64,000 nucleotides of DNA from Prosopocoilus inquinatus (taxonomy: Eukaryota > Arthropoda > Insecta > Coleoptera > Lucanidae): the NCBI GenBank assembly GCA_036172665.1, contig CM069878.1:20222501-20286500 (forward strand), read 5' to 3'. A program made the translations under genes and the position numbers. This document shows, piece by piece, positions 1-64,000 of this stretch; the stretch's first letter is position 1; every line of letters begins with the position of its first letter. The notes under the pieces are model-generated. The model did not search any database. It saw nothing but the letters and a program-made list of their open reading frames with translations, and had not been told where the DNA came from.

Positions 1-207
1 GGGTTTCCAAATTTCATCAGGCTGCAGTATCATGAATGTTTCATCTTTTAAATGCTTCAACAAATCATTCTCATCTACTACTGTGCCGTCCGATTCCAAA
101 ACTAGAACTGCGCCGTTTATATTCATTTTTTGAGAAGCTGTAAATACATATTTTAGGACCAAAGCTATTCAAAACTTTTATTATAATTTTTAAAGATTAT
201 TATGGTG

Positions 208-445
208 GGTTTATACAGTGACTAACAACTAACGTTTGGTAATCTTTAATCTTTTAGGGTCTTTTTCTCAGTTTAACAGTTTAACAGTTTAACTTTCATC
301 TACAGTTTATTTCTATACAAAGAACTGTTCTCATAATTGTTACTGTGGTAATAAATTAGACTAAGATTAAACTGCGACCGAGAACATGGCCCTTTAGAGA
401 TTAATTACTAAACGTTAGTTGTTAATGTTAGTTACTGTATAAACC
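208..445. mobile_element. MITE with GGTTTATACAGT termini
   Basis: The left end (GGTTTATACAGTGACTAAC) is repeated in inverted orientation at the right end (about 412-445), and the similarity continues inward through the ACTAACGTTTRGTAAT part. No coding capacity is seen. A second copy of the family lies at 1361-1680. No clear target-site duplication was found, so the superfamily is not assigned. Confidence 0.6.
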
Positions 446-562
446 TATCAATACAATGGGTTTCATAATATTATTTAAGGAAATTTTAATTTAAAGTCAC
501 TCTAAGAATTACTATTTATTTATTTCTTTATTTTACAAAGTTTTCCGGTCAAGACTTTTACC

Positions 563-1078
563 CTTAATATCTTCGAAAATTGTGTGGCAAATCGTTTTTG
601 ATTGCAGTGGATCTCCCGAGCAGCCTCCGTATAGCTGTTTCAGCCCTACTTGGGGCTTCATCAGCGGAAGCGCAGCTCAAGACGAGAGCTCCATTGCAAA
701 CCGAAACAACTTGTCCAAGTATATTCGCAATTGGGATGTGATAGTGATCAATAGATTAAACAGTGACATCCTACGATCGCTTATCGACCTGACTTTGAAG
801 TGGAATAAACAAATTGAAGCCAGTTTGCAACATAATAAGCTATTCCATGTAAGGCGGCCATGCTTGCTGTCACAGCATAATGAGATCCACTGCAATCAAA
901 AACGATTTGCCACACAATTTTCGAAATTTTCATTATGCTTTTACAGCAAGCATGGCCACCTTGCATGGAACAGCTTATGTTGCAAACTGGCTTCAATTTG
1001 TTTATTCCACTGCAAAGTCAGGTCGAAAAGCGATCGTAAAATGTCGCTGTTTAATTTATTGATCACTTAATATCTTCG
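563..1078. mobile_element. Hammerhead retrozyme-like element, copy a (diverged)
   Basis: This copy is flanked by a 13-bp direct repeat CTTAATATCTTCG (563-575 and 1066-1078), read as a target-site duplication. The left part (about 576-887) is a unit of the 312-bp family in minus orientation with a ribozyme at 603-698. From about 888 the sequence switches to plus orientation and ends in the family's GTCGCT..TTTATT terminus. It is the most diverged copy in the window and therefore probably the oldest. Small open frames within it have no conserved reading frame and are not called genes. Confidence 0.75.
603..698 (-). ncRNA. Hammerhead ribozyme, diverged copy
   Basis: On the minus strand the core reads CTGATGA, stem II AGCCC/GGGCT with loop CAAGTA, then GAAA. 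Stem I next to the core pairs CGGAGG with CTTCCG, whereas other copies pair CAGAGG with TTTCTG or TCTCTG, so both sides have changed together. Stem III is imperfect here (ACAG/CTAT), so cleavage activity is doubtful. Confidence 0.65.
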
Positions 1079-1212
1079 TTATTTATTGATGAATTTCACT
1101 AAATTGACAGGTATACCTTTAATGTAAAACTAAATATTCACTCAACATCATTAAAACATCCTAATAACATCGATAAGAGACTAAATTGGTTTGAATAGCT
1201 TTTCGTGGCAGT

Positions 1213-1287
1213 CACACTAAAGAGCGAATAGGAAAGGAGAAAGTTTGCATATGTGGATTTGATCTCTATTCGCTGTTTAGTGAGAGT
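1213..1287. repeat. Short imperfect inverted repeat
   Basis: CACTAAAGAGCGAATAGG is matched in inverted orientation by CTATTCGCTGTTTAGTG about 35 bp downstream. This looks like a tiny MITE or hairpin, with no coding content. Confidence 0.5.
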
Positions 1288-1360
1288 AATTGAGAAAATA
1301 TTTGATTATTTTATCGATGTTCTTAATTATCCTTGAAGATATTAATGAATACTTATGCTT

Positions 1361-1680
1361 GGTTTATACGGTCACTAAAACTAAAACTAAAAATTAATTA
1401 AAGCTAAAATTAAAACTATGCAAAAGTTTCCGTTTATACAAGCAAAAATTACGCATGCTCGTTGCACACCTAGCTGTGAAAATTCCGTGGAGGGAATGTT
1501 AACTGGAGAGAAAGTATAGTCAAATTTACGGTCATCCCACTTTTTCCACTAAAAATTGAAATAAACGAATTCTTAATTTTTAGTGAAGTTGTATAAACCG
1601 CTTCGTATCAGTATGGCCTTTTAATTTCTTAGTTGATAGTTATTAATGTTTAGTTATTAGTTTTAGTGACTGTATAAACC
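1361..1680. mobile_element. MITE with GGTTTATACRGT termini, second copy
   Basis: The left end GGTTTATACGGTCACTAAAAC is repeated inverted at 1640-1680 and again, more weakly, at 1570-1599. Either the element is nested or one arm has been duplicated. It belongs to the same family as 208-445. Positions 1681-2393 contain nothing I recognise. Confidence 0.55.
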
Positions 1681-2393
1681 ATACTGTAGTTTTTATGAAA
1701 GGTATCGGCCAAATTAAAATATGGATTACTGAAAAGGAATTGTTTTGTAGTTCACGTACAATTAGCAAAAATTTAAAATCAATCCTTGCAAAAAATAAAA
1801 AAATGCAGTTGTGAAATGAAACCATATAAATAACACATAAACTCCTTTGCGATAGGTAATGAGATATAGAATTAGAAAACTTACCTTTCAACATAAGTGA
1901 TACGTAGAGATCGTCGTCATCTTTTATCAAAATAAAATACTTTTTGGAGCGTCACGTCCCAAACTTTAAACGATAGTGTCATCTTTTTTGATTTACTTCT
2001 ACAGGAGAAAATATAAGCACATCAATGCAAAAAATAAATAATTTAAATGTGATATCTTTTGACAGTGATACAAAAACTGAATTTTTGATAAGCTTATTAA
2101 ACAGTTACAAATATTAGAAAAGTTAGAGCCTTTCGTTTCTATTGTATAAATACCATATATTTATTCATTTTTCAGACCCTCGGTAACTTTCTGTATACCT
2201 TTATGTAAAACTATAACGCCATTTCAAAAAATAAATGCAGCTTTAGGTAGCTTTTACATTCTAAACAAATTATTTCTTGACTGTTTTACTCAAAAATGTC
2301 CAGAAGTCAGTCTTTGTAAATATTTCTTTGGATGTACTATTTTCCGGTCTGAAATATGAATTAACCAGTGCGTATACAGACTATGTACTACGT

Positions 2394-2445
2394 CGTTCAA
2401 CTTAAATGATATGAAACTGTCAAGTGATATCATTTAAGTTGAGCG
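2394..2445. repeat. 19-20-bp hairpin
   Basis: CGTTCAACTTAAATGATAT is followed 13 bp later by its near-perfect reverse complement (ATATCATTTAAGTTGAGCG). It abuts a second inverted repeat at 2452-2580. Confidence 0.6.
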
Positions 2446-2451
2446 TCTTTG

Positions 2452-2580
2452 TATATACCATATAGAATGAGTCAGGCAATTAAGTAGGTAGATAGGCGTG
2501 AAGTCCTCGCTTATGTTACTGCTCCAATCGCCATGACTATACCGTCTACCTAGTTGCCTGACTCACTATGTATGTATATG
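2452..2580. repeat. Inverted-repeat element (GAGTCAGGCAA arms)
   Basis: ATGAGTCAGGCAATTAAGTA near 2467 is mirrored by CTAGTTGCCTGACTCAC near 2548-2566, with partly matching flanks. It is a small TIR element with no ORF. From 2581 to 3483 I see only AT-rich sequence with a direct repeat of GAATACGTATAAATGCGTCT (2961 and 2992) and no supported gene. Confidence 0.5.
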
Positions 2581-3483
2581 TGACTGAATATTATTATATG
2601 TTATAAAAGCATATATTTCTGCACATATTTAATTTATAAAATATACGTATAATACACAAATGTATAATAATTGTATATAAAGTTATTCTGTACACATATA
2701 TACCGTGCGTAAACACATTTGTGTGGCATCGCAGTTCACAGGAATAAAGAAGATACGGGCTGTTCAAAAACAAATGACCTAGTATGTTAGGAGACCCAGT
2801 ACGTGAAAATGAAAAGGCTTAGTTAAAAACTTAAGAGGGAAAAACTAAACAAAATATAAGTTATAATAAATTTTCAAACTATTATACTGAATTTTCATTA
2901 TTTATTCCTTCTGAGAGAATATAGGCTCAGAAAAGACTCTCGAATACTTTCTGAATGTTTCGAATACGTATAAATGCGTCTTGCAAGCGTTGAATACGTA
3001 TAAATGCGTCTAGAGCTCATTATCAGTTTCCAGATTTCCGCAAGCTGTGGTATGTAAATACTGTCGCTTATGAGCTGAAAATAGAAATTGAGGATGAATT
3101 CGGACAATGCATTGATAGTTATTCGGAACACTTGAGGAATTTTTGAGTGAGGACAACTATTTTTAGTAGAAAGTAGAAAGAATACAGGCCATTCTTTAAA
3201 AAAGGTGAAATTTTCAAATTTTTTTACACTTTGTTCATTGGAATGTTTTTGACGGACTGGGTCCTCCAAAACCAACGCGCTGTTGAATTTAGCTTCATGT
3301 TTTGTGAACACCTGTCTATATTGGAGAAAATGTAGCAAAAAGTTAGGTTACAGCAACTAGATAATACGTAAAGGTGATAATACGTTTCCTGTTTTGACTT
3401 TCCGATCATATAACTGTTATGTGACACAAAGTGTTTAGATATATATTATATTCAATTAATATAATATTTCACTAAGTAATATG

Positions 3484-6059
3484 TTATAAAAAATCTAGAG
3501 GCGCTGACTTAAAGTAAAAAAACGAGTTATTTATAGTTGAGACAAAATGTAATACGGGTTCATGTAAAAGTAATTCTTTGAAGCGGCATCCTATAGTGTG
3601 TGTATTTGTCTCTGGTTCTTTATCCATAGTTTCATAAAGCCCTACTGATTTATTGAAACGTATATATACTGGAGTTCCCATAAAATAAATATCATCATAC
3701 GTATTATTAACAATTATATGTTTTATTAGACATAAAATAAAGCTACCGTATTCCGATTTGCTAAAACAAACGTGCATTCCTGCAACATACTGTATTCCCC
3801 TAAAGAGTGCTTTAGAAGACAAGAATTTTATTCCAGTAAAAGAACAGAAGTTTACTATATAATCCCAATGCTTTTTTTCAAATAAATCATTTACCAATTC
3901 AATCCCTTCATCACATATAACTTTATCGGAAAACAAGTTACTGTTTGTTGAATGTAGTGCTTGTAATAGCTGATGTTTTTCACTTAATGTGTGTAAAATG
4001 TTTTTATAATTAAAACAATGTTTGAGAATTTTTTTAAAATATTGATGCTCACTTTCGAAACGTAATGTCCACAAATGTTTGAGTGGTCCAAATTTTCGTA
4101 TTAGGAAAGGATAATGACTTAAGAAATGGTGCTTAGGACGTAGTTTTGTATTTGGAAATAATGTTACTCTTAGATTTATATATTCCTCAATTAAAGTTTT
4201 TAAATATGCAACCTACCCAACCAGAAGTTAAAATACAACAAATTTCCCTAAGCAGTAACAACATCTCCCAACAACTGTTATTATCAATGACATCATAAAC
4301 TGCAAAAGGAAATATAAGTAAAATGCGCATATTTTCAGAAGCGCTTCCTTGTAATTTGTCTGCTTTCTTTAGCAAGAGTACTTTGTCGTATTTAGTTTCA
4401 CCTTTCAACCGGAGCTTCTGCAAACGATCATTCAATGAATCATATGTAAAGTACTTTTTCCGGACTAGCTCGTTTATACACAACATAAAATCGAATTGCA
4501 ATACTCAATGGTGCCAGTCCAGGGTTAAAAATATGAAAAAAATGACATTTATTAAGTACGGAGTCGTGTTTTATTCCGCGGACAATTCCACCTTTTGTTA
4601 ACGTCAAGAACAGATCTTGCTCATAAGTCTCAACCGTTCTATAAGGAAAAGTAGCAGTGTGATCTCTTTCGAAGCATTTCTTCTTTACATAACAGAAACG
4701 ACAAAAGTATGAATTGGTGCTAAAATTTTCCGATAAACCACCAATTTCATGACATCCCAAGTTATCACCAACAAAAGCAATTACAGTTCCTTTTAATATT
4801 TCATTTTCTCTCACCACAATTCCAGTAGATTCTAGAATGTTTATGTCATTAACAATAACTTCACATAACTTTTTGAAACCGTACTCTTTACATGCCTTTG
4901 AAGACACAAAGCTACTAATTGAATATGGTCGACCTTTGATCGATTGAACGATGATAAATTACCTAAAGTCATATAAATTCCAACCAACTTATGAATCTTA
5001 CGTGAAGATCCTAATGGATTACACACCTCGAAAGAATCTTGGTATAATTATTTGCAGAGCTTGAGGATTCATATTATAAAATTCATTATTTTTCCAACAT
5101 TCTCCATCAGTTAAATTTTCAAATATTTCAGCATTTGATGTAAAATTTTCTTTCCACTGATCATAAACGTTATTGTTTTTCATAAGAACTTTAATAGTTT
5201 CAATAATAGGTACATACACAAAGTATTCTTTTTCATTTCCTAATGTGATATTAATAGTACTAACATAGTTGAAATTATTTTTGTAGTATTTTTTACGAAT
5301 ATACTGTGATCTTAAAGTATTACAGGCTATTTTAAATAAATTTTTCTTTTCTAATAATTCTTGTGGTACTACAACATTAAATTGTTGTAAAATGTTAGTA
5401 AAATTCTGAACAGTAATATCATTAATGTCATTTAAACCTTCCATAATAGTTTGCAGTACACTATCTGGTAGACAATGTTTTGCTTGCAAAGTAAGAAAAG
5501 TACCAGCTAACATTTTTATATAATTTTCTTCCAATTCACATTCTAATTGATTAATGTTATTTTCATCTAAAGTTAATGCATTACAAATTTCTTCGTATTC
5601 ATTTGTAATACTTATTTCACAATTCACTAAATCTGCATTATCAAGATTACAATTTTGTTCCGTTAAATTATTTTTCGTGAAATGTTTTCTATAAAAATGG
5701 GATTTCAAACTTGAAACAGTACTGTACAAATGATCTCTAGTAGAGCAATCAGCATACGGACACTTCACAATTACATATTTTTTAATGTGGCCGTACATAT
5801 GAAAATATAATAGATTTTTTAAATGTGTTTTAAATTCACAATGAAATATACTACAACTAAATGACACAGATGTGACATTTATTTCGTGATGATTCCTATA
5901 TTTATGCATATAAAAAGCTCTGTACGTCCCAAATTCCCGACAGCATTTTTCCCGTTTACATATAAAGCGACAATTCTTAACATTTCTGTGATGATAAAGA
6001 TGAGATTCATACTGTTTAATAGAAACGGAATCTGTCTTACAAATGTTACATTTAAACAT
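3484..6059 (-). pseudogene. CACTA-like transposase relic with C2H2 zinc fingers
   Basis: Read on the minus strand, this is a decayed gene of roughly 750 codons. The ATG at 6059 begins a Cys/His-rich N-terminus with C2H2-type fingers (first CNIC..H-x3-H). A domain with RFFRG, NPLGSSRKIHKL and TLGNL follows. Next come GDNLGCHEIGG and a CRFC cysteine cluster, then KHHFLSHYP and LRFESEHQYFKK. That order is typical of large transposase-derived proteins common in insects, cnidarians and fish, which I associate with CACTA/EnSpm-like elements; the superfamily call is tentative. Reading-frame breaks lie near 5025, 4880, 4480 and 4190-4080. A good 3' splice site (TTTATTTGTTTCAG, ending about 6068) precedes the ATG, so 6069-6203 is probably an intron or 5' UTR. 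Confidence 0.6.
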
Positions 6060-6203
6060 TACAATGATCTGAAACAAATAAAATAATTTCAATCGAGAAT
6101 ATTGAGTGCAACAAATATATTTAATTCCGGTTAGACTATACATACAATTACAGTAACAAAAACTAAATGTTAAGCACTTTCGCAGTATGAGCCAAATGCC
6201 CAT

Positions 6204-7117
6204 ATAGAATATTTACCACTAGTATTGACTTTTTATTTAAAAATATTACACCAGCAACAATAAATTAATTACCTTAATAAAAGATGTGCTGGACTAAACA
6301 AACGAAAGATACGTCGCAAGCTTCAGATGATCGGAATATAACATCCCCAAGCAGCCGGTTGTCGTTTATCGTGTTGCAACCCGACAGTGACTCAATCGCA
6401 GACGATTGCGCATATCAAAATCATAAGAATTTATATAAAATTTGTAGTAATGTTACAGATAACAGTGTTAATTTTCAACACATTGTAAAACTACGAGAAT
6501 TGTATTAAAAATACGAGAAATATATTAAAAATACTCCATTTTTACGGTAAAATTAATATTGTTTCTTTTGAATTTTGTAATAAGTCTGTAAAATTACGTT
6601 GGAACATTTTCTGTTTGTAAACGTACACGAAAAAGAATGTGAATGTTACTTACAGCTGTATTTCTGTAAAATATTTTTATTTTTAATGGCTAAATACTAC
6701 TTTGCCTGTTGTAAAATTACATGAAATTTTTAGAGTGTATTTTACCCAACAAGCATACATTTCAATTAAGTGTCCAAATTCTTCAGGTTCATGACTTATT
6801 TGAACTTCTAGCTTAAGACCTCGTACTGAATGTTGAAGAAAACTTTTTGGATGCTGTAAATGTTGCTGGTACAATTACCCGAAGACACACACTTCAGCAA
6901 GGTGTATCGCATTTGACAGTTTGACAAATTTGAAAACTGCAATAGTTATGTGTAATAACAATTTTCCTTCGCTTTGTTTAAGGATTATGGAAACCTATAT
7001 TAATAAACAATTATTTGTTTCCGACAAGTTATAAACGCAATTTCTGTTCAAATTTAGTAAATGTGATTGCAACAATTGACTTTTTATATGACATTTTTCG
7101 TTTCTAACAGAATTTTT
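6204..7117. other. No recognised feature
   Basis: AT-rich DNA between two transposon relics. A 74-codon frame at 6284-6508 has no recognisable domain and is not called. Confidence 0.4.
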
Positions 7118-7123
7118 CAGTCT

Positions 7124-7243
7124 AATGCTGCAATTCTAAGCCCAATCGTAAGCCTGTAAGGTGTTGCAGAGCTATTTAAATACGTAAATTGTAAATATGT
7201 TACGATGGTTACGATAGTGCTCAGAATTGCAGCAATAATCAGA
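7124..7243. repeat. Small inverted-repeat element
   Basis: GCTGCAATTCTAAGC near 7128 and its inverted counterpart GCTCAGAATTGCAGC near 7219 form arms of about 30 bp with matching ATCGTAA segments. It is probably a short MITE next to the BEL relic. Confidence 0.5.
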
Positions 7244-7369
7244 GGCGGGTATAGATTTTAATACGTAATACGTTTCAATTTTTAAATCAGTTTAGAAAGC
7301 TTTAAATAAAAAAAATCAAATAGAAAAAATATTTCATTTAGCTATCTGTTAAAATTAACACTCGTATTT

Positions 7370-9540
7370 CTGATACACCCAGTATATTAAGATTTATACA
7401 TAATGCGAAACAAAATACAGATAAATCTATTCATCATTTAAGTTCCCATGAATTGAAAAATGCAACATCGATTTTGATAAAATTAGTGCAACAACAAGAA
7501 TTTCATCATGACATTTTTAATATTAAGAATTCTAAACCATTATTAAAGCATAGCAAACTATTATGCTTAAGTCCATTTTTAGATTCAGAAGGAATTTTGC
7601 GCGTAGGAGGTAGGTTACAAAAATCAAATTTAAATTATGATCAGAAACATCCCATTTTGCTTCCCAATAATCATCATCTTACCACTTTAATATTTAGGCA
7701 AGAACATAAACGACTGTTACATGCAGGAGCACAATCAGTTTTAACATCAATTAGAAGAACGTTTTGGCTATTAAATGGCAAAAATCAAGTCAAAAAAGTA
7801 ATCAGAAAATGTATAATTTGTTTTAAGACTAATCCACAAGTTTCAACTGAAATAATGGGAGAAATACTTGCATCACGTTTAAATATTACAAGACCATTTT
7901 TATCATGTGGCATAGATTTTGCTGGTCCATTTCTGATCAAAGCGCAAAAAACTCGAAATTCTAAATTAATTAAAACATACATTTGCTTTATATGTTTTAT
8001 TACAAAGGCTATTCATTTAGAGCTCGTAGGTCACATGAGCAAGGAACCATTTTTGAAACAGTAGAAAATTATTACTAATAAATAATAGCCGAGGACAACT
8101 TAGCGCCAATATTATAACCAAAACTTTTTGTATTAACTTAAAGAATCTCATTTTGTAAAATTTTCATAGTACGCTACTTAGGAATAACACTAAAAAGTGA
8201 AAAAAATTGATATGTCAAAGAGAAAAACCTGAATAAGAAGAGAAAGGTAAGAGATGGGTATAGGGAATGCTAATACAGTTCGAAAGAACATTTAATTCTG
8301 ATTCTTATGGTATAAAAAAATACTGGGTGTTCTATTTAAAAAACATGACTTTTCTACAGTTGAAATCAGTTCGAATAGAAGTTACTTTTCAACCAGCCCA
8401 TAAACGATTTTGTGTAAAATTAAGTATTACCTGAAAGCTTATGAGCATAGCCTACTACAGGCCAAAAATTAAAATTATGGCTATTGTTACACAAAGATGG
8501 CAGGCAGCATCATAAACAAGGTACTGCAACATTGAACTTTTTTTAAAAAATGGAATATCTCTAAAACAGCTAATTTTCCTTGTATCACATATTACACAAA
8601 ATATTTTTAAAATTTCATGAAGATTTCAGAAATACAATAAAAAATGGGGTATTCTATTTAAAATAAGAAAGTTGACAGCAACTTCCGGTACAAGCGGAAT
8701 TGTCCGAAAGTTGGAAATAATATATTTTGATAGATCCGTATCGTTAACTTATAACTGCAAAATATGAAACAGAAATTCAAAGGAGAAGTCCGTAAACTTT
8801 TAATGAATGGGTTGCCTGAATCTCCTTGTATATTCTGATAATGGCACAAATTTGGTAGGTGCACGCAATGAAATAAGGGACATGTTTCAGATTTTGACCA
8901 AATTTATTATTGATCATAATGTAAAGAGTTATTTATTAGAAGACGCATTCAATTGGCATTTCATTTCACCTAGAGCACCTCTCTTTGGAGGAATTTGAGA
9001 ATCAGCCATGAAATCGGTAAAATAGCATTTGAAAAGAATTCTGAATAACACAAAATTTGACTTTGAATCATTTAATACTGTATTATCACAAGTAAAAGCT
9101 GTTCTAAATTCTCGGCCATTATCACCATTGTCAAACGATCCAAATGATCTAAATCCTTTAATACCTGGGCATTTTCTTATTGGCGGAGCCTTGACATCAT
9201 TACCTGAAGAACAACTGAATGATGTTTGTACCAACAAATCGTTTGACAAAGTACCAGCATATGCAGCAGTTCATCCAACATTTTTGGAAGCGGTGGTCTA
9301 CGGAATATATCCACAATTTGCAGCAACGTAACAAATGGAAATTATCAGCAAAGCAGAGCATTCAAGTCGGCATGATGGCAATCATTAAGGAAAACAACCT
9401 GCCGCCATGCAATTGGATATTGGGTCGAATCATTGCAGTACATCCAGGAGAAGATGCGTGTAGTGACCGTTAAAATAAAAGACACTCAAATCAAGCGTCC
9501 TAACAGTATATTGTGTATTTTACCAATTGAAGCAAATTAA
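7370..9540 (+). pseudogene. BEL/Pao retrotransposon pol fragment (integrase and C-terminus)
   Basis: The first piece (about 7370-8052) holds the BEL-type pre-integrase region (GILRVGGRL), an H2C2 zinc-binding motif ending CIICFKTNP, and the first catalytic Asp of integrase in CGIDFAGPF. It then breaks at about 8053. The second piece resumes near 8805 with the second Asp in YSDNGTN and the Glu after FGGI. It continues through VLNSRPL..PGHFLIGG and the HFWKRWSTEYIHNLQQR block typical of BEL C-termini, ending at 9540. Lesions include a frameshift near 8820, stops at 8996 and 9022, and frameshifts near 9226 and 9462. Gag, protease and RT are absent, so it is a 5'-truncated dead copy. Confidence 0.85.
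8053..8804. other. Foreign DNA interrupting the BEL integrase
   Basis: The integrase reading is lost at about 8053 and resumes at about 8805. The intervening sequence is AT-rich and non-coding. It contains motifs such as CTGGGTGTTCTATTTAAAA and GGGGTATTCTATTTAAAA, common in insect MITEs. No clean terminal repeats or target duplication were found. Confidence 0.4.
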
Positions 9541-9829
9541 TCCTTATTTACTCTAATGTTAACCTCATAATTTTTGAAAATCCAATTAACCATTATTATT
9601 ATTCACTCCAACGTTATCAACATGATTAATATCAATTATTACATTTTTGAAAGGGAGAACTTTCAAGGTCGGCGGTATGGACAATTTATGGACAATTTTA
9701 CTTTAGTTGCCTTTGAAATATAAAAAAAAAAAGAAAAGTGAGCATTGATTTTGTAGTAACAAATATAATAAACAACTATCAATTATTCATTCAGTATTTT
9801 TTATAAAAGCAAAAACTTTTTTTATCAAA

Positions 9830-10016
9830 GAGAAAATTAACATATAAAATAGCGACATCTTACTATCGCTTTTTGACCTAACATTGGAGTAGGATAGACA
9901 AACTGAAGCGGGATTTGCTCCTAATGAGTCCCCCATGCAAGGCGGCCATGCTTGCTGTGTGAGGTTCTCACTGCAATCAAAAACGATTTGCACAAAATTT
10001 TTGAGAAAATTAACAT
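9830..10016. mobile_element. Hammerhead retrozyme-like element, copy b (ribozyme lost)
   Basis: This short copy is flanked by a 14-bp direct repeat GAGAAAATTAACAT (9830-9843 and 10003-10016). It begins ATAAAATAGCGACATC in minus orientation. It switches to plus at about 9958 and ends GATTTGCACAAAATTTTT. The ribozyme core is deleted, leaving only part of stem I. Sequence from 10017 to 11369 holds no recognised gene or element. Confidence 0.7.
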
Positions 10017-11538
10017 TTTATCAACAGCTAACCACGAGAAGAAATTTAAAAAAAGGCACGTTACATTTAGATCAAAAGTGAATATCATAAGATACATAAG
10101 AGATTAATTCTCCTAATCTGAATTTTTTTACCCAAAAATGAAAAACTGACGTATCACAAGCGAGCGCAGTCCCTTTGTTTTGAAACCTCTGCTTGGTTTA
10201 CGATTTGTTTCAGCAATTTATTCCGATAAAAGCAATTAAACAGCAATAAAACTTTTTATTTACGTTTGAAAGAACTCGGTCAAGGTCTTACTGTATACGA
10301 ATCTGAATCCAACTTGCGGATATCGGCATGTTTATTTGTATTATCAACATGCGATAAGTATGAACGTTTGTTTACGCACCTCCTTGTAATAGACAATAAT
10401 AATTATGTTAAAAACGAGTACCTAATCTTCGTTAGATTTTTATTGAAGTAATTACATATCTTCGTACGCTAGTTTTATAACTGCGTTAAAAATACGTGAA
10501 ATTATTTTTTAATTATTGCATTAAAAGCTGCAGAATAAGTATTGCAAGAGCAGAAAGTTTTATTAAAGAAACAAATTTAGTAATCAACATCGTAAATTGC
10601 TTATTGGCAATTTATAAATTAATATGATGTAAGAATTTCCACTTTTTCGATCACCTTTATATTGAATTTTTTAAATTTAACTGTTAAAGTACGGATTAGA
10701 ACAAAACTAATCATCAATTAATGCAACACGCACAGAATATTTTAAACTGTTAAGAACTTACCCAGTTACAAAATTTATCTGCTTTTAAAATTAACAAAGA
10801 AACAGGATACTTGACCTACTGAAGTACAATATCTGTGCATTAGGTCATGGTCTGCGTTTTTATGACTTTTTATGGCCTCGAACGCCGGAGAATATTTGAA
10901 AACCATGTTCCGCCGGAACATTTAAACTGCATTCAGCGACCCTCAAACACTTTCTACAAAAAAGTAAAATACTTTCTTTCTGCGTTATTGCTATCTGACC
11001 AATAGTTGTGTAACAAATTTTGCTTCTTTTCTTGACCACTATTTGTGGTTTCAATTAAAGACATAGGTTTAGAGACACATTGTATTACGAATGTGCTTTG
11101 GAATTTTGCAAAATTACTTGTTTTTATTAGTAAGATTGCATAATAGTGCTCATATTCCACAATAACTCGGTGTTTTGCAAAATTACTAGTGTATTTGCAA
11201 AAATACGGATTATTCAAAATTCCTGCGATAGATTCGAGAAAATCACGAATCTACCGAAAATTGAAAGACCGAAAAAAGATGCCTGTAATAAGGAAAATTT
11301 TGGATGACGTTTGGTTAATCTATAAAAATACATTCTGACAACCGACAAATATTATTATTATTATTATTAACATATAAAATAGCGACATCTTACTATCGCT
11401 TTTTGACCTAACATTGCAGTAGGATAGACAAATTGAAGCGGGATTTGCTCCTAATGACTCCCCCATGCAAGGCGGCCATGCTTGCTGTCAAAGCATAATG
11501 AAAGATTTTAGAAAAATTTTGTGCAAATCGTTTTTGAT

Positions 11539-11612
11539 TGCAGTGAGAACCTCGAGCAGCCTCTGGACAGCTGTTTCAGCCCTGCTTGGGGCTCTTCAGC
11601 AGAAACGTGCTG
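11539..11612 (-). ncRNA. Hammerhead ribozyme, damaged stem II
   Basis: The minus strand reads CTGAAGA, then a stem II shortened by one base (GCCCC..GGGC), GAAA and the GTC cleavage triplet. Stem I is cut short by the inversion junction at about 11612, so activity is unlikely. Confidence 0.6.
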
Positions 11613-11779
11613 CAAGCATGGCCGCCTTGCACGGGGGACTCATTAGGAGCAAATCCCGCTTCAATTTTTCTATCCTACTGCAACGTTAGGTCAAAAAGCG
11701 ATAGTAAGATGTCGCTATTTTATATGTTCATCATTCTTACATCGCATTTGCGAATAAATTGGGCAAGTCGTTTTTGGTC

Positions 11780-11870
11780 TGCAGTGGGAATGTCGAGCTA
11801 CGTTTCTGCTGAAGAAGCCCCAAGCAGGGCTGAAACAGCTGTCCAGAGGCTGCTCGAGGTTCTCACTGCA
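11780..11870 (+). ncRNA. Hammerhead ribozyme (predicted active form)
   Basis: All conserved core elements are present: CTGAAGA at 11809-11815, stem II AGCCC/GGGCT (11816-11831, loop CAAGCA), GAAA at 11832-11835, and stem III ACAG/CTGT (11835-11842) without a separate loop. The GTC triplet predicts cleavage after 11843. Stem I pairs CAGAGG with TTTCTG and continues outward through GCTCGA/TCGAGC and ACTGCA/TGCAGT. The palindromic stem III suggests it works as a dimer, as reported for other animal hammerheads such as newt satellite 2. Confidence 0.85.
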
Positions 11871-12091
11871 ATCAAAAACGATTTGCACAAAATTTTTCTA
11901 AAATCTTTCATTATGCTTTGACAGCAAGCATGGCCGCCTTGCATGGGGGACTCATTAGGAGCAAATCCCGCTTCAATTTGTCTATCCTACTGCAACGTTA
12001 GGTCAAAAAGCGATAGTAAGATGTCGCTATTTTATATGTTCATCATTCTTACATCGCATTTGCGAATAAATTGGGCAAGTCGTTTTTGGTC

Positions 12092-12182
12092 TGCAGTGGG
12101 AATGTCGAGCTACGTTTCTGCTGAAGAAGCCCCAAGCAGGGCTGAAACAGCTGTCCAGAGGCTGCTCGAGGTTCTCACTGCA
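12092..12182 (+). ncRNA. Hammerhead ribozyme, second unit of copy c
   Basis: Same core, stems and GTC triplet as the ribozyme 312 bp upstream, with predicted cleavage after 12155. Cleavage at 11843 and 12155 would release a 312-nt unit RNA. Confidence 0.85.
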
Positions 12183-12227
12183 ATCAAAAACGATTTGCAC
12201 AAAATTTTTCTAAAATTATTATTATTA

Positions 12228-13513
12228 GTATATTACAGTGACATGGAAACTGCGATATCAAAAAACGGTATTAATATTTTCATAAAATTTGCGGAGTCGT
12301 TTTGCTATTGAAAAGTAAAAGTTATTGTTTAAAATATGAACAAGTGAAGTGCAGAATCACGAGTCTCATGACTCCTGGCTTTAAGAAACTTACCACCAAA
12401 TTAATTTCTGATCATGATCAATTTGGTAGCGAAGATCGTCCGATAGACAATCTAATGTATCGTAGCTATTGACTTGCATTCTTATTGACCACATCTTGTT
12501 TTAACTTCGACTGCTCAACCTCAACACTGTCAGCAAGGAAAAGTTTAAATAGTGACATCCTGCCACGTTTGAACAGGAGCAGGAAAAGACTGCTTGAATA
12601 TCGAATAGAAAAGAATAGTGTTCAGTGATGAATCCGGAATTGGGGTGCTACCTACCTGTTCAGGTACTTGCAAATGAACGCCGTGACAGACGTTTCGGCG
12701 TCGCGTCCAGTGGGATGGGGGCGGGTACTCTCAAACTCTTCGTGAGAGGAAAGATAAAGGCGGAATTTTTTTTGCTATAGGGACCCGCGGGAAAACCAGG
12801 AAAACGCCACTCATCCAAAATATTTACAAAAATGAAACTTTATTGTAACCTTAAAAATTTCCAAACATAAACATCAAAACGTCGCAAGCAAGGACAAACG
12901 ATCGCTTAAGGCGACGTAAAGAAGTAACACAGTAAATAGTTTGACGCAACTCAACTAAGCGAACGTTAAAAAAAAGAAAACCTTAAGGAATACTTGATTC
13001 AAAATACAGTCAATAACAATAGAAACAAACAAAGCGGTTGTAAAGCGCAGTAAAATTAACGTAAAATTCACTCACAGGCGGAAGTTCGGAGGGACGCTTG
13101 GTATCGCGTAAAGATGTACTTTGTTAAAACGTGCGATAAATTTTAGTCAAAGTTGCCAAAATTCTTACAGCAAAGCGGACAATCACGCTTCGAAAATAAA
13201 TAACAAAATTCGTTTGACCTATTCTGCAGAATACGTCCTTCACGTTGCTTCCAGTCGTCGGTGTTGGCAGGGTCAAGTTTCGCGTCGGACTTCCAGCGAG
13301 GGAGGGGACTTGCAGCGCATATTCATTGACTTGTTGCTCACCCGTTGACTGGGGGGAGAATAACGGTTGGAGCCTCGCTCGGGCACAAACGCAAGCGTGT
13401 TCGGAAACGAACGTGTGCGTCCAAACCATGGGGTTGTAAGTGAGATTACATTAGTGGACAACAGGCCCATGTCAGCTAAATGGCTAGAAAAAATACAACA
13501 ACAATAATACTAG
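12228..13513. other. Unassigned region, locally GC-richer
   Basis: No coding or RNA gene is recognised. From about 12650 to 13440 the sequence is GC-richer than its surroundings and contains overlapping short frames on both strands without recognisable domains. It may be part of an unidentified mobile element. Confidence 0.3.
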
Positions 13514-13515
13514 TA

Positions 13516-15079
13516 CAGGGTGGCCCAACGATGCGTATTTCTTCTGTGAGGCCTATGGCAAAAAAATTAGGAAAAAAATCGATAAAGATACTAGACAATA
13601 CGCGGCATATTGTAAAATTATTTTGAAGTATACAGAGTGATCAGAAAAATGGTGGTTCGTGGAAACTATTTTTTTTTAAGGGAACACCCTGTATATTTTT
13701 AGATATTTGGATGCGCCGCAATGAGCAGATTACAACGGTATAAAGATATATTGATTTAATTGAACTACTTTCGTAAAATAAATTTTGTTCTTGAAGAATT
13801 CTTCAAAAATTCAGTCAGTTTGAATTTGAATATCTGATTAATGAGATAACACAGACGAACGAAAATCTAACACGATATTTCTGGGACTTTGGCCTTTATG
13901 AAAATGTGAACAAAATTAAGATATCTTTTTGTATTTTGCCGAGCGATCGATACTTACGAAACATTCGGTATCTTATTTTTTTTTAATGGAACGGCCTACT
14001 TTTTATTTCAGAAATGGATAGCACTTAAATGTAGCTTTCTGCCGATATAAGGTTATATACATTATTTTTAATAATTTCGTCACTAAAAATTTTCTTTTTA
14101 CAAGTATTTCAATGGTCTGTTTTTAAATTATTTTTGGTAAAATAAATCCTATCGCGGGGGTATTCAAATTAGAAATCTTTGAAAGCAGAATCAAATGATC
14201 GAAAAATGACTTTGAATGATTGAATTTAGGTAGGAAAGTAGCAATACTGGGTGTATAGTTTAAAACGCCGACCATTGCGATACTTATAAAAAGAAAATTT
14301 CTGGTGACGAAATTATTAAAAATAAAGGTATATAACCTATATCAGCAGAAAGCTACATTTAAGTGCTATCCATTTCTGAAATAAAAAGTAGGCCGTTCTA
14401 TTTAAAAAAAATGAGATACCGAATGTTTCGTAAGTATCGATCGCTCGGTATAATGCAAAAAGATATCTTAATTTTGTTCACATTTTTATAAAGGCCAAAG
14501 TCTTAAAAATATCGTGTTAGATTATCGTTCGTCTGTGTTACCTCAGTAATCAGAAATGCATATTCAAACTGACTGAATTTTTGCAAAATTCTTCAAGAAC
14601 AAAATTTATTTTACGAAAGTAGTTCAATTAAATCAATATATCTTTATACCGTTGTAATCTGCTCATTGCGGCGCATCCAAATATCTAAAAATATACAGGG
14701 TGTTCCCTTAAAAAAAAATAGTTTCCACGAACCACCATTTTTCTGATCACTCTGTATACTTCAAAATAATTTTACAATATGCCACGTATTGTCTAGTATC
14801 TTTATCGATTATATCGAAAATTATTTTACGAAAGTTATTCAATGAAATCAATATATCTTTATACCGTTCATTGTGGCGCATCCAAATATCTAAAAATATA
14901 CAGGGTGTTCCATTAAAAGAAAATGAGTTTCCAGGAACCACCATTCTTCTGATCACTCTGTATAGTTCAAAATAATTTTACATGTCGCGTATTGTCTAGT
15001 ATAAAATTCTTTATAGATTTTTTTCCTAATTTTTTTTCCATAAGCCTCACAGAAGAAATACGCATCGTTGGGCCACCTG
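13516..15079. mobile_element. Long fold-back (palindromic) TIR element
   Basis: The element begins CAGGGTGGCCCAACGATGCG and ends in the inverted form CGCATCGTTGGGCCACCTG. Both sides carry TA (13514-13515 and 15080-15081), which fits a Tc1/mariner-type TA duplication. The arms match in inverted orientation almost to a centre near 14270. The right arm contains a roughly 200-bp direct duplication (about 14620-14815 and 14820-15020), including TGATCACTCTGTATA. No transposase ORF is present, so it is nonautonomous. Confidence 0.8.
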
Positions 15080-15404
15080 TACAATAAATTTAGAATGCGC
15101 AAGATATCAATTCGTACAGGTATCTACATATCTCAATTATAAGATGTCGGTTTTTACAGTTAACTGTATTACGTATGCGTGCAGTATCACAGATTACTGT
15201 AATCTGTGAAATTACGAAAATTCCCGCAACGGTGTATGTACGCAATGGACGTTACCAAGGTAATAAAAAATCTGTGTTCTGTTTGTATGAATATATGAAT
15301 TTGTGGTGCATTAAGGTACACACGTGGAATAAGGTAAAATATATTGTAAATAGATTTATAGATTTGCGAATGTGTGTTCAAGTTGTAGGAAAATGATGGA
15401 AAGC

Positions 15405-16540
15405 AAAACCGATTACAGGAAAAAATGTGCAGCTTGCGACTACACAGAAGTCCGCAGAGTTACCCTTCCAGCAGGTTTTTTTTATTGCACTCCCAACAAG
15501 AAACGGCGGGAAAGTGCAGAAAGGGGTGGGGGGTAAGGAAACGCGTCTCGTTTTCTTTACATTTTCACTTATATTTAATGAAATAATGCACCCACGAGGT
15601 ATAAAATTACCGTAAGGACATCAGAGAGTCTATATAGTAACACAGAAACATAGAAAACGACAGAAATATCGAATTGCATTCGCGACCGAGAACGCCTACG
15701 TCCACGGCAGATGTCATAAAACCTGCCAACTCGTAAACAAATTGTACTTTCTTATTCCGCAACGCAAACTATCGCAATTGCACAGGTGCTAAGATCAATA
15801 CCAGTGCATTGGCGACCTGGAGCCCGAAAAGTTGTTCCTGCCCAGAATTTTTTTTATTTCGCAAAATCGAAAACTCCCGTAAGCCGCACGTGTTAACGTA
15901 AACACGCCTAACTTTCTTAATAAACAACGCGGAAACGTGAGTTTTCACAAGTGGATAGGGTGAACCTTGTGCTTTAAGGATATGGAGTCCAAAAAGTTGT
16001 TCTCCCCTAGAATTTTCAGTAATTCGACGAAATGTCGAACGATGCACGGAATCTTTACGCGCCAAAAATGAAATTGCGCGCGCAGATATTGATAATAAAT
16101 TGCGACCGTAATTGTTACTCTATCTGGTACAAATAGGTATAATTTAACTCAGGTGCACTGCAGGCGAGATTAATTACGTCTGCAGTGCACACGTAATTAA
16201 TCTCGTAAAAGTTAGGCGTGTTTACGTTAACACGTGCGGCTTACGGGAGTTTTCGATTTTGCGAAATAAAAAAAATTCTAGGCAGGAACAACTTTTCGGG
16301 CTCCAGATCGCCAATGCACTTGTATTGATCTAAGCACCTGTGCAATTGCGAAAGTTTGCGTTACGGAATAAAAAAGTACAATTTGTTTACGAGTTGGCAG
16401 GTTTTATGACATCTGCCGTGGACATAGGCGTTCTCGGTCGTGAATGCAATTCGATATTTCTGTCGTTTTCGATATTTCTGTGTTACTGTATAGACTCTCT
16501 GATGCCCTTACGATGATTTAACACTGTATGTGCTATACTT
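15405..16540. repeat. Palindrome with arms resembling the mib1 upstream region
   Basis: The left arm (about 15405-15925) and right arm (about 16208-16540) are inverted copies over at least 300 bp; AACACGTGCGGCTTACGGGA is one shared stretch. The outer parts match the sequence just upstream of mib1 at about 39283-39620. The match is inverted in the left arm and direct in the right arm. Examples are ACAATTTGTTTA, GACATTCTCGGTCGTGAAT and TATTTCTGTCGTTTTC. Within the left arm a segment near 15808-15870 recurs in diverged form at 15977-16036. A small perfect hairpin (GTGCACTGCAG/CTGCAGTGCAC) sits near the centre at about 16154. Confidence 0.75.
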
Positions 16541-16770
16541 GCAGATTTTTTACGCCTGCAGATGAGCTCATTTGAAAAGGTTTTGCTGAAAAGAATCGGT
16601 AGGCAAGATCTGTCAACAAACCATAGCCAATGTAAAGAAAGGCTAACCAGTGTGCGAAATACATTTCGATCCAGTTTGTAGGGATCAAGCAGAGATTTTC
16701 GTTACTTACATTGGATTTGCCAGGTAGGATGTATGATCTTTATTACATGTCCCCAGGATTGGTTTAATAT

Positions 16771-17104
16771 TGTGGCGAGCCGCTCAGTACTACGTCACGC
16801 TGAAGGCGTCAAGAAGTCGGTTCGCTGTTATGCGTCATCGGCCATCACGCCACCGGGGCCTACATCGAACAGACTAGACTTTTCCAGCGTTAGAGAATTC
16901 CAGACGGCAGCAAATGATATAAAATCGGCCGAAGTTGACTCAGCAGTCAGTCGAATTCGAACAGCGATCGTCGAAGTTAGATTTTAGTGTGAAAATAAAT
17001 TGTTACAAATAAATTAGTTTTTAAGCTTTATTAAATTACGGTTAAGTTTTTATCGAGTGTTTTATTCGTTTAAATAAATAAATTTAAACCCTAGAAACGT
17101 AACA
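16771..17104 (+). repeat. Gypsy element 1, 5' LTR
   Basis: Starts TGTGGCGAGCC and ends ACGTAACA, with TG..CA ends, and matches 23125-23458. It is followed at 17105 by GTGGTGTCGGTGTGCGGG, the expected place of the primer-binding site; the tRNA was not determined. Confidence 0.95.
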
Positions 17105-17203
17105 GTGGTGTCGGTGTGCGGGTTTGTGCAAATAAATAAACAATTTAAAGTAAATTAAATTTAATCAGATTATTAAATAAGTACAGTATCGGAAAAAAAA
17201 ACA

Positions 17204-18883
17204 ATGGCTACGAGAAAAGTGTTGTTGAAAGACTTAAAAGTGGCCGAATTAAAAACCGAATTGGAAGAACGAGAGTTAGAAACCTGTGGTTTGAAACGCG
17301 CTCTTCAACAGCGTCTCCGATGCGATTTGTTGACAGCTGGTGAAGATCCAGAAACGTTCCTTTTCGAAATTTCGTGTGGTCCCGCCGATTTTAATAAAAT
17401 CTTGAAGGATGAATTTCGAGAACAATCCAGAAATTTCAAGGACGAACTTCAAGAACAATCCAGAAATTTGGACGCGATGTTTCTAGAACAATCTGGAAAT
17501 TTAGAGAAAAAACTTCTAGAACAATCTGGAAATTTCAAGAACGAACTTCGAGAACAATCTGGAAATTTCAAGGCCGAACTTCGAGAACAATTCAGAAATT
17601 TAAAGGAGAAGCTTCTAGAACAATCTGGAAATTTCAAGGACGAACTTCGAGAACAATCCAGAAATCTAGAGGAGAAGCTTCTAGAACAATCTGGAAATTT
17701 CAAGGACGAACTTCGAGAACAATCCAGAAATTTGGACGAGAAGTTTCAAGAACAGTCTGGAAATTTAGAGAAGCTTCGAGAACAATCCAGAAATTTAGAG
17801 GAGAAACTTCTAGAACAATCTGGAAATTTCCAGGACGAGCTTCGAGAACAATCTAGAAATTTAGAGGAGAAGCTTCTAGAACAATCCGGAAATTTGAAGG
17901 GTGAATTTCTAGAACAGACGAAAGGACTCGAAGATAAACTGGTGGTAAAAATATCGGAAGAAACAAGGAACCTGCAAGAAAATGTGGAGGAAATAATATT
18001 CCAGCAGAATAACAAAATCAAAAATCTGGAACAAATCATGGCGGGGTTGCGAATGTTCGGGGATCAGACACCAGTACAAACACTAGAAAATAATGAAACC
18101 CGAATTGTGGAAGAACCAGCAGAAAATTCGAAATTGAAAATAAAACCACCAACGTTCGATGGAAAGTCTTCTTGGCCCAACTACTTCAAACAGTTCGAAG
18201 CAGCAGCAAAGGCGAACAGATGGACGGCCAGCGAAAAAGCGACTTCGTTAATTGTCGCCTTGAGAGGGGACGCTATCGATGTGCTACAGACGATGTCGCC
18301 AGAGGAACAAGAAGACTTCAACAAGCTGGTGAATAGGATGGAAATGCGTTACGGACAGGCCCATCTGACCGAGGTATACTATGCGCAGTTGAGGAATCGC
18401 TGTCAGAAATCCGGAGAAAGTCTTCAGGAATTCGAAGCGGACGTAGCGCGTCTGGCCCAGTTGGCATATCCCACAGCTCCTGTTGAATTCCTCAAATGTT
18501 TGACGGTGCAGACCTTCATAGATGGAATCCGTGACCCAGACAACCAGCAGGCATTGAGAATGACCCATCCGAAGACGTCCAAGAACGCATTGGCTTATGC
18601 CTTGGAATTTGAAGCAGCGAGACGAGTTTCAAGAGGGCATGTCAAGGTGCGAGCGGCTATGGACTTCCAAGAGGAAGAAGAGGAAGAGTCCGCCAACGCC
18701 AAGGTGGGATCTGCTAATAAGGGGCAATTCAAGGAATATGCCACCGCCGAGGATGTTCGCCGCATTGTGGAACAGGTCAAGCAGAAGAAGCCGCTGGTGT
18801 GCTGGAATTTCCAGGAGGAAGGTCATGTTCGTAGGCGATGTCCAAAACCCAGACAGGATCCAAGGAAGCCACAGTTAAACTAA
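17204..18883 (+). CDS. gag: Gypsy element 1 Gag with SAP-like N-terminus and coiled-coil repeats
   Basis: The 559-residue Gag forms the particle that packages element RNA. Residues about 8-45 resemble a SAP motif (VAELKTELEERELETCGLK..L..RL), known from nucleic-acid-binding proteins. Residues about 70-242 are 16 tandem 11-residue units of the type KLLEQSGNFKD / ELREQSRNLEE, one of them lacking a residue. They are encoded by 33-bp DNA repeats and predict a long hendecad coiled coil. Residues about 311-475 are a Retrotrans_gag-like capsid region. The zinc knuckle at 533-546 (CWNFQEEGHVRRRC) has Phe in place of the second Cys. The start follows an AAAAAAAACA context 99 bp after the LTR. Gag overlaps pol by 46 nt. 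Confidence 0.93.
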   Translation: MATRKVLLKDLKVAELKTELEERELETCGLKRALQQRLRCDLLTAGEDPETFLFEISCGPADFNKILKDEFREQSRNFKDELQEQSRNLDAMFLEQSGNLEKKLLEQSGNFKNELREQSGNFKAELREQFRNLKEKLLEQSGNFKDELREQSRNLEEKLLEQSGNFKDELREQSRNLDEKFQEQSGNLEKLREQSRNLEEKLLEQSGNFQDELREQSRNLEEKLLEQSGNLKGEFLEQTKGLEDKLVVKISEETRNLQENVEEIIFQQNNKIKNLEQIMAGLRMFGDQTPVQTLENNETRIVEEPAENSKLKIKPPTFDGKSSWPNYFKQFEAAAKANRWTASEKATSLIVALRGDAIDVLQTMSPEEQEDFNKLVNRMEMRYGQAHLTEVYYAQLRNRCQKSGESLQEFEADVARLAQLAYPTAPVEFLKCLTVQTFIDGIRDPDNQQALRMTHPKTSKNALAYALEFEAARRVSRGHVKVRAAMDFQEEEEEESANAKVGSANKGQFKEYATAEDVRRIVEQVKQKKPLVCWNFQEEGHVRRRCPKPRQDPRKPQLN

Positions 18884-21800
18884 GCCGGGTCGGTGCAGAG
18901 GGGCAAACGTCGACCCGTATTCAAAGGCCCCCAAAGACGAAAGCCAACCAAGTAATATTCCTACGGCAGTTAACCAGCAGTGTCTTCGTGGATGTTACCA
19001 TTGATGACATTCCTCACACCATGTTGTTGGATACGGGTGCGACGAAGACCATCCTAAGACCCGACGTCATTAAGTCATCTGGACGCACCGAGCCGACCAA
19101 GTGGAGACTGAAAACTGCAACTGGAACATCAGCAACTGTCCACGGTGAAGTAGAGGTTATCATCAACATTGGTTCAACTCCAATAAAACACCGTGCACTG
19201 GTGGCAGATATAGAGGACGAGGCAATTTTGGGCATGGACGTCATGTGTGCCCACGGGTTCCAATTGGACTTAAAGCGTGGCGTGATGGCGGTCAATAATG
19301 AGGAGTTGGTTCTACATCAACGAGGGGACGTGGCCGCTCGAGTAGTCCTCGCTGAAGACGTTGTATTACCCAGCAGGACTGAGGTTCTCGTCGACGCAAA
19401 ACTGGACGGTGTTTTTCAAGATGGGCAAGTCATTATGGTTGAACCTAATACTGATGATCAAAGGATTGGAAGAGGAGTCCTCGTTGGGAAAATGTTGTTG
19501 ACGGCGAAGAAGGAAGTACCTGTCCGCCTGATGAACGTCAATTGTTTCTCCGTCAATATCAAGAAAGGAACCATCTTGGGAAGCTGCACCATGGTGTCCT
19601 CCATCTCCCGCCAACTTGAAACAAACGTGCCAGAACCGAAAGTCCCAATGAAGTTATGGGAAATGGTTATGTCAACAGCTCAGAAATTGACTCCAGACCA
19701 GAAGATAAAAGCAAAGAATCTGATCGGCCGTTATCAAGATGTATTCGAGGTAGAAAATGGATCCAAGGGAAGAACTGATGTCGTGAAACACAAAATAGAG
19801 ACTGGAGAAGAAAGACCTATCCGTCAAGCTCCAAGGCGATTACCGTTGGCGAAGCGTGAGGAAGCGGAACGCATTATTCGCGAGATGGAAAAGGATAATG
19901 TGATAGAACCATCAAGCAGCCCGTGGGCGTCACCAGTAGTGCTTGTGAAGAAGAAGGATGGGTCCACCAGGTTCTGTGTAGACTACCGGTTACTCAACAA
20001 TGTCACCAAGAAGGACAGCTATCCCCTGCCACGGATTGATGATACCCTGGACACCCTGGCCGGCTCAAATATCTTCTCAACTCTGGACTTAAAGAGTGGA
20101 TATTGGCAAGTGGAGCTGGCGCCCGAAGATCGAGAAAAGACGGCGTTTTCCATTGGAATGGGTCTGTGGCAATTCACAGTGATGCCATTCGGATTATGTA
20201 ATGCCCCAGCGACATTCGAGAGGTTAATGGAGACGGTTCTGAAAGGTCTGTCCTGGACAACGTGCATGGTGTACCTTGATGACATAATTGTCGTGGGAAA
20301 GACGTTCGACGACCACCTAAGGAACCTGGAAGGAGTGTTCCAGCGGCTTCGCGGAGCTGGACTAAAGCTTAGCCTCAAGAAGTGTCACCTGTTCCAGAAG
20401 GAGGTGAATTACCTGGGGCACATTGTTAATGGAAATGGAATCGCCGTGGACCCTGTGAAGATTCAGGTGGTGAAAGACTGGCCAACTCCCAGAAATAAAC
20501 ACCAAATAAGGAGTTTCCTTGGCCTGTGCACTTACTGTCGGCGCTACGTTCCTGGATTTGCAGACATTGCTAAGCCGTTGACAAAACTCACTGAAGAAAG
20601 TCGTCCATTTGAATGGGACCAACAGTGTCAAATTGGCTTTGAACGACTAAAGCAATACTTGATTAGTGCTCCTGTTCTGAGTTATCCTCTCCCGGAAGGC
20701 AAATTCGTCGTGGACACAGATGCTAGCAACGTTGGGATTGGTGGCGTACTCTCCCAGATACAAGAGGGGCAAGAGAAGGTGATCGGCTACTTCAGTAAAG
20801 TCCTATCAAAGCCGGAACGAAACTATTGCGTCACAAGAAGGGAATTGCTAGCCGTCGTAAAAACGATAGAACACTTCTACAAGTACTTGTATGGTAGACG
20901 CTTCCTGCTGAGGACCGACCACGCCGCTCTAAAATGGCTTCTCCGTTTCAAGAACCCAGAAGGGCAAGTTGCACGATGGATCGAACGACTTCAGGAGTAC
21001 GATTTTGAAATTCAGCATCGGGCAGGAACTAGCCATCGAAATGCCGATGCTTTGTCGAGAAGACCCTGTGCCGAAGACTGTAAGCACTGTAGTCGTTTGG
21101 ACGAGAAAGTAGCCACGACTGCGAGGACAGCCATAGTTGACGACAAATGGCAAGACGAAGAACTGCGAAGAGACCAGAAGAACGACCCGGATTTGAAATT
21201 AGTGCTAGAATGGAAAAGCAGGGACGCGAGGCCTACCTGGGAAGAGGTAGCACCATGTGCACCGTCCGTAAAATCATACTGGGCGCAGTGGGACTCCATA
21301 GTGTTGGATCGTGGTCTTCTGAGACGAAGCATAGAGAATCAGGAAGGCATGGAACAGAAGACACAGTTACTGATCCCCAAGAATAGGGTGCCAGAAGTTC
21401 TGAGGGAACTTCACGATGGAACTTCCGGAGGGCATCTGGGAGTTAAGAAGACTATGGAGAAGGTGCGCGAAAGATTTTACTGGGTGAACTGCAAGGAAAA
21501 CGTGAAAGATTGGTGCAGAAAGTGTGCAGTCTGCGCAGCCAGTAACGGCCCCCACAGGCGGGGTAAGGCTCCCATGAGACAGTACAACGTTGGAAGTCCT
21601 TTTGAGAGAGTTGCCATCGATGTAGCCGGCCCGTTTCCAGAAACGAAAGGTGGAAACAAGTACATCGTCGTGGTAATGGACTACTTTAGTAAGTGGGTTG
21701 AAGCTTACGCCCTACCTAACCAAGAGGCAGTCACTATTGCGGAAGTCCTTGTCAGGGAATGGATCAGTCGGTATGGTGCACCTATGGAACTGCATTCAGA

Positions 21801-23157
21801 CCAAGGAAGGAACTTTGAATCGGCCTTGTTCAAGAACGTGTGTACTCTGCTCGGCGTACGAAAAACTAGAACAACTGCACTCCACCCACAGTCGGACGGA
21901 ATGGTGGAAAGGTTCAATAGAACCATCAACCGACATTTGTCCAAGGTCGTTTCCAATCATCAGAGGGACTGGGACACGTACATCCCCCTGTTTCTAATGG
22001 CATACCGCTCATCTGTTCATGAGACAACAGGGGAGACTCCCGCGAAAGTGGTATTCGGGCGAGAGCCGAGACTGCCCTGCGACCTGAAGTTTGGTGGGAG
22101 GCCTGGCGAAGTCTCTGCCGACGAAGATTACGTGAGCAAATTACGCAGGAAAATGGATGACATCCACAACCAAGTGCGTCACAATATACAGACGGCCAGC
22201 GATCGGATGAAGGAGCACTATGACATCAACGCTCAACACGGGGGATACCAACCTGGAGCACTGGTCTGGCTTTATAACCCCCAAAGACGTCGAGGCCTCT
22301 CCCCAAAATTGCAGACCTCTTGGGAAGGTCCTTACAAAGTGATGAAACGGATCAACGACGTCGTTTACCGCATCAAGAAGGTCCCCCATGGCAAACCCAA
22401 AGTAATCCACTTCAACCGGATAGCCCCTTACCATGGAGAAGCAGATGAAGGGACAGTACAAAGGGCGCAAGTTTCCGAAGTGAACTTCGAAACCTTAATG
22501 TCTCATCACGCCGAAGGAAGCAAGGCACGGTTTGGAGTGACCACGGAGAAGCAACAAGATCTCTTTAAAGTGCCACTGGAGTACAGTCTGGCCCACTGCG
22601 TAGCAGAAGACCTGAAAATGTCCAAAGGAATCGCTCAGGTGTTTAGGAAGAAATTTGGTCAACTCGACGAGCTACGAAGACAGCATCCCGTGGTAGGCAA
22701 GAGCTTGCAGATCATTGATTCGACGGCAGATCGGAGGCGCCACGTGCATTATTTAGTCACTAAGAAAACATCAAGCGGTAAACCTGACTATCAAAGTATG
22801 TGGAGAGCCCTATATAGCCTGAGGAGACAGCTAATAGAGAACCACCAGATGAAGTTAGCCGTCCCCAAATTGGGCTGCGGATTGGACGGACTAGACTGGA
22901 GAGTAATACGAAGCATGCTGGAAGTCATCTTCCACAGAACGGGAATTGAAGTCCTAGTCTGCAGCCATCACCCACAGGCAACAGTCAGCAACAGTAAAAC
23001 CGTAGACTGCTACTTCTTCCAGACGGGAAGTTGCAAGAATGGGCCAGCTTGTAGATTCCGACATCCTCCTTCAAGACTATCACCAGGAACATTTCGAGAC
23101 GAAACGTTTTTAAGAAGGGAGCAGTGTGGCGAGCCGCTCAGTACTACGTCACGCTGA
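18838..23157 (+). CDS. pol: Gypsy element 1 Pol with C-terminal macrodomain and CCCH finger
   Basis: A 1439-residue polyprotein in the -1 frame relative to gag. The aspartic protease is at LDTGAT (Asp 65). RT carries YLDD at 479-482 and RNase H starts near Asp 626. Integrase has an HHCC finger followed by Asp 928, Asp 988 and Glu 1024, giving a D,D-35-E spacing. After the usual end of integrase (VIHFNRIAPYH), residues about 1241-1377 are a macrodomain like TARG1/OARD1 (SLAHCVAEDLKMSKGIA, LVTKK, GCGLDGLDW). They keep the Lys and Asp used by that enzyme to remove ADP-ribose from proteins. Residues 1391-1409 form a CCCH zinc finger (C-x7-C-x5-C-x3-H). The stop lies 33 nt inside the 3' LTR. A TAG at 18832 sits just before the ATG. 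No classical slippery heptamer was found, so reinitiation or unusual frameshifting is possible. Confidence 0.95.
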   Translation: MSKTQTGSKEATVKLSRVGAEGQTSTRIQRPPKTKANQVIFLRQLTSSVFVDVTIDDIPHTMLLDTGATKTILRPDVIKSSGRTEPTKWRLKTATGTSATVHGEVEVIINIGSTPIKHRALVADIEDEAILGMDVMCAHGFQLDLKRGVMAVNNEELVLHQRGDVAARVVLAEDVVLPSRTEVLVDAKLDGVFQDGQVIMVEPNTDDQRIGRGVLVGKMLLTAKKEVPVRLMNVNCFSVNIKKGTILGSCTMVSSISRQLETNVPEPKVPMKLWEMVMSTAQKLTPDQKIKAKNLIGRYQDVFEVENGSKGRTDVVKHKIETGEERPIRQAPRRLPLAKREEAERIIREMEKDNVIEPSSSPWASPVVLVKKKDGSTRFCVDYRLLNNVTKKDSYPLPRIDDTLDTLAGSNIFSTLDLKSGYWQVELAPEDREKTAFSIGMGLWQFTVMPFGLCNAPATFERLMETVLKGLSWTTCMVYLDDIIVVGKTFDDHLRNLEGVFQRLRGAGLKLSLKKCHLFQKEVNYLGHIVNGNGIAVDPVKIQVVKDWPTPRNKHQIRSFLGLCTYCRRYVPGFADIAKPLTKLTEESRPFEWDQQCQIGFERLKQYLISAPVLSYPLPEGKFVVDTDASNVGIGGVLSQIQEGQEKVIGYFSKVLSKPERNYCVTRRELLAVVKTIEHFYKYLYGRRFLLRTDHAALKWLLRFKNPEGQVARWIERLQEYDFEIQHRAGTSHRNADALSRRPCAEDCKHCSRLDEKVATTARTAIVDDKWQDEELRRDQKNDPDLKLVLEWKSRDARPTWEEVAPCAPSVKSYWAQWDSIVLDRGLLRRSIENQEGMEQKTQLLIPKNRVPEVLRELHDGTSGGHLGVKKTMEKVRERFYWVNCKENVKDWCRKCAVCAASNGPHRRGKAPMRQYNVGSPFERVAIDVAGPFPETKGGNKYIVVVMDYFSKWVEAYALPNQEAVTIAEVLVREWISRYGAPMELHSDQGRNFESALFKNVCTLLGVRKTRTTALHPQSDGMVERFNRTINRHLSKVVSNHQRDWDTYIPLFLMAYRSSVHETTGETPAKVVFGREPRLPCDLKFGGRPGEVSADEDYVSKLRRKMDDIHNQVRHNIQTASDRMKEHYDINAQHGGYQPGALVWLYNPQRRRGLSPKLQTSWEGPYKVMKRINDVVYRIKKVPHGKPKVIHFNRIAPYHGEADEGTVQRAQVSEVNFETLMSHHAEGSKARFGVTTEKQQDLFKVPLEYSLAHCVAEDLKMSKGIAQVFRKKFGQLDELRRQHPVVGKSLQIIDSTADRRRHVHYLVTKKTSSGKPDYQSMWRALYSLRRQLIENHQMKLAVPKLGCGLDGLDWRVIRSMLEVIFHRTGIEVLVCSHHPQATVSNSKTVDCYFFQTGSCKNGPACRFRHPPSRLSPGTFRDETFLRREQCGEPLSTTSR

Positions 23158-23458
23158 AGGCGTCAAGAAGTCGGTTCGCTGTTATGCGTCATCGGCCATC
23201 ACGCCACCGGGGCCTACATCGAACAGACTAGACTTTTCCAGCGTTAGAGAATTCCAGACGGCAGCAAATGATATAAAATCGGCCGAAGTTGACTCAGCAG
23301 TCAGTCGAATTCGAACAGCGATCGTCGAAGTTAGATTTTAGTGTGAAAATAAATTGTTACAAATAAATTAGTTTTTAAGCTTTATTAAATTACGGTTAAG
23401 TTTTTATCGAGTGTTTTATTCGTTTAAATAAATAAATTTAAACCCTAGAAACGTAACA
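23125..23458 (+). repeat. Gypsy element 1, 3' LTR
   Basis: 334 bp, identical by eye to 16771-17104. It contains the last codons and stop of pol. Confidence 0.95.
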
Positions 23459-23462
23459 ATAT

Positions 23463-24307
23463 TATGTATAATACAGCACAGCATGAATTCAGATTTCACG
23501 ATTTGACATCAAATTTGACACTAATTTATTTAGCACTATGCAGACCTGAACTAGAAAGCATGACAGCATGATTTCAAAAATGTTTGCTGCATTAAAAGTA
23601 AAAATTTCATAGTTTAAAGGTCCTGCCACTCAGGAAACATGTTTCTCTTATCCTAATGTAAAACGAAGAATAATTACACCTCAGAAACTAAGAGGTATGC
23701 TATTTCAAGATAGAGAAAGAGTCTGAGCACTTCTACACTGAATTTTATTTTTTCTAAGTTTGAATAATGTGCATCATGTGCTTAATTTCTAGGAAAAGAG
23801 CCACATTTGTATGCACCTCTGATACTGTGACACAGACATTAAAAGCCTTTGTGACTGTTTCTTCTTAATTGTATCTTGAATAATATGAAATATAGACTTT
23901 ACCTTATTAACAAGACAAACATGTTGTTAAAATAAATTTAAGATTAAATCATAACCTTTTTATGTCAATCTAATGAGGTGTTCGTTGGTAAGCATAAGTT
24001 ACAACTGTGCAGAGTTGTACTTGAAATGTAAGTAATGTAATGTAATGTAATATTGACTTGTTTATGTGTATTGTATCATATCAATTTTTAGAAAATAAAA
24101 CTGAATAAGGTTAGTCAATCTTGTGTTGGGTAGGTATGTATTTTTTCTTATTGTCACTTTAGATGTTGAATAGGTATAGTTTCTCTGTTGTCTGATTATT
24201 GCGATAGGTGTAAATAGTAACTCAACTATTTGAACAACTGGCAACTACTCCACATCCCTGCGTCCACATTTCATGTTCCTTACATTTAATTACTAAAGTT
24301 AAAACAT
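23463..24307. other. No recognised feature between two LTR elements
   Basis: AT-rich DNA with a short GTAAT microsatellite near 24035. No supported gene. With about 16541-16770 it formed one stretch before element 1 inserted. Confidence 0.4.
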
Positions 24308-24311
24308 TTAT

Positions 24312-24666
24312 TGTCACGAAGACTCTTTCGGGACAGCTGTATATAATTGTTAACGGGTCACTTTGCTGAGCTACGGATAATTGAAAAATTGCGGGGAGAG
24401 AGTCGAGGTGGCACCGTCCAAGGAAGGTGGGCTCGGCAAGGTGGCTCCATAGCGGTGCTCAATAAAGCCTAAAAGTGTTGTGGGGAGTTTTTTTCTGAAG
24501 AGGACCTTCCTGTTTCGAGACAAGACCGGGATGAGGTAAGAAATCCATTTCTCCATCGGGTAAACTACCCCCTAGTGCCTTTAGCCCATACCTGAGCGGT
24601 ACCTTCTACCTAGAGCTACGTTACCCCAACGGCTACCTTTATTAAGAGCGCACAGAGAGTGTGACA
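24312..24666 (+). repeat. Gypsy element 2, 5' LTR
   Basis: 355 bp, from TGTCACGAAG to GAGTGTGACA, so the ends carry TGTCAC/GTGACA inverted repeats. It matches 35672-36022. It is followed by GTGGTGGAGGCGCC, the probable primer-binding region. The 600 bp from 24667 to 25268 are an AT-rich leader without a supported ORF. Confidence 0.93.
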
Positions 24667-25268
24667 GTGGTGGAGGCGCCTTTTTGCTCGAAATTTTGGG
24701 CTAAAGACACATTTAATGCAAATAGTGTTACGTAGGCTGAGAGCTTGGGGCGCGGTCGCAAAAGTACTTTTAAGGTATTTTACCTAACAGAAAAACTATG
24801 AAGGTAATCGGTTATAATAAACCTCGGCCAATTTATTAAAATTATGCGTTCCCTGTGATAATTGATGGGAATAAGAAAAAAATATTTCAGCAAATATAAA
24901 AGAATAATTAATTAATAGCTAATAATTCACACGTAGGCATAATTGGATATCGCCGGTTGATGACATGTTGACACACATTTTAGGCGAATAAATGCGCTCT
25001 TGTGCAACGTAGCATTATACGAATGAAGTTTCAATAAATGTATAATAATTATATCCATGGCATTAGTGGAATTGCCCTAAGAATTCAGCATAATTGCGAC
25101 ACATACATTATTCGTTTTCTGATTGTTTAATTTAATAATTCGCACAAAGGAATGTGGAATCACATATTTTAAATTTAACTTTATTGAGAAAGTTTAAGGG
25201 AATTAATTAATTAATGTATGTAAAATAAAAATAATAACCAAATTAACGTACATTAAAAGTTAACGTAA

Positions 25269-27052
25269 ATGGCCGAGGGACCGCGAACCCGATTAAGAAG
25301 CAAAGAGGAAGATAAATCGGAAAACATTAATGAAGACAAAGGAAGGCGGGATCTTTACATAAATCTCGATAAAAAAGCATTCTTTCCTACCGCGAGAAGC
25401 ACCTTGACGCCACGGTCTCCAACGACAAAGGTATTGAATTTGGAGGAGACATTAATCAGCGAAGAGGAAGAGCCTACAATTTCGGAAAATTTAGACGAAA
25501 GAGTTTTTACAAACCAGAAACAAATTTCGGATTTAAAGCAAACGCCAAGATTTCCTCGAAAGCAAATCCAAGTCGAGAATCAAGAGGAACAAAAAATCGA
25601 ATCTCTTGAACAAGAGAAAATAAAGGATTCAGGAAAACAAAAGAAAATACCAATCCCTCCAAAATTACCGGAAATCAGCAAACCGGATACAGAAAAGCAG
25701 AATCGCAAAAATTTTTGTGATTCCATAAAATTCCAGCAAGAACAAATTCTACCTGCACCGGTTCCCGTTCAACAAAATAAAATGTTTAATCAAACAGGGG
25801 CTGTACCTAAACGAAGTAGATTGATAAATCGAGACGAAGAATTGAGTATAGATACAGAAAGCTACGGAAGAAAATCGGACTACATCCGGAATAGTAGATA
25901 CCTAGAAGACACAACGGCGAATAAAACTATCAGTATGTTTTTCCAGACTAGAAAAGCAATACCGCCAAAATTTTCAAAGCCACCAAGTTTCAATCCAAGC
26001 GTAGATGACCTAATACAGTTTGTGAAAGAATATAAAATGGCAGCTAGGATGAACGGTTGGGATGAGATGGAGCAATTAGGATATCTATCAAATTCACTGA
26101 AAGGAAGTCCTTACATTTGGTTTGAAAACCTAATGAAGAAAAATCCTAATGCCGAGTGGGAGTGGACAATTCAGCAATTAAAAAATAAATTTCTAGGTCC
26201 TAATTTTGAACTTAGGTTACAGGAGAAATTGATATGTAAGAAACAAAAAGTAGATGAAACCCTTACGGAATATTTTTATTCGTTCTTGGAAATAGCCGAC
26301 GATTGTAACCCACAAATGTCGGAGAAAGAAATCCTGCAAAGGCTAATATCAGGATTACTACCGTATTACAGACACATGGTGTGTATAAAGAGTCCAAATA
26401 GTTTGAAGGAATTAGAATACTTCGTGAACACAATTGAAGAGACCGAAAAAGAAGGTAAATCGGTTTTGTATCAAAGTACCCAAAAGTTCAAGAAAGAGTA
26501 AATGTCGAAGATATTCGTCAAGGGGCGACAACAGACGACCGAAGGGAAACGGAGAATTTAATAAATATGTTGGTCGATAAACTTCAATTAAATGGGAGAA
26601 ACCAAGAAATACTTAAGGGAAGAACTGTAATACCGAGCCACCATTTTAATAAAAATTTTCATCATAAAAACTATTTTCAAAAACAAAGTCAACACGTCAG
26701 AGATCATCTAAAAAAGGAGCAAATTGATGGTCGCGTACCTAAGGCACCCACCTGCCAAGTCTGTGGGTATATGGGACACACGGCAATAAATTGTAAACGG
26801 AGGAACCTCAGTTATAATAACACTTCAATTAATCCTTATGCAAACAATAGAAGAGGAATGGACATACAAATTTGTCAATGGTGCAACTCAAAGGGCCACG
26901 AGGCGTCAAATTGCAGAAAATTGGAATATAAATTAAAAAATCGTGGAAATGTATTCACAAACCAGGTGCAGAACAAGATTTATAAAAAGAACAACGAAAA
27001 AGAAACAACCGCACATTTAAATGGTACCGGACAGGGCTGCAAGAGACCCTAA
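25269..27052 (+). pseudogene. gag: Gypsy element 2 gag (one frameshift)
   Basis: The first 410 codons (25269-26501) have a charged, Lys/Glu-rich N-terminus followed by a Retrotrans_gag-type capsid region (from about KPPSFNPSVDD to the end). A frameshift near 26497 breaks the frame, which continues in another phase to 27052. That part has two complete CCHC zinc knuckles (CQVCGYMGHTAINC and CQWCNSKGHEASNC) typical of nucleocapsid. No coiled-coil repeat like that of element 1 is present. Confidence 0.88.
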
Positions 27053-27124
27053 ACTCTGTCCGAAATTTTTATAAAAGCGGGTCTCTACAAAATAAAGTAG
27101 CAACTCCTAAACCGACGAGCAACG

Positions 27125-27570
27125 AAAGTTTAAATTTCAATTGTAGTTCAATACCAATTTGCATGAAGAATACAAATATCCTGACAACAACAGCTCGTCT
27201 GGATGGTGAATTGATAGAAGTAATTCTGGATACGGGAGCGGCATTTAATATAATTACCAAGCGCTTTGCAAAAAATATGGAGCGATTAGAGGATCCTCCA
27301 ATTTTAAGCACAATTAATGAAAAAAAAGTTAATCCGTTAGGTATAATAAATACAAAAATAAATTTACATAATACAATTTTCCATATTAGAGCGTTAGTTG
27401 TAGTAATTTAACAGCGCCATTAATCCTCGGATGCCCTTTTCTTAGAGATCAAAGGGCTGATATTAATTTTGCTAATCGATCGATGACTTTAAAAAATATT
27501 ACTACGGAGAAAATGAAAGTGCAAATAAAACAAAGAATTGGACACGGATGGCTAAAGATACCAAAATGAA
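27125..27570 (+). pseudogene. Gypsy element 2 protease (frameshifted)
   Basis: An aspartic protease with the active-site motif LDTGAA (about 27226-27243). Its C-terminal part (APLILGCPFLRDQ) is in a different frame after a break near 27410. A TGA at about 27567 closes the second part. Confidence 0.85.
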
Positions 27571-27599
27571 AAAAAACATGATTTAACATTTGAAAATTT

Positions 27600-28283
27600 T
27601 GAAAAACAAAAACTTAATGCGATCACAAAGAAAATAAAAGTATCGCCGAGGGATTTATTTGATATGCCAAATACTTATAATCTAGCTCATTGTGTAGCCG
27701 AAGATTTGATGATGTCGAAAGGTATTGCCAAAGAATTTAAACTAAAATTTAACAATGTGGATCAACTTAAACAACAAAATCCGCAGGTGGGAAGATTAAC
27801 CTTCCTTAAAAAAGGGGAAAGGCATATTATTAATTTAATTACAAAAAAACGTTCGCAGGACAAACCAAACAACATTTGTTAAAAAATAAACTGAAAAAAG
27901 TGGCGATGCCAAAGATAGCATGTGGTCTAGACGGACATAAATGGGAAGATGTAGAAAGGATGTTACAATACGTATTTGAAGGAACGGACATTGACATTGT
28001 AATTTGTACGGGAACACAAAGAAATAAAGTGAAAGAAGAAGGCAAATACAAAAAAACAAAAAAAGAAGAATTTTGGAATGAATTACCTAAACAGGAAATT
28101 GTTGACGAAATTGTAAAAAATAAAATAATAAAAGTAAATATCTTGGAAGATGTTACAATTGAGAAAAGTAATAGTAAATACTGTAATATAAAATTTTCAG
28201 AAAACATAAATTATGAACAACCTATATTATTTTGTACCTTCATGCCCAGAGGTCATTTCCTCTTTAAAAATAAACTTAATTAA
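27600..28283 (+). pseudogene. Gypsy element 2 macrodomain (TARG1/OARD1-like) and pol connector
   Basis: A macrodomain of the same type as in element 1 begins at about 27652 (NLAHCVAEDLMMSKGIA) and runs to about 28013 (FEGTDIDIVIC). The catalytic-type Lys (LITKKRS) and Asp (ACGLDGHKW) are retained. A frameshift with a small deletion near 27870 splits it. Unlike element 1, it lies between protease and RT. The tail from 28014 to 28283 resembles the connector that precedes gypsy RT. Family knowledge says such domains bind ADP-ribose and remove it from proteins; a role in the retroelement is inference. Confidence 0.85.
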
Positions 28284-28318
28284 TTAATCTAAATTAATTA
28301 AGTGATAATTTTTCGAAA

Positions 28319-31200
28319 TTGGGAGAGCTCAAATTATGTATTTCTAATTATGGAACAACTGCAAAAACGATTCGGAAGAATACAGCTTTAGGTTACATCG
28401 CATTAGATCACAAAAACAAAATAAAAGAAATGTTAATTACAGAAGATAACTCTTTTGATGTTAACGTAACAGACGAAGAGGAAGCGGAAAAATCATTTAA
28501 TATAAATAAAGACCTTCCCAAAGAGGATATAAAAAATATTAAAAAGTTATTAGAAGAATATTCCAACATAATGGCTTGGAATAATAAATTGTTAGGAAAA
28601 ACTAATCTGGCAGAGCACACCATCAATATTGGACAGAATCCACCAGTTAGATCACGTGCTTATCGTGTAAGTATCAAAGAGCGAGATATAATCAGACAGC
28701 AAGTGGAGGAAATGTTGGAATTGGGAATTATAAGACCGTCGGACAGTGAATTTGCATCGCCAGTGGTCCTAGTAAAAAAGCCAGACGGATCATTCAGATT
28801 TTGTATAGATTACCGGAAACTTAACACCATCACTACGAAATCATCTTATCCATTACTCCTAATAGATGACATAGTAAATTTTTTGGGCGGAAATTAATAT
28901 TTTTCAACGTTGGATCTAAATAGTGGATACTGGCAATGTCCAGTAAAAGAAGAGGATAGGCATAAAACAGCATTTATAACTAATGATGGTTTATATGAAT
29001 TTAATCGGTTAAGTTTTGGACTCTGCAATGCTCCAAGTACGTTTCAAAGGTTAACCGATACAATATTTAAGGACCTGAAATGGAAAGAAGTGGCGGTGTA
29101 CCTAGATGATGTTATAGTGGTTAGTCGCACTATTGAAGAGCATTTAGGACGTCTTAAAAAAGTTTTCTCGTGTATAAAAAAAGCCGGCCTCACCTTAAAA
29201 CCATCTAAATGTCATTTTTTCATGGAAGAATTAAGGATTTTAGGATTTCAAATCTCCACCAAAGGCATTTTACCTGATGATTCAAAAGTCGAAGCTATAA
29301 GAAACTTTCCGGTACCAAAGAAGGTAAAGGACGTACAAAGCTTTCTGGGACTTTGTAATTTTTTTAGAAGATTCGTGGATAATTTTTCGAAGCTTGCCAA
29401 CCCCTTATACAGTATAATAGGTGCTAATTATAAATTTGAATGGAAAGAACAACAAGCAGAGGCTTTCGAAAATCTGAAGGAAAAATTGACAAGTGCCCCT
29501 GTACTAAGACACTATAATCCGAAAGCGGAAACTGAATTACGAATTGATGCAAGCCAATCAGGTCTTGGAGCAATTCTGGTACAACGAGATGAATCCACAA
29601 AAAAGTTTCATCCTATATCATTTATTTCGCGCACCCTCACAAAATACGAGAAAAATTATCCTATTACGGAGCTAGAATGTTTGGCAGCAGTATGGGCTGT
29701 CGAATATTTTAGAACGTATCTGTGGGGACTGGAAACCTTCAATATAATTACGGACCATCATGCTTTATGCTTATGGTCATTGAAACTTATGGAGTATTCA
29801 TATAAAGTATTTCATAAGAAGGGAACGTCCAATAAAGATGCGGACGCATTGTCAAGATATCCCTGCGTTTTAGGCACAGATAAAGATGAGAAAATAGCAC
29901 TCGACGTACCAACTTTTATCGCCAACTCAGAAGACTTAGAGCGTTGGCAGACGGAAGATCCGCGATTACAAGAAATACGGGCAGCAGTAGAAAACAGTGA
30001 TTACGGAGGACCTGCGCTACAGAGAATGTCAAAAAATTTCGAAGTAATAAAAAATGTTTTATATAAGAAAGATCCAGCATCTATTACTGATAATAAACTA
30101 CTGGTAATACCTAGAGCGCTGAAAGAAGAAATCCTGAACAACAACCACAGAGATCCCATAAGCGGTCATTTGGGATTAACGAGGACGTTAGACAAAATAA
30201 AAAAGAGATATTTTTGGGAAGGTATGAAGCAGGATATTACAAAATTCATAAGAGGTTGTCCAGAATGTCAGATCCGTAAAGGACCAACGAACCAAAAACC
30301 CGCAGGATTATTACAACCTATACATGTGAAAGAACCATTCTCAATGGTACGAATTGATTTAGTAGGCCCATTTCCAAGAAGTTCGGTAGGATCTAAATAT
30401 ATAGTGGTAGCCACAGACTACGCTACAAGATGGGCGGAGGCAAAAGCCTTGCCGAGTGGAAAGGCTGAACCTGTTGCAAAATTTATTGTAGACCAGATAA
30501 TTTGCCGTCATGGATCTCCGGAAAAAATTTTAAGCGACCGAGGAGCGGTTTTTATGTCAAAATTAGTTTCTGAAATTTTGAGGTTAGGCACAGATAGTAC
30601 ATTCACAACAGCTTACAAACCGTCAACTAATGGGTTGACGGAAAGATAAAATAAAACAATAGTTGATATGTTAAGTAAGTATACATCTACCTCACAGAAA
30701 GATTGGGATGTTTACCTTCCGCACTGCATATTTGCTTACAACACAACGAGGCAAGAAGCAATTAAATGTAGCCCATTTTCATTGATATACGGTCGGGAAC
30801 CCATACTTCCAACGGATGCTGAGTTATGTCAACCAATGCTCACAAATTTCAGTCTCAGAAGTCAGCAAGTAATACAAGAACTACGACAAAATGCTAAAAA
30901 GAACATCGAGACAAAGCAAGAAAAAGATTAGAAAATTTTCAACAAAAAACATCGACATGTAAGCTTCGCGGTAGGAGACAAGGTAAAACTAAGAAATTAT
31001 GTACAAGTTGGCAAATGCGAGAAATTACTGCCGAAATATTTTGGACCATTTATTATAACTGAAAAGAGAAACAATCTAAATTACGTAATTAGAACGGGTA
31101 CAGGAAAAAAGGCCAAGCAAGACGTAGTTCATGTGTCCAGGCTAGCACCTTTTTATGAACAATGGAATAAAAAAGATTTGAGGGAAAATCAACCAGAAAA
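28319..31200 (+). pseudogene. pol: Gypsy element 2 reverse transcriptase, RNase H and integrase
   Basis: RT begins in the first piece (28319-28897; FASPVVLVKKPDGSFRFCIDYR). After a frameshift near 28896 it continues with YLDD (about 29100) and RNase H (RIDASQSGLGA, ITDHHAL, DADALSR). Integrase has the HHCC finger, first Asp (RIDLVGPFP), second Asp (LSDRGAVF) and the Glu in NGLTER. An in-frame TAA follows at 30646 and another stop near 30929. The C-terminal SH3-like domain (VGDKVKLRNY..GPF) leads without a gap into the segment that carries the USP domain. RNase H appears to lack a short segment after ALCLW. Confidence 0.9.
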
Positions 31201-32409
31201 TCTCAATGAAACTAAGACAAATGTAGATTGTATCAAACATGAGAACGACAATAAAAATAGAAAAACGAAGTATTTCCATAATAAAAATAATAATCAAAGT
31301 GAATTATCACGAAAGGACTCAATGCGTCGAAGTAAAAAAGTAAACAAATCGATGCAAACATCAAATCAAAAAGTTTCCTCGTTAGAATATATGAAAGAAA
31401 ATATAAATGAAAAAAGGAAAGTAGATGAACCTATTTCTATTCAAATTAAAGGTCTAGAAAACAAATCCTATGTCTGTTACTTAAATTCGATTATTCAATG
31501 CCTTTTGAGCATGAGTCCAATAAAAAATTATTTTTTAGAAAAATCAACTGAACTTAGAAAGCATAGATCAAATTTGACGTCTGCCTTTGTACGGCTTATA
31601 AGAGATTTAAGAGAAGAGCCAAAAAAATTAAGTGTAAGCTCCTTGGGCATAAAAAAAGAATTGGAAAAAATAAACCCGTTGTTTAAAGGTGAACAATATC
31701 AAGATGCTCACGAATGTTTGCGTTTCATTTTGCAACGAATTCACGACGAGACAAAAAATCCACTATCATCAGATGTTACGTCAATAATAACAAATACATT
31801 CTCAGGTTCATATACATCATATTTACTCTGCTTAGAATGTGGTAATAAAACTGCGGTAACAACTTCCTTTTAGGATCTTTCTCTTCCGGTTCTTTCTACT
31901 GCGGAAAGTACTCTTGAAGATTGTCTGGATAATTTTTTCAGTGAAAAAATATTAGACGAAGAAAATAAGCCAATATGTTGGACTTGCAGAAGAAAAACTA
32001 AATGTAGAAAATTTTTAAAACTTCAAACTTGGCCAAAATAATAATTATCATAATTCATTTAAACAAATATGTGTGGTCAGGACAAGAATTAAAAAAACTT
32101 TTAAAACATGTAAAATACCCAATTGAGGGATTAAATCTAAAAAAATATCTAGAAAATCCAAATACAGGTAATCCAATATACAAATTATGGGCTCTGGTAG
32201 AACATAAAGGCGTGGATAACAAAGGTCATTATGTCGGCTACATTAAATTTCCGCAGCAAAAGGAAACATGGATTAATTGTAACGATAATGACGTTAGTTT
32301 TGTAAAAAGAAACGATATTATTAAAAAGAACGCGTATTTACTTATTTATGAATTGAATATTTATTTGTATTATAATTTTAGAATAATCCAAAAAATTACA
32401 CGAGAGTAA
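31133..32409 (+). pseudogene. USP-type deubiquitinase domain fused behind integrase
   Basis: The frame starts as the end of pol (VHVSRLAPFYEQ), passes a Lys/Asn-rich linker, then from about 31440 shows the landmarks of a ubiquitin-specific protease. These are a Cys box (IKGLENKSYVCYLNSIIQC), a Gln-Asp-Ala-His-Glu box (QYQDAHE), two CxxC pairs (CLEC and CWTC), and a His box (HKGVDNKGHYVGYI). A final NDNDV..AYLLIYE follows. These enzymes cleave ubiquitin from proteins. An in-frame TAG at 31871 and a frameshift near 32040 make this copy nonfunctional unless bypassed, but every catalytic landmark survives. I know of no standard retrotransposon domain of this type. Confidence 0.88.
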
Positions 32410-32410
32410 T

Positions 32411-34345
32411 ATGTGGCCACATATTAGAATTATCACGGTGGTCTTAGTATACGGAAGACGAATCCCGACGAACGCTGAACTGGAAAAGGGATTTGAACTG
32501 CATTCGATGGAAAGATCTACTGGTATATTCTATAAAAAAATAGGTAATTTATATTTGACAGATACTTTTTGGAATATCGTAACGTTTGTAGACTTAGACG
32601 TATTTGAAAGAAAGTTTATTCAAATTCAAAATCTTTTTGAAGATACAAAAAAATTATGTTATTATGAAATTTTAAAAAAGAGCGAGCTTTGTGGAAATTA
32701 CATTAACTTAATCACTTCAACAATTAACCGCATACAATGGGAAAAACAACTAATTCCAAATCTAATAGGACATAACATTGTAAAAAGAGGTTATTTTGAT
32801 GCTATAGGGAAAATATCAAAAACACTTTTCGGTACATTAACAAATGAAGACGCAGAAAAATTTGAACAGGCAATACAAGAAGTTCAGGTAGATCAAAATA
32901 AGTTAACTAATATCCTTAAAAATCAAACATTAGTAGTAATGTCAACTTTAGATTCATTGAACAATACATTGGGGCACATTGATCATAATGAAAAGCTAAT
33001 TTTTGGAAATTTTGAATCAATTAAACAAATTTTGAATAGTACTACAAAAGAGGTCGATTTCTTATATAAGATAGACAGAAGACTTAAAGATCACATGGTA
33101 ATATTATCTGTTATAATTGATCAATATCAACTGGAAATAATAAATTTGATCAATATAATTGTAGCTGCGAAGCAGGGGATTTTTCATCCATTATTTATCA
33201 CTCCGTCAACGATTCTAGAAAAATTGAAATCTATCTCTGGTCTCATACCTTCAGGACTTAAATTTCCAATTGACATCTATAACACAAGCTCAGTAGAACC
33301 CTTACTAAAAGTTAGTTGTTTGGACATTTTTTTCAAAAATTCTAAATTATGTGGAGTTATTAAATTCCCTTTAGTACACATTAATTCGTTCACGCTATAC
33401 AAAATGACACCGATTCCAATTAGGCTACACAAAAGTGTTTTTGTAGTAATAAATTTGAATTTTGCTTACTTAGCAGTAAATGATTTACATTCAAATTTTT
33501 TTCATATGAGCACAGAAGAAAAAACAAAAACAATTTTAGTGGAAAACGATATTTATATTTCGCTTAAAGAAAAATTATTAGTAACAACATCTAAGACTTC
33601 TTGTGAAGTTCGCTTACTGACCCCTACAGCAATAATTCCAAATGCATGTGAGAGACATGTAATAAACATTAATCAAACACAGTTCATTGAATCAGAAACA
33701 ACGAATTCATGGATTTTTGTAGCACCAATTTCAGAAATTCTAACCTTATCATGTACTTTTGAAAATGATACAAATATTTTAAAACACATAAAGTTAAATG
33801 GTACAGGTAAACTTTGGTTAGCCAAACAATGTAAGGCATTTTCTGAGAATATAATATTAAATGTAGTTAAAACAAAACAATTTCAAATGAAATACCAGTT
33901 CAGCACATCGTGGGATATTAAAGAAAATTTTAATGCAGATACTAGTTTAATCTCACCTTTGACAGATGATTTAAAACAACTAGATTTAACAGCTTTAGAA
34001 GAAATAATGAATGATAAGAAAACTCTCGTAGATAAAAGTAAAAAATTAAAGTCGGTTCTTAATGACATTAAACAATTGCAAGTAGAAACTCATGCCAAAC
34101 AAAAAGAAACAGGAGAATTGGTAACACTTTATTGTTTAGTAATTGTATTTCTCACAGGAATCGGGATATATGCGGGAAAAAAGTTAAAATGCTTCAAATG
34201 TAACAGAAAAAATAGAGTACCTAAAAGAGAAACTATTAGCCTCAGAGAATATGAAGAGGGAACATTCATCTTACCCGATGGTAGAAAATGTACAGTAAAC
34301 CTAAAGGAAGCTACTTCTCGCGAAAATCTGGATTGTTTGAACTGA
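32411..34345 (+). CDS. env: Errantivirus-type envelope protein (F-protein-like)
   Basis: An open frame of 644 residues directly after the USP part, in the position of gypsy/errantivirus env. It resembles insect endogenous-retrovirus envelopes related to baculovirus F fusion proteins. A Lys-Arg pair at 125-126 could be a cleavage point, followed by a glycine- and hydrophobic-rich stretch (127-143). A long ectodomain has scattered cysteines and Asn-linked glycosylation motifs. One membrane span lies at about 570-589, with a 55-residue basic cytoplasmic tail. The N-terminal hydrophobic stretch is short for a signal peptide, so the true start may lie upstream through splicing. The frame is unbroken although the rest of the element is decayed. 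Confidence 0.85.
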   Translation: MWPHIRIITVVLVYGRRIPTNAELEKGFELHSMERSTGIFYKKIGNLYLTDTFWNIVTFVDLDVFERKFIQIQNLFEDTKKLCYYEILKKSELCGNYINLITSTINRIQWEKQLIPNLIGHNIVKRGYFDAIGKISKTLFGTLTNEDAEKFEQAIQEVQVDQNKLTNILKNQTLVVMSTLDSLNNTLGHIDHNEKLIFGNFESIKQILNSTTKEVDFLYKIDRRLKDHMVILSVIIDQYQLEIINLINIIVAAKQGIFHPLFITPSTILEKLKSISGLIPSGLKFPIDIYNTSSVEPLLKVSCLDIFFKNSKLCGVIKFPLVHINSFTLYKMTPIPIRLHKSVFVVINLNFAYLAVNDLHSNFFHMSTEEKTKTILVENDIYISLKEKLLVTTSKTSCEVRLLTPTAIIPNACERHVININQTQFIESETTNSWIFVAPISEILTLSCTFENDTNILKHIKLNGTGKLWLAKQCKAFSENIILNVVKTKQFQMKYQFSTSWDIKENFNADTSLISPLTDDLKQLDLTALEEIMNDKKTLVDKSKKLKSVLNDIKQLQVETHAKQKETGELVTLYCLVIVFLTGIGIYAGKKLKCFKCNRKNRVPKRETISLREYEEGTFILPDGRKCTVNLKEATSRENLDCLN

Positions 34346-34798
34346 TCAGCAAACATCTAGATCATTCTGATTAGTGGTTATCTTTGGGTGAACAATCAAA
34401 AATAGTAGAGTATGCTAGCTTCAAAAAATAAAAATAAATATAAATTTCCTCTAGTTACGTAGGTATCCGATTTAAAATTTAGATGCTTATATTGTAAAGC
34501 GAAAACGAGAACGTAAATATGTACTTAATGGGACTGGCCAACCTGTTACAATGAGATTATTACATTCTCGTCTAAGCTAATTTTAATATAGTTTGTACTG
34601 AATTGAGCACCAAAATATAACTTTAAATTTAACTCATTGTAAAAAAGCCAAACTGATACTGCTTTTCCTTACATGGGACATATGGATACATCATTGATCT
34701 TCAACGTTTCTGGAGTTCGGAGAAGCCAACCGCCAGTGAATCTTTTCCTTCAATCAAATCTGCAACTTCAACTGTGGAACGTAAACCAAGGTCCCACC
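34346..34798. other. Element 2 3' region after env
   Basis: Non-coding part of gypsy element 2 upstream of the inserted hammerhead repeat. It continues at 35348-35671 to the polypurine tract at about 35660-35670. Confidence 0.5.
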
Positions 34799-35347
34799 AA
34801 AATATTATCAAACAAAAACAGCTGTCCAGAGGCTGCTCGAGGTTCTCACTGCAATCAAAAACGATTTGCACAAAATTTTTCTAAAATCTTTCATTATGCT
34901 TTGACAGCAAGCATGGCCGCCTTGCATGGGGGACTCATTAGGAGCAAATCCCGCTTCAATTTGTCTATCCTACTGCAATGTTAGGTCAAAAAGCGATAGT
35001 AAGATGTCGCTATTTTATATGTTCATCATTCTTACATCGCATTTGCGAATAAATTGGGCAAGTCGTTTTTGGTCTGCAGTGGGAATGTCGAGCTACGTTT
35101 CTGCTGAAGAAGCCCCAAGCAGGGCTGAAACAGCTGTCCAGAGGCTGCTCGAGGTTCTCACTGCAATCAAAAACGATTTGCACAAAATTTTTCTAAAATC
35201 TTTCATTATGCTTTGACAGCAAGCATGGCCGCCTTGCATGGGGGACTCATTAGGAGCAAATCCCGCTTCAAGTTGTCTATCCTACTGCAATGTTAGGTCA
35301 AAAAGCGATAGTAAGATGTCGCTATTTTATATGTTCAAAATATTATC
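34799..35347. mobile_element. Hammerhead retrozyme-like element, copy d (inside gypsy element 2)
   Basis: Flanked by the 11-bp direct repeat AAAATATTATC (34799-34809 and 35337-35347). The body is in plus orientation only. It starts abruptly within the ribozyme (stem III, about 34818), runs for 312 bp to the same point at 35131, then continues to the GTCGCTATTTTATATGTTC end. It is therefore a 5'-truncated partial dimer. It interrupts gypsy element 2, so it is younger than that insertion. Confidence 0.85.
35075..35165 (+). ncRNA. Hammerhead ribozyme in copy d
   Basis: Full core CTGAAGA, stem II AGCCC/GGGCT, GAAA, stem III ACAG/CTGT and GTC triplet, with predicted cleavage after 35138. Sequence and stem I pairing match the copy at 11780-11870. 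Confidence 0.85.
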
Positions 35348-35671
35348 GTTTCGTCAAAGTGATCTAGAGCCGTCTCATCAGACCACGAAAGATATATGGA
35401 GGATAATAAATGTTGTTTTTTGCACCACCGAAGGAATAAAGGAAATGGATAATTGGCCTCATAGCGGATGTTATTAACAACGAACATCAAAAGAGAAGAG
35501 ATCAAGCAAAAATATAAACAAAATATTATATAAAATTCCATGATAGGTTAAAGCTGTAGGATTTTTTTTGGCTGTAGAACATGTATGCATACTGCTGTGT
35601 CGAATAAGCTTCGTGACGATAACCTTGTAAGATAATATGCTCGGAGGGCATATTCCTCGGCGGGGGGGAAA

Positions 35672-36022
35672 TGTCACGAAGACTCTTTCGGGACAGCTGT
35701 ATATAATTGTTAACGGGTCACTTTGCTGAGCTACGGATAATTGGAAAATTGCGGGGAGAGAGTCGAGGTGGCACCGTCCAAGGAAGGTGGGTTCGGCAAG
35801 GTGGCTCCATAGCGGTGCTCAATAAAGCCTAAGTTGTGGGGAGTTTTTGTCTGAAGAAGACCTTCCTGTTTCGAGACAAGACCGGGACGAGGTAAGAAAT
35901 CCATTTTTCTATCGGGTAAACTACCCCCTAGTGCCTTTAGCCCATACCTGAGCGGTACCTTCTACTTAGAGCTACGTTACCACAACGGCTACCTTTATTA
36001 AGAGCGCACAGAGAGTGTGACA
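35672..36022 (+). repeat. Gypsy element 2, 3' LTR
   Basis: 351 bp, TGTCACGAAG to GAGTGTGACA. It differs from the 5' LTR by about ten substitutions and a 4-bp deletion near 35832. Confidence 0.93.
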
Positions 36023-36358
36023 TTATTATGATTTTGTTCATGATTATATCTATTCTTATCTACTTATAAGTCTTATTTTGTTAAGTATGTTTACATTTTA
36101 AATAAACTTTAATCGTTACTTATGCACTTTATTTTGTATCAAATTAATTAGTAATATATTTGATTTTACTTAATTCTGATTTTAAATTTGTGCATTTTAA
36201 GTTAACTGATATTTAGGCAGTTTTTGTGAATCGATGTGAAAATATCGACATAAAATTTTTCATTTTAAATATATTGTGATAATCTGTTTATTTAAAATGG
36301 ATTTTAACAAATGGGAGGAAAACAACCAGAAAACAATTAAGTTAACAAAACGATAAAG

Positions 36359-36485
36359 GTTCGGTCTTTCCATCTTCTGATAAATTTATCTGTTAGTTAT
36401 ATTCTTGGAAACCACTACGTTGATAATGGTTTCACAAGATATTATCGGGCAGATAAATTTATCAGGAGATGGAAAGACCAGAACC
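36359..36485. repeat. Hairpin with about 35-bp arms
   Basis: The arm 36359-36392 (with CTTTCCATCTTCTGATAAAT) pairs with 36450-36485 with only two or three mismatches. An inner stem GAAACCA/TGGTTTC extends the foldback. It is a tiny MITE or a hairpin transcript candidate. Otherwise 36027-37267 shows no gene. Confidence 0.6.
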
Positions 36486-37275
36486 AATTCAAAAAGTTTT
36501 ACTTGAATTTCCCCCGTAATGGATACAATTATCTGAATTTTTGCTTCCTCTGAAATGCAAAAGTTCTGTGTGGTAACTACAGATGGTGCTGAAAGTTGAT
36601 GCCAAAACTCATTCAGGGACTTCGCCATGTATCCCTGTGTACTCTGTGGTTCAAACTGGTAATGTTTAGGTAGCGTAAATAATAAAATTAAACGTCTGCA
36701 GTTTCACGTGGATATTTTTATAAAATCAAATAATTCAATAAATTTTATAAAAAACGGGTAATCTTGTATTTTAGCAATCCCTAACATGTGTGTGTGCGAG
36801 AAATTAGGAAATTTTAGCGTTTAATGCTTGGACGTTTGTTTACATAAAGTGGGGTTAGGGTTTCCAATTCCCCGTTTTGTATTTTACAGGATTTGATAAA
36901 ATAAAATTAAGAACCAAGGATGAAAATACATCGTTGTTTTCAATAAAATTCTCTTTTATGATATCGGTAACGACACTAATAAAAACCTGGTTAAGTGCAA
37001 ATCAAACTCGAGCACTGAGGGTTCCGTAGGTATCTAAATGCTGCTTTTTACTTTATTTTGTATGCAATAAAGAACATTTTAATATGCAACGTATCGTAAT
37101 TATGAACAAGAATAAAAATAGCTATTATTGTCCTCTAGTCTTGATATTAAAATGAGGGACAAGATTTATTTTTGAGTTTAAAAATGGGGGCGTCCTTTAA
37201 AACGAACTTTACTTTATTTAGTAAATGCAGAGTTACAAATACTACAAAATTTAATTTTGATTTGTCATGTGATAC

Positions 37276-38531
37276 TAGAGATGGGATTCCACCCGGTGCA
37301 TTCGTTTGCACCGGTGGAATCACGGAATGCACCCACAATGCACCCGGGGCAATGAGTACATTGCTCGGTTGCCTACATTTACATAAGACAAAAAACGCTT
37401 CAAAATAACACCAAATATAATATATTTTGTACGGATTATCGCTAGACAATTATTTTGTAACGTTAGTTTCAAAAACTTACTCATTTTGTTCAGATTTTAA
37501 GCTACAAAGCTTTAGCTAAAACTTAAAGGTTTACTATTCAACTATTCATCACACACTATGGGTGCGTTTCATTTGCGCGATTATACGCTTTAAGCGCTTG
37601 TAAGCATTGCTTAACCTGTTCCTTTTGGCTTTGCAAACGCTCACGAAGCACTAGGTGACGATATGGAAACGTCATTGTGACGTCATAGCCTGTGCTCACA
37701 ATCGCTTATTCCATCGAGGTAGGGTAGCAAAAGCGTGAGCAGTTAATGGCGCTTATGCCACAAATGGAACATATGAGGGAATCAGCTGATCATCGTCACA
37801 CAGGTAGCGGTAGGTTATAAATGTTGTGTTGCAGCTATTTATGTTTGGTTTAACTTCACTAATGAAGTTAATTTTCATGGTTATAATAGAAAATGATTTT
37901 ATGCTGCAGATTTTTAAAAAAAACTGTGCACTTTATTTTTCACATACTATATTTTTGTTTCAAAATACTGATTAGCAGATATCTTAGGTGTCCATATATT
38001 CTAATGATCCTGTCTTGTTTATCCATTATTGATCAAACGATATAAAACTTAAACTGGCACAGGTTTGCAAAATTTACTTTTGAAATATTGCTGTCATTCA
38101 TTTTTTTGTAAAATTTAACTATGTATATTTTAAAATGTGTTGGTCTTTAGGAAGATAATTAATTGTAGTACTGCAGCACCACACAAGTTGTGAAGGTTAT
38201 GAATTAATTGTGCACACAACAGCCAAAAGAAACACTTTTGCTTATAATGCCTGATGCGACTAAGCGCCAAAGGAAATAGCAGAAAATAGCGCTTGTAAGC
38301 GTGAGCGCTTGAAGCGTATGAGCGCGCAAACGAAACGCACCCTATGAAACATTAAACCCTGTAAACCACCTGCAAACAATTGAATCATATCAAGGAAAGG
38401 TAATTTCTCGTTTGATTTGCGCGGGAAATAAAAATTTTTGAATGCACCCGGTACATTCATGTATGCACCCTGGTGAATGCACCCATATGGGTGCTTTCAA
38501 TGCACCGGGTTCATTCCCTGGCCCATCTCTA
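37276..38531. mobile_element. Nonautonomous hAT element
   Basis: The ends are TAGAGATGGG and CCCATCTCTA, with further matching inward (ACCCGGTGCATT). An 8-bp duplication TGTGATAC (37268-37275 and 38532-38539) flanks it, as expected for hAT. No transposase is encoded. A second TIR element (37560-38342) is nested within it. Confidence 0.85.
37560..38342. mobile_element. TIR element nested in the hAT element
   Basis: The ends GGGTGCGTTTCATTTGCGCG and the inverted CGCGCAAACGAAACGCACCC are flanked by the 3-bp repeat TAT. The subterminal region holds several AAGCGCTT / GTGAGCG motifs in both orientations. The GGGTGCG ends and 3-bp duplication suggest PIF/Harbinger, but this is not certain. No ORF. 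Confidence 0.75.
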
Positions 38532-38539
38532 TGTGATAC

Positions 38540-39213
38540 CTTCTAAAACCCGACAAATATTAAATGCTTCTCGAAACCAAGGTAATTAAAATATACATTC
38601 GACCCCCCCCCCTTCCTCGCTCTAGATTTTTTCAAATCTCTCGGGATGGTTGATTCGAGAGTTGGCAACCCTAGGTGTTGGTGATATGTTTTCCGTGGAC
38701 TTATAGGGCAAGGCATATCTTTTACTGCTATATCCAGTAATTATTTACAAAAGTTACAAGCTAACGTGTGAAATGAAATTTTGCACATATCACCACTGCA
38801 TAATATGTTGTCTCGTAACACTATTTTTATTTGGGGTTCGCTGCTAGTTAACAGAAAAAACAAATATTTTACAACACATTTGGTTATATGGCCTCGTTTG
38901 TTTTGTAATGACGCTTGACCTGTATAGTAGGTGGTATAACCAACGATTAGAAAAGGACAGAAAACTCGCCGTATTTGTAACCCTTGGTTAGAGAAGGACA
39001 ACACAACGATTTTAATTATTTTTTTAATTAAAAACGGGGAGTTTGCCCCAATTAATTCTAAGTATATTTGAATTACAGTTAATTGTAGAACATGTCCTCC
39101 AAAATTTTTGATCCACTTGTAGCTTTTGTAAATAATTACCTTATATCCATACCAGTAATTTAACAGCACTACCATCTAGGTTCTCTAGGTTCAGCTTTAT
39201 GTAATAAAGCGAA
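38540..39213. other. Unassigned DNA upstream of mib1
   Basis: It contains a C9 run near 38604 and a 144-codon minus-strand frame (38741-39175) without recognisable domain. That frame is not called a gene. Confidence 0.35.
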
Positions 39214-39282
39214 ATGGAGGTACACTCAGTGCACACCAGTGCCAAACTTTGCACCAGTGCAGCCAGCGGAAAACCCTATAAA

Positions 39283-39678
39283 TATCTGTGCAATTACAAA
39301 AGTTCGCGTTGCCGAATAAAAAAGGACAATTTGTTTATGCTTAAGTCCGCAAGTTTCATTGCACCTGCTGTGGAGGGAGACATTCTCGGTCGTGAATAAA
39401 ACTCGGTATTTCTGTCGTTTTCAATGTTTCTGTGTAATTATGTAGATTCTTTGAAGTATTTGCAATGATTTTAAGCTGCTTGGCTGTATTATTTCATTAA
39501 ATGCAAGTGAAAATGTAAAGAAAACGAGACGCGCTTCCTCGGCTCCCACCATCTGCACTTTCCCGCGCCATCGTGTGGTAGAATAGCAGTAAAAATACTG
39601 CTGGATGACAACTGCTCACTTCGCATCGGTTTTGTTGTTATCTAGAAATTTGTTAAATAATTGACGGAGGGACAAATA
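39283..39678 (+). promoter_or_regulatory. Probable mib1 promoter/5' UTR region, shared with the 15.4-16.5 kb palindrome
   Basis: The 400 bp before the mib1 start are similar in order and sequence to the outer parts of both arms of the palindrome at 15405-16540. GGTCGTGAAT, TATTTCTGTCGTTTTC and AAAGAAAACGAGACGCG are shared. Position suggests promoter and 5' UTR, but no initiator or TATA element was established. It could instead be an independent copy of the same repeat family next to the gene. Confidence 0.5.
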
Positions 39679-40848
39679 ATGGAAATAGCAAACGCTGTCG
39701 GAGCAAATTCAGGTGCTCCGAGGACCAGCAGAATTATGCTGGAAGGAGTGGGAGCTAGAGTTATAAGGGGCCCTGACTGGAAATGGGGCAAACAGGTTAC
39801 AGCTTTCAGTTCCTTTTTTTGAAAACATTAACGACGTGCATTTCAGGATGGCGGAGAAGGCCATGTAGGTACTGTGCGGAATTTTGAGTCCCCGGATGAA
39901 GTTGTCGTTGTATGGGATAATGGGACTGCTGCGAATTATCGCTGCTCGGGTCAGTACGACTTGCGAATATTTGACAGTGCACCGACCGGTGTTAAACATG
40001 AGGGGACCATGTGCGATACATGTCGGCAGCAGCCGATTTTTGGGATTCGTTGGAAATGTGCAGAGTGTGGAAATTATGATTTATGTTCCATATGTTACCA
40101 TGGTGACAAGCATCAATTGAGGCACCGTTTCTATCGGATTACCACACCAGGAAGTGAGCGTGTGTTCTTGGATACTCGCCGGAAAAGTAAGAAGATTGCT
40201 GTTCGTGGCATTTTTCCGGCAGCACGCGTTGTTCGTGGAGTCGATTGGCAATGGGAAGATCAAGATGGTGGCAATGGGAGGAGAGGCAAAGTACAGGAAA
40301 TACAAGATTGGTCTGCTGCAAGCCCACGTTCAGCTGCATACATCGTTTGGGATAACGGTTCAAAAAATTTGTATCGTGTAGGCTTTGAAGGAATGGCAGA
40401 TTTAAAAGTGGTTAATGATGCTAAGGGTCAAACGGTTTACCGTGACCATCTACCATGTCTTGGAGATCAAGGTTCAGGGCGTTCTGGCCCTCCTGATTTA
40501 AAGATTGGAGACCAAGTCAATGTTGACTTAGAATTGGAAATTGTGCAGTCTCTTCAACATGGTCATGGTGGATGGACTGATGGAATGTTTGAGTGTTTGA
40601 GTAGTACTGGCACTGTGGTTGGAATTGATGAAGATCACGATATAGTCGTAGCTTATAATAGCGGCAATCGTTGGACGTTTAATCCGGCAGTGCTCACAAA
40701 GGTTGCAGCTCCTTCCGTAGGAGAAGGCTTCAATGAAACTCCTCAACAGCAATTCGCAGTTGGCGATGTTGTGCAAATATGTTCTGACTTAGAACGTATA
40801 AAGATGTTGCAACGAGGACATGGAGAATGGGCAGATGGAATGACTCCT
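39679..40848 (+). CDS. mib1: Mind bomb (Mib1) E3 ubiquitin ligase, N-terminal exons
   Basis: Mib1 is a RING E3 ligase that ubiquitinates Notch ligands (Delta, Serrate) and promotes their endocytosis in signal-sending cells. Exon 1 (39679-39795, 39 residues) joins exon 2 (39847-40848, 334 residues) across a 51-bp intron (CAG|GT..TTTCAG|GAT). The 373 residues contain a first MIB/HERC2 domain (about 22-85), a ZZ zinc finger (about 92-138; CDTC..CAEC..CSIC), and a second MIB/HERC2 domain (about 158-238). The ligand-binding repeat region starts from about 255. The frame ends at a clear donor (CCT|GTAAGT at 40849). The ankyrin repeats and RING fingers are not seen downstream, so the next intron exceeds 23 kb or the gene is incomplete here. 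No stops or frameshifts are present. Confidence 0.95.
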
Positions 40849-41472
40849 GTAAGTTTGTAGAATGTTTCATTTTGTTTGTATTTAATTAACTATTTTAACT
40901 GGTAAGAAAACCACACCTGGTTTTCATAGATTTAAATAATTTCAATAGTTACTATCAAAATGGGTAAGAGTAAACTTAATACCTATTTATGAATGTTTTC
41001 ATTAGTTTTCATTGATTATAACGAGTGTACAAAAAGTTTTCCCATTTAATGGATGTAATTTTCTGGCATGTTCACGTTTGCTAACTCTTCTGCAACATCC
41101 ACTACGTCGGCCTAATCTGTAAAGTGTGTATCTCCATTTTAACGAATTTTACACTTGCCAAAAATGTTTTCTATTATAATTTTTATTTTGTAGTGAAATT
41201 TCTCAAGCATTTATTAAGTTCACTTTTCTATTATTTAGTGATCAAGAGTCATGTTTTTTTCAAATGACCGGACAAGCTCTAAGCTGATCTGATGAGCACC
41301 AATAACTAAACTGCGTTTTTTTCGAATCTAGGAGTAGCTACTCGTAACTGATCCGCGTTACTTTTCCCTTGCCCCTCGAGCACCGATAATTTCCTGGATC
41401 ACTTTAGGGGTGCGTTCAGATGCCTTCTTGGGTAATACGCCGTGGGAGAAAATCTAAGCCAAGTTTCTGAAC
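40849..41472. other. Start of the second mib1 intron
   Basis: Follows the GTAAGT donor; AT-rich, without recognised features. Confidence 0.6.
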
Positions 41473-41511
41473 AATAACGGTGGAAAAAATTTTGTGCAAA
41501 TCGTTTTTGAT

Positions 41512-41602
41512 TGCAGTGAAAACCTCGAGCAGCCTCTGTACAGCTGTTTCAGCCCTGCTTGGGGCTTCTTCAGCAGAGACGTAGCTCAACATTCCCACTG
41601 CA
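41512..41602 (-). ncRNA. Hammerhead ribozyme, minus-strand unit of copy e
   Basis: Complete core CTGAAGA / AGCCC..GGGCT / GAAA. Stem III is ACAG/CTGT and stem I pairs CAGAGG with TCTCTG. The cleavage triplet is GTA, with predicted cleavage between 41539 and 41538. Confidence 0.82.
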
Positions 41603-41718
41603 AACAAAAACGACTTGTCCAATTTATTCGCAATTGCGATGTAAGAGTGATGAACAGATAAAATAGCGACATCTTACGATCGCTTTTTGACCTGACATTG
41701 CAGTTGGATAGACAAATT

Positions 41719-41794
41719 GAGCTACGTCTCTGCTGAAGAAGCCCCAAGCAGGGCTGAAACAGCTGTACAGAGGGTGCTCGAGGGTTTCACTGCA
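41719..41794 (+). ncRNA. Hammerhead ribozyme, first plus-strand unit of copy e
   Basis: Complete core with GTA triplet and predicted cleavage after 41767. The outer part of stem I is missing because the inversion junction lies just upstream. Confidence 0.78.
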
Positions 41795-42014
41795 ATCAAA
41801 AACGATTTGCACAAAATTTTTTTCAAAACTTTCATTATGCTTTGACAGCAAGCATGACCGCCTTGCATGGGGGACTTATTAGGAGCAAATCCCGCTTCAA
41901 TTTGTCTATCCTACTGCAATGTCAGGTCAAAAAGCGATCGTAAGATGTCGCTATTTTATCTGTTCATCACTCTTACATCGCAATTGCGAATAAATTGGTA
42001 AAGTCGTTTTTGTT

Positions 42015-42105
42015 TGCAGTGGGATTGTCGAGCTACGTCTCTGCTGAAGAAGCCCCAAGCAGGGCTGAAACAGCTGTACAGAGGCTGCTCGAGGTTTTTA
42101 CTGCA
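42015..42105 (+). ncRNA. Hammerhead ribozyme, second plus-strand unit of copy e
   Basis: Complete core and full extended stem I; GTA triplet, predicted cleavage after 42078, about one unit length after the previous site. Confidence 0.82.
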
Positions 42106-42284
42106 ATCAAAAACGATTTGCACAAAATTTTGTTCAAAACTTTCATACTTTGACAGCAAGCATGGCCGCCTTGCATGGGGGACTTATTAGGAGCAGATCT
42201 CGCTTCAATTTGTCTATCCTACTGCAATGTCAGGTCAAAAAGCGATCGTAAGATGTCGCTATTTTATCTGTTAATAACGGTGGA

Positions 42285-44094
42285 GTTAAATAAGTACTCA
42301 CGTCAAATCGTAATTTAATTTTGGATTTTGACTTTCACCTTTATCTGTAATTATGAATTAAATGTCCGTTATTATCCATTACACAATCATATTTCTCCGT
42401 TTTATTAAAACATATTACTTTTGCAACTTATTGACGAAATAAAACAACCATCAATAACCATAAATAACCTTAAAATAGATTAATTTACTCAAGAGATACA
42501 GAAAGGTACATGAGAAAAATGAATAACTAGCGTTACGCGTGCTCCCAAGCATCATGGTTAACTTTCAACCATCGTTTGAGATGGGGAAGTTAGGGTCACC
42601 CGCGGGTGAATCTGCCGTACTTTCTGAACGATTAAAGTGTAACACTGCAGGTGACATTTTGCAGTTTCTGAACGACCGAGGGCAACTTTCTTTACCTAGG
42701 TGCTAGATTAATATTAAAAGCAAATGCCGAACCTACTTTAAATTTAAAAGAAAACGATAAGGTTTGTTCAGACAGTTTAGAACGTCAAAATAAACTAAAT
42801 TGTTACTATGATATCCTTAAAATGAAAAACCAACAATACTGCAGATATTATTTTCTTAATGAAATCCTGGTTTGAACTCATGAACGTTTATAAGCTATAC
42901 CGGGTGTCCCGCGCCATGTGCTCACCCTTCTAGAATCTTTATTTATTAATCGATTAACCTGAATTTTGGAGACAATAAACTAAACAAAAAATGGAATTTT
43001 CCGACATACTGATAGTCGTCATAGGACTTATAGTTATAAGTTATATCAATTCTCTTATTTTAAATAGAACACCCTATATATTTTTACATATTTAAAATCT
43101 ACGGATCATTAGGAGTCCGAAAACGTATCAATTGTTAATTTTGGTTTCCATGACAACGAAAAAAAAAACTTTTTTATTTTTCAATCTAGAAAGCTATGAT
43201 TCGCATTTTTTCGATCTAATGCGATCAAGTGTTTCGAGAAAATCACTCCTTTCATGGTATTTTGATTTTTAACATTTTTACAGTATTTGAAATTTTCATT
43301 AGCTCTTAAGACATTTTTTCGATAGAACCTCATATGTTTCTTAGCTTAGTTCAACTGAACATTTTCTTCTGAATACGCTGGTACCAAATACGTCATATTT
43401 TCTTTGAAAATCATTTAAAATAGAGCATGTCTTATTTATTAATTTTACACTCCCTTTATTTCAAATGACCAATCCAATTTTGCGCGGTTCAAATTCTAGT
43501 GAAGCAGGCAATATAAAATATTAGACCGTAACGTGTAAACAAACGCGAGGCCTGCGGAGACAATTAACGCTGCTACAGCAATGGTGTTATTCAGTATAAC
43601 AAAAAACAGAGCAATATTGCCGCAATAAGAAATTACAGTTGTGTAATCAACTCTTCTTGTTTAAATGTGCAAAGATTTTCAGAGTAATTAGTTGACAAGT
43701 TGTACCTATCTCGACCGGCGGACTTTATTGCGACATTGCGTCATATAGTAAGAACGCCGTAAATTATTTTCACCGTCCCATTACACAATGTGCCTGTTCG
43801 ATACATTTTTACGGCGCTACTGAAACGATGGCGTGTACTTATTCAAATCCTATGCTTAGTCATCACGTATGTAAGAGACTTATTACTATGAAAAGTTAAT
43901 ACTTTTTAACTTACAGTTTGTTCGTTTATAGGTAATTATCAAATGTTTTGTAGGTACGAAACGCGACAAACTGTAACTATAAGTCTGTTCTTTTATAGGT
44001 AATTATTGAATGCTTTGGTGGTATGAAACATGTTCATATACTATTAATTAGCTTTAATTTAGACGTATGCAGTTAGCTAGTTCTCGGCTCTTCC
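42285..44094. other. Unassigned DNA with short repeats
   Basis: No gene recognised. A CCGGGTGTCCCGC motif at about 42900 and GAACACCCTATATATTTTTA at about 43067 look like MITE parts without identified partners. TTTATAGGTAATTAT occurs twice, about 68 bp apart (about 43926 and 43994). Confidence 0.35.
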
Positions 44095-44223
44095 AGCGTT
44101 TTCATTAATGTGAAATATGTAAATTATTGTGTTTAATTATTATCTCTTACGTGTACTTTAAATTTGTACGCAGGTAAAACTATCTTCAGTGTACATAGTA
44201 TTTTCACATTAATGAAAACGCTC
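44095..44223. repeat. Hairpin with 21-bp perfect arms
   Basis: Arm 44095-44115 (AGCGTTTTCATTAATGTGAA..) is exactly reverse-complementary to 44203-44223. The loop is 87 bp and no ORF is present. From 44224 to 45040 only very AT-rich DNA follows. Confidence 0.65.
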
Positions 44224-45040
44224 CAACAAAATAATATGAATACTTAATGTGAGGTATTTATTAAAATAAAATCACAAATTGCCCATTTTTCGCCTGTAAT
44301 GGTCGTTCTTTTAATTTATACAATATAGAAACCGATTTGATACATAACATAATGATTAAGGCAAATAAGACAGTCTATTATTATTAGACGTTAATATTAA
44401 GGTCGTCAGGTTGTTGCAGTTTATGTCTCGCCACGTTTAATTCAATAGTTTTCTCCTTTGTTTTGACAATGACACGAATTTGCTGTAAGACACACATTGG
44501 TTTCCATATTATGTAAATAAACTAAAGAAGACATTAGTAAACAAACTATTTCCAACTTAAAAATCTCACCGTTACCTATTTATGTATGTAAAAGCCGTTC
44601 ACTTAGCTTCTCAGCTGATAAACCAGTGCGACATATGAATATGATATTGTTGCAAATGATACTACAAAATAGAAATAAAACAATATTTTTATATTTCACA
44701 GAAATTAATAACATAACAATAAATTCCTAAGAATTCAATATTTTTTTTATTAATTCTTAACAAAGTTAATACAAATTCGCAATAAATTTAACATAAATTG
44801 ATAATAAATTTAACATAAATTCATATAGCGAACTTAGCAAAATCTAAAAATAAAAAAACAATTCATAACGAACTTATCAAAAATTCATTCGTTCAAGAAT
44901 AAATATAAAACAAACTTAAGAAAAACTCACAAAAAGAACTTAATTAATATAAATTTATAACAAGCTTAATATGACCTTACAATTTTGCATAATGTATCAA
45001 AAAGAAAATGAAATTCCAAAATAATGTATTTTTCTACTGT

Positions 45041-45189
45041 TAAGGATCCAGCACACTGACATGGAAATGTGGGAACGGGACCGTTACAGCAGGGTATGGA
45101 CAAGCGCGTTAATGTGCGCCCATATATTCAGCATACATTACCGCAACGTTCCCATTCCCGAATCCCGAATCAATGTGTTGGATGCTTAA
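45041..45189. mobile_element. Small TIR element
   Basis: TAAGGATCCAGCACACTGA at the left is matched inverted by TCAATGTGTTGGATGCTTA at the right. Inner segments GGGAACGGGA and TTCCCATTCCC are also mirrored. Non-coding. Confidence 0.55.
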
Positions 45190-45455
45190 TAAACAAGAAG
45201 TTGACGCGTGTTAACATAAAGTTTGCATTTTAACATAAATAAATGTAATTGTTAATAGTACAGCATTTAATAAAAAGTAACACATTTTTTATTGTGAAAT
45301 AATGAATATAATAAAGGCTTATGACATTGGAGTTCAGATTGTAAAATACATCGTTTGATGTTGGTTTCTTTTATTTCGTAAGCATATAATTGAGAATTAA
45401 AATTCACAGTTTCTACCGTTTTATATGTAAAACAAATTTCCATTTTATTTATTTA

Positions 45456-45990
45456 TTAATTATTATTTAGCAAAATATGATCTATAATTCGAAAAACTGG
45501 TTTATTGATAAATAGTTCATCGTTTAACGTATATGTGATATAATTATTAATTAATATTATGTCAGACAACTTATAAGATGTTCCATGAAGGATGATTTTA
45601 TTAGTGATCGAAATATTTGTTTTAAATGAAGTAAATTTTTCTTTTGCAGAGCAGATTTCGTCAAAATTTGGTAAATTTGGTGGTTTTTTGTTCGAAAAAG
45701 TACTAGAAACGTTACTCTCTTTCCCGATATTTAAGTAACTATTAAGGTCTGAATGTTCAACGAATTTATAACATAATTTAAGCTGATGTCTGACTGCTAA
45801 CTTATAACTTAGATTGATTCTTGATGAATCACTCGTTGAAAATAATTTTAATTCCCTGTGTTTCAAAAGTTTGATAGTATTCTTCCAATCCCCTATCTAC
45901 GAGATTCTTGAAGTATTCAAACATTTTTTAACTTGTAACTTAACCGCAATAATTAGAACACTTCCTTGTAATTCACATGTTTGTGGGAAC
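45456..45990 (-). pseudogene. Second CACTA-like transposase fragment
   Basis: A minus-strand frame of about 136 codons (45866-45456) begins MKHRELKLFS and contains YKLAVRHQLKLCYKF. These correspond in position to FESEHQYFKK and LSEKHQLLQALH in the relic at 3484-6059. The later part (ILHGTSYKLSDIIL) matches the same C-terminal region. It is therefore probably a diverged fragment of the same transposase superfamily. Upstream sequence to about 46155 shows no convincing extension. Confidence 0.5.
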
Positions 45991-46836
45991 ATGTGAAGAT
46001 GCAAATCGTAAAAATAAAAAAAAATTATAAAAAAATCCGAACACGAACGAAAGAGTCCCACCTGCATTTGGCGAAAAGCTTAAAGTTGTATTAGCTACAA
46101 AAGAATTTTGCTTAGCTAATATAAGAGAAAAATTATGTACTTGTGCACATAACACTTAATGTTTTTAATATTACTTATTATATCGGGAGTATTTTCTGTA
46201 AAATAACAATCTATTTATTTTAATGCATATTGTTCCTAGTGTAAACGTTTATTTGTTACAATGGAAACTTTGCTGTAGGTAAACGTATTAGTATATAAGC
46301 GATAAAGACTCCTACACCAAATTTAAGCATTTATCTGTGCAAGATACACAATTAATTGTCTGCACTTTACTAGTAATTTATCTATTAACAAACTGAGACC
46401 AAATGAACAGATCATATGGTTCATTTTTCTCAGTGTGAGAACTAGCGGATGCAGTGTAAATTTTTATCGTATTTTGCCTTGGGAACATAAAATGAGAATG
46501 CACAATATTTTCCGGTAGCTCAGAAAAAATGGTACTCACAATATGCACAGTTGGGTTTTCCTGTGGACTATTACGAATTTTTAAGTGATTTAATGAGGAA
46601 AACATAATCTAGTTAAAAGTTGAATAAAAAGTGTCCTTATCATATTTAGATATCGGAAATATCTATAGAATGCCATCGAAGATGAGATACTCTGTACAGC
46701 ACAGTTCGGACATATTTGCAATCGTACAAACACTGCGAATTGCGAGACCCAGCGGACCAGCATTGTGTCGCTAAGTAATATCAAAGTGATCGAAGACGAA
46801 AAATTGAAATAGCATGCCATTACTATTTACCTGTAC

Positions 46837-46985
46837 TCATTATTTATGATTACTGATTACATGTACTTATTATTTATGATTACTAATTACATGTACTTTA
46901 TTCATCCTCACTTTGTATGATTATTGATTACATAGACTTTACTCATACTAAGAGTATGATTATATAGTACTCGTAATCAGTACTC
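46837..46985. repeat. Imperfect 30-bp tandem repeat
   Basis: TATTTATGATTACTGATTAC and TATTTATGATTACTAATTAC recur 30 bp apart (46841 and 46871), followed by more diverged units. AT-rich minisatellite. The flanks 46156-46836 and 46986-47776 have no recognised feature. Confidence 0.55.
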
Positions 46986-48074
46986 ATACTCATGAATACA
47001 ATTTGCCCAACTCTGCCGTCTACCACTATGTTCTGTCAAGGAAAATTTACTCCAAATTTCCTCCGATTCTTTCCATATTATTAGTCTGTTCTGTAAATTA
47101 TATGAGTTTCAGAGAAATTTAACAAAATTAGTACTTGTTTATGTATACCTTGAATGCTTTTAATGCAAATTTCCCCTTAAACCCCTTAAACATCATCTTC
47201 ACACATGTTGACATTCCATGTACATTCCGTGGCCTCGTAATTCTGCCACTTTCAAACAATTGAAGGCACATTAATTCCAGGCATTTAATTTTATAATTAG
47301 TATCTTCAACACATCAGGCTTCTTTGCATTTTCATTACCTTTACTAAGAATGCTTTTGCTCATTTCATTTCTACTCCGTTTAGAAGCATATTGCTTAGAG
47401 AAAATAATAATGTTTAAACAAATCATAATTTTATTTTCTTTATTTTCACTTTACTTTATTTATCAAATTAGTACGTAAAACGTGTTCTTAAATAGTATAT
47501 AAACGCTGATGACCGTTGAATGTCTCTAACTGTAACCTAACAATCTATCGTTTCAATTATTACTTTTCTTGTTAAACTGCTTGGGCAGCTTTATTATTGA
47601 ATTTAATTGGATATTCTGCTCTGTATCCATAATTTAACGTTATTTTATGCCTTTACAGAAATACATAAAATATAAATAAAAACGTGAACCAGTGACGTAA
47701 TAGAAATGTGCGCATGCGCAAAAGCTTGGGCAACCTTTATATTTTAGGAACCTTGGGTCCAAAGACAAAGGATCTATACTCTGTTCACGTTAAGAATATA
47801 GTAGTTAGCGCTCGCGTCGGCATACGTATTACATAGGAGCAATAAGGAAAGAGCGGTAAATTCAAAATTTTTATATTTAGAAAAACAGCAAACTAAAGGA
47901 GAATTTAATTTGTTGCATGAATACACAAACCAAGCGATTAATTTAATTTACAATTAAATTAATCTTAGTAGTAATTTTAATTTGTTGTGCATAAATTCAC
48001 CACAGAGTCTGAATTTTGTTGCAAGTTTTATTCTTTTAGAGATAATTTAAAATTAAAAGCCCATGTTATTTAAT

Positions 48075-48425
48075 AATAATAATGCCTTTATTTGCCTTAT
48101 TGGTCAACATGTAAACACATAGAAAAATAAAACGTACTTGAGGTTCAGAAAAGCAATAAAAAAATTGCTATCTATTTCAAAACCTAACCTTAACCTAATA
48201 TATCTATTTTTTCTATGTATTCTAACACTGATTCTACTCCAAGCTCTCCTCTAATATCTGCACTTTTTATTCTATCATTCAATGTAACTTCTATGGCTGT
48301 ACGGAAGTATTCCATTTGTGTACTTCTATTTTCCTTTTCAGGCTACTCGTTTGTATCCATGATTCACAGCCGGAAGTTAATATGGATCTGAACATTGTTT
48401 TAATCTGACCCTAAAACTAAATCAA
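48075..48425 (-). pseudogene. 3' end of a non-LTR retrotransposon
   Basis: The minus strand encodes fragments such as FRSILTSGCESWIQ and NDRIKSADIRGELGVESVLEYIEK, which resemble the C-terminal end of LINE reverse transcriptases. It ends near AATAAAGGCATTATTATT. At least one frameshift lies near 48340. It is nested in the non-coding half of the Sailor-like element. Confidence 0.6.
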
Positions 48426-48727
48426 AGTAAAGTTGATAAAATTGATCACTGTCAGTTAATTGATAGCTATAAAAACATGTTACACGAGACACAAAAATCA
48501 AAATGACAAAATACACAGAATAATTTAATAATTGCTGGCACAGCAAGAACAATCATGTTGTTATAACAAACAATGTGAATTTATAAATCGAAAACAACCT
48601 GCTCTGATAAGTAGGGAAATTTGCCTTAATCACTTATTCACTGGGATGACAGATATTAATAACAAAAGTGTAGATAATGTGAATTCAGAATTTCTCACAA
48701 GATTAATTATTATTTACTTTCGTTAAT

Positions 48728-50151
48728 TTATTCACTTGTAAAATCTAAATCTGAGTCAGGTGGCGATTCTGATGATGAGCCAGTATTTGCTGTTATAATT
48801 AATTCCTCCACCATATCTTCCACAATATTATCAAGTTGGTACATTTTGTTTTCTTCTGCAATAGCATGTTTAACGCAATTTTCCCAATGTTCAGCATTTA
48901 CAAGATCTAATCCCTCGAGCAGCAATGTTTTGACCTCGGGCAACTTGAATGTTTTATTATTAGCAGCTACATGATGTTTTACTTGAGCCCAAACAAGTTC
49001 TATTGGATTTAAATTGCAATGATAAGGGGGCAATCTTAATATTGTACGGCCAGTTTCTGTTACCATTTCATCTATAACGTAACTCACTGGATTATCACTT
49101 ACATATTTTTTTGTTATATCAAGAAGTTGAACTTTTAATAAAGTGTTGTCTGTTACAATTCCTTTCAATGTAAGCCATTCAATTATTGCGCCTTTCTTCC
49201 ATGAAGAATTAGGAATTTTATCCGTCTTGACTGAGTGATAAGGCGCATTGTCCATTACAATTACACATCCAGGTTCAAGATTTGGTAATATATTTTTCAT
49301 CCACTCCGTAAAAACTTGACTGTTCATATCTTCATGATAGTCACCAGTTTTTTTTGATTCAAACAGTAGCAATCCGTTATCAACAAAACCAGTTTCACTA
49401 CCAATGTGAAGCACAATCAGACGTTTTCCTTTTCCAGAAGGATTTTGTAAACCAAGTGACAATCCATATACAAATGCTTGTCGAGCAGTAGTTACTGTTG
49501 TATCTTTCCACACTTTTGGCTTTGTGTGACCGGCATTCACCCACGTCTCATCCAAGAAATATATTTTCTTTCCCTTTGTACGAAATTTTCTAATGGAGTT
49601 TAAATAATTACGTCTCCACAAGACAATATCTTGACGTTCGATTAAAATACAATTTCTGCTTCGTTTCTCCCATTTAAATCCCAATTTTCTCAAAATTTTC
49701 CACAATGTTGTACGATGAATTACAGGTAAAGTATCATCTGTTTGTAGAACCTATAAATTTTTTTACTTAGTTTCAAAATAACAGTAATAAATGTAAATGT
49801 ATTTACCGTTAAAATTTTTGAGCAAGTAGGTAATTCATTCTTAAGATAAAAAGAATGCACATGTCTTCTAATAGATTGTTCACGAGCTTCATCGAGTTTA
49901 TTGAAAATTGTATCACGGTTTCGCTTCTTGCTAGGAGATCGTAGAATTCCCGTGCTTTCCTTTTCTTTTACGATAGCCCACATTGTTGCCTCTCCAATGC
50001 CAACCATCTTTGAAGCCAATTTTATTGAAGCTGACTTGGAATTATCATGGTGGTATTGAACAAAAGCATTATATGCCATAACTCTTTGGTCACTTCCAAT
50101 ATGCTTGCCTTGAGGGTTTCTCGAGGAGCCAGCTTCCTCTCGTACGTCCAT
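48728..50151 (-). CDS. Sailor-like DDE transposase (two exons)
   Basis: Cut-and-paste transposase acting on the TIRs of its own element. Exon 1 (50151-49807, 115 residues) encodes a helix-turn-helix N-terminus. A 56-bp intron (49806-49751, GTAAAT..TTATAG) separates it from exon 2 (49750-48728). The total is about 455 residues. Catalytic motifs are the Asp in YFLDETWVNAGH, the Asp in VIVMDNAPYHS and the Glu in NLNPIELVW. By my count 83 residues lie between the last two, unlike DD34-41 mariners and close to the DD82E spacing I recall for the Sailor family. An upstream in-frame ATG at 50172 is an alternative start. An acidic C-terminal tail ends the protein. No lesions were seen. Confidence 0.85.
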
Positions 50152-50585
50152 ATTAGCACTGTAATATATCATAATAAATTCTCATGAAAATAAACATTAT
50201 TAATAAAATATTTACCTGTTAATTGCAATTACAGCCGAAGAGCTCTAAAAAGAACAATTTTTTAAACGATTTTAAATAACAATAAGCACACAAACCAAAC
50301 ACCAACACCAAACCAAAATGACATAAATACAACTGACGTTCACAATTCTAGTTATATTTCGCTCTATCCAACATAAAATTAATTCGCGGGAACGAGCGCC
50401 GGAATGTCAACTTTAACCATTGTAAACTTGCCTCGAATTTCAACCAATCACAAGCCGGAAAATATTGCCCTATCCTTTCCAACGCTATATTCTTAACGTG
50501 AACAGAGTATAGGAAGATGTGACACTAATAAAATAAAAGTGGCTCCTCCTGGATTTTGGGCACATCGAAGGCGGGAGTTTTAAAC

Positions 50586-50986
50586 TTTAATGTTTTAGAA
50601 AAATTTTGTGCAAATCGTTCTTGATTGCAGTGAAAACCTCGAGCAGCCTCTGGACAGCTGTTTCAGCCCTGCTTGGGGCTTCTTCAGCAGAGACGTAGCT
50701 CGACATTCCCACTGCAGACCAAAAACGACTTGCCCAATTTATTCGCAATTGCGATGTAAGAATGATGAACAGATAAAATAGCGACATCTTACTATCGCTT
50801 TTTGACCTGACATTGCAGTAGTATAGACAAATTGAAGCGGGATTTGCTCCTAATGAGTCCCCCATGCATGGCCGCCTTGCATGGGGGACTCATTAGGAGC
50901 AAATCCCGCTTCAATTTGTCTATCCTACTGCAATGTCAGGTCAAAAAGCGATAGTAAGATGTCGCTATTTTATCTATTTAATGTTT
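50586..50986. mobile_element. Hammerhead retrozyme-like element, copy f
   Basis: Flanked by the 10-bp repeat TTTAATGTTT (50586-50595 and 50977-50986). A full minus-oriented unit with ribozyme runs to about 50868. A plus-oriented part follows, so the last 200 bp are a near-perfect palindrome centred on CCATGCATGG. Confidence 0.85.
50626..50716 (-). ncRNA. Hammerhead ribozyme in copy f
   Basis: Complete core CTGAAGA, stem II AGCCC/GGGCT, GAAA, stem III ACAG/CTGT and GTC triplet, with predicted cleavage between 50653 and 50652. Stem I pairs CAGAGG with TCTCTG and extends to TGCAGT/ACTGCA. Confidence 0.85.
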
Positions 50987-52244
50987 CAAATAAATTCGTA
51001 TTTCAAAAGTTATAAAGCAATAATATGCGTTTTAAATATTCACACTACATTTCAAACTAGGAAATTGACAGATACAAAAACGAGAAGCAAATTTTCTTAA
51101 AAAATCCTAATAACTCATTGCATAAATCAGGTTCAATAATTATTCTGTGATTTTCGGGAGGATTCGCGTTGATAATCACACTTTAAACGATTCCTTGTCT
51201 TTCATACTTGTTGTTGCTGCAACAATCACTAATAGCGAAGTTTCTTGGATCTGGATATTTATATGCAGCTATCATGTTAATCGGAATATCTGCTGGTATC
51301 TTTGAATTGTCATTAATTTTTCACCATCGTCACCATTTGCAATAAAACGTATTGTTTTCTCAGTTCCTTTCCCTTTTTTTTAAACTATTACAGTCACTGC
51401 GTACATTTTAATAGAAATAAAATACTTTTACCTGTCTCCCGGCACGTTGACAGTTTTTCGGTGCAGTAGCTGGTAGTCAAATTTTGTTCGTGCAGCGATA
51501 CCCGATACAAATTTTACGAATTACACTAACAGCTGTACAACAAATGATGAAAACAAACTAAATACAAAATGCACTAAAAGCATTTATGCAAATGCATATC
51601 AAAAACGGCAGAAATATTCAGACGTAAACGTAAACGTAAATGTCATTATTTTTTTTATACTTTCAGTCAAACATGAAATTGACCGAGTCAAGTGAGCGGT
51701 CAAATTGCACAGAATCGTCAAGTCAACGGTCCGATTAAACCCGCTGACCTATCAGCATTTGAGAAAACAGATCACGTGATTTGGTCTGACCACTTCGACC
51801 ATTCACTTACCGCAGCCTTTATTTGATTGGTTGTTAGTACAACACATGCGCCAGTTGGACAAAGGTGTGAATTGAGTACAATGATCCTAGATTCAAGTGC
51901 CGAATCTTCTTAGATCCTTTATCTTTGCTTGGGTCTAATGTGGATATGAACATACAAATGTGCCCTTTTTGTAGGGCATATTCTTTATTTCAAGGCAAAC
52001 ATGTGATTGAAATCATCAGTGCTGGGACTTGATGCATCGATGTGAACTACTGATGCAATAGATTAGAAATAAAAGAGCGCTTTGGGTTCCGCTAAAATTC
52101 TTTTTAACCTTAAAAAGGTAAAAATTTTATTTACGTTCTTAAAATCATGGATCACCCAATTGAATTTTTGCCTTGTACTAAACTCGGATTTAGATCCACG
52201 ACGATATTTGACTCTTCGCATAGCCTTGGAAACATCACTGTCAT
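50987..52244. other. No recognised feature
   Basis: AT-rich DNA. A segment near 51911-51935 (GATCCTTTATCTTTGCTTGGG) is an imperfect inverted match to 47754-47774, but no element could be delimited. Confidence 0.35.
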
Positions 52245-52922
52245 CTACATAGAATCATCCGAATAAAAATCATGCGTTGAAATTTTTGTTTTATGACTGA
52301 AAGCAAGGGGCTTTATTGCACCTTCTACAGTTGCATCTTCCGTATTGTCACAATTAGTACTGTCAGAGACACCAAAATTATCCGAAGAAAAATCTGTTGA
52401 AATTATCATCATCATTTTTTTTAAATGTTTGCTTGTCATTTGTTGTTTTTGACGAAGACTTTGGTGCAACAAAGGGATAAGTTCAAAATGCTAATTATAG
52501 TTAGCTAATAAAAACATTTTAATAATTTACAATCGAAGATACACAAATACACAAAAATACTTCCATTGTTGCACTAAGGTCTTCAATTGTTTTTGCTGCA
52601 ATACCCTGTAAATATATATATTAAAAAAGAGTCATAAAAAAGAAAACATCCCTACCTAATGAAATAAAATCCTCGGGCCTAAAGTGACGAGAACTCACGC
52701 ACATATGATCGGTAGCTTTCTTACCCATTGCTCATTTTATTTCCCAAATTTTTCTTCCTTCCGAAGTTTCAAATATACCAGTCAATTTTTAATATTATTT
52801 TGTGACCTTTTTTTGAGAAATGGTGAAAAGATAATTCTGCTTTCTTTTTCCTTGTAGCGCTACAGCCATAAACGCAACAATTTTGTTTATTTTTACTTTG
52901 AACTTTGCTTTTAATATCCACC
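52245..52922 (-). pseudogene. THAP-domain gene relic
   Basis: On the minus strand, from an ATG near 52922, the reading CCVYGCSATRKKKAELSFHHF is the start of a THAP zinc finger (C2CH). After a frameshift near 52795 the rest of the domain (SSRHFRPEDFI) is recognisable, ending at a possible splice donor (GGTAGGG) near 52660. A further open piece (52472-52245) is Asp/Ser-rich without known domain. THAP domains occur in host regulators and in P-element-type transposases; which applies here is unclear. Confidence 0.55.
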
Positions 52923-53010
52923 ATGATAATGTAGGTACTCAGGTGAATAATAATACGACAAATAAATGTATATTAATCGGTGATATTAATATACCGTGAT
53001 TCATAATAAT

Positions 53011-53939
53011 AAATAATAATAATAACGCCTCTATTAGAGAAGTGTATGAAAATGAAAATTCACCAGATAAAAGAAATTGTGGCGAGATTCGCCTGGGCGC
53101 TCTTCTACCGAACCACAATTGTAATTAAATAATTGAATGATTCGTGCTACAGGATGATAAATTAAAATAAGTTAAATCAATGTAAATTAAATTATCTAAA
53201 TTTATATGTATATGAAAGAAAGTTAAATTAAAATTTATCATTTATCCCTACTCCAGTAAAGTTATTTTCTTCAAGTTGTATTTGAAAACCAACAGAGACA
53301 TGGATTTTATATTATCAGGAATTTTATTATAATTTTTGGGTGCAGCATAAGCAAGAGATCTCGTAAAAAAGGCAGTTGAATGTTGGGGAACCGTCAGATT
53401 AGCGGTCTTGCGCAGTTCACGACCGTGCATTACCCATCGTGGAGTTAAGCAATCGAGAAAATATGATGGATTATCTGTAATTATAATTTTGTGTATTATG
53501 CATCCTAAACGAGACTCTCGTCTGTTATTCTTGTTCGGCCAATTAAGTGACCTTAAACCAGGCGAAGTATGGTCACTTTTACGCAGAACTAAAATAAAGC
53601 GCGCGTGCTTTTTTTATCCTAATTTCGGTAATATTATCCAGACACTGACCATAGACGACAACGCAGTAGTTAAATAAAGATAAAATTAGAGACTGGCATA
53701 ATAGAGTTTTCATTTTCAGGTTTAAAAAACTTTGTTGGTATAAAGTGATCGCAGTGTGCCGAAAGCGCGTTGAATAAGTTTGCTTATATGTGATCTAAAT
53801 CTTAGTTCGTAATCCAATATAATACCTAAACTTTTAACTTCTGCTGAAAAACTTAATTTAAAGTTATCTACAAAAAAATTTATGTCGTCTATGGCCCTCT
53901 GGCGGTCTTTGAGTGGACCAAATATAATTAGCTATTAAC

Positions 53940-53989
<50 letters not shown>

Positions 53990-55765
53990 GATTTGTGCGG
54001 GTTGATATTTAAACAGTGTGATTTAGAGAAAATTATTAATTCATTCAGATCGCAGTTAATTAAGTTTTCGTAATTTTTTATGTCTGCGATGTTAAAACTG
54101 GCGTATATTTGAGTATCGTCTGCATAGAAGTGACTTTTGCATATTTTGAGATTCTTGTGGAAATGATGGGTATAAATTAGGTAAAGGAGAGGACTGAGCA
54201 TAGATCCCTGAGGTACTCCAGACACAACTTCACCAGAATCTGTTGAGCTACCATCGATCACCACCCGATCTGCGACAAGAAGGATTTGATTAAACTTAAA
54301 CAGTTGCCTTGAACTCCGAAATATTTCAGTTTATAACAAAGAAGTTTGTGATCGATGGTGTCAGAAACTTTGGAGAAATCTAGAATTGTTAAAACAGAGA
54401 TATCTCCTTTATCTGCTGCTCTAATTATATCACTTGTTACTTTTAATAAAGCCGAAGTCTTGCTAAAACCTGGATTGTGTGGCGGGTATAATGTTAGCTC
54501 CAGTCACAAATTGTAGGAGTTGCGCTTTCAATATTTTTTCTAAAATCTTTGAAAAAACTGGTAGCACATTTATTGGTCACAAATCAGAGTATTCCGTTGG
54601 ACTGGGTATTCTGGGTATTAGACCATTACGCGCAACGTTTAAGAAATAGTCATTAACTTTCTTAGGATTGCACAAGTTGTTCAGGAATGGCAGTTTGGTT
54701 TGTTTTACGATTAATTCCTAATTCATTAAGAGTTCTCCAAGATTTTGTAGTGCCGCATTGACTCTCCAAATAAGCGCGTTTTTCGCTGATGACTGCTTTA
54801 TTCGTAAAATTACGTACACTACGGTATTCGTCCAAGTGGGTGGGATTTCTTGTTAATTTAAAACGGGCTAGTGCTTGATCACACATTTTCATAATATTTT
54901 TTAAGGTATCTGTTAGCCTTTTTTGTAATACGTACTTTCCTCAGGGGGGCAAAAATGTTAAACACAGACTATTTTCTGTCAAAAAATTGAGTATATTCTA
55001 TGTCAAATATAATTCTCCAGGATAGAGACAGCAGTGTCTCGAAAAGGCAAATAAAAGAAATATTTATAATCACGACAAATAATAAATTTAGGTACAATTT
55101 TAGCAGCTGCTAAATTTAGTTGAATTTTTACGTTTACTAACCTACGGTCGGTGAAGTGAATATCTTTAAATACTGTATTGTTAATAAGAGCGGTTTTATT
55201 CGTTAACACAATATCGATGAGAGTACTACTTGATACAGTAATCCTAGTTGGGAAATTAATAACTTGAGTAAAACCAAACGTATCTAATAGATAACTGAAA
55301 TGTCTAATTGCATAATTGTTTAAATTGTGTAAATCTATGTTAAGCACATAGGACGATATCTGCAAGAGGCAAAATTTGTGTTAAACTATTTTCAAGTACA
55401 TTAAAAAATTTTCCAAGGTCTGTGTTGAATCTGTAAAAAGCACCAAAGGCAAACTTACATTGATTAAAAGTGAAAGTTATCCAACATTGTTCAAGAGATT
55501 CTGGTCGGTCATCTTCCAGGGTGACGAGTTTACAATTTAGAGATGATTTGTAGAAAACTGCGACGCCGCCGCCTCTTTTGTACATACGGTCAGATCTAAT
55601 TAAGCAATATCCAGCAATACTTAATACATTAGAATCGATATTATCCTGAAGCCATGTCTCTGTTACTGCAACCAAATCGTAACGTTCATTTAGTATAACA
55701 TTTTTAAATTCAACAAAAGACGGGAGCAGGGAACGTACATTAACAGTGGCAATTTTAAATTGCAT
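53011..55765 (-). pseudogene. CR1/Jockey-like non-LTR retrotransposon ORF2 (degenerate)
   Basis: The minus-strand reading starts at 55765 with an apurinic-type endonuclease (ATVNVRSL, VAVTETWL, FGAFYR). It breaks near 55350, resumes through PTRITVSSSTLIDIVL and a linker, and contains RT motifs GVPQGSMLSPLLYLIYTHH and FYADDTQIYASF (about 54200-54110). The C-terminal part (LRKTANLTVPQHST..YAAPKNYNKIP) ends at about 53250. A TAA-type microsatellite at 53941-53988 is expanded inside the RT reading. The 3' end is probably the ATT-rich tail at about 53011. Several frameshifts make it inactive. Confidence 0.8.
53941..53988. repeat. (TAA)n microsatellite
   Basis: About 16 uninterrupted TAA-type trinucleotides inside the LINE RT region, breaking its coding sequence. 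Confidence 0.9.
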
Positions 55766-56092
55766 AAATTTTAATTCAATTACTGAATGTTAAAGAGAAA
55801 AAGCTTATCACTAGATTTCAAAATAATGATGATGTCGGTGAGATAATCTAAAGAAAAGAAATGAAGCATTTATCTTTATGATTAGATTTCCCCCTAATAC
55901 CTATACAGAAGTAAGAAAAATAAACAATAATACGTATCGTGCCCAAAACTTAGAACAAACGCAGCATTTAACAAAAAAGTTTTTAAAAGTTATTTGCGAA
56001 AACGTGGGTCAAAAACAATATTAAAAACTTGAAACACTACATTTATTTTATTATTTATTTTAATTTGAAACGTTGCTGTTCATGTTCATGTC
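55766..56092. other. Spacer between LINE and gypsy element 3
   Basis: AT-rich, possibly including the LINE 5' UTR. No other feature recognised. Confidence 0.4.
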
Positions 56093-56097
56093 ATCTG

Positions 56098-56309
56098 TGT
56101 GGAGATCGACCGGTGAGTCACCCAATGAACGAGTTTCACCCTGTAGATTACATAAGGTGAAGACGATAGGGTTTTTGGAGTCAGTCAGTTGACGTGTGCC
56201 AATTGGATTGAACACATTGAATTAATTACAAATGTTATAGATTGTGAATAAAGTTGTTTATATTTAGCAGTGTGTTTTGGTGATACCGATAACGGGCCAG
56301 GTTACCACA
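56098..56309 (+). repeat. Gypsy element 3, 5' LTR
   Basis: Begins TGTGGAGATC and ends GGTTACCACA. It matches 61592-61801 with several substitutions and small indels. Confidence 0.88.
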
Positions 56310-56534
56310 AATTGGCGACGAAGGTAAATATAATTTCATAGACTTATGTGTAAAAAAAGAGAGAAAAAAAAGGAAACTGTACAGGGTGGATTAAATTCTG
56401 CCAAGAGCGGATTAAATTCTGCTAAAGGAGACGGGAAGTAAGACAAACTACAAAGGAAAAATTGTTACAGGGTGGATTAAATTCTACCCAGCATCGAAAG
56501 GAATAGGAAACCTGAAGAAATTGATTCAAGGTTA

Positions 56535-59500
56535 TGGATCAATTATCAATCAAGCATTTTGCCTGTGATTCAATAGATAAAGGTCTACTGGCCGTGGAAT
56601 GGAGGAAGTGGGTAAGATCAGTGAAATTATACCTAGATGCCGAAGAATGTGAAGAGGAAAAATAAGTTACTACATCTTGGTGGCCCCTAGGTACAAGAAA
56701 TCGCATATGACCTGCCAGGAGCAATAGTGGATTACGAAATTAAATATGATGTTTTCGAAATTTTAGTCGAAGTCATTTTTCACCACAACAAAATTCCAGT
56801 TTGGAAAGACATGTTTACCGGAATATAAGACCTGAGGAAGGGGAGAATTTGAACAAATTTCTCATTCCTCACAGGCAAATAAATGTTTGTTCGGGAACAC
56901 TGGAAGAGAAGCTCGAGAAATCAATATCAAGTTGATTGATATGTGGGCACCAGTCGATTTGAAAAGAAAACTTCTGGAGAAAGAATTTCCGCTAAATGAC
57001 GTTATAGAACAGTGCCAGATATATCGACAAACCTGTACTCAGAGTAGTATCATGCAACAGAAGGAACTCAGACAATCAGATGGTACCAATGCCCAAGTTA
57101 ATCGAATTGAAAAGTTCAGGAAACGCAAACATTTGAGTCCTCGAGAGATCAGGGGTGTTTTCGATGCGGATACATTCATAACAGGAATGAAAACAAAAAT
57201 TGTCCAGCCTTAACTACCAAGTGTCACCAGTGCGGACACATGGGATCATTACGCCAAGAAATGTAGAACCGGAAAAGTCAAACACCCGCCTACGCAAGTA
57301 ACGCCAAATTCTCGAAGCAACTGCCGGCCAGGAAACACAAGACGAATGAAGCAGATAGATGACGTATATGATACTCCTTCCACCAGTGGCACTGGTAATT
57401 TCGAATGTTTTAAAATCGAGAATCCAGAAAATTATTGTAATCGGTCACAAGATGACATAATCCAGGTATCGATAGGTGGCATAAGCTTAGACATGTTAAA
57501 TGACTCGGGTGCTTCCTGCAACATAATCAATGGATAAGATTGGAAAACTTTAATTAAAAGCAATGCGGTGATAATGGACGTGATGCAAGACGTGATCAGT
57601 ACGATTAAATCATTTGCATCAAACGAACCTCTGAACATCAAATGTAAATTCACGGCTCCGGTTTGTGTTCGAAATAGTCCAGAACTCATTGCGACATTTA
57701 TGGTAATAGAAATTGGAACAATATCCTTACTGGAAAAACAAATGTCAATGTCGCTTGGAATCTTGAAACTGGGATTGTCAGAAGAAATTAACAGAGTAAG
57801 TAAGACCGACCTGTTTCAAAACTTCATGGTATTAAGGTAAAATTGACTATCAGCCCGTTAATAAAACTAGTACAGCAACCGGTAAGAAGAGTACCCTGTG
57901 CCGTGCAGGCTAAAGTTGAAGAGAAATTGAAAGAAGCCCTGGCCCATGATATTATCGAAAGGGTGCAGGAACCAAACCCATGGATCTCGCCTATGGTCAT
58001 CGTTTTTAAACCCGATCGTGACATCAGAATTTGCATAGATATGAAGCGAGCGAATGAAGCGATACTCCGAGAGAATTTTCCTTTACCTACGTTCGAAAGT
58101 TTTATGACCAAATTAAGAGAGGCCTGCTATTTTTCACGTCTAGATATCGCCAGCGCTTACCATCAGTTAGAACTGGAGGAGGAAAGTAGACATATAAACG
58201 TTTAATGTTCGGAATCAATTCAGCCCTGAGAATATTTCCATGACTAATTATTTCAGAGTATCTTAGCTCCGTGTAAAAATTGTCTGAATTACATAGATGA
58301 CATAATTGTATATGGGAAGACTGAAATAGAACACGTTGAATGCTTACATCATGTCCTTGAAACACTGAAAAATAAAAATGTCAACGACAAGAAATGCCAC
58401 TTGAACTTTTAAGGCTGATCAATTAGAATTCTTGACGCATACTGTCATCTTCTGGAATAAAACCTGATCCTAAGAAAGTAGAGGTAATTCGTAAATTCCG
58501 AGCTCCTACGACTACAGAAGAAGTGAGGAGTTTCTTAGGCCTCGTAACTTATTTGGGAAAATTTATACCTGATCTCGGTGATCTCACGGTCCCGCTTCGA
58601 CTACTCTTAAGAAATAAGACGAAATTTATCTGGGGTCAGTCCAACAAGAAAAGTTCGAAAAGCTTAAGGAAGAGTTGGGAAAATTACCAACGTTGGCCTT
58701 CTTTGACCAAAAGCTTCGCACTCACGTAATCGCAGACGCAGGTCCAATTGCGCTGGGAGTGGTTTTGCTTCAATTTGACAGAAAAGATCAACCTCAAGTT
58801 ATTTCATTTGCAAGTAAGAGTCTGACTGCCGTAGAATGACGATATTCCGAAACCGAAAAAGAGAGTCTAGCGTTGGTATGGTCAGTTGAACGATTTTACT
58901 TTTATCTGGCGGGATTGCACTTTGAACTAGTATCTGCCCATAAGCCATTAGAGGCCATCTTTAAACCTACTTCAAAGCCCCCTGCGAGAACAAAAAGGTG
59001 GTTATTGCGACTACAGGCTTTCAGCTATGACGTAAAGTATAGGTCTGGGAAATCAAATATAGCAGACTCTCTATTGAGATTGTGCACTCTTGAATCTGAC
59101 TCGACGTTTGACGAACCAAATGAACATCAATACGGACAAAAATTAAAGAAATGATTTCAAGGACATTGTCGATATCGGAAATCGTAGTGGAAAGTAAAAT
59201 GGACTTTAACATCATTGAAGCGTTAAAAAAGCTTACTGATAATTCATGGAAAGCTAATGATGACAGCCCATTCTACTCTTTCCACTTAGAGTTTACATCC
59301 ATGGGACCTATTAATAAACTTGTAATTCCAACAAGTCTACGAAATCGGATATTGGAATTAGCACATGAGGGCCATCCAGGAGAAACAGTAATGAAACGTA
59401 GACTACGTTCGAAGGTATGGTGGCCACAAATAGATAGAGAAGCTGAGAGACATGTGAAGCATTTTCGAGAGTGCCTGTTAGTGACAGGTCCTAATAAACC

Positions 59501-61626
59501 AGCACCTATGACGAGACAAAAACTTCCTTCGGGCCCTTGGCAATATCTGGCCCTAGACTATATGTCAGGCGAACCTCATTAGGATCATTTGTTGGTAGTG
59601 ATAGATTATTATTATTCTCGTTACCATGAAATCATATTCACTAAGTTAACCACCACAGGAACTATAATCGCGGCATTAGAAGAAATATTCAGTTGGTTGG
59701 GCCTGCCAAAAAGTATCAAGGTGGATAACGGCACGAACTTCAACAGGAATTCAAAAAGTTCTGTGAAACAAACGGCATCGATATAGTGAATTCACCCCCA
59801 TATTGGCCACAAGCTAATGGAGAGGTCGAAAATCAAAATAAATCCTTTAAAGAAGCGGCTGAAAATTTCCTACATGAAAAACAAAGATTACAAAAAGGAA
59901 ATATTTCCCTACGTCATGATGTATAATGTGACACCTCATGGAACAACAGGAAATCGAGACAGAACTGCTTTTCAACAGAAGAATCAGAGATATAATATAA
60001 CCGAAGAAACACTAGACGATGAAGTGTACAATAGAGACCTCGTACGAAATAGAGAAAAGAAAGGAGGACTATAACAGAGGAGCTACCGTCGCAGAGTGGG
60101 CGAAATTTAGGAATTAGCTGGACAAAAATGTAAAAAGGTCTTTATCGCAACATTTTCTTTTGGGGTTCATATTGATGAAAATCAGTGGACAGTATATTCA
60201 GTTATATAATTCACTCAAAGTATGCCATGAAAATAATGTATAATGGCCGAACGCGGGTATTTAAACAGCGCGTCAATGTACGCAGCTAAAACTTCTCCTT
60301 TTTCACTTAATAAGTAATTTTAACACAGGAAAAGTACGTGTGCTATAAAATTATGATGTTGGGATAGCATTTTTCATTATTAATTGTTAATATTTGATTT
60401 AGACTGCTATAAAATTGTGTTTTTGTCAGACTTTGAACGAATCCCCAGAACTTTTTATGTTTGAAACTGTCTCTAAAAAAATGGTAAAAAATGGTATTCT
60501 ATAAACTTTTTCCACTTATTTAGGAAGTAACAAGGTTTTGATTTTTTGTAGAAACATTTGCCTTTTTGTGCCATTTTGAAAATTATAGCCGTCTAGATTT
60601 CGCAATATATTTTCTGATTTTTAACTGTGGAGTACTATTCCATTTCAAATCAGAAAAAATATTGTGAAATTTAGACGGATACAATATTAAACCGACACAA
60701 AAAAACAAAGAAATGCAAACAAGTGAATTATTCTGTTTGAAATCAGAAAAAATATTGTTCAAATCTAGATGGCTATAATTTTAAAAATGGCACAAAAAAT
60801 CAAAATTTTATTACTTCCTGAATAAGTGGAAAAAGTTTTAAGAACACCACTTTTAATCATTTTTTAGAGACAGTTTCAAACATGCAAAAGTTCTGGTGAT
60901 TCGTTCAAAGTCCGACAAAAGCACAATGTCATAACAGTCTAAATCAAATATTAACTATTTATAATGAAAAATTTTATCCCAAAATCATAATTTTATAGCA
61001 CATGTACTTTTCCTGTGTTAAAATTACTTATTAAATGAAAAAGGAGAAGTTTTAGCTATGTACATATATGGACGCGATGTTTAAATTCCCGCGTTCGGCC
61101 ATTACCACTTTAGCAGATGAACTACGTTATTTTCATGACATTCTTTGAATGAAGCGTATAACTGAACATACTGTGCATTGATTTTCATCAATATGAACCC
61201 CAAAGAAAAATGTTGCCATTTTATATTTTTGTCCAACTAATTCCTTGATTTCGCCCACTGTGCGTCGATCAGATAAAATAGGGAGACCAAGTGGTCGTGA
61301 AAAATTTGATCTTCCCAAATAAATTGACACCTAGTTTTGGCAACACAGAATATGAAGTCCTGAACAGAAAAGGGAATGAGCTGACTTTGTGCGGAGATGG
61401 GAAGGTGATTAAGCGAAATGTCGCACATGTAAAACGGCTACCACAGACAGCGCCTACGACAACTGCATCGAAACCCTTAGATCCTATCCCAGGCACACCA
61501 CCACTGGAGGAGGTTCCAGAGGAACCAGAGAACTGGTCTCCTGTTCCACCACCCCGACTGCTTCCACTGAAACTCGTGAAAGAAGGAGAGATGTGGAGAC
61601 CGGCCGGTGAGTCACCCGACGAATGA
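56535..61626 (+). pseudogene. Gypsy element 3 gag-pol (degenerate)
   Basis: Gag starts near 56535 (MDQLSIKHF) and is broken several times before 57213. A degenerate CCHC knuckle is near 57230. Protease retains DSGAS (about 57505). RT shows MVIVFKPDRDIRICID and YIDDIIVYG (about 58300). RNase H (IADAGPIALG, about 58730) and integrase follow. Integrase has HEGHPG..C, the first Asp in LALDYM, the second in KVDNGTNF and a Glu in GEVENQNK. After the inserted element, the C-terminal domain continues at 61263-61626 with a Pro-rich tail whose stop is inside the 3' LTR. This layout resembles K02A2.6-like gypsy elements. Confidence 0.85.
60092..61262. mobile_element. Transib-like nonautonomous fold-back element
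   Basis: The right end, read inward, is CACAGTGGGCG and the left is CAGAGTGGGCG. Inverted similarity extends nearly to the centre near 60680. A 5-bp duplication CGTCG (60087-60091 and 61263-61267) flanks it. CACNNTG-type termini and CGNCG-type 5-bp duplications are the hallmark of Transib. It contains no transposase and sits in the integrase C-terminal region of gypsy element 3. Confidence 0.75.
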
Positions 61627-61801
61627 TCGAGTTTCACCCTGTAGATTACATAAGGTGAAGACAATAGGGTTTTTGGAGTCAGTCAGTTGACGTGTGTCAA
61701 TTGGACGGCACACATTGAATTAATTACAATTGTTATAGATTGTGAATAAAGTTGTTTATATTTAGTAGTGTGTTTTAGTTATACCAGGCCAGGTTACCAC
61801 A
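61592..61801 (+). repeat. Gypsy element 3, 3' LTR
   Basis: Begins TGTGGAGACC and ends GGTTACCACA. Confidence 0.88.
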
Positions 61802-62160
61802 ATCTGCCAGGCGATAACAGCGAAATTTTTGAAAACTTGTTGCGATATTTGTTTAGAATTAAGGAGTTCCTGTTTTTCTTATGCTTTAAGTTTACTTATT
61901 TCACACAAGAATATACATATCTAATATAATTGAAAGAATCGCTGTTATTTTGTAGTACAAGTATATTGAAAAATAATAGTAGAACAGATTCATGACAGCT
62001 GTTATCTCATATTTTACTTTAAAAAGGACAGTTTCTTTTACAAATTGCAAACATTGCTATGGATTTTCAGATTCGTACGTAACAGCAATGTTTTATGTTA
62101 AAATAAATTCACAATAGCAGGTAACCTCAACACAATATTTCAAATAAAAATATTAAATAA

Positions 62161-62401
62161 GAACCGCTAACTCATGCCTTGAAATTCAAATGACCCCACT
62201 TTCTACGTCACTCATGCTCTTCTAAGTATCTCCACCAGGTGTCGTCTCGCTTAGCTAGATTCAAGGTTGGTAGAGATGGACTGTGCCATATCAGTTTTAC
62301 CAACCTTGGCTAGATTCTAAGGCACTCGATCTCTGTCTAAGGACACTGTCATCATATGTCTTTGACATGCGACAGTGGGTGACTTTGAATGAGTGGGTTC
62401 T
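62161..62401. mobile_element. Small TIR element
   Basis: GAACCGCTAACTCATG and TTCAAATGACCCCAC at the left are mirrored by GTGGGTGACTTTGAATGAGTGGGTTC at the right. An inner hairpin (CAAGGTTGGTA/TACCAACCTTG) lies at about 62260-62320. Non-coding. Confidence 0.55.
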
Positions 62402-63640
62402 CAAAAATGACAAACTGGAATATTTTATGTAAATCAAGACGAGAAATGAGGGAGATTACTATAAATTTCCATTTTATTGAGACAAAATATTAATTTATAA
62501 TAGCTCCAAGTGTTTACAATAGGAATATAACATAATAAACGAAAAACTGTAAGTTACGCCTAAAAGGCATCTTGTTTTGGTCAAGTATTACCAAGGAAAA
62601 GAAATCGGGCCACTTGTTCCGCGGTCAGTACGAAAATTTATTACTCGGACTGTACTAGCTCCACTCGCAGTATTTGGAAGGGAGTTATCTCATGTGGCTG
62701 CAACGAGCACAATACTGTCAACTTGTAGGCGTTTTTATTGTTTGCAATTAAATATTTAAAGTATGTGGTGATTTGCAGCGACTATTACATGCATTTTTAT
62801 ATTTTCAAAGAGAAACTTTCTTCTATTATCTCTCTAGGATGTGCGAACGTTTTGACGATTAAATACATTTAAATCGTTTAGTCGTCGAAGAAAAACGGCT
62901 CTTGACAAGGCTTCAACTTTCGCCGCATTCACAATCAACAATCAAGATACTTCGATATTATCAATCAGCTGTTCATTAAGCATAATGAATCAACGTTGGG
63001 ACTTGGACTCATGATGGAATAGTATGAAAGGTCACCTTCGATATCCAATGATCTGGTATAGGGTAGATGGGATGTAGAGTGAGAGGTATCGCGACGAACA
63101 TTAGAGTGAGAGAAAACTAGCCTCGATCAGCTGGGTTGGGGCAAAACGTCAAAATTAGTTTGACAATGTCAAAACGTGAAAACATTCGTTGTCTGCACGT
63201 TTAGTCAGTCAGTTTTCAAATTGGATTTTGTGGGGATATTTTCTCGATTTTAAGTTATTTGAAGTGACTTATCAAGTTTTTGTTTATTATTTAATTAAAG
63301 TTCAACATCCATTGATTTCGCTTCTAGTATTTACGATTTTTAGTTTTATGTGAGTGACTATTTTACAAAAAAGATAAGCAGGTTTCTTAATTATTTTTTA
63401 TTATAATATTTCAATAATCGCGTTAATAAAATGGACGATACCTACTTGTTTCGCTGAGGATTGCATAAATATGCGACAAAAAGATGTAAATGTATCCATC
63501 TTCAGAGAGGGTAGACGCATTTTAAAATTACTTAAAATATTGAATATATTTCGTATTACACGCATGTGCAAATTGTAAAAATAGATTCGATAGTCTAATT
63601 TAAAATTGAATATGAACTATAAATTACAAAAAATTTTTTT
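62402..63640. other. No recognised feature
   Basis: Contains a 60-codon frame (62577-62759) without known domain. Otherwise AT-rich DNA. Confidence 0.35.
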
Positions 63641-63818
63641 TTTAGAAAAATTTTTGTGCAAATCGTTCTTGATTGCAGTGAAAACCTCGAGCAGCACAAA
63701 TTTTTTTTTTCTAAAAACTTCTAAAAGCATGGCCGCCTTGCATGAGGGACTTATTAGGAGCAAATCCCGCTTCAATTTGTCTATCCTACTGTAATGTCAG
63801 GTCAAAAAGCGATAGTAA
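63641..63818. mobile_element. Hammerhead retrozyme-like element, copy g (ribozyme lost, truncated)
   Basis: The left part is in minus orientation (AAATTTTTGTGCAAATCG to CTCGAGCAGC) and stops within stem I of the ribozyme. A plus-oriented part follows from AGCATGGCCGCC to AAGCGATAGTAA. It ends where a MITE-like sequence begins at about 63819. Confidence 0.7.
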
Positions 63819-64000
63819 TGGCCGGTTTCACAAAGCTTCGTCAAATATTTAAGTTCCGATTAACTCTGTAACGAATGATTAAATAGGAAAACAACCGCAT
63901 TTAACGATGATTAACTTAACGATGATTACTAAACGGCTCGCTCTCTAATCGGTCGTCAAATAGTCTTAATGCTCCGTTAAGTGTTTCACAAAGCTCGATT
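63819..64000. mobile_element. MITE-like sequence cut by the window end
   Basis: Starts GGCCGGTTTCACAAAGCTTCG. Near the window end TGTTTCACAAAGCTCGATT repeats the motif, with ATTAACTCTGT/AACGGCTC-type internal motifs. The far boundary is outside the window. Confidence 0.4.

What the first reader, a model, noticed from the sequence alone, without database searches (positions are those of the whole stretch)
22558..23157. Apparently young gypsy retrotransposon whose Pol ends in a TARG1/OARD1-like macrodomain plus CCCH zinc finger
Seen: after the normal end of integrase the intact frame continues for about 240 residues. It contains SLAHCVAEDLKMSKGIA, LVTKK and GCGLDG, then a C-x7-C-x5-C-x3-H finger. 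Known: macrodomains of this type remove ADP-ribose from proteins with a Lys and an Asp, both present here; CCCH fingers often bind RNA. Inference: the element may reverse PARP-type antiviral ADP-ribosylation or target its RNA, as macrodomains of some RNA viruses do. Identical LTRs and open frames argue that the domain is maintained in a functional element. I know of no described retrotransposon with this architecture.
Basis: partly seen in the sequence, partly recalled or inferred. Interest (0 to 1): 0.93.

Follow-up and report, generated by a model that had tools for sequence, protein, structure and literature searches.

The report
Retrotransposons carrying ADP-ribose-removing enzyme domains
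A young family of jumping genes in what is probably a beetle genome makes a replication protein that ends in an enzyme-like domain known for stripping ADP-ribose tags, and other kinds of jumping genes carry the same kind of domain at other places, which hints at a hidden conflict or step in their life cycle.

Summary
Pol of an LTR element (identical 334-bp LTRs, 16771-17104 / 23125-23458) continues past integrase into a TARG1/OARD1-class macrodomain and a CPSF30-like CCCH finger. The predicted fold matches human TARG1 at 0.8 A over 132 residues, both catalytic residues kept. All 40 copies sampled by reverse-transcriptase (RT) match carry it (39 whole). In the RT tree 20 of 25 rows of its supported clade carry it.

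The finding is larger than reported. TARG1-type macrodomains sit at four different Pol junctions in other LTR elements, some in this genome. The neighbouring element in this window (24312-36022) has a broken one between protease and RT. A related family joins macrodomain and deubiquitinase in one Pol frame (17 of 17 listed frames of 1764 aa).

Most likely it is an ADP-ribosylhydrolase delivered with Pol. Its substrate is unknown; vertebrate-style antiviral PARPs are a weak guess in insects. Within this genome, constraint on the macrodomain is weak (omega about 0.5-0.6, borderline), weaker than on RT or integrase; deep conservation is clear. Macro domains in fish retroviruses are already in print; no retrotransposon like this showed in the paper listings seen. 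Activity is untested.

The parts
16771..17104 (+). 5' LTR of element 1 (334 bp, TG..CA)
   Evidence: exact direct repeat with 23125-23458; ATAT on both flanks
17204..18883 (+). Gag ORF (559 aa): SAP domain at residues 8-40, then an array of 33-nt repeats (17378-17973), C-terminal zinc-knuckle region
   Evidence: PF02037 25.9 bits, cut-off 23.9
18838..23157 (+). Pol ORF (1439 aa): protease, RT, RNase H, integrase, macrodomain, CCCH finger
18988..19242 (+). aspartyl protease
   Evidence: PF13650
19945..20427 (+). reverse transcriptase
   Evidence: PF00078 E 2.5e-37
20692..21000 (+). RNase H
   Evidence: PF17917
21373..22428 (+). integrase: H2C2 finger, core, p58-type C-terminal domain
   Evidence: PF17921, PF00665, PF22938
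22558..22968 (+). TARG1/OARD1-class macrodomain (pol 1241-1377)
22762..22764 (+). codon of Lys1309, aligned with TARG1 Lys84
   Evidence: alignments; the K84A mutant of TARG1 fails to rescue DarT toxicity in PMC8501950 (passages)
22885..22887 (+). codon of Asp1350, aligned with TARG1 Asp125
   Evidence: the catalytic role of Asp125 is recalled
23008..23064 (+). CCCH zinc finger (pol 1391-1409), closest to CPSF30 fingers
   Evidence: PF00642
23113..23124 (+). polypurine tract just before the 3' LTR, read through by the pol frame
   Evidence: sequence itself, by eye
23125..23458 (+). 3' LTR of element 1; first 33 nt overlap the end of pol
24312..24666 (+). 5' LTR of element 2 (a different, env-bearing element; pair 96.3% identical, TTAT on both flanks)
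27556..27882 (+). element 2: N-terminal piece of a second TARG1-type macrodomain, between protease and RT
   Evidence: phmmer TARG1 E 3.2e-15
27834..28283 (+). element 2: C-terminal piece of that macrodomain in another frame (gene broken in this copy)
   Evidence: phmmer TARG1 E 6.9e-10
31133..31873 (+). element 2: integrase end followed by a ubiquitin-specific protease domain (N-terminal half)
   Evidence: PF00443 E 1e-27
32411..34345 (+). element 2: baculovirus-F-like envelope ORF
   Evidence: PF12259 E 1.6e-29
35672..36022 (+). 3' LTR of element 2

Best explanation
Element 1 is a member of a young, high-copy Ty3/gypsy family whose ancestor gained a TARG1-class macrodomain (and a CPSF30-like CCCH finger) at the C-terminus of Pol. 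Shown: domain identity, predicted fold, catalytic residues, in-frame position, presence in the sampled copies and in most of its RT clade, and presence of the same enzyme class in other LTR elements at other Pol junctions. Inferred: the domain is made in step with RT and integrase, goes into the particle, and works as an ADP-ribosylhydrolase that strips mono-ADP-ribose from acidic residues of element or host proteins, or from DNA/RNA, while the element copies and integrates itself. The CCCH finger would hold it on RNA or near the 3'-end processing machinery; it seems dispensable, as most members of one subclade lost it and kept the macrodomain.
Against: No activity data. Within this genome constraint on the macrodomain is weak: pairwise pN/pS 0.64, bootstrap 0.38-1.39 (39 copies and the window); counted changes 22 synonymous to 34 nonsynonymous, P 0.005 to 0.053 by transition bias, and not significant for changes shared by two or more copies (6 to 8, P 0.08-0.18). 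RH, IN and CCCH in the same sample (0.22, 0.28, 0.23) and RT, PR and Gag in the other (0.17, 0.35, 0.33) are all lower. 2 of 20 RT-selected copies have a stop inside the macrodomain. One lineage (P0171/P0175) lost the Asp and other pocket residues. Five of 25 rows of the clade lack the macrodomain: P0163 and P0172 are short, P0168 has no macrodomain but a CCCH-like end (by eye), P0169 and P0173 end soon after integrase and could be losses or fragments. Insects lack most vertebrate PARPs (PMC10221186).
Confidence: 0.6

Rival explanations
1. ADP-ribose reader, not eraser: the domain at the integrase end tethers the pre-integration complex to ADP-ribosylated chromatin or DNA breaks, as chromodomains at the same place guide other gypsy elements (the chromodomain comparison is recalled).
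For: Position just after integrase in element 1 and in L132; macrodomains bind ADP-ribose (recalled); weak recent constraint on the sequence.
Against: Other elements hold the domain before PR, between PR and RT, or between RH and IN, which does not suggest a fixed tether on integrase; catalytic Lys and Asp are kept in 42 and 41 of 43.
Confidence: 0.15
2. Nucleic-acid sanitiser: like dUTPase in some retroviruses (recalled), the domain cleans the element's own RNA or cDNA, here of ADP-ribose adducts.
For: TARG1 and DarG, the two nearest folds, both reverse DNA ADP-ribosylation (PMC8501950, passages); element positions resemble those of retroviral dUTPases (recalled).
Against: No evidence here that retroelement nucleic acid is ADP-ribosylated in insects; not tested.
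Confidence: 0.2
3. Counter-defence against antiviral PARPs.
For: Macrodomain folds like this model also occur among insect virga-like and negev-like viruses, iridoviruses of invertebrates and Kadipiro virus, and TARG1-type macrodomains in RNA virus proteins P0117 and P0150; a family related to element 2 pairs the domain with a deubiquitinase.
Against: Insects lack most PARPs of vertebrates, and insect-specific alphaviruses lost macrodomain activity (PMC10221186, passages). The host's PARP set could not be searched.
Confidence: 0.25
4. Passenger: a captured host sequence without function, carried along in a recently expanded family.
For: RT-selected copies give macrodomain pN/pS 0.64 with a bootstrap interval reaching above 1.
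Against: Open and alignable across Pols whose RTs are only about 78% identical; catalytic residues near-invariant; the same enzyme class in elements far apart in the RT tree and at different positions (and the positions).
Confidence: 0.07

Closest known systems
Human TARG1/OARD1 (C6orf130; PDB 4j5q, 4j5r, 4j5s)
   Same: whole macrodomain fold, Lys84, Asp125, Gly43 and Gly123 equivalents
   Different: free-standing host enzyme of 152 aa (recalled length); here about 38% identical and fused to Pol
DarG antitoxin macrodomain
   Different: bacterial toxin-antitoxin partner; 24% identity
Fish retroviruses with macro domains (Basta et al. 2009; not held, known through PMC4977317)
   Same: retroelement with a macro domain as added cellular gene; P0145 and P0148 are retrovirus-type Pols ending in a TARG1-type macrodomain and may be of this kind
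   Different: RT far from the window's clade; no CCCH finger seen
412/297-type gypsy elements of arthropods (named hits)
   Same: same Pol order; RT up to about 71% identical
   Different: no macrodomain found in those listed outside the clade; P0125, placed among them in the tree, has one between RNase H and integrase
CPSF30 (CPSF4) zinc fingers
   Same: closest solved relative of the CCCH finger
   Different: one finger here against five; the best single finger has only i-E 0.005
Viral MacroD-type macrodomains (corona-, alpha-, iridoviruses)
   Same: general macrodomain fold
   Different: PMC7729036 (passages) places them in the MacroD class; this domain is TARG1-class

Membership tests
TARG1/OARD1-class macrodomain | macrodomain fold closest to TARG1 | tested here: met
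TARG1/OARD1-class macrodomain | catalytic Lys84 and Asp125 equivalents | tested here: met
   Lys1309, Asp1350
Macro domain, Pfam PF01661 | score above the curated cut-off | tested here: not met
   19.4 against 22 bits for the window tail. Met by L132, L133, L134 and P0142; not by L131 (19.1) or P0145 (21.9), and not listed for P0116 and P0125, whose macrodomains were found with my own HMM. The generic model does not define the TARG1 class
TARG1/OARD1-class macrodomain | ADP-ribosylhydrolase activity | not testable with these tools
   needs an assay
Ty3/gypsy LTR retrotransposon | TG..CA LTRs with short target duplication | tested here: met
   13 of 20 other stretches have LTR pairs at 98.5% or more
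Ty3/gypsy LTR retrotransposon | Gag, then PR-RT-RH-IN order | tested here: met
CCCH zinc finger (PF00642) | CCCH motif above curated cut-off | tested here: met
   28.3 against 20.5 bits
CCCH zinc finger (PF00642) | RNA binding | not testable with these tools
   no assay; model pLDDT below 50 in this part
Retrovirus with macro domain (fish type) | same RT clade as P0145/P0148 | tested here: not met
   separated by long, fully supported branches

The most novel reading that the evidence does not exclude
LTR retroelements, insect ones above all, have repeatedly and independently taken up a TARG1-class ADP-ribose eraser at four junctions of Pol, in one family together with a deubiquitinase in the same Pol frame. 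This would mean that an ADP-ribosylation step, perhaps one that marks proteins for ubiquitylation, limits retroelements in insects, and that de-ADP-ribosylation is a general retroelement function on a par with retroviral dUTPase.
Probability: 0.35. Interest if true: 0.9.

Novelty: new variant of a known kind. Interest (0 to 1): 0.78.

Why it matters
The viral macrodomains reviewed in PMC7729036 are of the MacroD class and are read as weapons against vertebrate antiviral PARPs. Finding a different class built into several lineages of LTR elements, here in an insect genome (insects lack most of those PARPs), points to an ADP-ribosylation pathway acting on retroelements that I did not find described. 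It makes a direct question testable: what is ADP-ribosylated during insect retrotransposition?

Tried and rejected

Strong within-genome purifying selection: my first figure for the macrodomain, pN/pS 0.188 (20 copies and the window), came from copies ranked by similarity of that very tail and is biased. With 20, then 39 copies picked by RT match, plus the window, it is 0.69 (0.32-1.44) and 0.64 (0.38-1.39). CCCH stays low: 0.20, 0.05-0.61.

Host TARG1 gene in this genome: human TARG1 as query gave 150 scored of 1287 candidates, many in large repeated frames; two short-frame candidates (L135, L136) could not be called host or element. Host PARPs: not answered. Viral contigs: 62 loci, the best at 39% identity and the rest at 32% or less; not followed. 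Macrodomain trees are too weakly supported to count captures; independence rests on positions and the RT tree. RT tree: of 136 proteins with an RT hit, 29 with repeated or broken RT and 6 short ones were left out; 52 of the other 101 were used, all 29 macrodomain rows kept and the 72 rows without one thinned to 23. Long branches (P0106, P0121, P0125, P0142) are placed unsurely.

Papers: none of the papers listed in my searches shows by title, abstract start or passage a retrotransposon with a macrodomain; of long result lists only the first 20-25 were shown (125, 3358 and 429 papers). Basta 2009 is not held.

Full report
WHAT IS THERE. The window holds an LTR element at 16771-23458. Its LTRs are identical over 334 bp, end in TG..CA and are flanked by ATAT on both sides. 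Gag (17204-18883) starts with a SAP domain and has a 33-nt repeat array. Pol (18838-23157) encodes protease, RT, RNase H and integrase in gypsy order and goes on for about 240 residues. Residues 1241-1377 are a macrodomain, 1391-1409 a CCCH finger. The frame then reads through the polypurine tract and stops 33 nt inside the 3' LTR.

COPIES IN THE SAME GENOME. The genome (650 Mb) is unnamed; the closest named relatives of the tail are from the beetles Aromia moschata and Callosobruchus maculatus, so it is probably a beetle's (inference). With the tail as query, 150 of 1455 candidates were scored; the listed matches are 94-100% identical, 127 of 150 without a stop by my count. Because that list favours good tails, I sampled by RT instead: of 147 listed RT matches (scored from 4267 candidates) I picked 40 by hand down the list; 40 of 40 carry macrodomain sequence (39 whole, 1 partial) and CCCH. 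With the Pol of another element (P0106) as query, 23 of 23 RT matches had integrase and macrodomain in the same frame, one with an internal stop; P0106 itself has macrodomains, so that choice was not blind. Of 20 stretches fetched, 13 have LTR pairs at 98.5-100% identity, three are lower (86, 89, 96%), and four had no pair in the stretch, two of them because I cut the wrong side. Of 18 of these stretches (L011-L028, not all full length), 4 have protease to CCCH in one frame and 14 do not. So the family is young, and decayed copies are common.

SELECTION. Among 19 diverse Pols, mean pairwise identity is RT 0.78, protease 0.51, macrodomain 0.51, CCCH 0.42 and linker 0.26 (protease over 121 and CCCH over 91 of 171 pairs). 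The catalytic Lys is kept in 42 of 43 and the Asp in 41 of 43 aligned macrodomains of retroelements, viruses and insect proteins that I chose from 162 proteins with a hit. That speaks for long maintenance. Recent selection inside this genome is less clear. With 39 RT-selected copies and the window, macrodomain pN/pS is 0.64 (bootstrap 0.38-1.39), CCCH (40 copies and the window) 0.20 (0.05-0.61). By counted changes the macrodomain has 22 synonymous and 34 nonsynonymous, P 0.005, 0.025 or 0.053 at transition bias 1, 2 or 3; for changes shared by two or more copies (6 and 8) P is 0.08-0.18; CCCH has 11 and 9, P 0.001-0.007. In samples not chosen by the domain itself, RT (0.17), RNase H (0.22), integrase (0.28), protease (0.35) and Gag (0.33) all give lower ratios, so the macrodomain is the least constrained of the named domains here. 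An earlier 0.19 for the macrodomain is biased and is withdrawn.

RELATIVES AND TREE. The protein search with the tail found 131 proteins (120 listed), most of the listed ones from Aromia moschata, others from Callosobruchus and metagenomes; a second search added Molorchus minor. The RT search listed 120 of 7965 proteins; 19 of the 120 carry a macrodomain (one only in part), all with RT identity of 73% or more. In the RT tree (52 rows) the window lies in a clade of 25 rows (support 100/96), mostly metagenome proteins with one of Callosobruchus: 12 have macrodomain and CCCH, 8 a macrodomain without a whole CCCH, 5 no macrodomain. Of those 5, P0163 and P0172 are short, P0168 lacks the macrodomain but has a CCCH-like end (by eye), and P0169 and P0173 end shortly after integrase. 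Aromia and Molorchus proteins are not in that tree. Other elements with TARG1-type macrodomains fall elsewhere: P0125 (among relatives without one), P0106, P0121 with P0142, P0116 with P0139 and P0146, and the retrovirus-type P0145 with P0148 (some branches are long). CCCH was lost or decayed in most members of one subclade.

FOUR JUNCTIONS. Macrodomains lie before the protease (P0116, P0139), between RNase H and integrase (P0121, P0125, P0142), after integrase (window, L132, P0106 twice, P0146, P0145, P0148) and after the protease, before RT (element 2 of the window; L131, L133, L134; the RT of these three was not fetched and is inferred from the length of the frame). L131-L134 come from the window's own genome, where human TARG1 as query hit many repeated large frames. 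Different positions are hard to explain by one capture.

ELEMENT 2 IN THE WINDOW. At 24312-36022 lies another LTR element (LTRs 96.3% identical, TTAT on both flanks) with gag, a TARG1-type macrodomain between protease and RT, RT to integrase, a ubiquitin-specific protease domain and a baculovirus-F-like envelope. The macrodomain is broken in this copy. In a family that looks related (similar Gag end and protease by eye; its deubiquitinase about 41% identical), 17 of 17 frames of 1764 aa listed for the macrodomain also hold the deubiquitinase, about 3.7 kb further on; three of the 17 lie in tandem.

HOW IT MOST LIKELY WORKS. Shown: the enzyme class and its residues, its place in Pol, its spread. 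Inferred: translation with Pol brings it into the particle; it removes mono-ADP-ribose from protein or nucleic acid. [quoted passage not shown] its action on acidic residues of proteins is recalled. The defence reading is possible, since insect RNA and DNA viruses carry similar folds, but insects lack most vertebrate PARPs and insect-specific alphaviruses lost macrodomain activity (PMC10221186, passages). The pairing with a deubiquitinase suggests a link between ADP-ribosylation and ubiquitylation (tankyrase/RNF146-type; recalled). A tether role is less likely because the domain is not always next to integrase.

KNOWN OR NEW. Macro domains as extra genes in fish retroviruses are in print (Basta 2009, not held; named in PMC4977317, passages, and in the reference list of PMC10499221). 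PMC7729036 (passages) places viral macrodomains in the MacroD class. Ten answered full-text searches listed no paper that I could see to describe a retrotransposon with a macrodomain; passages of PMC9967889, PMC4695847, PMC8195603 and PMC12440569 had nothing on it. Long result lists were seen only in part and most subscription papers are not held, so this is not proof. I rate it a new variant of a known kind, with an unexpected breadth.

Noticed in passing
window 24312-36022: A second LTR element with a baculovirus-F-like envelope carries both a (broken) TARG1-type macrodomain between protease and RT and a ubiquitin-specific protease domain after integrase; 17 of 17 listed frames of 1764 aa in a seemingly related family of the genome hold both enzymes in one Pol frame.
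   Followed up: partly
window 17225-17323 and 17378-17973: Gag begins with a SAP domain and contains an array of 33-nt repeats (11-aa coiled-coil-like units, by eye) whose register seems to vary among copies.
   Followed up: no
proteins P0112-P0115, P0118, P0120, P0122, P0123: Insect proteins (weevils, leaf beetles, sawflies) of about 800-1300 aa with long low-complexity stretches and one or two TARG1-type macrodomains; possible host genes or domesticated copies.
   Followed up: partly
proteins P0117, P0150, P0144: RNA-virus-like polyproteins with TARG1-type macrodomains (P0144 judged by eye); Foldseek also finds the fold in Kadipiro virus VP8 and insect virga-like and negev-like viruses.
   Followed up: partly
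proteins P0089, P0108 (Erysiphe pulchra), P0160 (Klebsiella pneumoniae), P0148 (Cetobacterium MAG): Retroelement Pols filed under a fungus or bacteria, probably contaminating animal DNA in those assemblies.
   Followed up: no
open_frame_aa column: Among copies of the window family some show one frame of about 1900-2010 aa (Gag-Pol length) and others about 1430-1540 aa, so the Gag-Pol frame relation seems to vary within the family.
   Followed up: no
proteins P0171, P0175: A lineage of the same clade keeps the macrodomain but has lost the catalytic Asp (and in P0171 the Lys), a natural comparison that is probably inactive.
   Followed up: no
window 48728-49705 (-), 7453-8064 (+), 39874-40860 (+): Large ORFs that look like a DNA-transposon transposase, a BEL/Pao-like Pol fragment, and a ZZ-finger/MIB-HERC2-like host fragment (by eye only).
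   Followed up: no
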